The position numbers were made by a program, and so were the translations under genes. From Lucinisca nassula (Eukaryota; Mollusca; Bivalvia; Lucinida; Lucinidae): a stretch of 64,000 nt of DNA. The stretch lies in NCBI GenBank assembly GCA_963580285.1, contig CAUZLF010000259.1, positions 62,001-126,000 on the forward strand, read 5' to 3'. Shown here one piece after another: positions 1 through 64,000 of this stretch. The stretch's first letter is position 1, and the number at the start of each line of letters is the position of its first letter. The notes below the pieces were generated by a model that had not been told where the DNA came from, ran no database searches, and saw nothing but the letters and a program-made list of their open reading frames with translations.

Positions 1-117
1 GTGTATATAAACAAAATAAAAAATTAAGATAAAAAAAAAAATTAAATCGACCTTCCCCACCTAATTTTTTTCAAGCTGAAACCTGAAACACACCTATTTT
101 TTTTTTTGGCCTTACAG

Positions 118-177
118 AAAATATAGCCGTGTTAACAATGGCGACAAATGGTGAAAGATATTTACTGCCAACCACCG
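118..177 (+). CDS. candidate first coding exon (weak)
   Basis: A poly-T tract (97-107) followed by TTACAG ending at 117 looks like a 3' splice site. After 20 bases an ATG at 138 in good context (AACAATGGCG) opens 13 codons (MATNGERYLLPTT) plus one base, then a strong donor GTAAGT at 178. This is what a short first coding exon with 5' UTR would look like. No later exon in the window clearly continues it and the product is unrecognised. A chance arrangement is quite possible. Confidence 0.3.
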
Positions 178-535
178 GTAAGTCCCGGCAAATCGTAGGA
201 CTGGGTGATGATGTAGTGTTTTGATATGTCTATAGAAAGCAGGCAAAGCAATATCTGTTATCATGCTATGCTGGAACTTCTAAATGACTGGGCCAGTGGA
301 GGTTTTCCCAACATTCAGCACTCTGGGGCCAGTTGTTCTAGCAAGTCAAGAGTTTTCCAAAGAAGTTGCTGACTGATCTAACATCGCGTGACAAAATATG
401 CGATGTCAGCGTCGAAAACGACATCATCAACGTCCTCGTGATGTGTCAACGGGCTAAGCATCAATTATAACACAGTTCATTAATTTTCAATCATCTGATA
501 ATGGAAAAACTGACCAAAGAATTAGATAAGAAGAA
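178..535. other. no gene seen; possible MITE end
   Basis: No convincing exon. GGGGCCAGTTGTTC at about 327-340 matches the terminus of the MITE at 59483-59725. The opposite terminus, GAACAACTGGCCCC, lies near 4190-4204. The two could be ends of one element opened by later insertions, but this is an inference. Confidence 0.3.
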
Positions 536-585
536 ACAAGAGGCCCATGGGCCACTATGCTCACCAGAGCTCAGGTGGGCACTGC
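536..585 (-). repeat. 3' tail of hairpin-head array element (family D), reverse strand
   Basis: Read on the reverse strand, this piece has the family's tail: a small palindrome GGCCCATGGGCC followed by TCTT. The head of a reverse-strand copy lies at about 3990-4051, so the two are probably ends of one element opened by later insertions. Confidence 0.5.
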
Positions 586-640
586 CCATTGATAGCCATG
601 TACATGTATTTTAACATGACATCATTTTAATCTACCAATT

Positions 641-1081
641 ATAAATAAGTTCTGAATAGTTAGATCCTTTTGAAGCAAAGAATACACCAAATAAACGAAA
701 ATAGCAGACTCGGTTTTATTGAGTCTGTTCATGACCAGTACTGAAAAGTGCTACACCGGCCACGCCCTCTAGCACCGGCTTAAGCAGAACTCTATTTTCA
801 AAATGATTCTAAATGAACTCAATGATCCCAAAGGACCAGAAAATATAATCTGCACTATGATGGATGTATGGGGAGACTTTTTACGGCCGCCACATGGCAC
901 AGCACCAGCTGCAGTGAAGATAAATAAGTTCTGAATAGTTAGATCCTTTGGAAGCAAAGAATACACCAAATAAATGAAAATAGCAGACTCGGTTTTATTG
1001 AGTCTGTTCATGACCAATACTGAAAAGTGCTATACCGGCCACGCCCTCTAGCACCGGCTTAAGCAGAACTCTATTTTCAAA
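641..1081 (-). repeat. tandem dimer related to the ribozyme-bearing units
   Basis: A 160-bp block at 641-805 is repeated at 920-1081, so the period is about 279 bp. The intervening 806-919 matches, in reverse complement, the segment 31010-31136 that lies just before the hammerhead-like motif at 31137; both carry the pieces GATCCCAAAGGA and AAAATATAATCT. The block also shares CTTCCAAAGGAT with the units at 30926 and 31185. Where the other units have the ribozyme motif, this subfamily has a different GC-rich segment with complementary GTGCTA/TAGCAC arms. Head-to-tail dimers of this size are typical of retrozyme-like elements. Confidence 0.55.
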
Positions 1082-1082
1082 T

Positions 1083-1221
1083 ATTATAGTTTATGGGTGG
1101 GGATCTGAATGATTTCTGAGATATATGGCTTTTAATAAAGTAAAGCAGTGGGGCATGACCCAGGCAGTCCGGATGACTCCCAAGCTAGTGTTATTTGAAT
1201 GTGTCTTATCACAAAGAAGAT
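1083..1221 (+). repeat. tandem array E, left part
   Basis: One unit of a 120-150 bp tandem repeat (core GGGGTGGGGATCTG, then TTTCTGAGATATATGG, then AATGTGTCTTATCA). The array resumes at about 2393, so it was opened by the family F element between. Confidence 0.6.
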
Positions 1222-2392
1222 AATTATCCCCCGCCGAAGGCGGAGGGATATAGTTTTGGCGTTGTCCGTCCGTCCGTCTGTCCATCCTTCCGTCCGTCCG
1301 TCCCTCCGTCCGTCCTTCCGTCCGTCCGTCACACTTTTTTGTCCGGAACCGTTTCTCAGCAACTATTGCATGGAATTAAATGAAACTTGAAATAAATATG
1401 TATTATTATGCTGTGGTGATGCACGCGCAATTTTTTTTCGGATTGACTTTTTACATCCAGAGTTATGGCCCCTTGAATGATTGAAATTCTGGATTTTTCG
1501 TCGTCTCACTTTGTCCGGAACCGTTTCTCAGCAACTATTGCATGGAATTAAATGAAAATTGAAATTAATATGTATTATTATGCTGCAGTGATGCACGCGC
1601 AATTTTTTTTCGGATTGACTTTTTACATCCAGAGTTATGGCCCCTTAAATGATTGAAATTCTGGATTTTTTCGTCATCTCACTTTGTCCGGAACTGTTTC
1701 TCAGCAACTATTGCATGGAATTAAATGAAACGTGAAATAAATATGTATTATTATGCTGCAGTGATGCATGCGCAATTTTTTTCTGGATTGACTTTTTACA
1801 TCCAGAGTTATGGCCCCTTAAATGATCGAAATTCTGGATTTTTCGTCGTCTCACTTTGTCCGGAACCGTTTCTCAGCAACTATTGCATGGAATTAAATGA
1901 AACTTGAAATAAATATGTATTATTATGCTGTGGTGATGCACGCGCATTTTTTTTTCCGGATTTACTTTTTACATCCAGAGTTATGGCCCCTTAAATGATT
2001 GAAATTCTGGATTTTTCGTCGTCTCACTTTTTTGTCAGGAACTGTTTCTCAGCAACTATTGCATGGAATTAAATGAAACTTGAAATAAATATGTATTATT
2101 ATGCTGTGGTGATGCACTCACAAATTTTTTTCGGATTGACTTTTTACACCCAGAGTTATGGCTCCTTAAATGATTAAAATTCTGGATTTTTCGTCGTCTC
2201 ACTTTGTCTGGAACCGCTTCTCAGCAACTATTGCATGGAATAGAATGAAACTTGAAATAAATATGTATTATTATGTTGCCGTGATGCACGCGCAATTTTT
2301 TTTTCTCAATTTTGGCCAGATATATTTTCTTGCCATTCTACACGAAAAACCCATTCGGCGGGGGATATCAATTCAACGAATTTGCTTGTTAT
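1222..2392 (+). repeat. hairpin-head array element, family F
   Basis: Starts with a palindromic head around CCGCCGAAGGCGG, then a CCGTCCGTCCGTC tract, then six units of about 172 bp beginning near GTCCGGAACC (1341, 1513, 1686, 1858, 2034, 2206). It ends with TTCGGCGGGGGATAT, roughly inverted to the head. The layout resembles pearl-like or Helentron-related non-autonomous elements; that classification is inference. Short frames in the units are by-products of the repeats. Confidence 0.6.
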
Positions 2393-3380
2393 ATATGGTT
2401 TAGGGGTGGGGCTCTGAACAGTTTCTGAGATATATAGCCTTTTGTGAAGTGGTGGGGTGGGGCAAGGCCCTGGCTTGACCCGAAAGACCTCCAGGTTGAC
2501 GTCAATGAATGTGTCTTATCATAAGGAACAACAATATAATATGGTTAGGGGATGGGATCTGTAAGGTTTCCAAGATATTATTGGGTCTTTGATGAAATGA
2601 AGGGGTGGGGCACGATTCCGGCACATCCTGGGGGACCCCCAGGTTAGTGTCAATGAATGCGTCATATCATAAGAAAGAAGAATATATAAGGTTTCGGGAT
2701 GGATGGCCTTTTGTGAAGTGGAGGGGTGGGGCAAGGCCCCAGCGCACCCAGGCAGACCCCAAAATTGGTGTCAATGAATGAGTCTCTTTATAAGGAACAA
2801 GAATATATAGGGTTTAGGGGTGGGGATCTGTTAGGTTTCCAAGATATTGGGTCTTTTATGAAATGGAGGGGGTGGGGCATGACCCCGGCACAAGCCAGGG
2901 GACCCCCAGGTTGGTGTCACTGAATGCGTCTTATCATAAGGAACAAGAATATATATGGTTTTGGGGTGGGGATCTAAATGGTTTCTGAGATATATGGCCT
3001 TTTGTGAAGAAGGGGTGGGGCAAGGCCCAGGCACACCCTGGGAGACCCCCAAGTTGGTGTCAGTGAATGTATATTTTCATAAGCAGGGATGTAAAATTCC
3101 ACTTGCCCGCTCGCATTTGCGAGTAAGTTTTAGGGCAGGGCGAGTAAGGTTTTCAAAACTGACCTTACTTTTTCTTCATTTTTAGAATCTAAATGAAAAG
3201 TTAAGACGATAAGGGCAAGTAAGTTTGAGGGGAATTTTACACCTCTGATAAGGAACAAGAATATATATGGTTAGGGGTGGGGATCTGTAAGGTTTCCAAG
3301 ATATTGGGCCTTTTATGAAGTGGAGGGGGTGGGGCATGGCCCCGGCTTAACCTGGGGGACCCCCATGTTGGCATTGAAGC
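2393..3380 (+). repeat. tandem array E, right part
   Basis: About six diverged units of 120-150 bp sharing GGGGTGGGG, AGATATAT or AAGATATT, TTTTGTGAAG or TTTATGAA, and AATGNGTCTTATCATAAGG. The array is interrupted by a MITE at 3084-3247. Several short frames on both strands come from the repeat composition and are not genes. Confidence 0.65.
3084..3247. mobile_element. small TIR element (MITE) in array E
   Basis: 164 bp bounded by imperfect inverted repeats CAGGGATGTAAAATTCC and GGAATTTTACACCTCTG (15 of 17 positions). It is flanked by ATAAG on both sides, and removing the element with one ATAAG restores the array unit TCATAAGGAACAAG. The CAGGG termini resemble hAT elements, but the visible duplication is 5 bp rather than 8. 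Confidence 0.7.
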
Positions 3381-4051
3381 ATATGGCTGAGAGACATTTA
3401 CTCAAGGAACATTTCTATAAAAGTTTTGTCAAAATATCTGCAATAACTTGGCAGCAAATGCCATTTTTCAATTTTCCCCATTATAAGTCTATGGAAAATC
3501 TAAGTTGCCATAGCAACCAAACTAAAGAGCCGAATTTCATAAAAAAACACAAAACCTGTAAAGGCAAATATGGTGAATATTTTCATAAACTCTCAGCCTC
3601 ATAGAGCATACGGTTTCTGAGGAGATGATTTTTTAAGTTTTTTTTTTTCTATTTTTTTTTCAATTTGGTTTCCATGGCAACCAATACAAATGAGCAGTAG
3701 GCCTAAAATCATATGGCAGATAGTAGATTACCGAAGGAATATTTCTATGAAAGTTTTGTCAAAATATCTGCAGCTGCTTGGCAGTAAATGCCATTTTTCA
3801 ATTTTCCCCATTATAAGTCTATGGAAACTCTAAGTTGCCATAGCAACCAAACTAATGAGCCGAATTTCACAAAAAAACACAAACTTTCAACCCCCCAATC
3901 CAAGGAAGCTACAGATGAAATTTGGGCCCAATCGGCCTAGCGGCTTCAGAGGAGATGTTTAAAAATGTTGACGTCACCAGACGCAGACGACAGACAACTG
4001 CCTATCCTATAAGCTCCCCTGGAGCCTTCGGCTCTGGTGAGCTAAAAAGTA
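3381..4051 (-). repeat. hairpin-head array element D, reverse strand (head and body)
   Basis: The right end, read in reverse, is TTTTTAGCTCACCAGAGCC followed by the palindrome-forming CGAAGGCTCCAGGGGAGCTTA, which is the head of the same family as the elements at 10992 and 12196. The body contains a duplicated block (about 3420-3560 and 3730-3880). The matching tail is at 536-585. Confidence 0.6.
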
Positions 4052-4236
4052 GTTCCAAACAGTGAAAAATAAAATTGATATCAGTCATCGTTTGAAACAG
4101 TGACAATATCGTTTTCAATTTCACTGAGAAATTTCAATATTGTATTGACAAGCATGTAAGAATATGTTAATTAATGACATCATTAGTTTTGAACAACTGG
4201 CCCCAAATAACTATTTGATGGATGCCCAAACCAAAA

Positions 4237-4795
4237 GGCCTCGCCCATCTTGGCTTGAAGAAATATATGGGCTGCATGATGCTTCCATGCAGAGCTGAAA
4301 CCTACCCTACACAGATATTGGCAAACTGCTTAGAGGATCTAAACCTTTCCAGGCAAAGTGGGGGCTTGTCGGAGCGTCCATGCTTATAAACCCTATTGGA
4401 TTCATTGGGTGACAGGGCTTGAGATGTCATTTCATCTCAATGTAGGGTAAAAGTCCCACAAAATTGGAAGCTACGTCTCCAAAATGACCTATAGTGTTGA
4501 TTGGATGTTAAACGTCCCCATCAACACTGTAAAGGTCATTTTGGAGATGCTGCTTCCAATTTTGTGGGACTTTTACCCAACATTGAGATGAAATGACATC
4601 TCAAGCCCTGCCACCAAATGAAACCAATCGGGTTTATAAGCATGGACTGACCGACTCGCACTGCTTTGCCTAGGCAGGCTTAGATCTTCTAAGCTGTTTA
4701 CCAGTACTCATGTGCGGGTTGGTTGCAGCTCTGCGTGGAAGCATCATGCAGCCCATTTATTTCTTCCAAGCCCGATGGGCGGGGGCTGTAGATAG
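4237..4795. repeat. two SINE C copies tail to tail (large palindrome)
   Basis: 4237-4515 is a forward copy of SINE C: CTTGAAGAAATATATGGGCT, GCATGATGCTTCCA, CATTTCATCTCAATG, CCAAAATGACC, then the GTTAAACGTC tail. 4516-4795 is the reverse complement of the same element, giving an imperfect palindrome of about 560 bp. Other C copies in the window are single. Confidence 0.75.
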
Positions 4796-5125
4796 AAAGT
4801 GTGCATTTTAGATGACTTCAAGATAGCATTCTGAACCGGATCTGTAACTCAACTGACAAAATGTTATTGAAATATAAATGTCCTGAATAAACTGGTTAAA
4901 ATGCCTTTAATATTGTGTAGCCTGGAAATGCTGGGACGAAAAATCCCGGTACGAAACGTCTTGGGGCGAGAACTTCAGCTTCTCACACCTGGCAAAACAA
5001 ACTTCTTTAACCAAAGTCAAACTTGACAGTTCGTGAGTACAGTAGTTTCATTCACCTTTTTTCTTTAAAAACAAAATAAACCACAGCCTTTTTGCATTAA
5101 AACAAACATTGCAAACTCTGCTTAC
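4796..5125. other. no feature recognised
   Basis: AT-rich unique-looking DNA. It would be intron if the reverse-strand candidate exon at 5126-5176 is real. Confidence 0.3.
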
Positions 5126-5176
5126 CTGATCTTGACCCTCTCCAGATTCTTTCGGCACTTCCGACTCGGAAATCAT
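5126..5176 (-). CDS. candidate first coding exon, reverse strand (weak)
   Basis: On the reverse strand an ATG at 5176 opens 17 codons (MISESEVPKESGEGQDQ) ending exactly at CAG before GTAAGCAG (donor, 5125 downward), phase 0. The peptide is hydrophilic like many protein N-termini. DNA on its 5' side (5250-5450) has more CpG than its surroundings, as a promoter might. No downstream exon was recognised and the product is unknown. Confidence 0.3.
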
Positions 5177-5549
5177 CGTCCACCATGCACATCAAACTCT
5201 CCAAGTTATCGATACTGCACAGTCAATTAATACTGAGGCTGGCCTGATGCGTGCTACAGGTCATGCAATGTTTGATCCTTCAAAAAACGAAATAAACGAT
5301 CCGGAAAACACAGACCGGCTGCTGTCTCGGCGGTCAAATGGCGACTACACAGGCGAGTCCATTTTTAGACAGGGAAAACAGGCCCGAAACGCGAAGGGAG
5401 ACGACTCTGCTTTTGCGTGTTTAGGCGGATTCAACAGAAAAGAAATGGGCAGCATTCCATCTGGGGGCTTTGGTTTAAACAATATTTATTTATATATAAA
5501 TCACAAACATTTTCGTACAGTTAGAGGTGTCATCTTGGGGCTTTCAGAC

Positions 5550-5811
5550 TGACCGTTCTTTTACTGGCCATTACCTCAGTTGGGTACGTAGCTAATTCAG
5601 CTAAAAAAAAAGAAGAGAAGTCATTGGATGAGTCCTTAAAACTATTTACAATCTGAATAACAGAGGTATACTAAACGCACACCCCTGAGTCTCAGTCTTA
5701 TACTTTACAGGCTTTTAAATCATCTGCAGTCTTAGCATTCACCACAGAAGAGGAAAGACTATTCCACTGGGGAAAAGTTCAAGGAAGAAAGGAATTTTTC
5801 AGGGCATCACT
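5550..5811 (-). mobile_element. 3' end of a LINE, reverse strand
   Basis: Reverse complement of the 3' end of the LINE at 36111-37583. Positions 5757-5809 match the coding segment near 37298-37345, 5700-5756 match the end of the frame (TCCTCTTCTGTGGTGAATGC type sequence), and 5555-5600 match the 3' UTR (CCCAACTGAGGTAATGGCCA). It is a severely 5'-truncated, diverged copy. Confidence 0.7.
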
Positions 5812-5814
5812 ATA

Positions 5815-5878
5815 GGAAGTGAAGGCAATGATCAGGAATCGATACAATTAACCTACAGCTCCCATCAGAGATACCAAA
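5815..5878 (-). repeat. repeat A, 3' terminal fragment
   Basis: AGTGAAGGCAATGATCAGGA then ATCGATACAATTAACC and GCTCCCATCAGAGA are the reverse-strand 3' end of repeat A. Confidence 0.7.
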
Positions 5879-6129
5879 GTCTATGTAAAAGATGTGGGCC
5901 CATGTGGGCCCCTGGGGTGGAGCCATTTTTGGCCCCAAGACTGTGATATGAACAACCTTGGTAGGGGTCCACTAGATAAGATTCATATCAAATATCAAAG
6001 ACCTGGGTCTTCAGGTTTCAGGCAAGAATATTTTTAAGGTTTTCCAAATAAGTCTCTATAAAACATGTCTTTCCAGTAGAATATATTTCATTACACTGTT
6101 ATGATAAATATCAGGATAAATATCTAGAA

Positions 6130-6330
6130 AGTTAAACAGCGAGTGAGGGTGAGGATTGCGGCCGCGTAAAATCGATTTAAGCCCCCCCCCCCCCCCCCCC
6201 CCAGTGAAATTCTTTTCACTGACCGTTCCAAGGCGAATCATCTGTCGCGGTTTATTTTTCGTTATATTTTGTTTGAATGTGTATGTTGCTGTTGTCTTTT
6301 TGTTTTGGTTTGGACAGCCGATTGCCCTTG
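6130..6330 (+). repeat. repeat A, partial copy
   Basis: Carries GTAAAATCGATTTAAGCC, a C run (6182-6201), CACTGACCGTTCCAAGGC and GTCGCGGTTTATTTTT. It stops at TGGACAGCCGATTGCC. Confidence 0.7.
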
Positions 6331-6571
6331 TTCACAGAGAGCCAACCGGAGTCCGTCAGTTGGTGTATAGTTTAGATGTTTCATGCTGTATTTGTCTAAA
6401 CCGCGGTGGAAGTAAGGGCGAGGACTGCGGCCACGTAAAATCGATTTTAGCCCACCAGTGGAAATCGTTTCACTGACCGATCCAAGATGGTTCTTCCGTC
6501 GCGGTTTATTTTTGTTATGGATTGTCTTTGAGTGTGTGTATCGCTTATATTTTTTGTTTTGGATAGCCAAA

Positions 6572-7173
6572 TAGGCAAATAGAACGCTTGGTTTCCTGAG
6601 GCGAAATCTTCATCAGTGCCCTCAGGATGTAAAAGAGGCAGCATATATAGGTCTTGTTCGCCCAATCTTGGAATATGGTAGTTGTATCTGGGACCCCAGT
6701 GGAGTGGTCCTTAACGATGAAATTGAGAAAGTTCAGAATAGAGCTGCTAGATTTGTAACAGGCAATTACTGCTTTGAAACTTGGAGCATGACTGGAAAAT
6801 TAAAATGGGAGTCTCTCAAGAAAAGGAGAAAAGACAGTAGGCTAATCCTTTTATACAAAGGTCTAAAGGGTGCTGCCAGCATTCCAACAGATGACCTTGT
6901 TCCCCCAGCTAGACACTGTAGAAATCACCATTCGTTTGCGTTTCAGACCCTTACTGCAAGAACTGACATCTATAAAGAGTCGTTCTTCCCCAGAACCATT
7001 AGAGATTGGAATGCCCTTCCCGATTCGATTATTTCGACATCTGAAGGGGCTGATGTTTGTGTAGCTAAATTTACCTCTTTGGTTAGAGCTAGGGACTAAC
7101 TTCCCACATCACAGGTCCTGGTGTATGAATGTCAATAGACGTGTCACCAGTAACAATTCTGATTCTGATTCTG
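6572..7173 (+). mobile_element. 5'-truncated LINE inside repeat A
   Basis: Only the 3' 0.6 kb is present: the end of the reverse transcriptase reading frame, a short 3' UTR and a terminal ATTCTG repeat (7155-7173). CCA occurs at both junctions, suggesting a short target duplication. It belongs to the same broad family as the LINE at 36111-37583. Confidence 0.75.
6575..7099 (+). pseudogene. LINE reverse transcriptase, C-terminal fragment
   Basis: An open frame of about 175 codons encodes the part of a non-LTR polymerase that follows the catalytic domain. Recognisable pieces are RTLGFLRRNL, LVRPILEYGS, VQNRAARFVTGNY, LKWESLKKRRKDSRL and FFPRTIRDWNALPDS, matching the equivalent region of the LINE at 36111. 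The catalytic FADD region is absent because of 5' truncation, so it cannot act alone. The frame is otherwise uninterrupted, implying a fairly young insertion. There is no meaningful start codon. Confidence 0.8.
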
Positions 7174-7345
7174 CCAGTTGGCATTTTGTGGGAAAGTGAC
7201 GTCCTTTTGGCTTTCCGCTATTGGTTTTTCCACTGGGGTCGTTATTTCCTGTTCGTGTCTCTGTCCCTTTGGTGACTTTGATGGGAGCTTGGGTTAATTG
7301 TATCGATTACTGATCATTGCCTTCACTTCTGTTTTTTAATTGAGT

Positions 7346-7635
7346 CCAAGTTTGGGTGAATTGGATCTGCTACATTCTTCGATATTTTAATCATATGGAC
7401 ATGTTAACATGACACAAGAACATTTTTCTAGTTGTCCAAGAACAGGAGGTTATTGCGATAACTCTTCCATGTGATAAAGCGTCTATTTCTCCAAGCCCCT
7501 GTAATTAATCCATTTTAAACAGGAAACCCCAACACGCATAATCGGTAAACAATGCAGAGTAGCACAGCAGGCCCAGACCTGATCCACAAATGCAACGTAT
7601 TATCATTGCCTACTGTTTGCAGAGAGTTTTGTTTG
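7346..7635. other. no feature recognised
   Basis: Unassigned sequence between repeat A and a SINE C copy; no exon-like frame. Confidence 0.3.
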
Positions 7636-7932
7636 TTTGATTTGAGGTTTAACGTCCCCGTCAACACTGTAAAGGTCATTTTGGAGACGTTGCTTCCAAT
7701 TTTGTGGGACTTTTACCCGACATTGAGATGAAATGACATCTCAAGCCCTGTCGCCCAATAAAATCAATAGGGTTTATATATAAATAAGCATCGACGGTCC
7801 GACTCGCACCGCTTTACCTGGGAAGGCTTAGAACCTCTAAGCGGTTTACCAGTACTCGTGTGCGGGTCGGATTCAGCTCTGCGTAGAAGCATCATGCAGC
7901 CCATATATTTCTTCAAGCCCCTATGGGCAGGG
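7636..7932 (-). mobile_element. SINE C, reverse strand
   Basis: Near-complete reverse copy: TTTGAGGTTTAACGTCCCCG, GGTCATTTTGGAGACG, CATTGAGATGAAATGACATC, ending GCATCATGCAGCCC and TTTCTTCAAGCCCCTATGGG. Confidence 0.8.
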
Positions 7933-9074
7933 GCCGTGTTTGCAGAGAGAACAACCATTCTGAAAATAAGTGAACCTGATGCCCCTTAAGTTCGAAATGG
8001 ACTCATGCTGTATAGAAGGCAGGAGATTTCATTTAGTGCAAAGTGGGTTAAGATCTTTTACTGCATAATTTTTGACCGCATAATTTTATCTGTTTACACA
8101 AGATTATAAATATGAAGATAATGCTAAAAATGCATATTAAAATAAATATCATATGAGCTTTTAGACAAATGAAATATTTCTTTTTCTGTTTTTTTTTTTT
8201 TTTTTTTTTTTTTTAATGACAGATTCTATCTATCTTCATTCTTAGCTATCTCACTGATTTGCTAACTAACTTCCGGCTTTGACTCAATTCTGCTGAAACT
8301 GAGTCCGCGCAAAAACGAAGTCTTTTCAGTTTTAAGCGCAGATTCGCTCAAATCATATATATATATTAGATAAATTTGAATATTTTCTCGCGTATATGTA
8401 CACATGTACGGATCTAAGTTTGCAAATGCCTTGAATAATCATTATTTTTATAACCTACATTCGAGATATTACCCTATCATCCCTGATTTTCAGAACAGGA
8501 CTCTTGGGTGTATTCATATTCTTATAGAAAGTTTTTTTGTCAGTTTTGATGGCAACAGTGTACATGTAGATTCTGGCGATACTGCTCGTTACATGCCGTC
8601 TCATCTGGATCTGCAAGGTTTGCACCGGTCGACAGGGTTGAAAGGGTTTAATAACGTTTATAAGTACGAATTCCAAGTAGTCACAAACAACCCCTTATTG
8701 ACCGACATTGAACACGGTATTCCACACTTTTTGGAGAGCAATTACAAAAAGTGTGTTGTCATGTTTATTCTGTAAGTTGTGAGTTTTAAATTTGGTTCCG
8801 TACCGTAAGCAAACATGGAAGACAACGATCAGGCGCCACATTCTGTGGCCTTTGATCAGGGTCTTAAAATGTTTCCGAATGTCCCAGTAATGGGACGACT
8901 GGTACTGATGGGTATGTGTGTTTGATGGTTTCCGGTGAGGTCTATCAAAGGGCTTCGGTTGACTTCTGCACCCAATAAACGCTTAAGATGCCAATCACAA
9001 CAATTGCCGTATGCTTTGTTGTCTGTTGGTAACGTTAAATGTCATTTTGCAAACAATATGGGCCCAGATCATGA
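7933..9074. other. no feature recognised
   Basis: Low-complexity T run at about 8188-8214. A 123-codon frame at 8404-8775 shows no recognisable domain, no good start context and no splice signals, so it is not called. Confidence 0.3.
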
Positions 9075-10985
9075 TAATTGCAATCAAAAACTTCTGGAAA
9101 ACGTCTAAACAACTGTTGAACCTAAAGCCATCCAACACTATACCTACACTAATAATGAATAATAATTTCGCAGAAAGTGATCAGGAAAAGGCGAATTTTC
9201 AAGCTGGAAGGACGCCAATTTGACACCTATACACAAGAAAGATGATAAATCGAATCCTAGTAAATTTAGGCATATTTCCCTTCTAATCCCTTCTAGTAAA
9301 CTGATGAGACGTTGTTTCCACAGGCATATCAACAATTACATTTCTTATCATCAAATCCTAACTACGCTACAATCACGTCTAGTATAAGGTGATTTTACGA
9401 CCTACATACCAAGCTGTAGACAGTGGTAAAGAAGTTAGAGCCGTGTTGTGTGACTTCAGTGACGCATTCGACAAGACGCTGGCACAAAAGTTTACTCGAC
9501 AAGCTTAAGCCGGCCGCGGTAGCTGAGTCAGGTGCGCGTCTGATTGGTGATCAGGAGGATGCGGGTTCGAAACCTGCCGGGGTCAACAACAGTCTTTCGT
9601 GGAGATTGATCATGAGTCATTCTCTCCCTTCCGCTGATTCAAAGAAGGGCAGTTGTCAGTTTCTGGCGAAAGAATGTGCACTGTACTGGTTAACCGCTTA
9701 CGTATAAGCTTGCCCAGGAAAAGTGTGGATAGATAAACTGACCGGCTCAAAAATGACCTAAATAGTGTTGACTGGGCCGTTAAATTCCAATACAAACAAA
9801 CTCGCTAATCTCTCTGGTATATGCTGTTCAGAAGCCATTCTGAAGTGGTCTTGCAGCTATCTCTCAGGCCGACAGCAACGTGTTGTGCTGAACGGTCAGA
9901 ACTCACAATGGGCTCCTGTCCTTGCGGGCTTTCCCCGGGGATCTATCTTGGGACCACTCTTTTTTTTTATCTTTATGAATGACATCGTAACCTGAAAATG
10001 CTGTTCTGTTCGACCATTTGCCGACGACACCGGTCTTTATATTGTAGAGGAATGTCCGAATACTGTTGCTGGACTTCTTAACTCGCACCGCCAGTTTATA
10101 TTCGAATGGGCAGAAGATTGGCTTGTTAACTTCAATGCTAACAAAACTTCCCCCCTTTATCCTAACTAGAAAACTAGATCCCGTAATACACCCTCCATTA
10201 TTCATTAATAATACAATTCTGAACGAAACCAACAAACATAAACATTTAGGCCTTACCTTCTCAAGCAACTGCAAATGATCTTATCATATAGAGAATATTT
10301 CTAAAAGCGCATGGACAAGATTAACTCTGCTTCGAGTTCTGAAATACCGAGTCAGCCATAAATCACTGGAGAAAATGTACTTTGTAAATATACTAGAAGT
10401 CTAGAATACACCGATTCGGTTTGGGATAACTGTTCAAACCCAACCAAGAGACAACTTGGTGTTATTCACAACGAAACTGCAAGAATAATCAGTGGTGCAA
10501 CAAAGTTATGCAGTATTGAGAGACTGTACTCTGAACTAGTTTGGGATACACTCCAGGAAAGACGAAATAAGCACAAACCCATCATATTCTACAAAATCTT
10601 ACATGGACTAGCCCCAAATTATCTAGTCGAAGGTGCTCCGCCACTCGTTCAACACACGTCTCCCTATAACCTCAGAAACGCCGACCATTTTCATTCCTTC
10701 CGAGGGAACACCAACACCAACCTCTTTAGAGATTCCTTCCTTCCGTCTGTCATTCAAGCATGGGATAACTTACCAGGCGCCATGAAGCAGGCTTCTTCAG
10801 TAAAATACCAATTAAATGGAAACTTGAAAAGACCACTGACAAATTATAATGTCGGGTCACGCATAGGACAAATTCTCCATGCGCGCTTGAGAATGCAATG
10901 CAGTTCTCTCAATTCAGATCTTTTTCGCAAGAATATAGTGGATAGTCCGTCATTCCTATGTGGTAGCTTCGAAAGTGCAAATCAC
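9075..10985 (+). pseudogene. LINE reverse transcriptase pseudogene
   Basis: Frameshifted remains of an RT. The N-terminal side reads FWKTSKQLL near 9090 and LTPIHKKDDKSNPSKFR near 9215. Catalytic motif A is degraded (VRAVLCDFSDAFDK, about 9439-9480). After the SINE come LSGRQQRVVLNGQ and a damaged GxPxGSILGPL (about 9930-9960). PFADDTGLY at 10013 keeps the catalytic FADD. Later pieces are NETNKHKHLGLTFSS (about 10221) and the C-terminal SFLCGSFESANHFF just before 10986. Stops and shifts occur throughout, so it is inactive. The frame resumes at 14321. Confidence 0.8.
9508..9797 (+). mobile_element. tRNA-derived SINE with a SINE C-like 3' part
   Basis: The head 9508-9585 is tRNA-like: A-box-like TAGCTGAGTCAGG and B-box GGTTCGAAACC. 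The 3' half matches SINE C (GTACTGGTTAACCGCTTA, TTGCCCAGGAAAAGTG, AAAATGACCTAAATAGTGTT, GTTAAATTCCAATACAAAC). It is inserted in the RT frame of the LINE between LLDKLK and the block beginning LANLSG. Confidence 0.75.
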
Positions 10986-10991
10986 TTTTTT

Positions 10992-13900
10992 AGCTCACCT
11001 GGGCCGAAGGCTCCAGGGGAGCTTATAGGATGGTAGTCCCTCCGTCGTCCGTCCGTCCGCACTTTTGACCAGCTATATCTCTGCAGCCTGCAGGCTGATC
11101 TCAATCATTTCTCATCTGTAGAATGCCTCTGGTGGGGCATTGATGACATAAGGTTTTTGTTTTCGAAATCGCTCTAAAACTTTGGTTGCTATGGCAATCG
11201 CAAGGTCCCATAGACTTACAATGGGAAAATGCTTGTCATCACCGTAGCGCCTTCAGTTTTGATCGGATCTTTCTGAAACTTGTATGTTAGGTGGCTGGGG
11301 ATAAAAAAAACTCGGATGAGTTCGAAAACCGGTCAAGTCGGCCCATTTATCATAGAGTTACGTCCCTTTGATTGCTGAAAATGCCGATTTTTGACCTTGT
11401 CATCACTGTAGCCCCTTCAGTTTTGATCGAATCATTCTGAAACTTATAGGTAAGGTGGCTGGGGATAAAACCTCGGATGTGTTCGAAAACCGACCAAGTC
11501 GGCCCATTTATTATAGAGTTACGTGTCTTTGATTGCTGAAAATGCCAATTTTTGACCTTGTCATCACTGTTGTCCCTTCAGTTTTGATCGGATTTTTCTG
11601 AAACTTATATGTAAGGTGGCTGGGGATAAAACCTCGGATGAGTTTGAAAACCGGCCAACTGGCCCCATTTATCATAGAGTTACGTCTCTTTGATTGCTGA
11701 AAATGCCGATTTTTGACCTTGTCATCACCGTAACCCCTTCAGTTTTGATTGGATCTTTCTGAAACTTATATGTAAGGTGACTGGGGATAAGACCTCGGAT
11801 GAGTTCGAATACCGACCAAGTCAGCCCATTTATTATAGATTTTCGTCCCCTTGATTACTGAAAATGCCGATTTTTGACCTTGTCATCACCGTAGCCCCTA
11901 AAGTTTTTATCGGATCTTTCTGAAACTTATATGTAAGGTGGCTTGGGATAATACCTCGGATGAGTTTGAAAACCGACCAAGTCGGCCCATTTATCATAGT
12001 GTTACGTCCCTTTGATTGCTGAAAATGCCAAATTTTGACCTTGTTATCATCGTGGTCCCTTCAGTTTTGATCGCATCATTCTGAAACTTTTATGTAAGGT
12101 GGCTGGAAATAAAACCTCGGATGAGTTCGATAACCGGCCAAGTCAGCCCATTTATCATAGAGTTACGTCCCTTTGATTGCTGAAAATGCCAATTTTTAGC
12201 TCACCTGGGCCGGAGGCTCCAGGGGAGCTTATAGTTTAGTGGGTCCTCCGTCGTCCGTCGTCCGTCCACACTTTTGAGCACCTATATCTCTGCAGCCTGC
12301 AGGCTGATCTCAATCATTTCTCATCTGTATCATTCCTCTGGTGGGGCTTTGATGATATAAACTTTTTTTCGAAATCGCTCTAAAACTTTGGTTGTTATGG
12401 CAACCACAAGGTCACATAGACTTACTATTGGAAAATGTTTGTCATCACCGTAGCGCCTTCAGTTTTAATCGGATCTTTCTGAAACTTATATGTAAGGTGG
12501 CTGGGGATAAAAACTCGAATGAGTTCGAAAACCGGCTAAGTCGGCCTATTTATCGTAGAGTTACGTCCCTTTGATTGCTGAAAATGCCGATTTTCGACCT
12601 TGTCATATTCTTAGCCCCTTCAGTTTTGATCGAATCTTTCTGAAACTTATATGTGTGTGTGGCTGGGAATAACACCTCGGATGAGTTCGAAAACCGGCCA
12701 AGTCGGCCCATTTATCATAGAGTTACGTCCCTTTGATTGCTGAAAATGTCAATTTTTGACATTACCATCACCGTAACCCCTTCAGTTTTGATCGAATCAT
12801 TCTGAAACTTATATGTAAGGTGGCTGGGGATAAAACCTCGGATGAGTCCATAAACCGACCAGGTCGGCCCATTTATCATAGGGTTACGTCCCTTTGATTG
12901 CTGAAAATGTCAATTTTTGACCTTGTCGTCACCGTAGCCCCTTCAGTTTTGATCGGATTTTTCTGAAACTTATATATACGGTGGCTGGGGATAAGACCTC
13001 GGATGAGTTCGAATACCGAACAAGTCGGCCCACGGCCCATTTATTATAGAGTTACGTCCCTTTGATTGCTGGAAATGCCGATTGTTGACCTTGTCATCAT
13101 GGTAACCCCTTCAGTTTTGATCGGATCTTTCTGAAACTTATATGTAAGGTGGCCGGGGATAAAAACTCGGATGAGCTCGAATACTGGCCAAGTCGGCCCA
13201 TTTATCATAGAGTTACGTCTCTTTGATTGCTGAAAATGCCTATTTTTGACCTTGTCATCAGCGTAGCTCCTTCAGTTTTAATCGAATCTTTCTGAAACGT
13301 ATATGTAAGGTGGCTGGGGTTAAATCCTCGGACGAGTTCGAATATCGGCCAATTGGGCCGTTTTATCATAGAGTAACGTCCCTTTGATTGCTGAAAATGC
13401 CTATTTTTGACCTTGTCATCACCGTAGCTCCTTCAGTTTTGATCGGATCTTTCTGTAACTTATATGTAATGTGGCTGGGGATAAAAACTCGGATGGGTTC
13501 GAAACCCGGCTAAGTTTGCCCATTTTTCATAGAGTTACATCCCTTTGATTGCTGAAAATGCCGATTTTTTACCTTGTCATCACCGTAGCCCATCCGGTTT
13601 TCATCGGATCTTCTTGAAACTTACGTACAAATAAGTCCGATTTAAAAGCTTGAAAACTAGCGATGTGGGTCAGTTATTAATGGAGTTATGTCCCCTTCTT
13701 TGCTGAAAATGCTTATTTTTGACCTTGTTTTTTTTTTTTACCGTAACTCTTTCAGTTTTCATGGGATCTTCTTGAAATTTATATGTTAGTAAGTTTGAGA
13801 TAAAAGCTCAGACAAGTTTGAAAACTAGCAATGCCAGTCAATTAATCATGGAGTTATGTCCCCTGCTTGGCTGAAAATGCTTATTTTCGACCTTGTCATC

Positions 13901-14320
13901 ACTGCTGCTCCTTCAGTTTTGATCGGATCTTCATGAAACTTACAAACAAGTGTGTCAGGCAGAAAAGCTCGGAGGAGTTTGAAAACTGCCGAAGTTTGCC
14001 TATTTATCATAGAGTTACATCCATTTGATTGCAGCAGTTAATTGCTTAATTTTGACCTTGTCATCACCATAGCCCCTTCATTTTATATCGGATCTTCTTG
14101 AAAGTAACATATACGCAAATCAGGAATAAAAGCTTGAATGAGAATGAAAACCGGCGAGGTCTGCCGATTTATCATAGAGTAACATTCTACTTGATTGCAG
14201 AAAATGCTTACCATGTCATCACCTTGTCCTCCAATATCCTTCAGTAAAGGTTGGCACTTCCTGAAACTTTGAATCAGTTAGCTCAGGTGAGCGATACAGG
14301 ACCATCTTGGGCCTCTTGTC
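10992..14320 (+). repeat. hairpin-head array element D with two heads
   Basis: The head AGCTCACCTGGGCC, then CGAAGGCTCCAGGGGAGCTTA, forms a hairpin and is followed by CCGTCCGTCCG. The body is a tandem array of 161 bp units (GACCTTGTCATCACC-like at 11393, 11554, 11715, 11876, 12037). A second complete head begins at 12196 and leads a further array to about 14200. The tail CTCAGGTGAGCGATACAGG, then a GGACCATCTTGGGCC palindrome and TCTT, closes it. The first copy has no tail of its own. The layout resembles pearl-like/Helentron-related elements (inference). Confidence 0.7.
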
Positions 14321-14491
14321 TTTACCTGCCCCCGTTTTGCAGCCGAAAGAAGAAGGTATCTGCCGGATAACCTCCTCCATTACTCCACTGGAGACCTCCT
14401 GTATAGAAAAGAAAATACACCAAATCACATGAACAAAACTTTGTTTCTACAGGTACAAGAATTAATTGTCAAGTCGGGTAGATTTACGTAA
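14321..14491 (+). pseudogene. LINE C-terminal segment after the insertion
   Basis: The frame continues from ESANHFF at 10985 with FTCPRFAAERRRYLPD and runs to a stop at about 14489. Joined, the spacing C-x-C-x9-H-x4-C of the zinc-knuckle-like C-terminus is conserved, as in the LINE copy ending at 47816. This proves that both sides belong to one LINE. Confidence 0.8.
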
Positions 14492-14941
14492 TGCCAACAT
14501 ATTATGCCCTGTAATAGCCAGATTTCTGTTTCAAATCTTAATAGCATCCGTAACATACACTTGCAACCCTGGGGATTCAGCCAACATTTTTCTCTCAAAA
14601 CAGATTGTTCTTTTCATATTTCATGTTTACCTCATGGTACCTTGACTCTGCATATACATATTGTTATAAGTATGACTCGACATTAATACTGTTAGATAAA
14701 TAGTAAGTTTCACATTTTCTGTCAGCAATCACATTCACACGGAAATGTGTGAGATACCAGACCACTGCCAGAACAATTAGAAACGAGTCAACTTGAACGT
14801 GGTGTACCATTGACTGACTTCTCATTATGCAATACATATCTTTGTACCTCCTCGTGGTACGTTTCCTTGCCTCAGCTCTACACCTGTAATGTATTTTACT
14901 TAAGCATTTTCGTGCTTACATGATTTTATTATCCAACATAA
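14492..14941. other. no feature recognised
   Basis: AT-rich DNA between the LINE and a microsatellite. Confidence 0.3.
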
Positions 14942-15048
<107 letters not shown>

Positions 15049-15102
15049 TTTTCTCGGTTTACCACTATTAACTATTTAAAACATGATCAAATTAGTTTTG
15101 TA

Positions 15103-15448
15103 CAGTGGAACTTCAATGGCTCGAACACCTTTGGGACCTCGAAAATCTGTTCGAGACAGGGGTAGTTCGAGCCACCGAGGGTAACTGTCAGGAGGCATAA
15201 CGATATACTTTTGGACATCTTTTCGGTGTTCTATAATGAAAATGTATGCTGTGTGTACTCATTAGAATCGCCTCATCGAGGCGATTCTAATGAGTACACA
15301 CAGCATATATTTGCAAGATAAAAACAAAAATCTCTTAAATTATCCCCAACTTTTTCTTATATCGAGGATTTCCCTAGGGGCTCAAAAATGAGTTCGACTC
15401 AGCCATGGTAAACGAGCCATCGGTGTTCGAGCCATCGAAGTTCTACTG
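15103..15448. mobile_element. Tigger/pogo-like MITE with central hairpin
   Basis: The termini CAGTGGAACTTCAATGGCTC and the inverted TTCGAGCCATCG-AAGTTCTACTG are flanked by TA on both sides, the target duplication of Tc1/mariner/pogo elements. The TIR resembles pogo/Tigger ends. The centre (15245-15308) is a near-perfect hairpin with core CATTAGAATCGCCTC and its complement. A second copy is at 52834-53178 and a decayed one at 58735-59010. There is no transposase. Confidence 0.8.
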
Positions 15449-15925
15449 TATATGCCATTCATCAATGTAGTATAATGCAAATCTTTTTTTTTTTTTCAGA
15501 AGATGGCCCATATAATCCACAGTGCTTTCTGTCAAACCCTGTTCACATTTGCTTGTAATGCGCTTGTCAAATTGTATATTGAAGCGAAATAAAATTTTGT
15601 TTTTAAATAAGATCATGATTCATGTCCTTATTAAACAGGCTGACCTAACTTTTTTCTATTAATAACCGTAACCTTGGCTTCCCAAAATCGAACTTCAGCA
15701 CTAAAGAGGTTTTGTCCTTATACCGCGCTGCATGCTGGGCATTTTTTCAGCAGACGACATTTTGAAATATTCTCTTTTTTTCTTCAAAAAAAAAAAACAG
15801 GATTTGACATTTCATGCAAATTGTCTCCTATGGAAAAATAGAAAAATATCAAAAATTTGTCGTCTGCTGGGTTAGCCTAGACACTTGTAAAGGTTAAAAG
15901 AATGAATTTGAAACCTTTTCATAAA
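15449..15925. other. no gene; small inverted repeat
   Basis: CAGCAGACGAC (about 15751) and GTCGTCTGCTG (about 15860) form an inverted pair about 100 bp apart, possibly another small element. Nothing else is recognised. Confidence 0.35.
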
Positions 15926-16187
15926 GTAGAAGTGGAGGCAATGGTCAGGAATCGATACAATCAACCCACAGCTCCCATCAGAGACACCATAGGGAAAGAA
16001 ACACAAACATGAAATAACAGACCCTAATGGAAACATCAATAGCGGAAAGCCAAAAGGACAGCTACTTTCCCACAAAATGGCCAGTTGGCTATCCAAAACA
16101 AAATAACACAATCGACACAAACACGCAAAGACAAACCACAACAAAAATAAACCGCGACAGAAGAACCGCCCAGGAACGGTCAGTCAT
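15926..16187 (-). repeat. repeat A, reverse strand
   Basis: Runs from GTAGAAGTGGAGGCAATGG through TTTCCCACAAAATGGCCAG to AACCGCGACAGAAGAACCGC and GAACGGTCAGT, the reverse order of the forward copies. Confidence 0.8.
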
Positions 16188-16545
16188 AATATGCCCATTT
16201 TTCCTTCAATTTCAAAATTATGTGAATAGCATTTCAATGATGATGGGGATATTTATATTTTAGAAAATACATTCCACGTCGTCTGTTGCCAATATAAAAA
16301 TAAATACTTGACATCTTAAAATCAGACAAAACAAACTTTGCAGTAAAAGTTAAAAAAAAAACAACAAAAAAACAGGTTTATGCTTTTATTTCTTTTTCAA
16401 TTCGATATTGTGATTATAATATGTAGTATATATATGATATATTTCATTACGATAACAGACTCGCGCGACATAGTGCATTTTTCACATATCCAAAATGGCT
16501 ACTTTTCTGATGAAAATCCGACATATTTTTCTTATAAATGCTCAA

Positions 16546-16616
16546 AACATATGTTGTGGGTGCTCGTTAGAACCGCCTCATTGAGGCGGTTCTAACGAGT
16601 ACCTACAACCTATGTC
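16546..16616. repeat. hairpin B (GGTTCTAACGAG palindrome)
   Basis: ACATATGTTGTGGGTGCTCG on the left, a GGCGGTT core, and the complementary CGAGTACCTACAACCTATGT on the right form a near-perfect hairpin of about 70 bases. The flanks (GACATAGTGCATTTTTCACA and downstream GAGCAGAAATAAGAAAAAT) recur around other copies. Confidence 0.8.
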
Positions 16617-17369
16617 TTGGAGCAGAAATAAGAAAAATAATGCATCTCCATATGAAGGTGGGTTTAGAGGGGTGTACACTCCACGGACGTGTTCACGTGA
16701 TGATTATTGGTCTGCATAAAACTTGGTGTGCAAAGAAATGGTCTGCAAATCCACTTCGAACCGTCCACAGTCCAAGGTCTGCATGATTGGGTTTGCAGAT
16801 TATACCAGCCTTGAAATGGGCCACTGGCCTAGGAGGAGATTTTGCTTGAAAGTTTTGTGGTTTTTTTTTTGTTGTTGTTTTTTTTTAATTATTTTTAATT
16901 TCGGAGGCCATTTTGTTCATTGTTTTAGGAACCATTTTAGCAGTTTCGATAAAGGGGCTTAAGAGGATCATTTCTGTGAAATTACAGGCTATTGGCCTAA
17001 GACGGGAACGCATTTAAAGAAGTTTCTATTTTAGCCATGGCGGCTTAAATAGCCGAACCATTTCAGTAATTTAGGTAATTTTAGCATAAGAAAAAATATT
17101 GTTACTACCCGTGAAATAGTTTTGAAATCGGGCCAGTGGCCTAAGAGATATAATTTAAAGATTTTTCTGTTTCTAGCTATGACAACCGTTTTGTTCAGAT
17201 GAGCGCAACCATTCAAGAAATTTTGGTAAAGAGGAATACTTCCAAGTATTATTTTGAAATCGAGCTATTTGCCTATGAGTTAACGGAGGATGTATCGTTT
17301 ACCAGAAAAGCTTTTTGGTTGATAATTTAGTGTCTCCTATTATCCTGTACTGCAGTGAACTCTGGGGAA
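16617..17369. other. no gene recognised
   Basis: Contains a loose repeat of a roughly 120-bp block (GGCCANTGGCCTAAGA with TTCGGAGGCCATTTTGTTC-like sequence near 16810-17260). No exon-like frame. Confidence 0.3.
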
Positions 17370-17584
17370 TTAACCCTTTTTGTACCAAATGGAATCTTCC
17401 ACCTTATAAATAGCAAGATATCATTTCAAAATTTAGGGGTGTCCGGTTGTGTTTTCTTCAAAATTGATTTGGAAAATGACAGAACTTTCACCAAACAGTG
17501 TAGTCCCTGATCAGACGCGTCTGATCTGGGCCTGCACTGTTTGCCAGGGTACCCGTTTTGGGGTCTCCGGTACTAAATGGGTTA
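17370..17584. mobile_element. TTAACCC-ended MITE (family G)
   Basis: The ends TTAACCCTTTTTGTACC and GGTACTAAATGGGTTAA are inverted. The interior carries the short palindrome CTGATCAGACGCGTCTGATC. The better preserved copy is 52097-52324, in the opposite orientation. Confidence 0.7.
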
Positions 17585-18058
17585 AAACAAACAATTTTAA
17601 GACTCAGACTTCAAGGCTACAAATTCTGCATGTAGAGCCTACCAATTCTGCATGTATACTGAACTTAACAGATTGCCGTTAAAGTCAAGAGTTCAGGCAT
17701 CTGCTGTTAAGTTTTGGAAACACATTTTTACGTCGAATAACTCTTTTGTTAATAAAATATATTTTATTACTGACAAGTTGGCTTCCTTCAAAAAAGGAAT
17801 CCAATACGTGGGCTGGCAATTTTTCTAAACTCTGGGTTTTGGATTATTTTTAAAACACATAAGATAATCAATTCACCAGCAATTAATATGTAGAAAAAAT
17901 ATATAAATAAAAAAAAATATTGAAACTATTTGTTGTCTAAAGAATTTTAATTGTCTGCAATTAAAAGAAAAGCAAAGCTTTTTAGAATAGCTTATTGGTA
18001 CTCTTATTAAGCAATAATAATCACATTGTTACAATATCAATACTAGAATACTAATATC

Positions 18059-18231
<173 letters not shown>

Positions 18232-18348
18232 TTTTACCAAACGCGTAGAACGGCGTTTCGGGTTAGAAGTCTTAGATACATGTTTTTACCTAAAGTTTTA
18301 CACACAGTTACATGTTTTATTTACCCAAAGAAGAAGACAGCTACACAG

Positions 18349-18888
18349 ACTTCATCTCATCGGTCGGGCTCATCGGAGTCTAACTGTTGGTTTTCTTTTG
18401 CTCCAGCATTTCAGTGGTTTCTTGCTGTCGAGTCCTCACCGTTGTCTCACCTCTGTGGTTCTTTGATTTTTGTGTTCACGGAGATGTTGCACTGATGAGT
18501 TAGGAGGCCTTCATGTGGACTGAACAAATTATTTGTCTAAATCGCGACGGAAGTAAGGGCGAGGATTGTGGCCACGTAAAATCGATTTAAGCCCCCCAGT
18601 GGAAATCTTCCACTGACCGTTCCAAGGCGGCTCTTCTGTGGCGATTTATTTATGTTGTTGTTTGTTACTTACTGTGTGTATCACTTGTGTCGTTTGGTTT
18701 TGGATGGCCATATGGCCATTTTGTGGGAAAGTAACTGTCCTTATGGCCTTCCTTTGTTTAGGTTTCCATTATGGTCTGGTCGCTTAATGTTTGTATTTCT
18801 TTCCCTTTGGTGTCTTTTATGGATGGAGTAAGTTAATTGTATCAATTCCTGATCTTTGTTTTACTTCTACTTCTATTTTAAAAAGGGA
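18349..18888 (+). repeat. repeat A, long form
   Basis: Includes the upstream part (ATCGGAGTCTAACTGTTGG, CTTGCTGTCGAGTCCTCACC, CACTGATGAGTTAGGAGG) and the common 3' part (GTGGCCACGTAAAATCGATT to TCTTTGTTTTACTTCTACTT). This is the layout seen downstream of the RT-like fragment at 28610-29120. Confidence 0.8.
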
Positions 18889-19825
18889 CGATTGTAGTGG
18901 ATGGCAGATCATGTGATTTGTCCGAGCGCTACTATGGGTCAATGAATATACATCACAGAATTGTAAAGCAGTCTGATGGATTCTCTTCGTTCATTTATAG
19001 AAAATTACTCTGCAACACCGACAGGGATAAGAAACCAAATGCCTACATGAATCTGCTTTCACCTAATATGTAAAGCATTGTAATAAATGCAGCTTATAAT
19101 AAAGGAATGAAATTTTACCGCATTCTGCTTTTCCTGATCCGTTTTATGCAGACCGTGTATTTTTCTTAAACATAAAAAGTTTATTCCTTGACTTTCCCAT
19201 CACGTTACAAAGTCAAAGTTATATACACCCCTGCAAACATTACTTTATTGAGAGAAAATGTGGAGTGTGCAAGGGGTATTTTTCTTCAAAACATTACGAT
19301 ACTACACCCGTGCGACACAGTGCATTCTTTCACATCTCCAAAATGGCTTCTTTTCTGATGAAAATCCTTGATATTTTTTTCTTTTTTTATACTACAAACA
19401 TGGGTTGTGGGCACTCGTTAGGACCACCTCTGCTAGGCGATTCTTACCCACCACCTATGTCTTTGAGCAGAAATAAGAAAATAATGGGTACCCCAATTAC
19501 CCAGTTTTCTCTATATAAAGTGGGGTTGAGGGAGTGTTCATTTCACGGACTTTTCATTTTTGTTATAGTACGTACATTACACTAACACCCTTGCAGTGAG
19601 CATTGCTGTTAAGTAGAAGAGAAGGCAATGATTTATATAATAAAAAGTCAGGATTGCAGAGATAAAGATTAGTATTGTAACTCTGCTAAAAAGACAGTTA
19701 AGAATGGCTTCACTGAGGCGGTTCTAGCGAACCTCCAAGGATCGAGAATAAGGAAAAGAAGACGAATTCTAAAACATGCCACTCTTACTTTTTTATCGCA
19801 TTTGTATAGTTTTAACATAGTTTTA
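18889..19825. other. no gene; degenerate hairpin B remnants
   Basis: A decayed hairpin B with its flanks lies at about 19310-19480 (GTGCGACACAGTGCATTC, GGGTTGTGGGCACTCGTTAG, GAGCAGAAATAAGAAAA). A half hairpin (TGAGGCGGTTCTAGCGA) is at about 19712. No exon-like frame. Confidence 0.45.
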
Positions 19826-20069
19826 AGGTAGAAGTAAAACAAAGATCAGGAATCGATACAATTAACTTACTCCACCCATCAAAGACACCAAAGGGAAATA
19901 AATACAAACATTAAGCGACCAGACCATAATGGAAACCTAAACAAAGAAAGGCCATAAGGACAGTTACTTTCCCACAAAATGGCCATATGGCCATCCAAAA
20001 TAAAAAGACACAAGTGATACACACAGTAAGTAACAAACAACACCATAAATAAACCGCCACAGAAGAACC
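19826..20069 (-). repeat. repeat A, reverse strand
   Basis: GTAGAAGTAAAACAAAGATC to AAACCGCCACAGAAGAACC, the same subfamily as the copies at 18349 (forward) and 31333 (reverse). Confidence 0.8.
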
Positions 20070-22023
20070 TGTATTAGAAATTTAAACCTGTATTAGAAAT
20101 GTTAAGATTCAACACCTGTTTTGGGGTCGTTTTTTGTTTTTACAATCGACCCAAAGTTACTAAAAGGCAAATCCAAAAATAATGCTGTTGCCCACGTGAC
20201 AATCACTGATTTGGGGAAAACAATATTATCATTATAAATAGAAAACGTCGCGCTGTTTTTGTCGATGTTACATGCAAGTCAGAGCTATCTATAGAGTCTG
20301 GTCAGGAATCGTGTGCTGGGTTTCTCAAACACTGAATACCCAGATCAGAATGTGGCGCGGAATGTGGCGTCTACTCAGCCGGCTGCTCAGGACTACACTG
20401 TTTGCTTAAATACTGGCATTTAAGGGTCAAACGAAATAGGTCAGGCCAATGCCAGGCTGCCTACATCATGAAAGGAAAACAAAAACAGTATCTTAATATA
20501 GACTTTCGGAAAATACTATTAATAAAACTGTAAGAAAGAAATGGACGTTTTCACAAATGTATGCTAAGCCGAACAAAAAAAAAAAAAAAAAAAAGACAAT
20601 ATAACGTTACTTTTCGCACTTCTGCTTATAGCATATCTTAGAACCTAGGAATATTTTAGAGCAAAACTTTTAAAGATGTTATCGTTATTAGACATACAGC
20701 ATAGACCCAGATCGGATAGACAGTACATCGCGTCTGATCAGGGTCAGCACTGTTCGCCATACATACAGCAACATTTTCATTTTAGAACATGATTAAGGTC
20801 CGTACACAGACCCTATAAAACGTGGGGAGGGCGCGAATTCCGGGTAATTTTCAAAATCGGATCGGCTGTCCATGCATATAAACCATGAATTTGATATAAT
20901 TTTCCAAATTAGGAGGGGTGGGTGGGGGTTGTCACTCCTGCGTACGGGCCTGCATTAACAGGTAGAATGAAGAAATTACTTTGTTTAAAAACATTGCACT
21001 GAAATCACTGTTATTCAGTTTTCCAGCACATATCAGTGCATATGAGGCTAAGCATTATCAATAAACTATATTATAAATCTGTTGAGATGATTGGATATAA
21101 GCGTATACAGAAGGGAAATAAACACATTAACAAATGATAAGTTAATAATTTGGAAAATCTTGAAGGAAAATGCTTCCAGTACAACACCAAGAATGTCATT
21201 TATTTATTTTTATTTTTTTCACTGAATTTTTTTCTTATAATGAAGCGATTTAATGAGTACCTACAATCTACATTATAAAGCAGCGCTTCTGTTGGTTGTT
21301 TTTGTCCGCGCGACTATCGCTGGCTATTAACAAAACCCAGGCAGCAGTGTTCAGTCTTCTCCCTGTGTCATCAGAGTGCTGTGTAAAACGAGTAATCTAG
21401 ACTGGGCTCATGTAAGGGGTATTGACTTATCAATCGACACAAAGAAAATCTGTACTGGGCTCGTGTACGAGGTATTCGCTAATACAGAAACTTCACGCCT
21501 GCTGTTTATTGTTGTTGACAATTAACAAAATCCAGGGACTGGTTGTTTATAGCACCTAAGAGGTCAGAGCGCAGTGTAAAAAGTAAATTCTGGGCTGTGC
21601 TCGTGCAGGGGGGGGGGGGGGGGAGGGAGGCTTTGGTAAATAGTGTATACCTGATCAGATGCCACATATCGCGGTGTCTGATCAGGTCTACTCCTACTCT
21701 GCTTGCTTTAAATACTGGAATTTAATGGTTCAACGAACAGATCAATTCTCAGTTCACGATATATTTTCCCAACCTACACTCAGAGACGATCGACCCACCG
21801 GTACTCACAATGCTTTATCTCAATATTTCCCCAACTAAGCTGTTACTGTACGCAAACAATCCTGCAAATCAACCCAATAAATCTTAAACAATTATGTAGA
21901 CAGAACTCTACATGGAAATGTGCCTAGCTATATAAAAGTGGTTAGTTCAGTCCCAATTAGTTTCTCTGTGTGTTCTTACGTTAGAAAGTCTTGCAAACTA
22001 ATGTAATTTTTCAGGGCCATAAA
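20070..22023. other. no gene recognised; GATCAGA-type palindromes
   Basis: Scattered pieces of the GATCAGA palindrome families (near 20345-20412, 20708-20760 and 21650-21712). A loosely duplicated block lies at 21290-21610 (TGGGCTCATGTAAGGGG / TGGGCTCGTGTACGAGG). A-run at about 20576, G-run at about 21608. Nothing supports a coding exon. Confidence 0.35.
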
Positions 22024-22236
22024 AGAGCTGAAACCCACCCGCACACGAGTACTGGTAAATAGCTTAGAGAATCTAAGCCTGCCCAGGCAAAGCGGTGCGA
22101 GTCGGCCCATCCATGCTAATAAACTCCATTGGTTTTATAGGACGGCAGGGATTGTGATGAAGGTAAAAGTCCCACAACTTGGAAGCAATGTCTCCAAAAT
22201 GACCTTTATAGTGTTGACGGGAACGCTAAACCTTAA
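22024..22236 (+). mobile_element. SINE C, 5'-truncated
   Basis: From AGCTGAAACCCACCCGCACA through TCTAAGCCTGCCCAGGCAAA to AAAATGACCTTTATAGTGTT. Confidence 0.75.
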
Positions 22237-22279
22237 ATATTCCTTCTTTTTAGACCAAACATAGATTTAGATAATATGG

Positions 22280-22330
22280 ATACTCGTTAGAATCGCCTCG
22301 ACGAGGCAGTTTTAACAAATACATATCGAT
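22280..22330. repeat. degenerate hairpin B
   Basis: ATACTCGTTAGAATCGCCTC then GACGAGGCAGTTTTAACAA; the arms are partly decayed. Confidence 0.55.
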
Positions 22331-22447
22331 CTCATCAATGCTATAGCAGTAGTAAGGAAGTTGCATTTCACCCTTGCGAAACCTTATAATTTTGAAAAGC
22401 CCAATGAATAAATTCCACGTGTGATCTGATCTAATATTTTTAGGTTA

Positions 22448-22669
22448 TTAACCCTAAAACGTGTTGGGAAATGACTGCCCCAATTTGCCTAGCGTTCCAT
22501 AAAAGGCACAAAGAAATATTGAACTAGTTTTGCGAAAAGTAGATGACAGAAATCAGCCTGAGCACATGCACAGTCTGGTCAGGGATTTTGCTGCCTTTGC
22601 CAAAATATATGCAGCGAGCAGACGACAATTCTTCCGACTGACAGTGAAGCGCTTGCCATTAATGGGTTA
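22448..22669. mobile_element. decayed TTAACCC-ended MITE (family G)
   Basis: Ends TTAACCCTAAAACGTGTTGG and CCATTAATGGGTTA. The central palindrome is eroded (CAGCCTGAGC, CTGGTCAGG). Confidence 0.5.
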
Positions 22670-23055
22670 TTTACAGTTCAATGTTTATAAACACATTCAA
22701 AAGAAGATAAATTCCATTAATTTCAGAAAATTTCTGTAAGTATTAAGGTAAAAATGCTTGCTTAATGTACTCACCTTATTGTTCTTATCAATATTACCTT
22801 ATTAGATGAACAACATTACATTTTAAATAGTTTTAAAAGAAATTAATGCATAAAAACTCTAATGAGCTTGAGCTCTAATTTCGTCTGCTGGTAAATTTTT
22901 ATCCACAGTACTGGGGGAATGAAAGCGAGGCTGAAATAAGATATTTTACAGAACGTTTTAAAGATAGATTGCAGACTGATTTACTCAGCTGGTCTCTACT
23001 AATGAGATAGTCTGTGTAGCAGTATAACGACGAGGGAACCAGTCTATTAATCCAC

Positions 23056-23147
23056 CTGAAGCAAACGCTTGATTGCGTGGCTGAGAAGCGTCTTGCAAAC
23101 CTTGATGCTGTAGCATAGACATTTTCCAATCTCGTCCATATTCTTAC
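23056..23147 (-). CDS. candidate internal exon, reverse strand (weak)
   Basis: On the reverse strand TTTTTTTTCGCAG (acceptor ending at 23148) is followed by GTAAGAAT and an ATG at 23139. This opens 28 codons rich in Cys, Lys and Leu, starting MDEIGKCLCYSIKVCKTLL, up to CAG before GTGG (possible donor at 23055). The peptide looks helical and protein-like, but no neighbouring exon or family was recognised, and a stop follows two codons into the putative intron. It could be the remnant of a repeat-borne gene. Confidence 0.25.
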
Positions 23148-23366
23148 CTGCGAAAAAAAATGGATTAAAAATATCAAAGACATGATCAGTAGTTTGTGCT
23201 TTACAGTTTCTGTGATTCCAGTATACACATAAACCATTCATCAACGAATCAATGTTGTTTCTCAACAAGAACAACATGCAAATATAAAGAGTAGTCCAAA
23301 ATTACATTTCTACCGAATGCTTTATTAAGTAGGTGCACGTGCACATTATGTTGATTCTTTAAAAAA

Positions 23367-23505
23367 CTTCGAAATGATAGGTCCGTATTAGCTAAAATAA
23401 GGTTGAGTGCTCAAAACCTGGTAGTTGAGAGAGGCAGATATGGTATTACCCTGAGGCAAAATAGGTTATGCGGTGTATGCTCAGTTAAAGATGAGGAACA
23501 CGTGG
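23367..23505 (+). pseudogene. LINE C-terminal fragment
   Basis: The frame reads RNDRSVLAKIRLSAQNL then ERGRYGITLRQNRLCGVC and DEEHVVS. This resembles the C-x2-C...H tail that follows the RT in many CR1/L2/RTE-like LINEs. It runs straight into the truncated 5' LTR of the gypsy element. Confidence 0.55.
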
Positions 23506-23584
23506 TCAGTTTCTCTTATGTGCATGTAGATGTTTGTTGAATAAAAGAGTATACAGCATTTGCCATATTGTTTCTAATATATCA
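23506..23584 (+). repeat. 5' LTR of the gypsy element, truncated
   Basis: Matches the last 80 bp of the 3' LTR (CTCTTATGTGCATGTAGATG, AATAAAAGAGTATACAGCAT, ending CTAATATATCA). The first 65 bp or so are missing, where LINE sequence abuts. The AATAAA at about 23540 is the likely polyadenylation signal. Confidence 0.85.
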
Positions 23585-23597
23585 TGGTGTCAGAAGT
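23585..23597 (+). promoter_or_regulatory. primer binding site, tRNA-Leu type
   Basis: TGGTGTCAGAAGT directly follows the LTR end. It is complementary to the 3' end of eukaryotic tRNA-Leu including CCA, as known for several gypsy lineages. Confidence 0.75.
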
Positions 23598-24090
23598 AAA
23601 ACAGAAATAAAATCTTTTTGTAATTACCGATTGAATTTGTGCCGATTCAATAGGCAAAATGGAAAGATTACAACCACCTTCTCTTTTGCGTTTAACTGGA
23701 ATTTTGTCAGAGAATTGGAGGCGTTTTAAGTAACAGTTTGAAATTTATTTGACAGCTACAGGAATCGCAGAAAAGGAAGAAAGTATAAAATCAGTACATT
23801 TCTTCATGTAGTTGGTCCTGGATGCTTGGAAATCTACAATGCATTTACCTGGGAAACAGATGGTGATGAAAAGAAACTTGCCAAAATCATGAAAAAATTT
23901 AAGGCATATTGTAATCCAAGAAAGAACTTGACATATTAAAGACACATTTTCAACACGAAAAAAAAAAAAAAAAAAAAAAAAACAGAAACAAAACAAAAAA
24001 AAAAAAAAAAAACACAAGCTGGTGAAAGCATAGATGCATATGTCACAGACAGAGAAACAAAGCCAAGTTATGTGAATTCGGCACATTGAA

Positions 24091-24151
24091 AAGTAGAAGT
24101 AAAACAAAGATCAGGAATTGATACAATTAACATACTCCACCCATAAAAGAC
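24091..24151 (-). repeat. repeat A fragment in gag
   Basis: AGTAGAAGTAAAACAAAGAT to CTCCACCCATAAAAGAC is the extreme 3' end of repeat A. The gag frame is recognisable on both sides, so it is inserted. Confidence 0.75.
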
Positions 24152-24373
24152 TCATTAATTAGGGACATTGTAGTATGCGGAATAATACGTGAAGTGGTGA
24201 GGGCTAGGCTGTTAAGAGACTCTGAACTTGCGTTAGAAAAGGCGAGAGATACCTTAGGGCGGTTGAAACTAGTGAGACACAGTTAAAAAGTCTCATATTC
24301 TAGACAGGTTTTTAATTATTTGGACCCCATTTTGATTTATATCAGTATTTGAATCGACTGTCTATTCGAAATT

Positions 24374-24528
24374 CGCAACATTGCAGTATGTTTCCTCTGG
24401 CTTTCTTTGCTGGATCATTACAGGGTCACTGATGAGGCTTTATTAGCCGAAACTACGTAGTATGACCCAACTTCTTTCTCATGAATGTTTTCATTGCTCT
24501 TAAAGGAACTCGGTTTTGATTTTTATTT
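24374..24528 (+). mobile_element. ribozyme-bearing unit 1
   Basis: About 155 bp inserted in gag, carrying the hammerhead motif. The same unit lies inverted at about 28205-28362; the two form an inverted repeat 3.7 kb apart. Shared pieces include CAGTATGTTTCCTCTGGC and TTGCTCTTAAAGGAACTC. Confidence 0.75.
24423..24468 (+). ncRNA. hammerhead ribozyme motif 1 (core intact)
   Basis: Stem I is GGGTCA (24423-24428) with TGACCC (24463-24468), 6 of 6 paired. Core CTGATGA is 24429-24435. Stem II is GGC (24436-24438) with GCC (24446-24448) and a 7-base loop. GAAA is 24449-24452. A minimal stem III is ACT with AGT around ACGT (24452-24461). The nucleotide at the cleavage site is A24462, giving a permitted GUA triplet. 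All conserved core positions of the family are present. Type I hammerheads with very short stem III are known from Penelope-like elements and retrozymes; such forms often cleave best as dimers. Activity is inferred. Confidence 0.85.
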
Positions 24529-24778
24529 GCTGAGGAGAAGTCAATATATTTTGTCCAAAAGAGAGGAAATTTTAAGCCCAAGCCGAAAACAGCAAAGAAA
24601 GGAGCATCTCGCCAACCTGCTAAACAGCTCAGTAAAGAACCAGCACCACTGTCATATAAGTTTCAAAATGTGGGCATACTCATGAACAAATGAAATGTCC
24701 TGCATATGGAAAGAAATGGAGAAATTGTTCAAAATTTAACCACTTTGCTAAGATGTGTAAAATAAGTTGTAGAAAGGG

Positions 24779-24894
24779 TTATCCTTTGGAAGCAAGGAAT
24801 ACACCACAGAACTGGAAAATATGGAGTGTACATGTTTTCTGGGCCAGACTAGCTAGTTTCGGCCATTTAGGCCTCATCTGTGGCACAAGACAGA
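24779..24894 (-). mobile_element. ribozyme-bearing unit 2 in gag
   Basis: Reverse-strand copy of the sequence at 31137-31255: on the forward strand CTTTGGAAGCAAGGAATACA, ATATGGAGTGTACATG, then the inverted ribozyme motif. Gag sequence resumes after it at ACAAGACAGAAATTACATGC. Confidence 0.7.
24841..24886 (-). ncRNA. hammerhead-like motif 4 (degenerate)
   Basis: On the reverse strand: GTGCCA (stem I), core CAGATGA, stem II GGCC/GGCC with a 5-base loop, GAAA, stem III ACT-AGCT-AGT, C at the cleavage position, TGGCCC (stem I). The core U4 is changed to A and stem I has one mismatch, so activity is unlikely. Confidence 0.7.
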
Positions 24895-24943
24895 AATTAC
24901 ATGCTTTGGATGGTAATAATCAGAACAGTGACGAATCAGACTA

Positions 24944-25246
24944 AGCCCCCCCCCCACCCCGCCTCCAGTGGAATTCGTTTCCGCTGACCGTTCCAAGGCA
25001 GTTCTTCTGTCGCGGTTTATTTTTGTAAGGGTTTGTCTTTGGGTGTTTATGTCGCTTATATTATTTTATTTTGGATAGCCTATTGGCCGTTTTGTGGGAT
25101 AGTAACTGTCCTTTTGGCTTTCCGCTATTGATGTTTCTATTGGGGTCTATTGTTTCGTGTTTGTGTTTCTTTCCCTTTGGTGTCTCTGATGGGAGCTGTG
25201 GGTAATTGTATTGATTCGGATCATTGCCTCCACTTCTATTTTTAAT
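24944..25246 (+). repeat. repeat A in the gypsy gag-pol junction
   Basis: A C-run, CGCTGACCGTTCCAAGGCAG, GTCGCGGTTTATTTTTG, TTTTGTGGGATAGTAACTG, ending CATTGCCTCCACTTCTATTT. It interrupts gypsy coding sequence between the gag knuckle and the protease. Confidence 0.8.
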
Positions 25247-28215
25247 ACGATCAGGACTTTGTGGAAAGTGTAGAAAGTGTATCTAGCAACGAGAAAGACT
25301 GGAAAATAGTTGCGGAAGTAAGTGGTAAGAAGCTTGAAATGAAATTGAACACTGGAGCTCAATGCAATGTATTACCTCTTGGAGTATGCGAAAGACTGAG
25401 TGACAGTCCTCTTACAAATCAAGAGTCAAATCAGGACATAAGCTAAACACAATTGGTAGGGCAGCACTACTTGTTGAGACTAAAGTTAGATACTCCCCAG
25501 TAGAATTTCAAGTTGTAGATCACAAAGCATAGCCTGTGTTAGGCTTACGGACTTGTTTAGGCTGACAGTTGATTAAAAGGATGTATACAGTGAACACTGA
25601 AGATCCTAATCTGTTGTTAAAAGAATATACAGTGATATATTTGAAGGTTTAGGATGCCCCCCCAGGGGATTATAACATTCAGCTTCAAGACAATGCTAAA
25701 CCAGTGATTAACCATCCTAGGAAGATACCATTTGCTCAAAGATCAAGAAAGAATTAGATAGAATGGTTGGAGATGGTGTGATTGAGGCATGGACTGAACC
25801 CTCAGACTAGGTTAATAGTATTGTTGTTACGGAAAAAGTAAATAAAAAGGATGTGAGAATATGCCTTGATCCTAGGGACTTGAATAAATATATATAAAAA
25901 AGAACATTATCCAATGAAAACTGTAGAGGAAGTGGCTGCACAGGTTGAGAGAGCTACTGTCTTCAGTAAGTTAGATGCATCTTGCGAATTTTGGCAGATT
26001 CGTCTCCGAAATAGCTGCACGAATTTAACTGTGTTCAACACTCCATTTGGCAGGTATAAATTCTTAAGAATGGCCTTGGCCTTGTAAGTTCGTCGGAAGT
26101 ATGGTAGAGAGCAGTTTCTCAGCTGTATGAGAACATGGAAGGATATGCAGTTATCGCTGACGATACTTTAGTTTAGGGTAGTAACAAGGAAGACCGCAAT
26201 AAGAGATTACGGGCCGGGTTACAGAAAGCTAGGCCTCGAATCTCAAACTAAACAAGTCAAAATATAAAATAGGACTTCCGGAAGTTACCTATGTTGGTCA
26301 TACATTTACAAAAAAGGGCTGAAAAGCTAGTCAAAGCCATGTGGAAGCCATATTAAAAATGGGAGAGCCACGGGACAAAACAGAGCTTATGAGATTTCAA
26401 GGGGTGATTAACTATCTTGGGAAGTATATTCCTAACCTATCTAGCTTGAATAAGTCTCTGAGAGAATTGCTTGAAAAAGATGTAGCTTGGCATTGGATAG
26501 GGCAGCATAGTCTTTGTTTTCAGCAAGTGAAGGAAGTCCTCAAAAAAGCGCCTGTTCTGAAATACTATGATCTGGACTAAGGTGAAATAACTCTTCATGT
26601 GCTTCAAAACATGGACTAGGTGCGTGCATTATGCAGAAAGGTCAGCCAGTAGCTTATGGATCCAGATCATTGACAAAAACAGAATTATGCACAGATTGAG
26701 GAAATGTATGGTTGACAAAATTTCATAGCTATATTTTTGATCAGAAAACAAATGTTGAAAACTATAAAAAAAAAACGTTGTATCTTTGTCCACCCAGGAT
26801 AGTCAAAATGATGGAAAAAGTCCAGAAATATGACTTACATGTAATGTTCAAACCGGGGAAAGAAATGTTCATTAGTGACACACTGAGCAGAAAACCGTTA
26901 AAAACAACAGTTGGAGAAGAAAGCTTTAGAGAGTATACAGTATTCAGTTTGGAAAATTTACCAGTTAGCCAAGAAATTATGTCAAACTGAAATGGATCCT
27001 GTGATGATTAAGATGAAACATATAATTTAAAGGGTTGGTCACAAATTAAGATGGATGTTGATCCATGCTTGAGAGAATACTGGAATTTTAGAGATGAGCT
27101 TAGTGAAAGGGATGGACTCATACTGAAAGGTGAAAGAATCATAAAAGTATGCGTAAAGAAATGACGGATAAAATTCATAATGTAAGCCATCTTGGGTACA
27201 GAAATGTATTCGTAGAGCTCGTGAAATTGTATTTTGGCCGGGAATAAATGGGCAAATCAAAGACAAAGTTGCATCATGTGAAATCTGCAATGAGTTCAGA
27301 AAATCGCAAGCAAAGCAACGTTTGAAACCACATGAGATTCCAGATAGGTCATGGCAAATTTTAGGGACTGATGCATTTGAACTGGATGGACAAACCTATT
27401 TAGGTCTAGTGGATTATTACTCGAATTTTTTTAAGTCTCTAAAATCAGTGGAACAGGAAGTGAACCCATAATAGCTTCGTTGAAACAGAACTTTGTTAGA
27501 CATAGGATTCCTGAGAAACTTATCAGTGATAATATGGGTGGATATATAAGTCAGCTATTTGCTGATTTTGTGAAAACAGTACCAGTTTAATCATGTCACA
27601 TCTTCGCCAAGATATCCTAGATAAAGTGGAATGGCAGAAAGGACAGTGCAAACGGTTAAAAAATTGTTGAAAAAAAAAGCAAAACGGAATGGATCTGATC
27701 CGTATCTTACTCTTCTGGAACTTAGGAATACACCCATTGAAGGTCTTGGATCACCTGTTAAGCTATTGTATGGACGCAGAACTATGTCACTTTTACCTGT
27801 ACAACCCTCATTGAATCCTGACAAGGTGACAGTAAATGTTCCTTTGGTTTTAAATGGAATACAGCAAGAACAGAAATATTATTATGACAGGAACACTAAG
27901 CCTTTAAAACCGCTAGATCGATGTGAACAACTAGGGGTTAGATTGGACAGGCAACTATGGGAGCCAGGGGTTGTTGAATCAAAATGCCAGGAACCAAGGT
28001 CATATAAGGTTAAAATGGAATCAGGTTCACTCTTAAGGAGAAATAGAGAACATTTATTGAAAACGAAAGAAAGAAGGAAAACAGAAAGGCAAACCGATAT
28101 CGGCGATGTGTGTACACAAACAGAACAACAGAACCAGGGACAAGAACAACTGTTGCCTGAGGTACAAACGTTACCAGGGCAGAGAGTAACATCAAGTGGT
28201 AGAATAGTGAATAAA

Positions 28216-28364
28216 AATCAAAAATGAGTTCCTTTAAGAGCAATGAAAATATTCATAAGAAAGAAGATGGGCCATACTACGTAGTTTCGGCTAATAAAGC
28301 CTCACCAGTGACCCTGTTATGATCCGGCAAAGAAAGCCAGAGGGAACATACTGCAATCTGCAAA
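28216..28364 (-). mobile_element. ribozyme-bearing unit 3 at the end of pol
   Basis: Inverted relative to unit 1 (24374-24528) and about 90% similar by eye. Pol coding sequence resumes after it as KRFEDFVMSLEMD near 28371, so the unit is an insertion. Confidence 0.75.
28269..28314 (-). ncRNA. hammerhead-like motif 2 (one core change)
   Basis: Reverse strand: GGGTCA and TGGCCC (stem I, one G-U pair), core CTGGTGA where the family has CTGATGA (A6 to G), stem II GGC/GCC, GAAA, minimal stem III ACT-ACGT-AGT, A at the cleavage position. The single core change should abolish or sharply reduce cleavage. Confidence 0.75.
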
Positions 28365-28609
28365 CGCCGAAACGGTTTGAAGATTTTGTTATGTCGTTAG
28401 AGATGGATTAAGTCATTGTGTGGCTAAAGTGAAAATGCAAATCAGTATGTGTGCAATGTTAAAAATCAGTAAACATCATATTATGCAGTCTGTTTTGATA
28501 GTATGTTTTATATGTTTTTTGAAGCAATGGTTTCTTTTTATATTTTTTCTCTTCTACTTAGTTTGCAAGAACTAATGACGCGATGACTTTGATTTTGAGA
28601 TTGTAAATT

Positions 28610-29120
28610 TTCCTTTTTTGGATGGTGATGTTCCTCGTGCGCCATCCTATGGCGTTTATAGTTCGCAATTAATTCGATTTGCTAGCGTGTGTAGTCATGT
28701 AACTGACTTCAACACTCGTAATAAATTATTAACGGCTAAACTTCTTAATCAGGCTTATCGGTACCATAAACTACGCAAAGCCTTTCAAAATTTTATAGAC
28801 GCCATCCTGATTTAATTTCAAAATTCAATATTGGACTTAAATCTCTTCTGCAACAAGGTCTATCGGAACCCGAATTTTATGGTGACTTAGTATATTAATT
28901 CAGAAAAATATATAACCGCAATGACTTCAGCACCCAATTTCGTAAAATCATTCTTCGATATAAAAAGATTGGGTACAACATGGATGTTATACGACCGACT
29001 GCATGCATGATAGTTAACCCAATCACGGTTGGCAACTTTGCTCCCCTCTTTAATTGCACGCCGGTGGGTCAGGCCACAGATTATACGACGGTTGCAACGT
29101 AAATGCTTATTGAGAATTAG
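28610..29120 (+). pseudogene. reverse-transcriptase-related C-terminal fragment
   Basis: Begins DGDVPRAPSYGVYSSQLI then RFASVCSHVTDFNTRNKLL and YRYHKLRKAFQNF. Such sequence follows the catalytic domain in a class of reverse-transcriptase proteins common in bivalve and coral genomes. It is frameshifted after about 28815, and traces continue to 29120. I cannot place it securely; a Penelope-like origin is one possibility. A second, more decayed copy is at 32150-32545 on the reverse strand. In both cases repeat A follows, so A is probably this element's 3' tail. Confidence 0.6.
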
Positions 29121-29132
29121 AGAGATCTAATT

Positions 29133-29687
29133 CAAGGTAATGTTGGTTGGTGCCTGATGCTCTGTCTCTGGTCGGGCCCATCGGAGTCTAACTGTTGGTT
29201 TTCTTTTGCTCCAGCATTTCGGTGATTTCTTGCTGTCGAGTCCTCACCGTTGTCTCACCTCTGTGGTTCTTTGATTATTTGTGTTCTAGGAGATGTTGCA
29301 CTGATGAGTTAGGAGGCCTTCATGCGGACTGAACAAATTGTTTGTCTAAATCGCGACGGAAGTAAGGGAAAGGATTGTGGCCACGTAAAATCGATTTAAG
29401 CCCCCCCCCCCCCCAGTGGAAATCTTTCCACTGACCGTTCCAAGGCGGTTCTTCTGTGGCGGTTTGTTTGTGTTGTTGTTTGTTACTTACTGTGTGTGTC
29501 GCTTGTGTCTTTTTATTTTGGATGGCCATATGGCCATTTTGTGGGAAAGTAACTGTCCTTATGGCCTTCCTTTGTTTAGGTTTCCATTGTGGTCTGGTCG
29601 CTTCGTGTTTGTGTTTCTTTCACTTTGGTGTCTTTGGTGGGTGGAGTGGGTTAATCGTATCGATTCCTGATCTTTGTTTTACTTCTA
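29133..29687 (+). repeat. repeat A, long form, downstream of the RT-like fragment
   Basis: Most complete copy: ATCGGAGTCTAACTGTTGG, CACTGATGAGTTAGGAGGCC, a C-run (29401-29414), CTTTCCACTGACCGTTCC, TTTTGTGGGAAAGTAACTG, ending TTGTTTTACTTCTAC. The two overlapping frames within it have no support as genes. Confidence 0.85.
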
Positions 29688-30088
29688 CTAACAATGAGAT
29701 GTTTGCTGTATAAGTGAAGTGTATTTGTGCTTAGTGATTTATTTCATATAAGTGTTTATTCTTATTCTAATTTTTGGAGTACAGTATAGTTTCCCCACAC
29801 ACAAAATTCCAGAGGAATAATGTAATGGAAATTATGTACTGCATTGCAAAATGTTTATTTTACTGCAAATGATTATCAGCAGCTTGTCATTCACAGGTTA
29901 ACAGCACACTGTGAGGCCATGAGAACCAGACGCTCCTTGTTATCAAATGATTTATAACTTTGTACCAGAAACTGACTCCCCATTCATGAGAATAAGACTT
30001 TTCATGATTGTAGTAGTACTAAAATTTAAATGCAGTTATTTTTTAAGATCATATTTCAATAAATAAGTTTTAGATTTTAAGAGGGGAG

Positions 30089-30236
30089 ATGTCAGGCTAT
30101 ATGGTATGAAACCCATGCTAGCAGATATATATAATCTGAAGTATTTAGCCCATGTGGTCAGTTGCTCTTATGTGCATGTAGATGTTTGATGAATAAAAGA
30201 GTATACAGCATTTACCGTATTGTTCCTAATATTTCA
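30089..30236 (+). repeat. 3' LTR of the gypsy element (148 bp)
   Basis: Starts TGTCAGGCTATATGG directly after the polypurine tract and ends CCTAATATTTCA, so it has TG...CA ends. It has AATAAA at about 30191 and matches the truncated 5' LTR. Confidence 0.85.
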
Positions 30237-30485
30237 CTTCTGTCGCGGTTTATTTCTGTTATGGTTTGTCTTTGGGTGTGTGTATCGCTTATATTTTGTT
30301 TTTTTTGTTTTGGGTAGCCAATCGACATTTTGTGGGAAAGTAACTGTCCGTTTGACTTTCCGCTATTGAGGTTTCCATTAGGGTCTAGTTATTTCATGTT
30401 TGTGTTTCTTTCCCTTTGGTGTCTCTGATGGGAGCTGTGGGTTAATTGCATCGATTCCTGATCATTGCCTTCACTTCTATTTTTT
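30237..30485 (+). repeat. repeat A, 5'-truncated, abutting the LTR
   Basis: Begins CTTCTGTCGCGGTTTATT exactly after the LTR end and runs to ATTGCCTTCACTTCTATTTT. Confidence 0.8.
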
Positions 30486-30925
30486 TAATTGATTTTGTAT
30501 ACTTATATGTGGTTTGTATCATTTGTATGATTCCATGATTTGCTGTTTATGTTTGCCATTACCATTCAATATGAATATGTTAATGCAAATAAAAGTATTG
30601 TCTATTGTCTTGAAAATCTGATGAAATCGCAATGAAACCATGTTAACTCTCTTTAGCAAGAGCTTGGTGGTACTACATGTAAGGCAGCATTTCGCTGTAG
30701 AGAGGGCTGTAGTTGATGACCACATTTGTCATTCAGCCACCAAGTTTGCTCCATGTGCTACAGAAGGCCCAGATCAGCTTACTACGTTATATTGATTACC
30801 TAAACTTCATAAGAGACCAAAGCACGGATTATTAAAAAATCAAGCTCTTGTACCACAACTCAAACTTCATGTTTTACTGCCATAAAAAAATACGATTAAA
30901 TACTGCGAAAAAGTCTGCGAAAAAA
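30486..30925. other. no feature recognised
   Basis: AT-rich DNA without exon-like frames. Confidence 0.3.
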
Positions 30926-31268
30926 AACATGTACACTCCATATTTTTCACTTCTGTGGTGTATTCCTTGCTTCCAAAGGATAACCCTTTTATAGAACATA
31001 TTTAACTTCACTATAGCTGGTGTGTGGGAATGTGTGGCGGCGGTAAAACGTCTCCCTGCCCTACATCATAGTGTAGATTATATTTTCTTGTCCTTTGGGA
31101 TCATTGGTTCCATTGTGGAATTTTGAAAATATCTGAGGGTCACCGATGAGGCCTAATTGGCCGAAACTAGCTAGTCTGGCCCAGAAAACATGTACACTCC
31201 ATATTTTTCACTTCTGTGGTGTATTCCTTGTTTCCAAAGGATAACACTTTTATAGAACATATTTGAAA
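30926..31268 (+). mobile_element. ribozyme-bearing unit 4 with duplicated flank
   Basis: ACATGTACACTCCATATTTT to AAAGGATAACCCTTTTATAG occurs at 30926-31000 and again at 31185-31255, 258 bp apart, with the hammerhead-like motif just before the second copy. This looks like a truncated head-to-tail dimer of a monomer of about 258 bp. Confidence 0.7.
31137..31182 (+). ncRNA. hammerhead-like motif 3 (one core change)
   Basis: Stem I is GGGTCA (31137-31142) with TGGCCC (31177-31182), one wobble. The core is CCGATGA (31143-31149), with U4 changed to C. Stem II is GGCC (31150-31153) with GGCC (31159-31162). GAAA is 31163-31166. Stem III is ACT-AGCT-AGT, and C31176 is at the cleavage position, the common GUC triplet. 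Confidence 0.75.
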
Positions 31269-31332
31269 GATCAGGGAGAACTATGTTTTGGTCTATAAAA
31301 AATTCTAATGAAGTTTTAAATAAATTATAAAA

Positions 31333-31852
31333 AGTAGAAGTAAAACAAAGATCAGGAATTGATACAATTAACTTACTCCATCCATAAAAGACACCAAATG
31401 GAAAGAAATACAAACATTAAGCGACAAGACCATAATGGAAACCTAAACAAAGGAAGGCCATAAGGACAGTTACTTTCCTACAAAATGGCCATATGGCCAT
31501 CCAAAATAAAAAGACAAAAGTGATACACACAGTAAGTTACAAACAACAACATAAATAAATCGCCACAGAAGAGCCGCCTTGGAACGGTCAGTGGAAGATT
31601 TCCACTGGGGGGCTTAAATCGATTTTACGTGGCCACAATCCTCGCCCTTACTTCCGTCGCGATTTAGACAAATAATTTGTTCAGTCCGCATGAAAGCCTC
31701 CTAACTCATCAGTGCAACATCTCCGTGAACACAAAAATCAAAGAACCACAGAGGTGAGACAACGGTGAGGACTCGACAGCAAGAAACCACTGAAATGCTG
31801 GAGCAAAAGAAAACCAACAGTTAGACTCCGATGGGCCCGACCAGACGTTTTC
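31333..31852 (-). repeat. repeat A, long form, reverse strand
   Basis: From AAGTAGAAGTAAAACAAAGA through CCTTGGAACGGTCAGTGGAA and ACTTCCGTCGCGATTTAGAC to ACAGTTAGACTCCGATGGGC. Confidence 0.8.
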
Positions 31853-31944
31853 TTCCTTCAAGTATGTCTACCTATGATTTTTCCACCATTTTCATTGCAC
31901 TTCCTCATAATCTTATAAAATATTACTTTCCCACAAAAGGGCCT

Positions 31945-32115
31945 CCTAACTTATCCTAACTCATCTCCTAACTCATCAGTGCAACAGCTCCGAGAATACA
32001 AAAACAAAAATCAAACAACCACAGACGGTGAGGGCTCGACAGCAAGAAACCACTGAAATGCTGGGGCAAAAGAAAACCAACAGTTAGACTCCGATGGGCC
32101 CGGCCAGAGACAGAG
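31945..32115 (-). repeat. upstream part of repeat A, duplicated, reverse strand
   Basis: CTCCTAACTCATCAGTGCAA, then AGAAACCACTGAAATGCTGG to CTCCGATGGGCCCGGCCAGA repeats the end of the 31333-31852 copy. It joins directly to the RT-like fragment that follows. Confidence 0.7.
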
Positions 32116-32149
32116 CATCAGGCACCAACCAACATCACATAAAATTAAA

Positions 32150-32545
32150 TTTTAATTCTCACTAAGCCTTTACGCTGGAATCGTCATAGAATCTGTGGCC
32201 TGACCCATCGGCGTGCAATTAAAGAGGGAAGAAAAGTTGTCAACCGTGATTGGGTTAACTACCATGCATGCAGTCTGTCGTATAACATTTACGTTAAATC
32301 GGAATGACGTCTATAAACTTTTGAAAAGGCTTTGAGTAGTTTATGATACCGATAACCCTGATTAAGAAGTTTAGCAGTTAAGAATTTACTACGAGTGTTG
32401 AAGTCATTTTCTAGACACTCTAGCTTATCAAATTAACTGTGAAATATAAGCGCCATAGGATGCCGCACGAGGAACATCACCATCCAAGAAAGGAATATTT
32501 ACAATCTCAAATCAAAATCATCGCGTTTATCATAAGTTTTGCAAG
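32150..32545 (-). pseudogene. RT-related C-terminal fragment, reverse strand (decayed)
   Basis: Reverse complement of the region 28610-29120: GGATGCCGCACGAGGAACAT and ATGGTGATG-type ends, TTATGATACCGATAA and GACCCATCGGCGTGCAATTA are recognisable. The order relative to repeat A is preserved, supporting one composite element. Confidence 0.65.
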
Positions 32546-32552
32546 AGACAAA

Positions 32553-33002
32553 ATAGAAGTGAAGGCAATGATCATGAATCGATACAATTAACCCACAGCT
32601 CCCATCAGAGAAACCAAGGGAAAGAAACACAAATATGAAACAACTAGACCCTAATGGAAACATCACTAGCGGAAAGCCAAAAGGACAGTTACTTTCTCAC
32701 AAAATCGCCAATTGGCTATCCAAAGCAAAATAATATCAGCGATACACACGCTCAAAGACAAGCCATAACAAAAATAAACCACGACAGAAGAACCCCCTTG
32801 AAACGGTCCGTGAAACGAATTCCACTGAATTTGCGTGGCCACAATCCTCGCCCTTACTTCCGTCGCGATTTAGACAAATAATTTTTTCAGCCCGTATCAA
32901 AAGCCTCCTAACTCATCAGTGCAAAATAGAAATGGGGGCAATGATCAGGAATTTATACAATTAACCCACAGCTCCCATCAGAGACACCAAAGGGAAAGAA
33001 AT
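32553..33002 (-). repeat. repeat A, two partial reverse copies
   Basis: 32553-32925 runs AATAGAAGTGAAGGCAATGA to CTCCTAACTCATCAGTGC with a small internal deletion. 32926-33002 is a further 3' fragment (AAATAGAAATGGGGGCAATG to CAAAGGGAAAGAAA). Confidence 0.75.
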
Positions 33003-33379
33003 TTAATTTGTCCGGGATGCTCTCGGATTGTGTCCGGGGTGTGTGGGGTAGTGGTGCATTATTATAATATCTCGACTTGTGGTGGTCACTAATTGATAAC
33101 ACTTGTATCAGATACAATTTTGAGCTGCATTCTAAAAGAATAATAAATATTTTTGTATACACCTCATTGAGACAGTTCTAATGAGTACCCACAACCATTT
33201 TTGATTAAAAGAGTAAGAAGTATCATATATGACTGTTAACCACCTTTTTCTCATTTGTGAACTCACAAACTAAGTTTAAGAGCAAATATGAGATAAATAA
33301 TGCATACCCCTGTTAATCCTACGTTTCTTTAAATTAAAATTGGGTTTCACGAACTTTCAAGTATAACATGGTGTCACTA

Positions 33380-33668
33380 CCGCCCCCGCCCATCGGGGCT
33401 TGAAGAAATAGATGGGTTGCATGATGCTTCCACGCAGAGCTGAAACCGTCCACACACTAGTACTGGTAAACCGCTTGAGGATCTAAGCCTGCCCAGGAAC
33501 CACGTTGCGAGTCAGACCATCCATGCATGTAGACCCTAATGGTTTCATTGGGCGACAGGGCTTGAGATGTCATTTCATTTCAATGTCGGGTAAAAGTCCC
33601 ACAAAATTGGAAGCGATGTCTCCAAAATGACCTTTTCTGTGTTGACGGGACGTTAAACTTCAAATCAA
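33380..33668 (+). mobile_element. SINE C
   Basis: Near complete: CCCGCCCATCGGGGCTTGAA, GCATGATGCTTCCACGCAGA, ACTAGTACTGGTAAACCGCT, TGTCATTTCATTTCAATGTC, ending GACGTTAAACTTCAAATC. Confidence 0.8.
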
Positions 33669-34200
33669 ACAAAACATGATGTCACTCATGTTGCTGTTCA
33701 CAAGATGGAAATCGCCAATTATTTGGTGCTGAATAATATCATGTATCACTGTAAACCCCACTTTTCTCGATGGACAAAACACAAACCAGGTTTTTCGGGA
33801 AATAAGAAAGAAATAATGCACACCCATGTAAATCCTACTTTCTCTATATAAAGTTGCGTTTACATGGATGATCATTACACAGCTTTCAAATTTAAATTGA
33901 TATCACTCATGTTGCTGTTCACAAGATGGACATCGCCAATTATTTGCTGCTGAATAGTATCATGTATCACTGTAAACCCCACTTTTCTCTGTTGACAAAA
34001 CACAAACCATGTTTTTGAAAAAAATCGAAAAAAATAAGACACACTCGTGTATATCCTACTTTCTCTATATAAAGTTAGATTTGCATGGGTGGCCATCACA
34101 TGCCTTTAAATGACGCCACACATGTTACTGCTCATAAGACGGACACAGCAATTGATTTGCTTAGGAATTCAGACCTAAAAATATTCTATGAAACCGAATT
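33669..34200. repeat. three tandem copies of a ~215-bp unit
   Basis: CATGTTGCTGTTCACAAGAT occurs near 33687 and 33908, and a diverged form (CATGTTACTGCTCATAAGAC) at 34121. CTTTCTCTATATAAAGTT also repeats. The short reverse-strand frames are repeat products. Confidence 0.75.
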
Positions 34201-34324
34201 TTACACTTACGATTATCGCAGTAAATCATGTTATCAATACACTCAGGCATTTTGAAGAAGCACCAGACTGGAATTTTATTTTGTCAAACTGGCGTTAATA
34301 GGGACATACATTTTTTCTCATTTC

Positions 34325-34400
34325 TGCTCAAAAACATAGGTTGTAGGTACTCGTTGAAACCGTATCGCCGTTCTATGAAGTTCCTACAGTCTCTGTTTAG
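34325..34400. repeat. degenerate hairpin B
   Basis: AAACATAGGTTGTAGGTACT then CGTTGAAACCG and a decayed right arm (GAAGTTCCTACAGTCTCTG). Confidence 0.5.
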
Positions 34401-34789
34401 AGAAGGAATAAGAATAATGTCGGATTTTTTGTTTTATCGGAAAATTTTCATTTTAGGGTTGATAAATTCTCAGTATACGCTACTCGAATTGGTGTGTTTT
34501 TGTAACAGACCTTACACCATAAATAGTGTAATTATTTCAAACACTAATTGATGCGAAATGTTACACTTGTTTTACAGAATTGCTCGGACTCATCAATATC
34601 AGTATTCATTGATGGGTCCGAGAGAATTGTTACACCAAACACCAAATTTGCAGCGCCACACCAAATTTTAAGTAAACTATACAAGTTATCCGTGTTTCTC
34701 AAAGTAACATTTTACACCCAAATTTGTGTATGGTTCGAATTCACACGAGTTTTAGTGTAAAATTTACTCTGCCTTTAGGTATAATTAAG

Positions 34790-35500
34790 ACTATTTTTTA
34801 CAGTGCAGGACACAATAAGGGAATTTCCAGGACAAATTAACTTAAAAAATGGCCCCTAAAGTGTTAAAATGAAAAATATTTCAATAATACTTTAGAATGG
34901 AGCTTAATTTTAATTTTTATTAATTTCTGACCACTAAAAGTGGAGATATTAGGGATAACGCACCAATATACCAACATCCAGGACACAATCCGGGAATTTA
35001 CCGGACAAATTAACTTCAAAAAAGGATCCCTAAAATGTTAAAAATGAAAACTGTTTTTGTAATCTTTTAGAATGGAGCTTTAAATTGTATTTGATACTAA
35101 TTTTATTAATTTCTGACCACCCGAAGTCGAGACATTAGGGATAACGCACCACTACCCGGATTTTCCCCAGATATTTCCCGGACATAAGTGTACGCCCCAA
35201 ATATGTAATTTTAGCAAGACTGATGAAGTTTAGCTAAAAATAAACTTTGAATGTTGCTAATATGTGTCATTTTCGTAAAAAAAAATTGTATTAAATTGCA
35301 TTTGATACTAATTTTATTAATTTCTGACCACCCGAAGTCGAGACATTAGGGATAACACACCACTACGCGGATTTTTCCCAGATATTTCCCGGACATAAGT
35401 GTACGCCCCAAATATGTCATTTTAGCAAGACTGATGAAGTTTAGCTAAAATAAACTTTGAATGTTACTAATATGTGTCCTTTTCGTAAAAAAAAGTCCTT
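34790..35500. repeat. tandem repeats, 180-205 bp
   Basis: Two related pairs: GACACAATAAGGGAATTTCC / GACACAATCCGGGAATTTAC (34808, 34983), and TTCTGACCACCCGAAGTCGA at about 35109 and 35318 with matching ATTTCCCGGACATAAGTGTA. No coding potential. Confidence 0.65.
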
Positions 35501-36057
35501 TTCGAGAAAAGGAGTCCTTTTCGCTATTTAGGGTAACCCCTCTCCGCCGTTTTCTATCTTCTTTTTCAAAAGCTATTTCTTGGCTGTTGTCAACTTCCTT
35601 TATTACCCACGGAAACGAAAGACTCTGACAGGCTGTCAGCAATTTCTTTTTTATTTAATCTGCGTAAGTTTTATGGATAAACTACAGGCTAGGTTTATTT
35701 CTAGGAATCTATCTTAGGCATTAGACCTATGGCTGAAAAACAAAATGTCAACTTTTCCTGTACTGATTAATTGGTAGATTCGGCCCAGCGCAGTTCGGCC
35801 CATTTATCTTCTAAAACTGACTCGTCAAAATTGGGCATTACATTAGATAAAACCTGTGTAGAAACCTGTAATAAGCAATGTGGATAAAGTATCTTTCTCA
35901 TGTACATGATGTTTCCACTGACATATTGACTCAGATGTGACATGGCATCTCGGCCCCTTACAAACTTGGCCCCTAGCAAAGCCGGCCCCAACAAACTCGG
36001 CCTCTAACCAACCCAGCACCCAAAAATTATATTTTACATACAAGTTGATACCTACAA
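35501..36057. other. no gene recognised
   Basis: Contains a GGCC-rich run of short phrases (TTCGGCCC, CTCGGCCCC, CTTGGCCCC; 35780-36010), probably low-complexity. No exon-like frame. Confidence 0.3.
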
Positions 36058-36095
36058 GGCCCCTGTCCATCAGGGCCTGAAGAAATAGACTGGGA
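36058..36095 (+). repeat. SINE C 5' scrap at the LINE junction
   Basis: GGCCCCTGTCCATCAGGGCC then TGAAGAAATAGACTGGG resembles the first 35-40 bp of SINE C. The LINE follows at once, so the LINE probably inserted into, or recombined with, a SINE copy. Confidence 0.45.
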
Positions 36096-36099
36096 CAAA

Positions 36100-37583
36100 G
36101 TTCCCACTCTCGCAAAATCACATGCATCTGTTGCAAAACCCTGGAGCATATATTAGTTAGCAACATTAACAAGCACCTAGCCTCTGAAAGCATTCTTGCT
36201 GACTGCCAGAATGGTTTCCAAAGTCGAAGGTCTTGTGAAACTCAATTAGTTCAGTTCTACCATGACATAGTGAGCAATCTGGATGGGGCCATTAATCGTG
36301 GCCACAAACAGACTGACCTGATTATCATGGATTTTGCCAAGGCCTTCGACAAGGTACCTCACAGGAGGCTATTGTACAAACTAGATCATTATGGGATTAG
36401 AGGATCCACACTTAAGTGGGTTAGCTCATGGCTCTCTGGACGCACTCAACAAGTTGTACTTGACGGCCAAGCGTCGGATCCAGTCCCTGTTTTGTCCGGT
36501 GTCCCACAAGGTTCGGTACTTGGACCGGTCCTTTTCTTGATATTTATCAATGATCTTCCTGATAATATCAGGTCATCTGTTCGCTTGTTTGCTGATGATT
36601 GTGTTTTGTATAGGAACATATATACTACTTCTGACTGTCTTATCTTACAAGATGACCTGGATAGCCTAGCACGTTGGGAGGCCGATTGGCAAATGAAGTT
36701 CAATGTGGCCAAATGTCATTCAATGAGGGTGTCACGGCACCCTCCAGACAAGCAGATTAAATTCAATTACTCATTACATCAGCATACTTTGGAACATGTC
36801 CAATCCGCAAAATATCTTGGTATCACCATTACTGATAATCTTGATTGGGGTCAACATATTTCTGAGATTACCTCCAAAGCAACTAGGACATTAGGGTTTC
36901 TTAGACGCAATTTGGCTTTTGCACCTAGGCAGACAAAGGATGTTGCATACAAAACTTTGGTTAGACCTCAACTAGAGTATGCATCACCTGTTTGGCACCC
37001 CCATGTTAAAACTCAGGTTCAACAGGTTGAGAAGGTTCAGAGGACGGCTGCCCGATGGACCTGCAGGCGATGGCGGAACAGAAGCAGTGTTGGTGAAATG
37101 CTCGATGAGCTGGAGTGGCCATCCTTGGAGGCCCGTCGCGAGCGGTCCTCTTTAACCTTCTTTTATAAGATACACTCTGACACAGTGTCTCTTAATAAAG
37201 ATAAATACTTGACCCCTGTGACTACTTCAACTCAAACAAGGGCATCAAAACTAAACAACAGTCAATATCGTAGGTACCAGGCCTATAGTGATGCCCTGAA
37301 GAATTCTTTCTTCCCTAGAACTATTCCTCAGTGGAATAGTTTTCCCTCCTCTGTGGTAAATGCCAAAACTGCAGAGGAGTTCAAAGCCCGCATGGTGTAG
37401 ATTGGGATCCAGAGGTGTGCGTTTTAGTACACCTCTGAAAGCAGATTGTAAATAGTTTTAAGAACTCATCCAGTGGATGTGTTTTTTTTTTTTTTTTTGC
37501 TAAATTCTAAATTTAGCGCACCACCCAACTGAGGTAATGGCCAGGTTTGACCGACTCAGTATATGAAGATAGATAGATAAATC
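36100..37583 (+). mobile_element. 5'-truncated LINE with intact RT frame
   Basis: Retains the RT domain, the post-RT region, a 3' UTR containing GTACACCTCTGAAAGCAG and a T-run, and a terminal ATAG microsatellite (about 37566-37580). It lacks the endonuclease and the RT N-terminus. Related pieces are at 5550-5811 (-) and 6572-7173 (+). Confidence 0.85.
36111..37400 (+). CDS. LINE reverse transcriptase, N-terminally truncated, open frame
   Basis: 430 codons without a stop, of which 376 follow the first ATG at 36270. The frame begins inside the RT fingers (TCICCKTLEHILVSN). Motif A is MDFAKAFDKVPH, motif B GVPQGSVLGP and motif C RLFADDCVLY, with both catalytic Asp kept. The post-RT part has RTLGFLRRNLAF, LVRPQLEYASPVWHP and FFPRTIPQWNSFPSSV, then a stop. 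The family copies genomic DNA at a nick using its own RNA. This copy lacks the endonuclease, so it is probably a dead recent insertion. The preserved frame suggests youth rather than host use. It looks CR1/Jockey-like, but exact clade placement is uncertain. Confidence 0.85.
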   Translation, partial: RKITCICCKTLEHILVSNINKHLASESILADCQNGFQSRRSCETQLVQFYHDIVSNLDGAINRGHKQTDLIIMDFAKAFDKVPHRRLLYKLDHYGIRGSTLKWVSSWLSGRTQQVVLDGQASDPVPVLSGVPQGSVLGPVLFLIFINDLPDNIRSSVRLFADDCVLYRNIYTTSDCLILQDDLDSLARWEADWQMKFNVAKCHSMRVSRHPPDKQIKFNYSLHQHTLEHVQSAKYLGITITDNLDWGQHISEITSKATRTLGFLRRNLAFAPRQTKDVAYKTLVRPQLEYASPVWHPHVKTQVQQVEKVQRTAARWTCRRWRNRSSVGEMLDELEWPSLEARRERSSLTFFYKIHSDTVSLNKDKYLTPVTTSTQTRASKLNNSQYRRYQAYSDALKNSFFPRTIPQWNSFPSSVVNAKTAEEFKARMV

Positions 37584-37889
37584 TTACGTGAATCGCGCAA
37601 AGAAAATAAAAATCCCGCACTATTTTTTTTCCATCTGGCGAAATTGGGGGCATACGAAATTGATGGGCGAATCGGCCAATTTTTCCCCGTCATGTGACAT
37701 AGGCGCATCCAAAATTGACTGGGACAAATCGGCCCATTCGCTGAAATAAATTTGGGAAAACCTGCAGACTTGAATCCCGCGTATGGCTTGACGAGCCAGT
37801 AGAGATTCACGCTTCGTATCAGGAACCAATACACAGGAAAGACCGAGCATATTGATTTCATCACTGAGGAACTCTGCCGCCAGGGGCAC
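37584..37889. other. no feature recognised
   Basis: Unassigned DNA between the LINE and the integrase-like fragment. Two overlapping reverse-strand frames lack any domain. Confidence 0.3.
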
Positions 37890-37989
37890 ACCGTTCAAAC
37901 CTTCAAACTCAAAGGCGTCGATGCGCCTGTATGCGCAGGTTGCCCGGCATAACCTTGACCCCCCCTGGGGTCTGAGCCCCAGCTCTCAT

Positions 37990-38600
37990 ACTTTTGCCAC
38001 CCAAGTGACGACCAGAAAGACCGCGTGATTGCCTTCATCAACCTGGGGATGGCCGCCGCCGGCCTTGTGGTCTACAAACTCGCCTAGACAATTCCGCAGC
38101 AGTTGTTTCAGTTAGAGACTTACCCGTTGCAAAGCAACAACAACAATAAATACATGGATCGGAAGTTGTCCATCCGCCTTGGGGGTAATTATTACAGCCC
38201 TAAGTGTTACTTGAGTGGTCTTGTGGCCATAAAAAAGCTGGCTTCTGCGGCTAAGACCTCAGAAGATGTGGCCCGAGCTTGGTTGAAGAAGCAGGCCATC
38301 TTGTCGGGTTGACATCCATCAGGACCAGATCATTGTTGAGCGCTTTAATCGTTCCTTGGCTGAGCGGCTATTTGGGCACCAGTACGCTCAGGAGATGGAA
38401 CTCACTTCTGGTCAGAGGTCTACAGAGTATGTGAAAAGGTTTCCTGCCATTGTGGCAGCCTTGAATGGGGAGGTCACCCGACTGACCGGCGAAAAGCCCT
38501 CTGAGGCCATAAGGGCTAAAATGCTGCATGTTCCAGCAGGAACAAGCATACAAAAGCCCTCTTCTGTAGTTACTGTTCTACCTGTTGGTCTAGAGGAGGC
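37990..38600 (+). pseudogene. integrase-like (F54H12.3/Polinton type) pseudogene with internal deletion
   Basis: Positions 38155-38309 encode MDRKLSIRLGGNYYSPKCYL and ASAAKTSEDVARAWLKKQAI, the N-terminal part of integrase-like proteins often annotated as transposon-derived F54H12.3-like. After a stop, 38322-38590 encodes HQDQIIVERFNRSLAERLFG then TGEKPSEAIRAK, which is the end of the catalytic core (containing the likely catalytic Glu of VERFN) and the C-terminus. The central core with the two Asp is missing, so a deletion of about 130 codons joins the halves. GC content is higher than in the flanks. A short frame upstream (KDRVIAFINLGMAAAGLVV, about 38020-38085) may belong to the same element. 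Assignment to Polinton/Maverick is inference. Confidence 0.6.
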
Positions 38601-38699
38601 AACAATTTTCCAATCGTCATCAAACTTGCTCAGAATTGTCCTCTTTTGGTAATACCTTGGTCAGGAGGAGTATTTTACAAAGGGCCCCCTCTCCCCCAC

Positions 38700-39330
38700 C
38701 CCCCTGAGACTGAGCCTGTTCATCTCCGTCTGGTGCAGTAGGTGCGAGTCCGAGTCGGCCCGTCCATGCTTATAAACCCTATTGGTTTCATTGGGCAGCA
38801 GGGCTTGAGATGTCATTTCATCTCAATTTCGGGTAAAAGTCCCACAAAATTGGAAGCAACATCCCCAAAATGACCTTTGCAGTGTTGACAGAGACGTTAA
38901 ACCTCAAATCAAACAAACAAAAAAAAAACAAAGTACTTGACCCTTAATGTCCACAAGATGCCCAGATAGTGACAAACTAGTCAGCTCTGTATTGTCAAAG
39001 GGACTCCTCCCCCACCACACACACCATGAGTCGTTGTTAGTTAGACTGAGCCTGCCACTAGGACCTAACCCTCAATGTGTCCACAATGTTTGCCCGGATA
39101 GTGGCATACAAGTCAGCTCTGTATTGTCAAAGGAATGGATACCCCCCACCTTGTCACCATGAGTCGTTGTTAGTTTGTTAGACTGAGCTTTTTCATCTCC
39201 GTCTGGTGCACTAGGAACTGTCCCTCAATGTCCACAAGGTGCCCAGATAGTGACATACAAGTCAGCTCTGTATTGTTGAAGGAATGGATACCCCCCCCCC
39301 CACCTTATTTCTGAGACAATGTCAATGGAA
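38700..39330 (+). repeat. 130-155 bp tandem repeat opened by a SINE C fragment
   Basis: CAAGTCAGCTCTGTATTGTC recurs (near 38980, 39107 and 39259) with GTCCACAA upstream and TTCATCTCCGTCTGGTGCA between units. A 5'-truncated SINE C (38737-38920, ending CTCAAATCAAACAAAC and an A-run) sits after the first GTCTGGTGCAGTAGG. Confidence 0.7.
38737..38920 (+). mobile_element. SINE C, 5'-truncated
   Basis: GAGTCGGCCCGTCCATGCTT, GGGCTTGAGATGTCATTTCA, CCACAAAATTGGAAGCAAC, GTTAAACCTCAAATCAAAC. Confidence 0.8.
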
Positions 39331-39728
39331 ATATCATTAATGTACAGGGATAATAACTGGACAAAGAACAGTCCCTCCCAAACTAAACTGGAGCCCAATC
39401 TGAAGATTCACCATTAACAACAACACGCTTTTTTCTGTAGCAAAGAAAGGAATCTATCTTCATTTATCATTGTCATGCTGGCCGGTGCTCGATGTATTTG
39501 TGAGATGGACTAGCAGAGACCCCAACCCAAATTAATTAGCAAACATATTGTGCAATGGGCATTTCCATTGATCAGTGGAGGGCCTCTGTTGGTCTGTTTT
39601 ATCACTGCATCTCAAGCAGCAAAAGTTTGTTCACAATAACTCTAAATCTGTACTCATTGTTTATTCTTTTGATGTCACTTCAAAAGCTATTTTCATGCAT
39701 TTGTCACCATAGGTATACTCTCATGGTT

Positions 39729-42700
39729 TTTAGCTCGCCTTACGAAAGTAAGGGGGAGCTATTGCCATACCCCCGGGCGTCAGCGTCGGCGTCCGCATTT
39801 GGTTAAAGTTTACCTGCAAGCTTTTATAGGTGATGTTTTACTACTTTACTTTGAATATATAATTAATAATTGCTAAAAAAACAATTTTTTTTTTTTTTTT
39901 TTTGGTTTGGGTTTTACGGCCCTTTCAAGATTATTTCACTCATATCGAGCCGATCGTTAATCATAGGTGGGCGAAAACCGGAGTACCCGGAGAAAAACCA
40001 CCTGACCTTCCGTTGCAGAACTTGGCGTCTCACACGTGACCCGAGCGAGGCTCGAACCCACGGCGGTGAGAGACCTAATGACTAAGAGTCAGCGCTCTTA
40101 TCCATTAGGCCACGGAGGCCCGTCTAAAAAAACAATATTTAACATTATCATTGTACTTCATTTTACAGGTTTTTTGGCTTAAATAGTTAATATTTTCCTC
40201 TGTATTACCTCCCTTACTTCTCTGTGTTAAAGTTTACCTGCAAGCTGAGTGAGTTCAAATCCTGGAGGAGGAACGTTTTTTTTTTTTTTTTTTTTTCTTT
40301 TTAAAAACATAGCGGGGTCTGGGGCTCAAGGTCAAGGTCACTGTGGCTATTTTTAGAAAAACATTGTCATCGCTCTAGCGCCTTCATTTATTGATGGATT
40401 TTAATATCACTTTACCCACATGTTGGGTATAATGATATCTCGAGTGACTTTGACTTACAGGGTCCGGGGCCTAAGGTCAAGGTCACTACTTTCAGGGTCA
40501 CGGGGTCAAGGTCACTGTGGCTATTTTTAGAAAAAAACATTGTCATCGTTCTTGCACCTTAATTTATTGATGGATTTTAATATAACTTCACACAAATGTT
40601 GGGTATGATGATATCGCTAGCAAGTTCGACTTTCAGGTTCTGGGGCGGAAGGTCAAGGTCACTGTGGCTATTTTTAGAAAAAACTTTGTGATTGCTCTAG
40701 TGCCTACATTTATGGATGGATTTTGATATAACTTCACAAAAATGTTGGCAATGATGATATCTTGAGCGAGTTCGACTTTCAGGGTCTGGGGCTGAAGGTC
40801 AAGGTCACTGTGGCTATTTTTAGAAAAACTTTGTCATCGCTCTTGCGCCTTCATTTATGATGGATTTTAATATACCTTGACACAAATGTTTGGTATGATG
40901 ATATCTTGAGTAACTTTGACTTTCCGGGTCAGGGGCTGAAGGTCAAGGTCACTGTGGCTGTTTTTTTAGAAAAACTTGATCATTGCTCTAGTGTCCAGAT
41001 TTATTGATGGATTTTAAGGTAACTTCATACAAATGTTGGCTATGAAGTTCAACTTTCAGGGTCTGGGGCTCAAAGTCAAGGTCACTGTGGCTATTTTTAG
41101 AAAAACTTTGTCATCACTCTTAAGTACCTACATTTATTGATGGATATAATGTAATTTTACACAAATGCTAGGCTAGGCTTTTTTTAATTTGTCTTGCTCG
41201 AGGGGATTTGTATCGTCTGTGATGCCTTGTTATTACTTGGTAGTTTGTAGAATTTTTTTTTTATCAAATATAGATTTCTTTTTCATTTTTTTAGCTCGCC
41301 TTACGAAAGTAAGGGGGAGCTATTGCCAAATCCCTGGGCGTCCGGCGTCAGCGTCCGCATTTGGTTAAAGTTTACCTGCAAGCTCTTATATGTGATGTTT
41401 TACAACTTTATTTTGAATATATAATTAATAATTGCTAAAAAAAACAATATTTAACATTATCATTGTACTTCATTTTACAGTTTTTTTTGCTTAAATTGGA
41501 CTTTTTGAGAAGTTAATATTTTCCTCTGTATTACCTCCCTTACTTCTCTGTGTTAAAGTTTACCTGCAAGCTGCGTGAGTTCAAATCCCGGGGGAGGAAC
41601 ATATTTTTTTTTTTTTTTTTTCTTTTTAAAAACATAGCGGGGTCTGGGGCTCAAGGTCAAGGTCACTATGGCTATTTTTAGAAAAACATTGTCATCGCTC
41701 TAGCACCTTCATTTATTGATGGATTTTAATATAACTTCACCCAAATGTTGGGTATAATGATATCTCGAGTGACTTTGACTTACAGGGTCCGGGGCCTAAG
41801 GTCAAGGTCTATACTTTCAGGGTCATGGGGTCAAGGTCATTGTGGCTATTTTTAGAAAAAACATTATCATTGTTCTTGCACCTTAATTTATTGATGGATT
41901 TTAATATAACTTCACACAAATGTTGGGTATGATGATATCTCTAGCAAGTTTGACTTTCAGGTTCCGGGGCTGAAGGTCAAGGTCACTGTGGCTATTTTTA
42001 GAAAAAACTTTGTGATTGCTCTAGGGCCTACATTTATGGATGGATTTTGATAAAACTTCACAAAAATGTTGGCAATGATGATATCTTGAGCGAGTTCGAC
42101 TTTCAGGGTCTGGGGCTGAAGGTCAAGGTCACTGTGGCTATTTTTAGAAAAACTTTGTCATCGCTCTTGCGCCTTCATTTATGATGGATTTTAATATACC
42201 TTGACACAAATGTTTGGTATGATGATATCTTGAGTAACTTTGACTTTCCGGGGTCAGGGGCTGAAGGTCAAGGTCACTGTGGCTGTTTTTTTAGAAAAAC
42301 TTGATCATTGCTCTAGTGTCCAGATTTATTGATGGATTTTAAGGTAACTTCATACAAATGTTGGCTATGAAGTTCAACTTTCAGGGTCTGGGGCTCAAAG
42401 TCAAGGTCACTGTGGCTATTTTTAGAAAAACTTTGTCATCACTCTTAAGTACCTACATTTATTGATGGATATAATGTAATTTTACACAAATGCTAGGCTA
42501 GGCTTTTTTTAATTTGTCTTTCTCGAGGGGATTTGTATCGTCTGTGATGCCTTGTTATTACTTGGTAGTTTGTAGAATTTTTTTTTATCAAATATAGATT
42601 TCTTTTTCATTTTTTTTAGCTCGCCTTACGAAAGTAAGGGGGAGCTATTGCCAAATCCCTGGGCGTCCGGCGTCAGCATCGGCGTCCGCATTTGGTTAAA

Positions 42701-43905
42701 GTTTACCTGCAAGCTCTTATATGTGATGTTTTACAACTTTATTTTGAATATATAATTAATAATTGCTAAAAAAACAATATTTAACATTATCATTGTACTT
42801 CATTTTACAGGTTTTTTTGCTTAAATTGGACTTTTTGAGAAGTTAATATTTTCCTCTGTATTACCTCCCTTACTTCTCTGTGTTAAAGTTTACCTGCAAG
42901 CTGCGTGAGTTCAAATCCCGGGGGAGGAACATATTTTTTTTTTTTTTTTTTTTCTTTTTTTTTTTCTTTTTAAAAACATAGCGGGGTCTGGGGCTTAAGG
43001 TCAAGGTCACTATGGCTATTTTTAGAAAAACATTGTCATCGCTCTAGCACCTTCATTTATTGATGGATTTTAATATAACTTCACCCAAATGTTGGGTATA
43101 ATGATATCTCGAGTGACTTTGACTTACAGGGTCCGGGGCCTAAGGTCAAGGTCTATACTTTCAGGGTCATGGGGTCAAGGTCATTGTGGCTATTTTTAGA
43201 AAAAACATTATCATTGTTCTTGCACCTTAATTTATTGATGGATTTTAATATAACTTCACACAAATGTTGGGTATGATGATATCTCTAGCAAGTTTGACTT
43301 TCAGGTTCCGGGGCTGAAGGTCAAGGTCACTGTGGCTATTTTTAGAAAAAACTTTGTGATTGCTCTAGTGCCTACATTTATGGATGGATTTTAATATAAC
43401 TTCACAAAAGTGTTGGCAATGATGATATCTTGAGCGAGTTCGACTTTCATGTCAAGGTCGCTGTGGATATTTTTAGAAAAACTTTGTCATCGCTCTTGCG
43501 CCTTCATTTATTGATGGATTTTAATATACTTTGACACAAATGTTTGGTATGATGATATCTTAAGGTCAAGGTCACTGTGGCTATTTTTTAGAAAACTTGA
43601 ACATTGCTCTAGTGTCCAGATTTATTGATGGATTTTAAGATAACTTCATACAAATGTTGTGTATGAAGTTCAACTTTCAGGGTCTGGGGCTCAAAGTCAA
43701 GGTCACTGTGGCTATTTTCAGAAAAACTTTGTCATCACTCTTAAGTACCTACATTTATTGATGGATATAATGTAATTTTACACAAATGCTAGGCTAGGCT
43801 TTTTTTAATTTGTCTTGCGCGAGGGGATTTGTATCGTCTGTGATGCCTTGTTATTACTTGGTAGTTTGTAGAATTTTTTTTTTATCAAATATAGATTTCT
43901 TTTTC
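39729..43905 (+). repeat. three tandem copies of a 1.3 kb hairpin-head element (family H)
   Basis: The head AGCTCGCCTTACGAAAG then TAAGGGGGAGCTATTGCC starts at about 39731, 41293 and 42617. Each unit contains CGTCAGCGTCGGCGTCC, TTAAAGTTTACCTGCAAGC, a T-run and about six inner repeats of 145 bp (GGTCAAGGTCACTGTGGC then TATTTTTAGAAAAAC). Units 2 and 3 are nearly identical. Unit 1 is more diverged and alone carries a SINE. The array has the same design as families D and F. Confidence 0.8.
39884..40125 (-). mobile_element. tRNA-derived SINE, reverse strand
   Basis: Reverse strand head GGGCCTCCGTGGCCTAATGG, with B-box GGGTTCGAGCCTCG, then CTCCGGGTACTCCGGTTTTC and GATCGGCTCGATATGAGTGA, ending in a poly-A (T-run on this strand). 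Units 2 and 3 of the array lack it and read AATTGCTAAAAAAACAATAT across the site. A forward copy is at 60096-60341. Confidence 0.85.
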
Positions 43906-43924
43906 ATTTTTTTTTTTTTTTGCA

Positions 43925-44838
43925 GTGGAAAGGCTTGAAAACAGGATGATTAGGGGTACATTTTGGTTCTCTTTCATTTGCTGCAGTCTATTGGGCTGTT
44001 TTACAGAAGAAATTTTTTTTGATACATGTAACTTGCCCTCATCCATCTTAGGCCCCCAAAGGCGAGCTATGTTGTCCTCTGACAACTCGTTAATTTTTGC
44101 AATCTACAATGCTTCTTTGTGATTCTTTTTTTACTACTTCAAGCCGGAGATATTGAAACCAATCCAGGTCCTAAAAATGAACACGATCTTTCAATTTTGC
44201 ACTTAAACATCAGGAGTATTAGAAACAAATTAGATTTTATACATGTACTTGATAATTTTTCTGATTTTAATATTTTGTGTTTTACGGAAACCCACTTAGA
44301 TGCATACGTTCCTACAGACATGCTTTCTCTTTCCAATTGTTACTGTTCACCATACCAGAAGGACAGAACAAATCATGGTGGGAATGTTATGGCATACGTA
44401 AACTCAAGCCTGCTCCATGTGAGAAGACTGGATCTTGAGGTCTTTTTTGCAGAATCAATGTGGATAGAAATCAAGGTAAAGAATGAAATATATTTAATAG
44501 GTTTATTTTATAGCCCTTCTACAGCAGATGCTCAGTTCTTTAACAATCTAAATTTAAACATTGAAAGAGCCCTTGAACATTCCAAAAACCTTATTATTGT
44601 TGGAGGCCTAAATGAAGACCAACTTAATCCAATTTTTCAAAACTTAAAGGATGTATTACTTATCAACTCCATGTCAAATGTTATTAATGAACCAACCCGA
44701 CAACAAGCACTTCTTGACCCAATTATTATTCCAGAGGACTTGCCTATTCTTGACTCTGGGACCATAGCTGTTCCAGCCAACATTAGTGACCATAAAGCAA
44801 CATACTTAACATTACCCTTTCAATATGACACAGAAAAC
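43925..44838 (+). pseudogene. LINE N-terminus, 2A-like peptide and AP endonuclease
   Basis: Codons from 43925 (MERLENRMIRGTFW...) run to a stop at 44122; the next frame continues from 44119, so one frameshift separates them. The second frame begins LFLLLQAGDIETNPGP (2A-like at 44146-44172), then the endonuclease: LHLNIRSIRNKLDF, FTETHLD, and SDHKATY near the end. The usual GDxN box reads VGGLNEDQLN, so the catalytic Asp is replaced by Gly. The domain ends at the foldback. AP endonucleases of this type nick target DNA to prime reverse transcription; this copy should be inactive. Confidence 0.8.
44146..44172 (+). other. 2A-like ribosome-skipping motif
   Basis: Encodes GDIETNPGP, preceded by LFLLLQA. 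It fits the consensus D-(V/I)-E-x-N-P-G-P, where the ribosome omits the Gly-Pro bond. 2A-like sequences near the N-terminus are known in several APE-type non-LTR retrotransposons. Confidence 0.85.
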
Positions 44839-45312
44839 TGCCTATTAATTTAATCTAGAATGTATTTTCAGACATAGAAAGTGACACTTTTTTTCAAAGA
44901 AAATTTTGTGCATTATGCAATGCTTTTTTGGTGCTGCCATTGAAAAAGTCAAGAATACATATACTGTAGTGGGGGTTAGCAGCTAAGTCTGTGCCTGGCA
45001 CGGGGTTAGCAGCTAAGTCTGTGCCTGGCACGGGGTTAGTAGCTAACCCCGTGCCAGGCACGGACTTAGCTGCTAACCCCCACTACAGTATATGTATGGG
45101 GATAGCAGCTAAGTCTGTGCCTGGCACGGGGTTAGCAGCTAACCCCGTGCCAGGCACAGACTTAGCTGCTAACCCCCACTACAGTATATGTATTCTTGAC
45201 TTTTTTAATGGCAGCACCAAATAGCATTGCATAATGCACAAGATTTTCTTTGAAAAAAAAGTGCCACTTTCTATGTCTGAAAATACATTCTAGTTTAAAT
45301 TAATAGGCTGTT
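44836..45312. mobile_element. 477-bp foldback element with nested palindromes
   Basis: The outer arms AACTGCCTATTAATTTAA-TCTAGAATG and CATTCTAG-TTTAAATTAATAGGCTGTT, and about 120 further bp on each side, are reverse complements. The centre is built of smaller palindromes of GCAGCTAAGTCTGTGCCTGG and its complement, arranged in two blocks joined by CACTACAGTATATGTAT. It splits the LINE between the endonuclease and the linker. A 77-codon frame across it is a by-product. Confidence 0.9.
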
Positions 45313-45342
45313 AGAAGGTGTTTTTAATAGATTGTTTTTTTT

Positions 45343-47816
45343 TTTATATATAAGAGGGCAAATTTTACATTACTGAAACAAAAAATATCTAACTTTGATT
45401 GGACTTGTCTAAGGGAAGGAACTCTGGATGAAGCCTGTTCTAAGTTCAATAATAATTTTCTTAACTTTGTTAACTTGTGTGTTCCATCAAAAAATGTACT
45501 TATCAGACCGGATGACAAACCTTGGTATGATTGTGAAATAAGAAGAGCGTCTAGAAAAAGAGACAGGTTAAAATGTAAATTCATCAAATCAGGAAATCAA
45601 AACATTTTGGCAAGGTACAAGTTTTTTCGCAATAAAGTTAATAATTTAAAACGGCATGCAAAAGAACAATTTTTCAATAATTTGGAATTTTCCATATCTG
45701 ACTTTCACTCAAATGACAAAAAACAATTTTGGAAGGTTGTACGTCACTTTGTTAAAGGAAATAGCAGCTCTTCTTCAATTCCACCTTTCAATTCCTATCC
45801 GGTTACTGGTCAAAACGACTTCTGTTTTTCAACCGAAGATAATGCTGAATTGTTGAATAAATATTTTACATCTATCTCCACTGTAAATGATGAAAATGCT
45901 ATATTGCCTGCTTTTGAATATAAATATCAAAATAGAATATCTTGTATTACATGTACCCAAGACGAAGCTGCTTCCCTAATTGAACTTTTAAATCCCAACA
46001 AAGCAACAGGGCCAGATGGAATTAGTAATGTTGAAAGCTGTTTCTAGAGAAATAGCTGTACCCCTTAGCATTCTTTTCAACAGATCTTTTAGGGAAGGTA
46101 AATTTGGAGAAATTTATAAATATTCTAATGTAATACCGTTGCCCAAAAAGGGAGATAACTCTGATCCTTCAACATTTAGACCATTTTCACTCTTAAGTAA
46201 GGTTGGTAAGCTGCAGGAAAGAATAGCTTTTAAACATATTTTTTACTTTTTACATGAAAATGATTTACTCTATAAATATCAATCTGGGTTTTTGCCTAAT
46301 CATTCTACAACTTTCCAACTTATTGACATAAACATGTACCATCACATCTGTCAAACTTTCGATAATAATCACTATTCTTGCATGATTTTCTTAGACGTTT
46401 CTAAGGCTTTTGATAGAGTGTGGCACACAGGACTTATCTTTAAATTAAAACAGTTTGGCATAGAAGGGGAATTACTCGAATGGATAAGTGACTATTTAAG
46501 TGGGAGAAACCAAAAAATTGTTATAAGAAACAGCTCATCAAGCTTGAGGAGAGTTACTGCTGGGGTTCCTCAAGGTTCTGTTCTTGGCCCTTTATTATTT
46601 TTGGTTTATGTCAGTGATATATCTGAATCATTACTTAGTCTTACATGTTTATTTGCTGATGATAGCTCTCTATTGTACTCTGCAGCAAACATCCAAGACA
46701 TTGAAGGTATTATCAATCATGACTTACGTATGTTAGTCAGCTGGGCTGCTCAGTGGTTAATCAATTTTAATCCGCTTAAAACTGAAGCAATGCTTTTTAC
46801 CCTAAGATTTATTGAATCACTACCAAATTTAATTTTTGACGGTACACCTATCAAATTAGCAACAGAACACAAACATTTAGGTTTAACATTTAGCAATAAT
46901 GGACAATGGCATAACCATATTGAAAATATTCTTAAAAGTTCTTCTAAAGTTATTGGTATAATGAGGAAACTCAAATATACATTCAGTCGTGTTGCTCTAA
47001 ACCAAATATACCTTTCATACTTACTGCCCATCATCAAGTATTTTTGTGTTGTATGGGACGGTTGCACAGAAAGAGACATTGAGTCTCTCCAAAAACTTCA
47101 GAACGAAGCTGCCTGCATTGTTACAGGCTTAACAAGATCAGTTTCCTTAGATAACCTTTATAAAGAGAGTGGGTGGGTGTCACTTATCGAAAGACGGAAG
47201 CAGCAGAAACCTATCTTCATGTGTAAATCAGTTAATGGTCTTGTTCCTTCATATGTATCCGATTTAATTCCACCGCTTGTTGGAGAAACAAATGCCTATA
47301 ATTTGCGAAATAATAACAATATTACTGTTCCCTTTTGCAGGACAGAAATTTCTCGAAAATCATGTATTCCTTCGTCTATTTCGGCATGGAATTCGCTTGA
47401 CATAGAATTACGTAATTCACCGTCTCTGTCTAGCTTTAAGTACCAGTTGAAAAAAAACCCAAAATAATTCAATAGTTCCTACATACTACAAAGCTGGTAG
47501 TAGACGCATCTCAGTCCTACATGCAAGAATTAGAAATAACTGTAGTAATTTATTTTTTGATCTGTATATTAATCATCTGTCACCAAGTCCTACATGCAGT
47601 TGTTCTGAAAAAGTTGAAGATGCAGAGCATTATTTCTTTGGATGCTCACACTGTATAAATGAACGAATTGCATTGTTTCGATCCACGAGGAATTTCAATC
47701 CACTAAATATTAATAAACTTTTGTTTGGAAATGAATATCTCACACCAGAAGAAAATGTCACTATTTTCACAGCCGTCCAAACTTTTATCAAGAACACCAG
47801 AAGGTTTACTGATTAG
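45343..47816 (+). pseudogene. LINE linker, reverse transcriptase and C-terminus (three frames)
   Basis: Frame 1 (45343-46047): ANFTLLKQKISNFDW, PWYDCEIRRASRKRDRLK and the start of the RT (NPNKATGPDGIS). Frame 2 (about 46027-47467) has the RT: VIPLPKKGD, SGFLPNHSTTF, motif A FLDVSKAFDRVWH, motif B GVPQGSVLGPLLF and motif C CLFADDSSLLY with both Asp. Then come HKHLGLTFSNNGQWHNH and SISAWNSLDIELRN. Frame 3 (47475-47816) has the C-terminal CSCSEKVEDAEHYFFGC zinc-knuckle-like motif and the stop. Two frameshifts therefore break an otherwise well preserved polymerase. Confidence 0.85.
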
Positions 47817-48088
47817 TCTGCTGTTCACTAAGGCCAGTATGACAATTCATCTTATGACATTCCATTCCGTTATCTTATCATTTATTTGATTAGTATGTTA
47901 TTTACATTATTATAACTTTTACTACATCACCTTTTCGTATTTTTGTAGTGCTTACTTGTTTACTTTGCCATTATCATGTGTCTGTATATTGCTGTAATGA
48001 AGTTCTATTAGGGGAGGGCCGTAACTAATGTTGGTAGAACTTGTGGCCCGACCCTATTGCTTGTTTGGAGGATGCAATAAAATATGTT

Positions 48089-48681
48089 TAAACTATCTAT
48101 CCATTTGATAGTCTTCCCCAGATTCCCCCAATTCCATATCCTAATAATTTGGATCAGTGGGTGACTAATGTTGTTTTCTTGAAATCCAGAATAAATGTGT
48201 CCTCCTGTCACCCCCCCCCCCCCCCCCCCACCCCCTCGTCCAAGATTTTTACCCAGTCATTAATAACCTTGCTCAGCTGTGCCTTTTCCTGAATGCATAT
48301 ACATGTAACCTGTTCTCTCCTCTTTTATTTAGGGGAGGGATACCTTGCCTGTCTTTCTTCTGGCTATTGATATAATGATATATAATACAGAAGTCTCTTG
48401 GATTTGTCTTTACATCACCTAACAAGTTATTCAAATACAAATCGTGCTGATTTTTGATGTCATTCTTAATTTCTCGTCTCAGTTTTTCAAATTTTGCCCA
48501 GAGTTTACCACTGGATGCACACACTGCATGAATTTATAGTATTTTGTCGATGTAAGACGTTACATTAACAACTGTGTGAAATCTTGATCTTTCAGTTTCT
48601 TTTATTTTCAGATGTTTTATTTTATCATTCGAAAGACATTGTGGTTGTGAAAGAGTAGTTTTAGCATAACATAACAAGAAA
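48089..48681. other. upstream region of the ASB-like gene
   Basis: A C-run at 48211-48230, otherwise unremarkable. TTTTATTTTCAG ending at 48611 could be an acceptor of a 5' UTR exon for the gene starting at 48682. I see no clear promoter element. Confidence 0.35.
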
Positions 48682-48701
48682 ATGGCAGCGGAAGAGAACA
48701 G
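48682..48701 (+). CDS. ASB-like gene, coding exon 1
   Basis: ATG at 48682 in good context (AAGAAAATGG) encodes MAAEEN plus two bases (AG), followed by a strong donor GTAAGAAAG at 48702. The next exon begins at 55413 with a single G that completes AGG (Arg), so the phases agree exactly. The 5' UTR lies upstream (from about 48612 if the TTTTCAG there is an acceptor). Confidence 0.7.
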
Positions 48702-48817
48702 GTAAGAAAGTGTTTGCAGTATCTATTCTAACTCTCACTAAGCTAAATATTTCAATGTGCTTCACTGCTAGACTATGCCTGATTTTCGGCCATTTGCATT
48801 GTTTGTTTTAAATTTTT

Positions 48818-48975
48818 ATGCCCACAACTTTGAAAAAGTTGGTGGGGGCATATTGCTGCTGGCTTGTCTGTTCATTCATCCGTTCGTACATCACACTTTC
48901 TTGTTCATAGAATGTATGCTAGTGTTTTGAAATTTCATAATTATATGAATTCCTCATGAAAAAAAAGCTGAGCCA
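48818..48975 (+). repeat. hairpin-head element (ATGCCC type), head only
   Basis: TTTTTATGCCCACAACTTTG then AAAAAGTTGGTGGGGGCATA forms a hairpin, followed by TGTCTGTTCATTCATCCGTT. The same design as at 61566 with a different hairpin sequence. Confidence 0.6.
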
Positions 48976-48978
48976 TAT

Positions 48979-50886
48979 TTTTAGCTCACCTGTCACGTAG
49001 TGTCGAGGTGAGCTTTTGGGATCACTTTTTGTCAGTCGTCCATGTGTGTGTGAGTGCGTACGTGCATAAACTTTTTCTTCAAATGACATCTCCTCCTAAA
49101 CCACTGATCGGATTTTGACCAAACTTCACAGGAATGATCCTTACGTGGTCCTCTTTCAAAGTTGTTCAAATGGTTCTAGTCCATCAAACATATGAGCCCC
49201 CGCCAATAGGGGCTTGAAGAAATATATGGGCTGCATGATGCTTCCACGCAGAGCTGAATCCGGCCCCCACACTAGTACTGGTAAACCGCTTAGAGGATCT
49301 AAGCCTGTCCAGGAACCGTGGTGCATAGCAGACCGTCCATGCTAATAAACCCTATTGGTTTCATTGGGCGACAGGGCTTGAGATGTCATTTCATCTCAAT
49401 GTTGGGTAAAAGTCCCATAAAATTGGAAGCAACGTCTCCAAACTGACCTTTACAGTGTTGACGGGGACGTTAAACCTCAAAACAAACAAACAAATCCATC
49501 ATACATATAGGTCACAGGAGCTAAAAATAGATTTTCTAAATGAAAACTTTAAAAATCTTCTTCTCTGAAACCGCAAGGCCCAAGTCCTGGATATTTGGTA
49601 TGATGCTTCATCTAGTGGACCTCTACCAAGATTGTTCAAATTATAGCCCTGGGGCCAAACCAAGATTGTTCAAATTATAGCCCTGGGGCCAAAAATGCCC
49701 CCGCCCCCGGGGCCTTTGGTTCTGCATAGGCTTATATAGGGAAAATCTTTAAAAATCTTCTTCTCTGAAACCGCAAGGCCCAGGTCTTTGATATTTGTTG
49801 TGAAGCTTCACCTAATGGACTTCTACCAAGATTGTTCAAATTATAGCCCTGGGGCCAAAAATGCCCCCACCCCGGGGGCCTCCGGTTTTACATAGGCTTA
49901 TATAGGGAAAATATTTAAAAATCTTCTTCTCTGAAACCAGAAGGCCCAGGTCTTTGATATTTGGTATGAAGCTTCACCTAGTGGACCTCTACCAAGATTG
50001 TTCAAATTATAGCCCTGGGGCCAAAAATGCTTCCGCCTCGGGGGCCTTTGGTTTTACAAAGGCTTATATAGGGAAAATCTTTAAAAATTTCTTCTGAAAC
50101 CGCAAGGCTTTTGGTGTGAAGCTTCATCTAGTGGACCTCTATCAAGTTTGTTCAAATTATAGCCCGAGGACCAAAAATGCCCCCACCCTGGGGCCTTTGG
50201 TTTTTCATAGGCTTATATAGGGAAAATATTTAAAATTCTTCTTCTCTGAAACCACAAGGCCCTGGTCTTTGCTATTTGGTGTGAAGCTTCATCTTCTGGA
50301 CCTCTATCAAGATTGTTCAAATTATAGGCCTCGGGCAGAAATGAGGGCCCTTTGGTTTTTCATTGGCTTATATAGGGAAAATCTTTAAAAATCTTCTTCT
50401 CTGAAACTGCATGGCCCAGGTCTTTGATATTTGGTGTGTAGCTTCATCTAGTGGACCTCTACCAAGATTTTCAAATTATAGCCCTTTGGCCGAAAATGCC
50501 CCAACCCCGGGGCCCTTCGATTTTACATTGACTTATATAGGGAAATTAAAAAAAAAATCTTCTACTCTGAAACCGCAAGGTCGTGGTCTTTGATATTTGG
50601 TGTGAAGCTTCATCTTGTGTATCTCTATCAAAATTGTTCAAATTATAGCCCTCGGAAATAGAAGTCAAGGCAATGAAAATCTTTGAAAATCTTCTTGTCT
50701 GAAAGCAGAAGGCCAAGGCCTTTGATATTTAGTATGAAGCTTTGTCTTGTGGATTTCTACCAAGATTGTTCAAATTATAGCCAAAAATGGCCCGCCCCGG
50801 GGACCCCAAGATTTATATAGACTTATATAAGGAAAACTTTTAAAAATCTTCTTGTCTGAAACCAGAAGGTTCCGGTATTTGATATT
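48979..50886 (+). repeat. hairpin-head array element D, opened by SINE C
   Basis: Head TTTTTAGCTCACCTGTCACG then TAGTGTCGAGGTGAGCTTTT. The body has units of about 165 bp (CTTCTTCTCTGAAACCGCAA, GATTGTTCAAATTATAGCCC, GGCTTATATAGGGAAAAT). SINE C lies at 49194-49494. The tail is missing. Confidence 0.7.
49194..49494 (+). mobile_element. SINE C with clear target duplication
   Basis: 301 bp from GAGCCCCCGCCAATAGGGGC to a CAAACAAACAAA tail. It is flanked by TCCATCAAACATAT (49180-49193) and TCCATCATACATAT (49495-49508), a 14-bp target duplication with one change. This shows the family moves by retroposition. Confidence 0.9.
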
Positions 50887-51003
50887 TCGTATGATTTTGT
50901 TTGTTTGGTTTGAGGTTTAACGTCCCCGTCAACACTGTTAAGGTCATTTTGGAGAGATTGCTTCCAATTTTGTGGGACTTTTACCCGACATTGAGATGAA
51001 TTC
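50887..51003 (-). mobile_element. SINE C fragment, reverse strand
   Basis: TTGTTTGGTTTGAGGTTTAA to CGACATTGAGATGAA; only the 3' 115 bp. Confidence 0.75.
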
Positions 51004-51148
51004 ACCTGATTAAATTTTGAACCAATTTTATGAAATTTTGTTGGAGTAAAGCCCTTTGCAATTTTTAGCCATTTAATCCAGTTAAAATTTCATACGGATT
51101 CCTCATGAAAAAATAGGTGACCTATATTTTTTCTTATCCAAATTATCT

Positions 51149-51950
51149 ACATTTTTAGCTCACCTGAGCATGAAGTGCTCAAGGTGAGCTATTGTGTTCA
51201 CTTTATGTCCGGCGTCTGGTCGTCCGTCAACAATTTCTTCAAATGAAATCTCAGAAACCACAGTGCCAATTTTTGAAATAATTTCACAGGAATATTCCTT
51301 GTGTGACCATCTAGCAAAATTGCTAAAATGGTTCAGCTCCACTGAACAAAATGGCCGCCAGAGCAATTTCCTTGAATGACCTTCTACTTAAATTGCTAAA
51401 TTAGTTCCGCATTGCTCTAGATTGCTCAAATTATAGCCCTAGAGCCAAAAATGCCCCCATCCCAGGGCCCTTTGGTTTCACATTGACTTGTATAGGAAAA
51501 ATCTTCTCTAAAACCCCAAGGCCCAGGTCTTTGATATTTGATGTGAATCTTTATCTAGTGGACCTCTACCAAGATTGTTCAAATTACATGCCTTGGGCCA
51601 AAAATGCCCCAACCCAGGGGCCCTTTGGTTTTACATTGACTTATATAGGGAAAATTAAAAAAAAATCTTCTTCTCTGAAACCGCAAGGCCCCGGTCTTTG
51701 ATATATGGTATGAAGCTTCGTCTAGTGGACCTCTACTGAGATTGTTCAAATTATAACCCTGGCGCCAGAAATGTCCCTGGAGCCAGTGTCCCCAGGGCCT
51801 GCTGGTTTGTGACATAGGCTTATATAGGGAAAACCTTTAAAAATCTTCTTTTCTGAAACCAGAAGGCCCAGGTCTTTGATATTTGGTATAAAGCTTCATC
51901 TAGTTGACTACTACCAAGTTTGTTCAAATTATAATTTCTCCCTCTACCAC
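51149..51950 (+). repeat. hairpin-head array element D
   Basis: Head TTTTTAGCTCACCTGAGCAT then GAAGTGCTCAAGGTGAGCTA and CGTCTGGTCGTCCGTC. Array units like those at 49560-50880. The tail is not seen. Confidence 0.7.
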
Positions 51951-52096
51951 CTCACAGGCACACCCAACCCCCACCATATAAAATTATTGACAGTTGTATT
52001 GTTTGCAACTGTGTTCAGCAGGTAACCGTAAGGGACGGATCCTCTACTATCTCTTCTGGATGTATTATACATGTGAATACTACATGTATATTTCTT

Positions 52097-52324
52097 TTAA
52101 CCCTTTTAGTACCGGAAACCCCAAAACGGGTATTTGGCAAACAGTGCAGGTCCAGATCAGACGCTGCAGATCGCGGCGTCTGATCAGGGCCTCCACTGTT
52201 TGCTAAAACTTCAGTCATTTTCAAAAAAAAATTTGATGAAAACACAACCTGACACCCCCAAATTTTGAAATGGACTCCTGTTATTTATAAGGAGGAAGAT
52301 TCCATTTGGTACAATAAGGGTTAA
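52097..52324. mobile_element. TTAACCC-ended MITE (family G), well preserved
   Basis: Ends TTAACCCTTTTAGTACC and GGTACAATAAGGGTTAA. The interior carries a hairpin, GATCAGACGC, then TGCAGATC, then GCGTCTGATC, between GCAAACAGTGCAGG and CCTCCACTGTTTGC. Confidence 0.8.
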
Positions 52325-52423
52325 TCTCTTCTCTACTACTTTCATGGACACAGTACAAAATGACCCACAAGGTCAATGACTATAATGCATGAACATGCAT
52401 GATTCCTATAATAAGACCACCTT

Positions 52424-52486
52424 TGGGACTGTTCAAAAGTGGTCTTTACCACTTTTGAACAGTCCCGAATGTGGTCCCTGACCATA
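52424..52486. repeat. hairpin GACCACCTTTGGGACTG
   Basis: Arms GACCACCTTTGGGACTGTTC... and ...GAACAGTCCCGAATGTGGTC pair over about 29 bp around GTGGTCTTTACCAC. Confidence 0.8.
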
Positions 52487-52690
52487 GGACATTTTTGGCA
52501 GAAAACACAAAGAAAGATTAAGTGCAGTCTTCAAAATAAGCTTTTTTTTGCAGAATAAGTCTTAATTTTAAGTGGTCTTAATAGCAGAATTTTACTGTAT
52601 TTCATAGTGTTGTAAAATTGCCTCTTTCCAACAAGTACTACAATATAATTTTGTGATAAAACCCAATGTCCACAAATACCGTAATGATCC

Positions 52691-53228
52691 TAACCCTTGT
52701 CCTGCTGAATATTTAAATATGTCACACCCACTACTGATTATCAGCCAATCAGATTACTTGATGCAAATTATTGCAACAAATTCATAAACTGGATGGCAAA
52801 CAACGAAGATCCTGATCAGATGATCTGGATCTACAGTGGAACTTCAAGGCTCGAACACCGATGGCTCGTTTACCATGGCTGAGTCGAACCCGTTCTCAAC
52901 CCCCAGGGAAATTTTCTCCATAAGAAATAGGCGGGGTAATTTAGGGGATTTTCGTCTTTTATAATACAAATGTATGCTGTGTGTACTCATTAGAATCGCC
53001 TCGATGAGGCGATTCTAATGAGTATACACAGCATATATTTTCATTATAGAATACCGAAAAAGATGTCCAAAAGTATCTCGTTATGCGTTCTGGCAGTACT
53101 CCTTATTGGCTCGAACTATCCCTGTCTCGAACAGATTTTAGAGGTCCCTAAGGTGTTCGAGTCATCGAAGTTCGACTGTACATTGTTTCAAAGATAAGGC
53201 ATATCCAGGCTCAGCAGGGCAAGGGTTA
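52691..53228. mobile_element. family I MITE opened by a Tigger-like MITE
   Basis: Ends TAACCCTTGTCCTGCTGAAT and CAGCAGGGCAAGGGTTAA. The central GATCCTGATCAGATG palindrome is interrupted at GATCTA by the element at 52834-53178. Confidence 0.7.
52834..53178. mobile_element. Tigger/pogo-like MITE with central hairpin, copy 2
   Basis: CAGTGGAACTTCAAGGCTCG to CATCGAAGTTCGACTG, flanked by TA. The host palindrome reads GATCTA before and TACATTGTTT after, so the TA is duplicated. The central hairpin is 52977-53036. Internally inverted relative to the copy at 15103. Confidence 0.85.
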
Positions 53229-53344
53229 AGTATTGGGACAGACATGCTTAAGCAAACAGTGCCAACCCATGATTCTAGTCCAGCTTCTATTGATTACCCT
53301 CTTACACAACACTCTAACCTCACCGCTTTAAGAGAAACGCGACT

Positions 53345-54880
53345 ATTTTTAGCTCACCTGAGCACGAAGTGTTCATGGTGAGCTATTGTGATCAGTGAAT
53401 GTCCATCATGTGTTGTCCGTCCTGTGTAGTGCGTCATCAACAATTTGCTTTAAATGTGAACTCCTCCAAAACTCATGTGCCAATTTGATTCAAACTTCAC
53501 AGGTATGTTGCCTGAGTGGCTCCCTTCCAAAATAGCTTAAGTTGTTCTGCACCAATGAAAAAGATGGCCACCAGAGCTAATATTGAAAAATCTTTAAACG
53601 ACAACTCCTCCTGTACCCTTGGCCAATTTCATTCAAACTTCATAGGAATGTTGCTTCGGTGAACCTCTACTAAAATAGCTAAAATGGTTCGCACTGAGGA
53701 ACAAAATGGCCACCAGAGCTTAAACAAAACAAAAAAAAATTTGCTTCAAATGTGAACTCCTTCCAAACCCTTCTGCCAATTTGATTAAAATTTCACAGGA
53801 ATTTTGCCTAGCTAATATCGGTCTACTCTGATGAATGAGATGGCCTCCAGAGCTAAAAATAGAAAAACTTGAAACACCAACCTGTCCTGTACCCTTGGCC
53901 CAATTTCATTCAAAATTCATAGGAATGTTGCTGCAGAAACCCTTAACCAAAGTAGTTCAAACGGTTTTGCTCTGATGAGCAAGATGTTGGCCAGAGCTGA
54001 AAATCTCATCCTAAACCCTTGGGTCAATGTAATTCAAACTGCAAAGGAATCTTGCCTAGGTGGCTTTCTACCCATATAAAAGCTAAATTCATTCCACTCA
54101 GATGAACAAGATGACATAGAAAGATCTTTAAACAGCAGTGCCTCCCAGACCCTTGGCCCAATTTCATTCAGACTTCATGGGAATATTTATTTATGTGACC
54201 CGCTGCCAAAAAAGCTAATCGGTTCTGCTCAGATGAGCAAAATGACCTCCAGAGCTTAAAATAGAAAAATGTCATCAGTTTGCTTTAAATGCGAACTCCT
54301 CCTAAACACTTGGATCAGTTTGATTCAAACATCACAGGAATGTTGCCTAGGTGGCTCCATACCAAAATTAGCTAAAATGGTTCTGCTGCGATGAACAAGA
54401 GGGCTGTCAGAGATTAAATTAGAAGAAAATCTTTAAACAAAAACTCCTATACTCCCTGGCCAATTACATTCAAACTTCAAAGGAATGTTGCTTAGATAAC
54501 CCTGTACTAAAATAGCTAAATGGGTTTGGCTCGGATGGTCAAAATGACCACCAGATCTAAAAATAGACATACCTTTTAAGCAACAACTACTATACCCATG
54601 GGCCAGTCTCATTCAAACTTCATGGGAATGTTGCTTAAGTGATCCTCTAGCAAAATAGTTAAAACAGTTCTGTTCTTATATACAAAATGTCTGACACAAC
54701 TAAAAATAGAAACTCTTAAGCCAGTTTTATTCAAAATTTGCAAGAATGTTGCCCAGGTGATCATCTGTTTAAGGCAAGAGTTATGTTTCTTGGAATGGCT
54801 GTCACCCACATGACTTTCAGAAGCTATGTGACATCTTGAAATCAGATGAGCGATTCAGGGCCATCTTGGCCCTCTTATCT
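53345..54880 (+). repeat. hairpin-head array element D with tail
   Basis: Head TTTTTAGCTCACCTGAGCAC then GAAGTGTTCATGGTGAGCTA. The body is units of 150-180 bp (AATTTCATTCAAACTTCA, AGGAATGTTGC, CACCAGAGCT). The tail is CAGATGAGCGATTCAGGGCC then ATCTTGGCCCTCTTA. This is a complete head-to-tail copy. Confidence 0.75.
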
Positions 54881-54973
54881 AGGAATATCCATAAATTGTA
54901 CTTGTTAAAATTTTAAAGTAAGTATGAAAAGGAGTTGAGGTGTCCAAATATTCAGGGTATCCTAAGGATCCTG

Positions 54974-55183
54974 ATCCTTATCTTGCTGAATATTCATCTA
55001 AGCCACACCCATTTCTGTCTGTCAACCAATCAAATTACTTGATGTAATTTATTGCTACAAATTCATAAACTAAATGCCAAACAGTGTAGATCCTGATCAG
55101 ATGGCTTCTTCAGAAGCCATCTGATCTGGATCTACACTGTTTTTAAAGATAGGGGTTATCGTGAACAGCATGATAAGAGCTAA
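54974..55183. mobile_element. family I MITE (GATCAGATGGCTTC palindrome)
   Basis: CCTTATCTTGCTGAATATTC to CATGATAAGAGCTAA. The centre is a hairpin of GATCCTGATCAGATGGCTTC and its complement between AAACAGTGTA and TACACTGTTT. Confidence 0.75.
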
Positions 55184-55412
55184 GTATTGCGACAAACAGG
55201 CCAAAGGAAACAGTGCAAACCCAGATCAGACTGCTCCATAAAATCCAATCGGGGTTTACACAGTTTGCCATGCCATCTGTACTTTTTGGAATCCATGCAG
55301 GATGATGATACAGTTTCGGTAAAATTTTAGAAAATTACAGCAAGTCCTCCAGTTGTCTGAATTTTTAGGATTTTTACGATAAATATGGTATGTGTCCTGA
55401 CTCTTCTTTCAG

Positions 55413-56706
55413 GAAAGTCTATGAGTTGGCCAGTTCTGACCAGTATGTCTTACTCAAGCGGGCCCTGGAGGGTGAATTTGGAGAAATTCTAAAAGATGAC
55501 CTTGATTTGGCACTCCTTAGGGCTGCCGCGCATGGGCATAGGGAGTGTGTGACTCTTTTGCTTGACAATGGGGCTGATATTAAGGCTGTAGATGGACATT
55601 TAGATAATGCTCTCATTTTGGCTACAAGTAATGGACATATAAATGTTGTTGATGTGCTCCTAGAGCGCGGTTGCCCGCCAAATGAAGTTAATTCTCTTCA
55701 CTATTCTCCTTTAATGAAGGCTTGCCAGAAAGGGTTTACAGATATTGTCAGACTTCTATTGAAGTATATATCATTTGATGACACAACAGTTCCAAAAACA
55801 CAAACAGGGGAAAAATCAAATTTGCCAAATGTTACAAAATACACAATAACAGATGTTAAAAAGTCTCCGAAGGGGCAAACCCCATTGATATCAGCTGTGT
55901 TGAAAAGTAACATAACCTTAGTGAAAATGCTTTTAGATGCAAACGCTCCAGTGAACGAAACAGATCTAAACCAGTCCACACCACTTCATCTTGCGGCCTC
56001 CAGCTCAACTCCGGATGTTATAAACTTACTTCTTGAAGCTGGAGCAAACCTTAATGCTAAAAATATGATAAATATGACTCCTCTCATGTACGCTATTTCA
56101 TGCAATAAAATGGAAAATATTCACCTGCTGCTTAAACATGGGGCAGATATTCTAGTCACAAGTGGTGGGAGAAATGTTCTGTCTATGGCTGCAAGAACTG
56201 GTTCTGAAGAAATTATGAAAGCTCTTATTGAAGCTGGAGCTGATCTTGATCACAGAGATGCTCATGGAAATTCACCTTTGTTTGTTGCTGTGCAAAATGA
56301 AAACTACGCAGCACTTAAATGTTTAATATGTTACGGATGCACGCTTGATTCACCAAATAAAGTTACGCATGTCCGACAATGGCAAAAAATGACACTGTTT
56401 CACTTTGCAGTATGGAAGGAAAACTTGGAAGTTATGAAAATCCTATATCTTGCAGGGGCTTATACCAATAATATTCTCTTTGATTGTTTTAACAATGATA
56501 AACTGCGGGAGCATTGTTCTAATCATCCAGAATTGTTTCAGAACCTTGAAATGTTTGCTTGTTTCCCACCAAAGCTGACAGTGCTTTGTCGTAAAGTTGT
56601 TCGAGAAGCAATCTGGAAGCCATTGCCTAGTACAGTGCGCCAGCTAAATTTGCCAACTGCCATGAAGGAGTTTTTGCTGTATTCAGATATTCAATTTAAC
56701 CCATAA
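55413..56706 (+). CDS. ankyrin-repeat and SOCS-box protein (ASB-like), coding exon 2
   Basis: Follows CTCTTCTTTCAG and completes the Arg codon from exon 1, giving a protein of about 437 residues. Nine ankyrin-like repeats occupy about residues 38-360: LLRAAAHGHRECVTLLLDNG, TPLHLAASSSTPDVINLLLE and NSPLFVAVQNENYAALKCL are typical, and a 30-residue Lys/Thr-rich insert follows repeat 3. The C-terminus has a SOCS box: the BC-box is LTVLCRKVVREAI, the Cul5-box region includes LNLPTAMKEFLLY. By family knowledge, ASB proteins bind Elongin B/C and Cullin 5 and use the repeats to recruit substrates for ubiquitination. The frame also opens upstream at ATG 55390, but that ATG lies before the acceptor and is not preferred. 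No premature stop; the only solid host gene here. The paralogue and substrate cannot be named. Confidence 0.9.
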
Positions 56707-56765
56707 TCCCTAATATCAACCATACATGTAGCAGTTGTCTTCTGCTTTGTTGTCTGCTATTTGCT

Positions 56766-56987
56766 TTAACCCATTGTATACTAGTGGACTCTTCCATTGC
56801 TCTATGTTGGACAAGTCCATTTGTCATGTAAGGGGTGTCAGTCCTATTTTTTCAATTTTATTCAATTTTTGACGTAAAATTCTGTTGGCGAATAGTGCAG
56901 GCCCTAATCAGACGCCGCTTTCTGCGGGATCTGATCTGGGCTTTGCCAAGGTACCCTTTTCGGGGTTTCCCACATACAATGGGTTAA
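56766..56987. mobile_element. family G MITE in the 3' flank of the ASB-like gene
   Basis: TTAACCCATTGTATACTAGT to CACATACAATGGGTTAA. The central GATC palindrome is partly decayed (CTAATCAGACGC / GGGATCTGATC). It starts 60 bp after the stop codon and may form part of the 3' UTR. No AATAAA lies close after the stop; one is at 57710. Confidence 0.7.
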
Positions 56988-57080
56988 AAGTCATTGTTGC
57001 AAACAGTGTGGGCCGAGATCAGACTGCTGCTCAGTGCTCAAGACAAACAGACAACATTTTCCGATATATTTTCTTTGCAT

Positions 57081-57328
57081 CTTAATGGGAATGGGAACAC
57101 CTTCAGGAGAGGCAACTCCTGCAAAAGTATTTTTGTCTCCCATGTCAATAGGGGTCAACTCTTAAAGGAAAGAATTTGCTCTTTAGGAGCAAATTCTTTC
57201 CTTTAAGAGTAGACCCCATTTTCAGTGGGACAATGTTTATTGAAAAATGAACAGGTAGTCCCGAAAGTTGTCTCCCTTTGTAAAATGGGGGAAAAATCTG
57301 CCATGTGTTCCCATTCCCCTTAAGGCTT
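57081..57328. mobile_element. TTAA-flanked MITE with central hairpin
   Basis: CTTAATGGGAATGGGAACAC and GTGTTCCCATTCCCCTTAAG are inverted ends, with TTAA at both outer edges as in piggyBac-type insertions. The centre (57150-57215) is a hairpin of CTCTTAAAGGAAAGAATTTG and its complement. Confidence 0.75.
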
Positions 57329-57329
57329 A

Positions 57330-57580
57330 AAAGAGCAAAAGCTAAAATAGAGAAAAATCACAAACAGTGTATATTTGAATAACTGTATTGATCCTAAGTA
57401 TTTGGACAGACAGGCCTAAGCAAACAGTGCAGATCCAGATCAGACTGCTCCTGAAGGGTCTACACTGTTTCCCCATCCTGTCTGTACCTTTTGGACTTGT
57501 TGCTGGATGGCAAAACAAAATTGTCAAAAAATTTAAAAGAATTACAACAAGTCCTTAAGGTGTCCAAATTTTTAGGATGC
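57330..57580. repeat. GATCAGA-type dispersed repeat (family K)
   Basis: AAGCAAACAGTGCAGATCCA, GATCAGACTGCTCC, TCTACACTGTTTCCCCATCC, and TTGTTGCTGGATGG. Related copies are at 55185-55320 and 62500-62700. Confidence 0.55.
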
Positions 57581-57718
57581 TTAACCCATTTAGTACCGGA
57601 GACCCCAAAATGGGTACCAGGGCAAACAGTGCAGGCCCAGATCAGACGCTGCAGAACGCGGCGTCTGATCAGGGCCTCCACTGTTTGCTGAAAGTTAAGT
57701 CATTTTCCAAATAAATGG
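57581..57718. mobile_element. family G MITE, partial
   Basis: TTAACCCATTTAGTACCGGA, GATCAGACGCTGCAG, then GCGTCTGATCAGGG and CCACTGTTTGCTG. The far end is replaced by a hairpin B element. Confidence 0.7.
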
Positions 57719-57739
57719 TATATCCATTTCAAAATACCT

Positions 57740-58150
57740 ACCAACAGATAAGGTACATATTTTGTGAAAATTGAAGGATACGGTAGTTTTCCTTATTGCT
57801 GCATAAAAACCTATGTTGTGGGAACTGAGAACGGCCTCGGCAAGGCAGTTCGAACTCGGCGGGGTGGTACCAATAAATACCCTAAACATAGGTTTTTTGG
57901 TGAATTGACAAAAAGTATCCTTCATTTATCACAAAATACTTACCTTTTCTGTTGTTATGGATAAAGTAAGTATTTTGTGACAATTGAAGGATAGCTCCTT
58001 ATTGCTTCATAAAAACGTATGTTGTGGGTACGCATTAGAACCGCCTGGGTGAGGCGGTTCTAATATATACATGTACAAGCAACATAGGTTTTTGTGGAGA
58101 ATTGACAAACTTTATCCTTCATGTGTCACAAAATATGTACCTTATCAGTT
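57740..58150. mobile_element. two hairpin B elements, GATAAGGTACATATTTTGTG backbone
   Basis: Copy 1 (about 57745-57955) and copy 2 (about 57964-58148) each start near TATTTTGTGA-AAATTGAAGGATA and end near ATCCTTCAT and CACAAAATANTTACC. The middle has the CCTATGTTGTGGG...GGTTCTAA hairpin. The two are head to tail. Confidence 0.7.
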
Positions 58151-58157
58151 GCTATGT

Positions 58158-58295
58158 TTAATTAAGCAACATTCTGTTCTGACTTTCAACCAGTCAAATT
58201 ACTTACAGAAAATGTAGATCGAGATCCGATGGCTTGCTCAGAATCCTTTTGATCTGGATCTACACTGTTTCTCTTATTCAGCAGGATAAGTGTTA
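58158..58295. mobile_element. family I MITE, diverged
   Basis: AACCAGTCAAATTACTTACA, GATCCGATGGCTTGC, GATCTGGATCTACACTGTTT, ending GCAGGATAAGTGTTAA. Confidence 0.6.
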
Positions 58296-58394
58296 ATTGT
58301 GTCCACACAAACTTTCCGGAGGTACAATGCAGCTCTTTAATTTTGAGGCTCTGATTAATTCTACATCACATGAACAAGTCAGTGAAATGAACAA

Positions 58395-58725
58395 CGCCCT
58401 AAAGCCCACTTTTTATAGAGAAAACTGGGGTTTATTGGGTCAAACATTATTTTTCTTATTTCTGCTGCAAGACATAGGTTGTGGGTACTTGTTAAAACCG
58501 CCTCATTGAGGCAGTTCTAACGAGCACCCACAACCTATAAGACATAGGTTGTGGGTACTCGTTAAAACCGCCTCATTGAGGTGGTTCTAATGAGCACCCA
58601 CAACCTATGTTTGCAGTATAAATAAGAAAAATATAATGGATTTTCATAAGAAAAGTAGCCATATTGGAGATGTGAAAAAATGCACTATGTCGCACGGGTT
58701 TGTTATCGTTATGAGACTGCATAAA
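58395..58725. mobile_element. hairpin B element with duplicated hairpin
   Basis: The backbone differs from 57740-58150: AGCCCACTTTTTATAGAGAA on the left and GGAGATGTGAAAAAATGCAC on the right, as around 16546. Two hairpins in a row (58472-58538 and 58542-58610), each with CATAGGTTGTGGGTACT and its complement around CCGCCTCATTGAGG. Confidence 0.75.
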
Positions 58726-58734
58726 CAATTGTAC

Positions 58735-59010
58735 TTCAATAGCTCACTGATTACTCATTTAACATGGCTGAGTCAAACACGTTCTTTAGCCCCATAGGAA
58801 TTTTACCAACAAGTCCAAATCACAAATATTTAGGAATAATTTTGGAACCTTTTCTTATTTTATAACAGGGATCAACTGATTGGGTGTTTCAGCGACTTAT
58901 CCCCAAGTCAGAAAACTTCACCTTACTCGTGAAAATGTATGTTGTGTATACTCAAGGAATTGTCTAACAGAGATGATTCTAATGAGAACACACATCATAC
59001 CTATTTATCA
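58735..59010. mobile_element. decayed Tigger-like MITE
   Basis: GTACTTCAATAGCTCACTGA, AACATGGCTGAGTCAAACAC, ATGTATGTTGTGTATACTCA, GATTCTAATGAGAACACACA correspond in order to parts of 15103-15448. Confidence 0.6.
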
Positions 59011-59482
59011 ATTACCCCCCATATTAATTCCAGTGTAACACCTTGACCTGATAAAGATATGCTATCTCAAGACAAGTGAGCTTTATCAGGTCAACATGAT
59101 ATCACACTTTTATAAATGAACCAGACTTTTGGAAGAATTCGCAAAAATGTTTTTATTACTGGAAAAATTGGAAAATTACTTTGAAAAATACCATAGGAAA
59201 AATTACGATCAGCTGATTCTAAATATATGGACTGATTATTGCACGCCAGAATTTTGGAACGCACTTAGGACAATCGATAACCGATCGTAAATTACATATT
59301 TAAAGCGTTTACAAGGGGGTAAATTAATAAATAGATTAGATTACCAGATTCATGTCATTTGATATCAAGTTTATCAGGCTCGGCTTCGAGAACACGTGTA
59401 GAATAGCTCGACAAGCCTCACGATTCTTCAAGCGTCCTTGAAGCCTTGCCTGATGAATTTGGTATCAAAAGACACAAACCTA

Positions 59483-59725
59483 GGTCCAGTTGTTCAAAGC
59501 ATTGTTAGCTTAACGAGCTTGTTAATGGTCAAATTGTTAATTGTTCTAGCAAGTACAACATCTAAGATTTTACCATTATTGCTGAAAAAATGTAAGCAGC
59601 TTTTGCATTTGCAAAAGCTGCTTGCATTTTTTCAGCAAAAATATTAGCAGATTTGCCATATTAAATGATCAAAGTTTTAATGATAGGTTAACTAATGACA
59701 TCGTTAGTTTTGAACAACTGGCCCC
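59483..59725. mobile_element. MITE with GGNCCAGTTGTTC ends and central hairpin
   Basis: GGTCCAGTTGTTCAAAGCAT and AGTTTTGAACAACTGGCCCC are inverted ends. The centre, 59577-59640, is a hairpin (TTGCTGAAAAAATG... AGCAGCTTTTGCA and complement). Confidence 0.75.
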
Positions 59726-59764
59726 TGGTATTCTCTGTATAGTATTTCAGAAGGAGGTCCCTTA

Positions 59765-60015
59765 ATTATCCCCATTTGGCCCGTGGCTTGAATAAATAGA
59801 TTGGGCTGCATGATGCTTCCACGCAGAGCTGAAACCGACCCCACATGACTACTGGTAAACCGCATAGAGGTTCTAAGCCTGCTCAGGAAAAGTGGTGCAA
59901 AATGAGATGTCATTTAATCTCAATGTCGGGTAAAAGTCCCACAAAATTGGAAGCAACATCTCCAAAATGACCTTTACAGTGTTGATGAGGATGTTAAACC
60001 TGAAATCAAACAAAT
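59765..60015 (+). mobile_element. SINE C, slightly deleted
   Basis: CATGATGCTTCCACGCAGAG, ACTGGTAAACCGCATAGAGG, TGTCGGGTAAAAGTCCCACA, GATGTTAAACCTGAAATCAA. About 50 bp are missing after AGTGGTGCAAAA. Confidence 0.8.
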
Positions 60016-60095
60016 CCCTATTATTCCTCCACACCTGATGCTGTGAATAAACCTTCAGTACCATATTTACCCTAAATACTCGGACACCTCCTTGC

Positions 60096-60341
60096 ACGGG
60101 CCTCCGTGGCCTAGTGGTTAAGAGCGCTAAATCTTGATCATTAGGTCTCTCACCGCTGTGGTTCGAGCCTCGCTTGGGTCACATGTGAGACGCCAAGTTC
60201 TGCTACGGAAGGTCAGGTGGTTTTTTCTCCGGGTACTCCGGTTTTCGCCCACCTCTGATTAACGATCGGCTCGATATGAGTGAAATAATCTTGAAATGGC
60301 CGTAAAACCAAAACCAAAAAAAAAAAAACAAAAAAAAAACA
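60096..60341 (+). mobile_element. tRNA-derived SINE with 12-bp target duplication
   Basis: tRNA-like head GGGCCTCCGTGGCCTAGTGG with A-box-like TAGTGGTTAAGAG and B-box GGTTCGAGCCTCG. Then CTCCGGGTACTCCGG, GATCGGCTCGATATGAGTG and an A-rich tail (AAAACCAAAACC). ACACCTCCTTGC flanks it at 60084-60095 and 60342-60353. Confidence 0.9.
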
Positions 60342-60527
60342 ACACCTCCTTGCCTTACCATACTTGTTCTAAAATTGGAACAAGTACAATTTAATACTCG
60401 ATGTTGTGTCTAAGAATAGCGGGATGAGTGGCAAAAATTTCAGACCCTGATGAGACGCCACATTCTGCGCGCAGCGTCTCATCTGGGCCTACACTGTTTG
60501 CTCAGTCTGTTTGTCTGAATACATATG

Positions 60528-61010
60528 TTAACCCTTATCTTGCTGAATATTCAGTTTAGCCACACCCATTTCTGACTTTGAACCAATCAGATTACTTCAT
60601 GTAATTTATTCTTACAAATCAATAAACTTCACATCAAACTGTGTAGATCCTGATCAGATGGCTTCTTCAGAAGCCATCTGATCTGGATCTACACTGTTTC
60701 CAAAGATAGGGGTTGTCGTGAACAGCATGATTACTTCATGTAATTTATTCTTACAAATCCATAAACCTCATGTCAAACAGTGTAGATCCTGATCAGATGG
60801 CTTCTTCAGAAGCCATCTGATCTGGATCTACACTGTTTCCAAATATAGGGGTTGTCGTGAACAGCATGATTACTTCATGTAATTTATTCTTACAAATCCA
60901 TAAACCTCATGTCAAACAGTGTAGATCCTGATCAGGTCAGAAGCCATCTGATCTGGATCTACACTGTTTCCAAAGATAGAGGTTGTCGTGAACAGCATGA
61001 TAAGAGTTAA
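60528..61010. mobile_element. family I MITE with triplicated core
   Basis: TTAACCCTTATCTTGCTGAA to GCATGATAAGAGTTAA. The hairpin block with GATCCTGATCAGATGGCTTC, its complement and AGGGGTTGTCGTGAACAGCA is repeated three times (about 60638, 60776 and 60916). The third has a short deletion in the hairpin tip. Confidence 0.8.
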
Positions 61011-61096
61011 ATACTGTAACTTGTGGGGTGGCTGGGTAAGGCAAAGGTGTCGTGTATATCATCCAACTCAGATATTGGCTTATAGTTGGACAAGGC

Positions 61097-61434
61097 TTGT
61101 GTGTGTGAGTGAATTTGGGTTTAACGTCACTTTCAACAATTTTTCAGTCATATCACGACGGTGTCTGGTTGTGACAAGGAGCTCAATGCTCACTTTTATA
61201 GTGCTGCCTCACTGAAGTATCATGTCCCAGACACATTACATGATACCACACCCAATCACATTATCCTGACACTGGGATGACCAGTCCTAGCTTTACCCCG
61301 TAAATCTGAGTGCCAAGCGAGGAGCAGCTAGTACCATTTTTAACGACTTTGGTATGTCGTGGCCCGGGATCGAACCCGTGACCTCCCGTTCCCCGGAGCG
61401 GATACTCTACCAACTGAGCTATCGGGGCCGGTGG
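61097..61434 (-). mobile_element. tRNA-derived SINE, reverse strand
   Basis: Reverse strand head GGCCCCGATAGCTCAGTTGG with B-box GGTTCGATCCCGGG, and 3' end GTTAAACCCAAATTCACTCA. GACAAGGC and GACAACGC flank it. The empty site is visible in the related sequence near 62037, AGGGCAAGGCCTGCTGTCC. The head looks like a tRNA, but its T-stem has mispairs, so it is not called a functional tRNA gene. Confidence 0.85.
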
Positions 61435-61565
61435 GACAACGCCTGCTGTCTCATTGCAGCAGGTAAGGGTAGAGGGGGAATGTTATTATTTCTTCCATTT
61501 CTAAACTTTCATTTATTTTCCTCTTTCTCCCCTGTCTTTCATTTTCATCTCTACTTTCTCATATT

Positions 61566-61920
61566 TTTATGCCCTTGCCTTTCGAAGGGCATTTTCGAAG
61601 GGCATATAGCGTTGCCCCTGTCCATCCGTTTGTTAGTCTGTCTGTTCGTTCGTCCGTCCGTCTGAAACTTAAAACGCAGTCAATAACTTTCTTATTTCTG
61701 GATGGATTTTGAAATTACTTTGTCGAAATGTTAATCATCATGAGACGGTGTGTCACGTGCCAAACTCAGGTCCGTACCGCCAAGGTCAAGGTCATTAATT
61801 AGAAGTCAAATGTGATAAAAGGGTCCAAAACTTATATACCATCAGTAACTTTCTATGGATTAATACAAACATAGACATATTTTCAGGGGGGGGTCATCCG
61901 TGTCCTATGGACGCATTTCT
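61566..61920 (+). repeat. hairpin-head element (ATGCCCTTG type)
   Basis: TATGCCCTTGCCTTTCGAAG then GGCATTTTCGAAGGGCATAT forms the hairpin. Next is CGTCCGTCCGTCTG, one inner block with CAAGGTCAAGGTCATTAATT, and an end at GTCCTATGGACGCATTTCTA. Confidence 0.6.
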
Positions 61921-61934
61921 AGTTTCTTCCTTTC

Positions 61935-62277
61935 TCTGGGAGATAACACAAAATGACCCACAGGGATTGTTGGGTGAGGCAAAGGTGATGTGTATCTTGC
62001 ATCACTGGGGCATCCAACTGATATTGGCTTACAGTAGGGCAAGGCCTGCTGTCCTTACAGCAGTAAGGGTAGAGTGGAAGTGTTGATTTTTCTTTCTACA
62101 CTTACATTCTTTTTCCTCTTTCTCCCCTGTCCCTCACTTTCATCTGCTTTACTATGGGGGTGGGGGGGGGGGGGGGTGACACAAAACGACCCACAAGGGT
62201 TGACATGTCATTAAACCCCAAACAATCAATCAAAGAAAACCCACAATGGTTGTTGTGTGGTTAATTCCCAGCATAAT
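61935..62277. repeat. second copy of the sequence hosting the SINE at 61097
   Basis: GGCAAAGGTGATGTGTATCT, ATATTGGCTTACAG, GCAGTAAGGGTAGAG repeat 61030-61090 joined to 61441-61475. G-run at 62158-62175. Confidence 0.6.
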
Positions 62278-62488
62278 TAACCCTTCTCTTGCTGAATATT
62301 CATTTAAGCCAAACCCATTTCTGTCTATCAACCAATCAAATTACTTGATGCAATTTATTGCTACAAATTCATAAACTGAATGTCAAACAGTATAGATCCT
62401 GATCAGATGGCTTCTTCAGAAGCCATCTGATCTGGATCTACACTGTTTCCAAAGATAGGGGTTGTCGTGAACAGCAAGATAAGGGTTA
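62278..62488. mobile_element. family I MITE, well preserved
   Basis: TTAACCCTTCTCTTGCTGAA to CAGCAAGATAAGGGTTA, with the full GATCAGATGGCTTCTTCAGA hairpin at its centre. Confidence 0.8.
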
Positions 62489-62715
62489 TATCAGTAGCTT
62501 GTACAGTAAAAATCCTAAAAAATTGGACACATCAAAGACTTGCAGTAATTCTCATAAATATGTTTTTCACAATCCAGCAAGAAGTTCAAAAGGTGCAGAA
62601 CCAATAGCAAACAGTGGAGACTCCGATCAGACTGATCCTACAGGAGCATCTGATCTGGGACTGCACTGTTTGCTTTGGCCTGCCTGTCCCAATACTTAGG
62701 CCCCTGGTGCTCATT

Positions 62716-63855
62716 AAAAAGTATATGAGCCAGTTAATGAGAAAGTATATGGGCCAGCTTATGAGAAAGTATATGCACCAGCTAATGAGACAGTAGAAAG
62801 TATATGAGCCAGCTCATGAGAAAATATTCAACCTGAAGAGAAAGTATATGGGCCAACTTGTTAGAAAGTATGAACCACCTCATGAGAAAGTATATGAGCC
62901 AGCTCACACGGAAGCATATGAGACAGCTCATGAGAAAGTATATGAGCCAGCTCATGAGAAAGTTTTTAACCTTATGAGAAAGTATATGGGCCAGCTTATT
63001 AGACAGTATGAGCCACCACATTAGAAAGTATATGAGCCAGCTCACACGGAAGCATATGAGACAGCTCACGAGAAAGTGTATGAGTCAGCTCACAAGAAAG
63101 TATATGATTCAGCTCATGAGAATGTATATGTGACAGTCATGAGAAAGTATATAATCAGCTCACAAGAAAGTATGAGACAGATCATGAGAAAGTATATGAG
63201 TCAGATTATGAGAGAGTATATGAGTCAGCTCACAAGAAAGTATATGAGACAGCTCATGAGAAAATATATGAGACAAACTCATGAGAAAGTATATGACCCA
63301 GCTTATAAGAAAGTATATGAGTAAGATAATGTGAAGGTATATAAGTCAGCTCATGAGAAAGTATATGAGCCAGCTCATGATAAAATATATGAGCCAGCTC
63401 ATGAGAAAGTATATGGGCCAGCTCATGAGAAAGACTATGAGCCAGCTAACGAGAAAGTATATGAGCCAGCTAACGAGAAAGTGTATGAGCCAGCTAACGA
63501 GAAAGTATTTGAACCAGCTCATGAGAAAGTATATAAGACAACACAAGAGATATATGAGTCAGTTCATGAGAAAGTATATGAGTCAGCTCACGAGAAAGTA
63601 TATGAACCAGCTCATAAGAAAGTATATGAGACAGCTCAAGAGAAAGTATATGAGGCAGCTCATGAGAAAGAATATTAGCCAGCTCACGAGAAAGTATATG
63701 AGACAGGTTGCGGAAAGTATATGAGACAGGTTGCGGAAAGTATATGAAACAACTCTTGAGAAAGTATATGAGACAACTCATGAGAAAGTATATTAACCAG
63801 CTCACGAGAAAGTATAGGAGACAGCTCACTAGAAAGTATATGAGACAGCTCATTA
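62716..63855. repeat. 24-bp minisatellite, about 47 units
   Basis: Unit GAGAAAGTATATGAGCCAGC plus TCAT, with variants. The period is a multiple of three, so long frames open on both strands (for example EKVYEPAH repeats at 63331-63678). There is no start context, splice site or flanking domain, and units with frame-changing lengths are common (62719-63070), so it is not called coding. Confidence 0.9.
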
Positions 63856-64000
63856 GCTCGCCTGTACGAAGTACAAGGAGAGCTATTGTTGTCACCTCGG
63901 ATGGCGTGCGCGTGTGCGTTTGCGTTTGCGTTCCCGTCACACTGCATTAAAGTTTTTCAAATGCTTATATCTCAACAGTCACTCATCACAGACCACTCAT
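63856..64000 (+). repeat. hairpin-head element, head cut by the window end
   Basis: TTAGCTCGCCTGTACGAAGT then ACAAGGAGAGCTATTGTTGT forms the hairpin, followed by GGCGTGCGCGTGTGCG and TTAAAGTTTTTCAAATGCTT. It continues beyond the window. Confidence 0.7.

Follow-up and report, generated by a model that had tools for sequence, protein, structure and literature searches.

A retrozyme-like hammerhead repeat family of Lucinisca nassula shares a stem-loop with a candidate Penelope-like helper

The window, its repeats and its hammerhead

The window, that is, the whole 64,000-nt stretch of the Lucinisca nassula genome analysed here, contains LINE-type reverse transcriptase and endonuclease open reading frames (ORFs) at 36081-37397 and 44083-47816 (+) and an ankyrin-repeat and SOCS-box ORF at 55369-56703(+). 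A 24-bp minisatellite of 48 copies is located at 62709-63853, and a tRNA-like match at 9513-9585(+) scores 29.6 against an Rfam threshold of 29. The ankyrin-SOCS ORF matched 405 proteins at E ≤ 1e-30; among the best 120 of these 405, the ten best relatives share 62-81% identity and the nearest named ones come from Mercenaria (42%) and Mya (39%). This fits an earlier interpretation made from the DNA letters (the sequence-only reading), which had called the repeat bivalve-like.

A broken Ty3/Gypsy relic extends over 24131-28227(+), with gag, protease, reverse transcriptase, RNase H and integrase pieces in order; the assignment combines one Pfam match above cut-off and weak matches for the others with piece order and motif reading. 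The relic is the host site of three short repeats and no part of them. Copy A1 of retrozyme family A, at 24289-24530(+), comprises 0.63 of a 383-bp unit, is truncated at its 5' side and stops at the fixed 3' end of the family. Copy A2, at 28210-28357(-), is 93% identical and has the same fixed 3' end. The third, B2 of family B, at 24760-24882(-), is 5'-truncated at its hammerhead. Copy B1, at 30924-31264(+), consists of 1.31 units of 261 bp, lies inside a Penelope-like element copy and includes at 31004-31103(+) a stem-loop module common to the families. Family C is represented by 1.58 units of 279 bp at 641-1081(-), with a 3' end and module as in B. An initial view of the element as a repeat of 148 bp, fixed at either end, was rejected because the second copy proved to be 5'-truncated.

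Fragments of a Penelope-like element, hereafter called the helper for its putative role, are also present as 3' tails at 24087-24151(-) and 31331-31845(-), both 97% identical, and at 18362-18872(+) (99%) and 29100-29689(+) (93%). A further tail at 24961-25242(+), 75% identical, belongs to an older or different relative. The repeats at this position and elsewhere had been read as MITEs; that reading was rejected, as they match the Penelope-like 3' part.

A complete type I hammerhead, its core intact, lies in copy A1 at 24423-24468(+). It reads, 5' to 3', GGGTCA, CTGATGA, GGCT, the loop TTATT, AGCC, GAA, ACT, the loop ACGT, AGT and A, followed by TGACCC, with the predicted cut 3' of A24462, between 24462 and 24463. 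Stem I has 6 bp, stem II 4 bp and stem III 3 bp, or 4 counting A-T. Every piece of the complete core named in the sequence-only reading is present at these positions and its perfect 6-bp stem I was confirmed; stem II is likewise real, with a length of 4 bp in place of the 3 bp (GGC/GCC) it had been given. The type I consensus consists of a CUGAUGA...GAA core, A15.1-U16.1, H17 at the cut and three stems of which stem I is open, and the window hammerhead has all of these features. Self-comparison identified four hammerhead copies in the window. Only that of A1 is intact; the others have core lesions in A2 (CTGGTGA; 28269-28314, -), B1 (CCGATGA; 31137-31182, +) and B2 (CAGATGA; approximately 24843-24884, -). 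The A and B hammerheads differ by a T-A versus C-G pair in stem II, a change affecting both partners of the pair. Their stem III loops differ as well, with the palindrome kept.

A descriptor scan of both strands found one type I hammerhead with a CTGANGA/GAAA core in the window, that at 24423-24468. In 300 first-order Markov windows the descriptor matched once with stems of at least 5/3/2 and never at 6/4/3. The covariance-model scan suggested earlier as a check was not supportive: at its own thresholds Rfam left the hammerhead unreported, its sole match being the tRNA. With permissive filters the best matches were Hammerhead_3 at 20.3 bits (cut-off 48.5) and RAGATH-1 at 17.3 (56.3), cut-offs that are library thresholds and no defining trait of a type I hammerhead.

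The predicted stability of the ribozyme fold varies with context. The hammerhead is not the lowest-energy monomer of the 46-mer alone (-11.7 vs -12.5) and in the piece 24380-24527 it is 5.4 kcal/mol less stable than the optimal fold; in the full 383-nt unit, forcing it costs 0.5-0.8 kcal/mol. Stem III forms a perfect ten-letter palindrome, ACTACGTAGT, at 24452-24461(+), through which, on these models, two ribozymes could pair into a double hammerhead. This structure is the lowest-energy cofold of two 46-mers for A1, A2 and B1 and not for B2, hence for three of the four window copies. The energy gain of the dimer was equalled by 23 of 500 shuffles, the double-hammerhead structure by none of 500.

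Family C is a tandem relative of B with a different stretch of about 90 nt at the position of B's hammerhead. No hammerhead was found in it, and Rfam assigns it to none of its ribozyme families. Compared with shuffled sequences, the module of family C folds better on either strand (z -2.65 to -3.32), which in itself does not prove a function. Separately, two exact hammerhead patterns gave no matches in viral contigs and a looser pattern gave four loci; judged by stem count, L001, an IMG/VR contig with a possible hammerhead at 3313-3360(+) (stem I 6, stem II 4), and perhaps L002 could be hammerheads.

Family A insertions across the genome

Family A was searched for in the assembly (2,926,205,003 bases) with window positions 24300-24560 as the query. 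This gave 2604 first-look candidates, 40 of which were scored and, apart from the query itself, are 95-97% identical. The 37 stretches fetched around the scored places amount, with the window, to 229,037 bases. The repeat is dispersed, as had been proposed, with the copy at 24289-24530 having relatives across the genome. Family A forms tandem repeats with a 383-bp period, which lies within the 150-450 bp of the retrozyme class, and the window copy is one partial unit. Its GC content, 0.376 in one unit, is below the 50% that bounds the class, and the printed insertion ends suggest that LTR, PBS and PPT are absent. Family A thus fits as a new family of the known metazoan non-LTR retrozyme class, its likeness to the mussel families being one of description. 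The sequence-only reading had pointed to type I hammerheads with a very short stem III in Penelope-like elements and retrozymes, and the tandem, retrozyme-like genome copies agree with this.

The window and the 37 stretches were searched for hammerheads with a tolerance of up to 9 substitutions and no indels. Among 80 family A copies, 79 have an intact core, 71 the core and all 13 pairs, and 58 are identical to that of the window; of five family B copies, three have an intact core and two of these also all pairs. The intact-core descriptor finds 75 hammerheads in the same 229,037 bases. These figures overstate intactness, because loci were selected by similarity to a query that contains the hammerhead and reaches the 3' end. 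Within this selection, the pairing is conserved in most genomic copies (71 of 80).

The anatomy of the insertions was derived from a list of 46 arrays, from which L016 556-594 had been dropped as the helper's own module. Family A arrays away from a locus edge end within 4 bases of one position in 40 of 45 cases, bearing in mind that query-based locus choice could miss single-unit insertions with an earlier end. By a second script, 40 of the 44 free ends lie no more than 4 bases from this position, with 36 exact matches, and families B (5/5) and C (1/1) have fixed 3' ends as well. The fixed end of family A lies 65 nt 3' of the predicted cut. It is followed by TTTATT in 35 of the 40 insertions, which indicates that the true end of family A is at that position. 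The 5' ends are scattered over the whole unit and array lengths range from 0.37 to 4.77 units. Among the family A arrays listed there is no pile-up of 5' ends at the hammerhead cut, so that cleaved linear RNA is unsupported as the template.

The five ends off this position belong to L013 (twice), L022, L040 and L049. Those of L040 and L049 both fall 13 bases short of it: the L040 array is joined tail to tail with an inverted copy, and beyond the end of the L049 array comes the 3' end of family A itself, inverted. Such inverted joins are expected if both DNA strands primed copying. In L013, at 3242-4745, a helper tail and two retrozyme pieces form a chain; the joins fall at fixed ends and share a few letters, as would result from template jumps.

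The ends of two insertions can be read directly, since both lie inside copies of the Penelope-like helper: one of family A in L038 and one of family B at window 30924-31264. The window insertion has, by eye, a 4-7 bp duplication. In the retrozyme class, target-site duplications, when present, exceed 4 bp; 33 of the 40 fixed-end insertions have no flank match of at least 4 bases that might represent one. None of the 24 insertion ends printed has a poly-A tail.

Units of one locus resemble each other more than those of different loci. Across 19 full units from 10 loci, the mean distance is 0.0157 for the 12 same-locus pairs, including one whose units come from two separate arrays, versus 0.0247 for the other 159 pairs, and none of 5000 label shuffles was as low. 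In L025, two units share eight variants absent from all others of the 19. L026 and L016 have one private shared variant each, clear private variants thus being confined to these three loci. The likeness of units within one insertion fits repeated turns on one circular template; it could instead stem from later unequal crossing-over within the array.

A candidate Penelope-like helper and the shared stem-loop

ORFs adjoining some of the arrays looked Penelope-like. One of them, used as a query, yielded 24,605 candidates, of which 150 were scored; nearly all scored copies are 97-98% identical and several lie about 4170 bp apart. L070 (G000:C12:33999700-34008600, -) contains tandem 4170-bp units, 99.9% alike, in the tandem pseudo-LTR arrangement. 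The coding part consists of pieces of 177, 149, 280 and 499 aa that share a reading frame and are separated by TGA codons, and later L070 copies have additional breaks. The 149-aa piece and its lead read DLIYLITU-RATNCNMQYVGQTNRMLKTRLNEH, with TGA written as U, and this piece is a putative GIY-YIG endonuclease part. By eye, the endonuclease-like part stands ahead of the reverse transcriptase, which is itself preceded by a CDC motif. Profile searches gave little: Pfam matched RVT_1 weakly (E 0.084) and found no GIY-YIG match in the endonuclease part, an NCBIfam search covering three of the four pieces lent no support, and the reverse transcriptase matched PDB sequences at chance level. SECIS_1 matches at the reverse transcriptase stop in both L070 units with 24.1 bits, below the cut-off of 35 (E 0.43).

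Judged by its motifs, the helper is probably a Penelope-like element, and its piece order presumably corresponds to that of the Naiads of Craig et al. 2021. Naiads are reportedly permuted Penelope-like elements with a GIY-YIG endonuclease before the reverse transcriptase and a CxC linker. They are also said to adopt a tandem pseudo-LTR arrangement and, in clams, to use TGA as selenocysteine with a SECIS. Naiads are not known to have canonical hammerheads. The L070 element, judged by its sequence, looks like a selenoprotein-coding Naiad, and the 8.9-kb L070 stretch scanned contains no CTGANGA...GAAA hammerhead core.

The non-coding part of the helper has 89 matches in the window and the 37 stretches. 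Of these, 52 cover the stem-loop module alone; at least one of these (L016) belongs to a helper copy, and the others presumably to retrozymes. Among the other 37, 23 end at 2679-2690 (L070 reverse-complement coordinate), the fixed 3' end of the helper. In a second script, 23 of 43 helper fragments end at one place and 20 elsewhere.

A stem-loop, GTGTGGCGG..GTAAAA.GTCTCC, was found 28 nt past the fixed 3' end of the helper, and families A, B and C carry it past their own fixed ends. The distance from fixed end to motif start is 27 nt in A, 28 in B, 24 in C and 28 in the helper. The three families match the helper's non-coding part at one and the same place, over 39 nt (92%) in A, 25 nt (92%) in B and 42 nt (88%) in C. 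The module scores 58.1, 37.4 and 54.5 bits, respectively, against maxima of 39.2, 30.1 and 32.8 bits among 300 shuffles per family. When one helper sequence is aligned with three of A, three of B and one of C, the predicted structure has an 8-pair outer stem and a 5-pair inner stem, with 96.2% of cells pairing. Four of the 13 pairs are changed on both sides; slid controls give 0-2, and 1 of 500 shuffles reaches 4. The count of further pair types was reached by 94 of 500 shuffles. As the sequences are few and related, this covariation constitutes support and not proof. The best reading is that families A, B and C bear the helper's stem-loop as a borrowed putative start signal for reverse transcription.

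Proposed mode of copying and comparison with known systems

On the basis of these observations, the window feature is probably a truncated copy of a retrozyme that is cut by its hammerhead and whose circle is copied by a Penelope-like helper enzyme. Full tandem family A copies would be transcribed and the multimers cut into unit RNAs by the type I hammerhead, acting singly or doubly via the palindromic stem III. A host ligase may then close the unit RNAs into circles, as the hammerhead and published animal retrozymes suggest. Reverse transcription of the circle, primed by cut target DNA, would begin at one internal position, ...TTTTTATT, 65 nt downstream of the hammerhead cut, and the enzyme would run for up to almost five turns before falling off. 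Repeated turns from one start would account for the insertion pattern seen, in which units are in tandem, the 3' end is constant and the 5' ends vary. The enzyme most likely comes from the 4.17-kb Penelope-like element, which is favoured because its own insertions end 24-28 nt before the same stem-loop. Given that the scanned helper stretch lacks a hammerhead core, it would be the parasite, rather than the helper, that uses the ribozyme. Copy A1 is a dead fragment: comprising 0.6 of a unit, solitary and within a broken Ty3/Gypsy element, it cannot itself yield a unit circle. The claim that the repeat is or was transcribed holds good for the family, whose genome copies bear marks of retrotransposition in their fixed 3' ends, scattered 5' ends and tandem units; self-processing of the RNA, proposed along with it, is a prediction from the sequence.

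It is possible, if unlikely, that the retrozyme is copied from an uncut multimeric transcript, with the hammerhead idle in copying and the tandem units inherited from the source array. Multi-unit insertions do read across the cut, and in vitro, RNA of the Anolis element PAc with a mutated hammerhead was inserted no less well than wild-type RNA (PMC11167929), which weighs against cleavage being required in the copying step. However, units are more alike within one insertion, as expected from one circle, and hammerheads are intact in most copies seen, a bias of locus selection included.

That LINE or Gypsy machinery moves the retrozyme, the stem-loop reflecting common descent without function, seems improbable. 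While the window does contain LINE-type ORFs and its copies sit in a Gypsy relic, the 24 printed insertion ends lack poly-A tails, the one tail-to-tail insertion (L040) is expected of two-strand priming, and the fixed end is equally spaced, in element and helper, before a structure with compensatory changes. It is highly doubtful that the feature is a dispersed minimal hammerhead relic from a Penelope-like element's own pseudo-LTR, with no retrozyme involved: the units are 383-bp tandem repeats and the abundant Penelope-like element has no hammerhead core in the 8.9 kb scanned, although minimal type I hammerheads are reported in such pseudo-LTRs and as dispersed motifs in the excerpts of PMC7761336 used here. 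A chance match to the hammerhead pattern, for which only the silence of Rfam at its thresholds speaks, can be dismissed in view of the Markov simulations (0/300 at 6/4/3) and is already refuted by the conserved copies on many contigs, in accordance with the sequence-only reading, which had considered chance co-occurrence very unlikely.

More generally, we lean towards the interpretation that animal hammerhead retrozymes are parasites of hammerhead-less, permuted (Naiad-type) Penelope-like elements through a shared stem-loop, which would place the start of reverse transcription 24-28 nt upstream of itself, their circles being copied repeatedly; family C would keep the signal without a recognisable hammerhead, perhaps with another processing ribozyme instead. 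The 2020 paper PMC7229834, in its parts considered here, describes metazoan non-LTR retrozymes in coral, mussel and axolotl and proposes Penelope-like helpers, named a strong candidate, because the two kinds of element have type I hammerheads and tandem copies in common and occur together. With a common signal, the identity of the moving enzyme becomes directly testable using a single protein and a single RNA and, if true, tandem insertions are explained as repeated turns on an RNA circle. The mapped fixed 3' end, the likeness of units within an insertion and the stem-loop common to retrozymes and a Penelope-like element appear, at the level of sequence, to be new here; an incomplete literature search found no report of a start signal common to a retrozyme and its helper.

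Among known systems, the retrozymes of Mytilus galloprovincialis, as characterised in the same parts of PMC7229834, share with family A the type I hammerhead, tandem units, low GC content and many copies. Their units are approximately 350-390 bp, compared with 383 bp in family A, and about 5000 hammerheads are given for the mussel, compared with 40 scored of 2604 candidates here. The mapped fixed 3' end and the stem-loop common with a candidate helper are specific to the present description. Penelope-like elements and Terminons have minimal type I hammerheads (Cervera and de la Pena 2014 and Lunse 2017, via excerpts of PMC7761336 and PMC6466107) that likewise combine a very short stem III with a palindromic loop and likely act as dimers. 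In contrast to these, which lie in the pseudo-LTR of a coding element, the hammerhead here belongs to a small tandem element. The helper resembles Naiads in its endonuclease-like part before the reverse transcriptase, CDC motif, in-frame TGA codons, tandem units and 24,605 first-look candidates, a likeness of motifs and not of a tree.

A parallel in geometry is PAc (PMC11167929), whose hammerhead cuts 26 bp after the start codon. Its reverse transcription initiates inside the template, 111-118 bp from the beginning of the ORF and, by subtraction, 85-92 nt past the cut. The PAc enzyme cuts and extends both strands, and RNA comprising the initial 172 nt of the ORF is required. Family A would resemble PAc in combining a cut, an internal start downstream and RNA beyond the start, which is needed in PAc; in family A, the predicted order is cut, 65 nt, start, 24-28 nt and stem-loop. 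PAc is autonomous and has its own hammerhead, whereas family A is non-autonomous.
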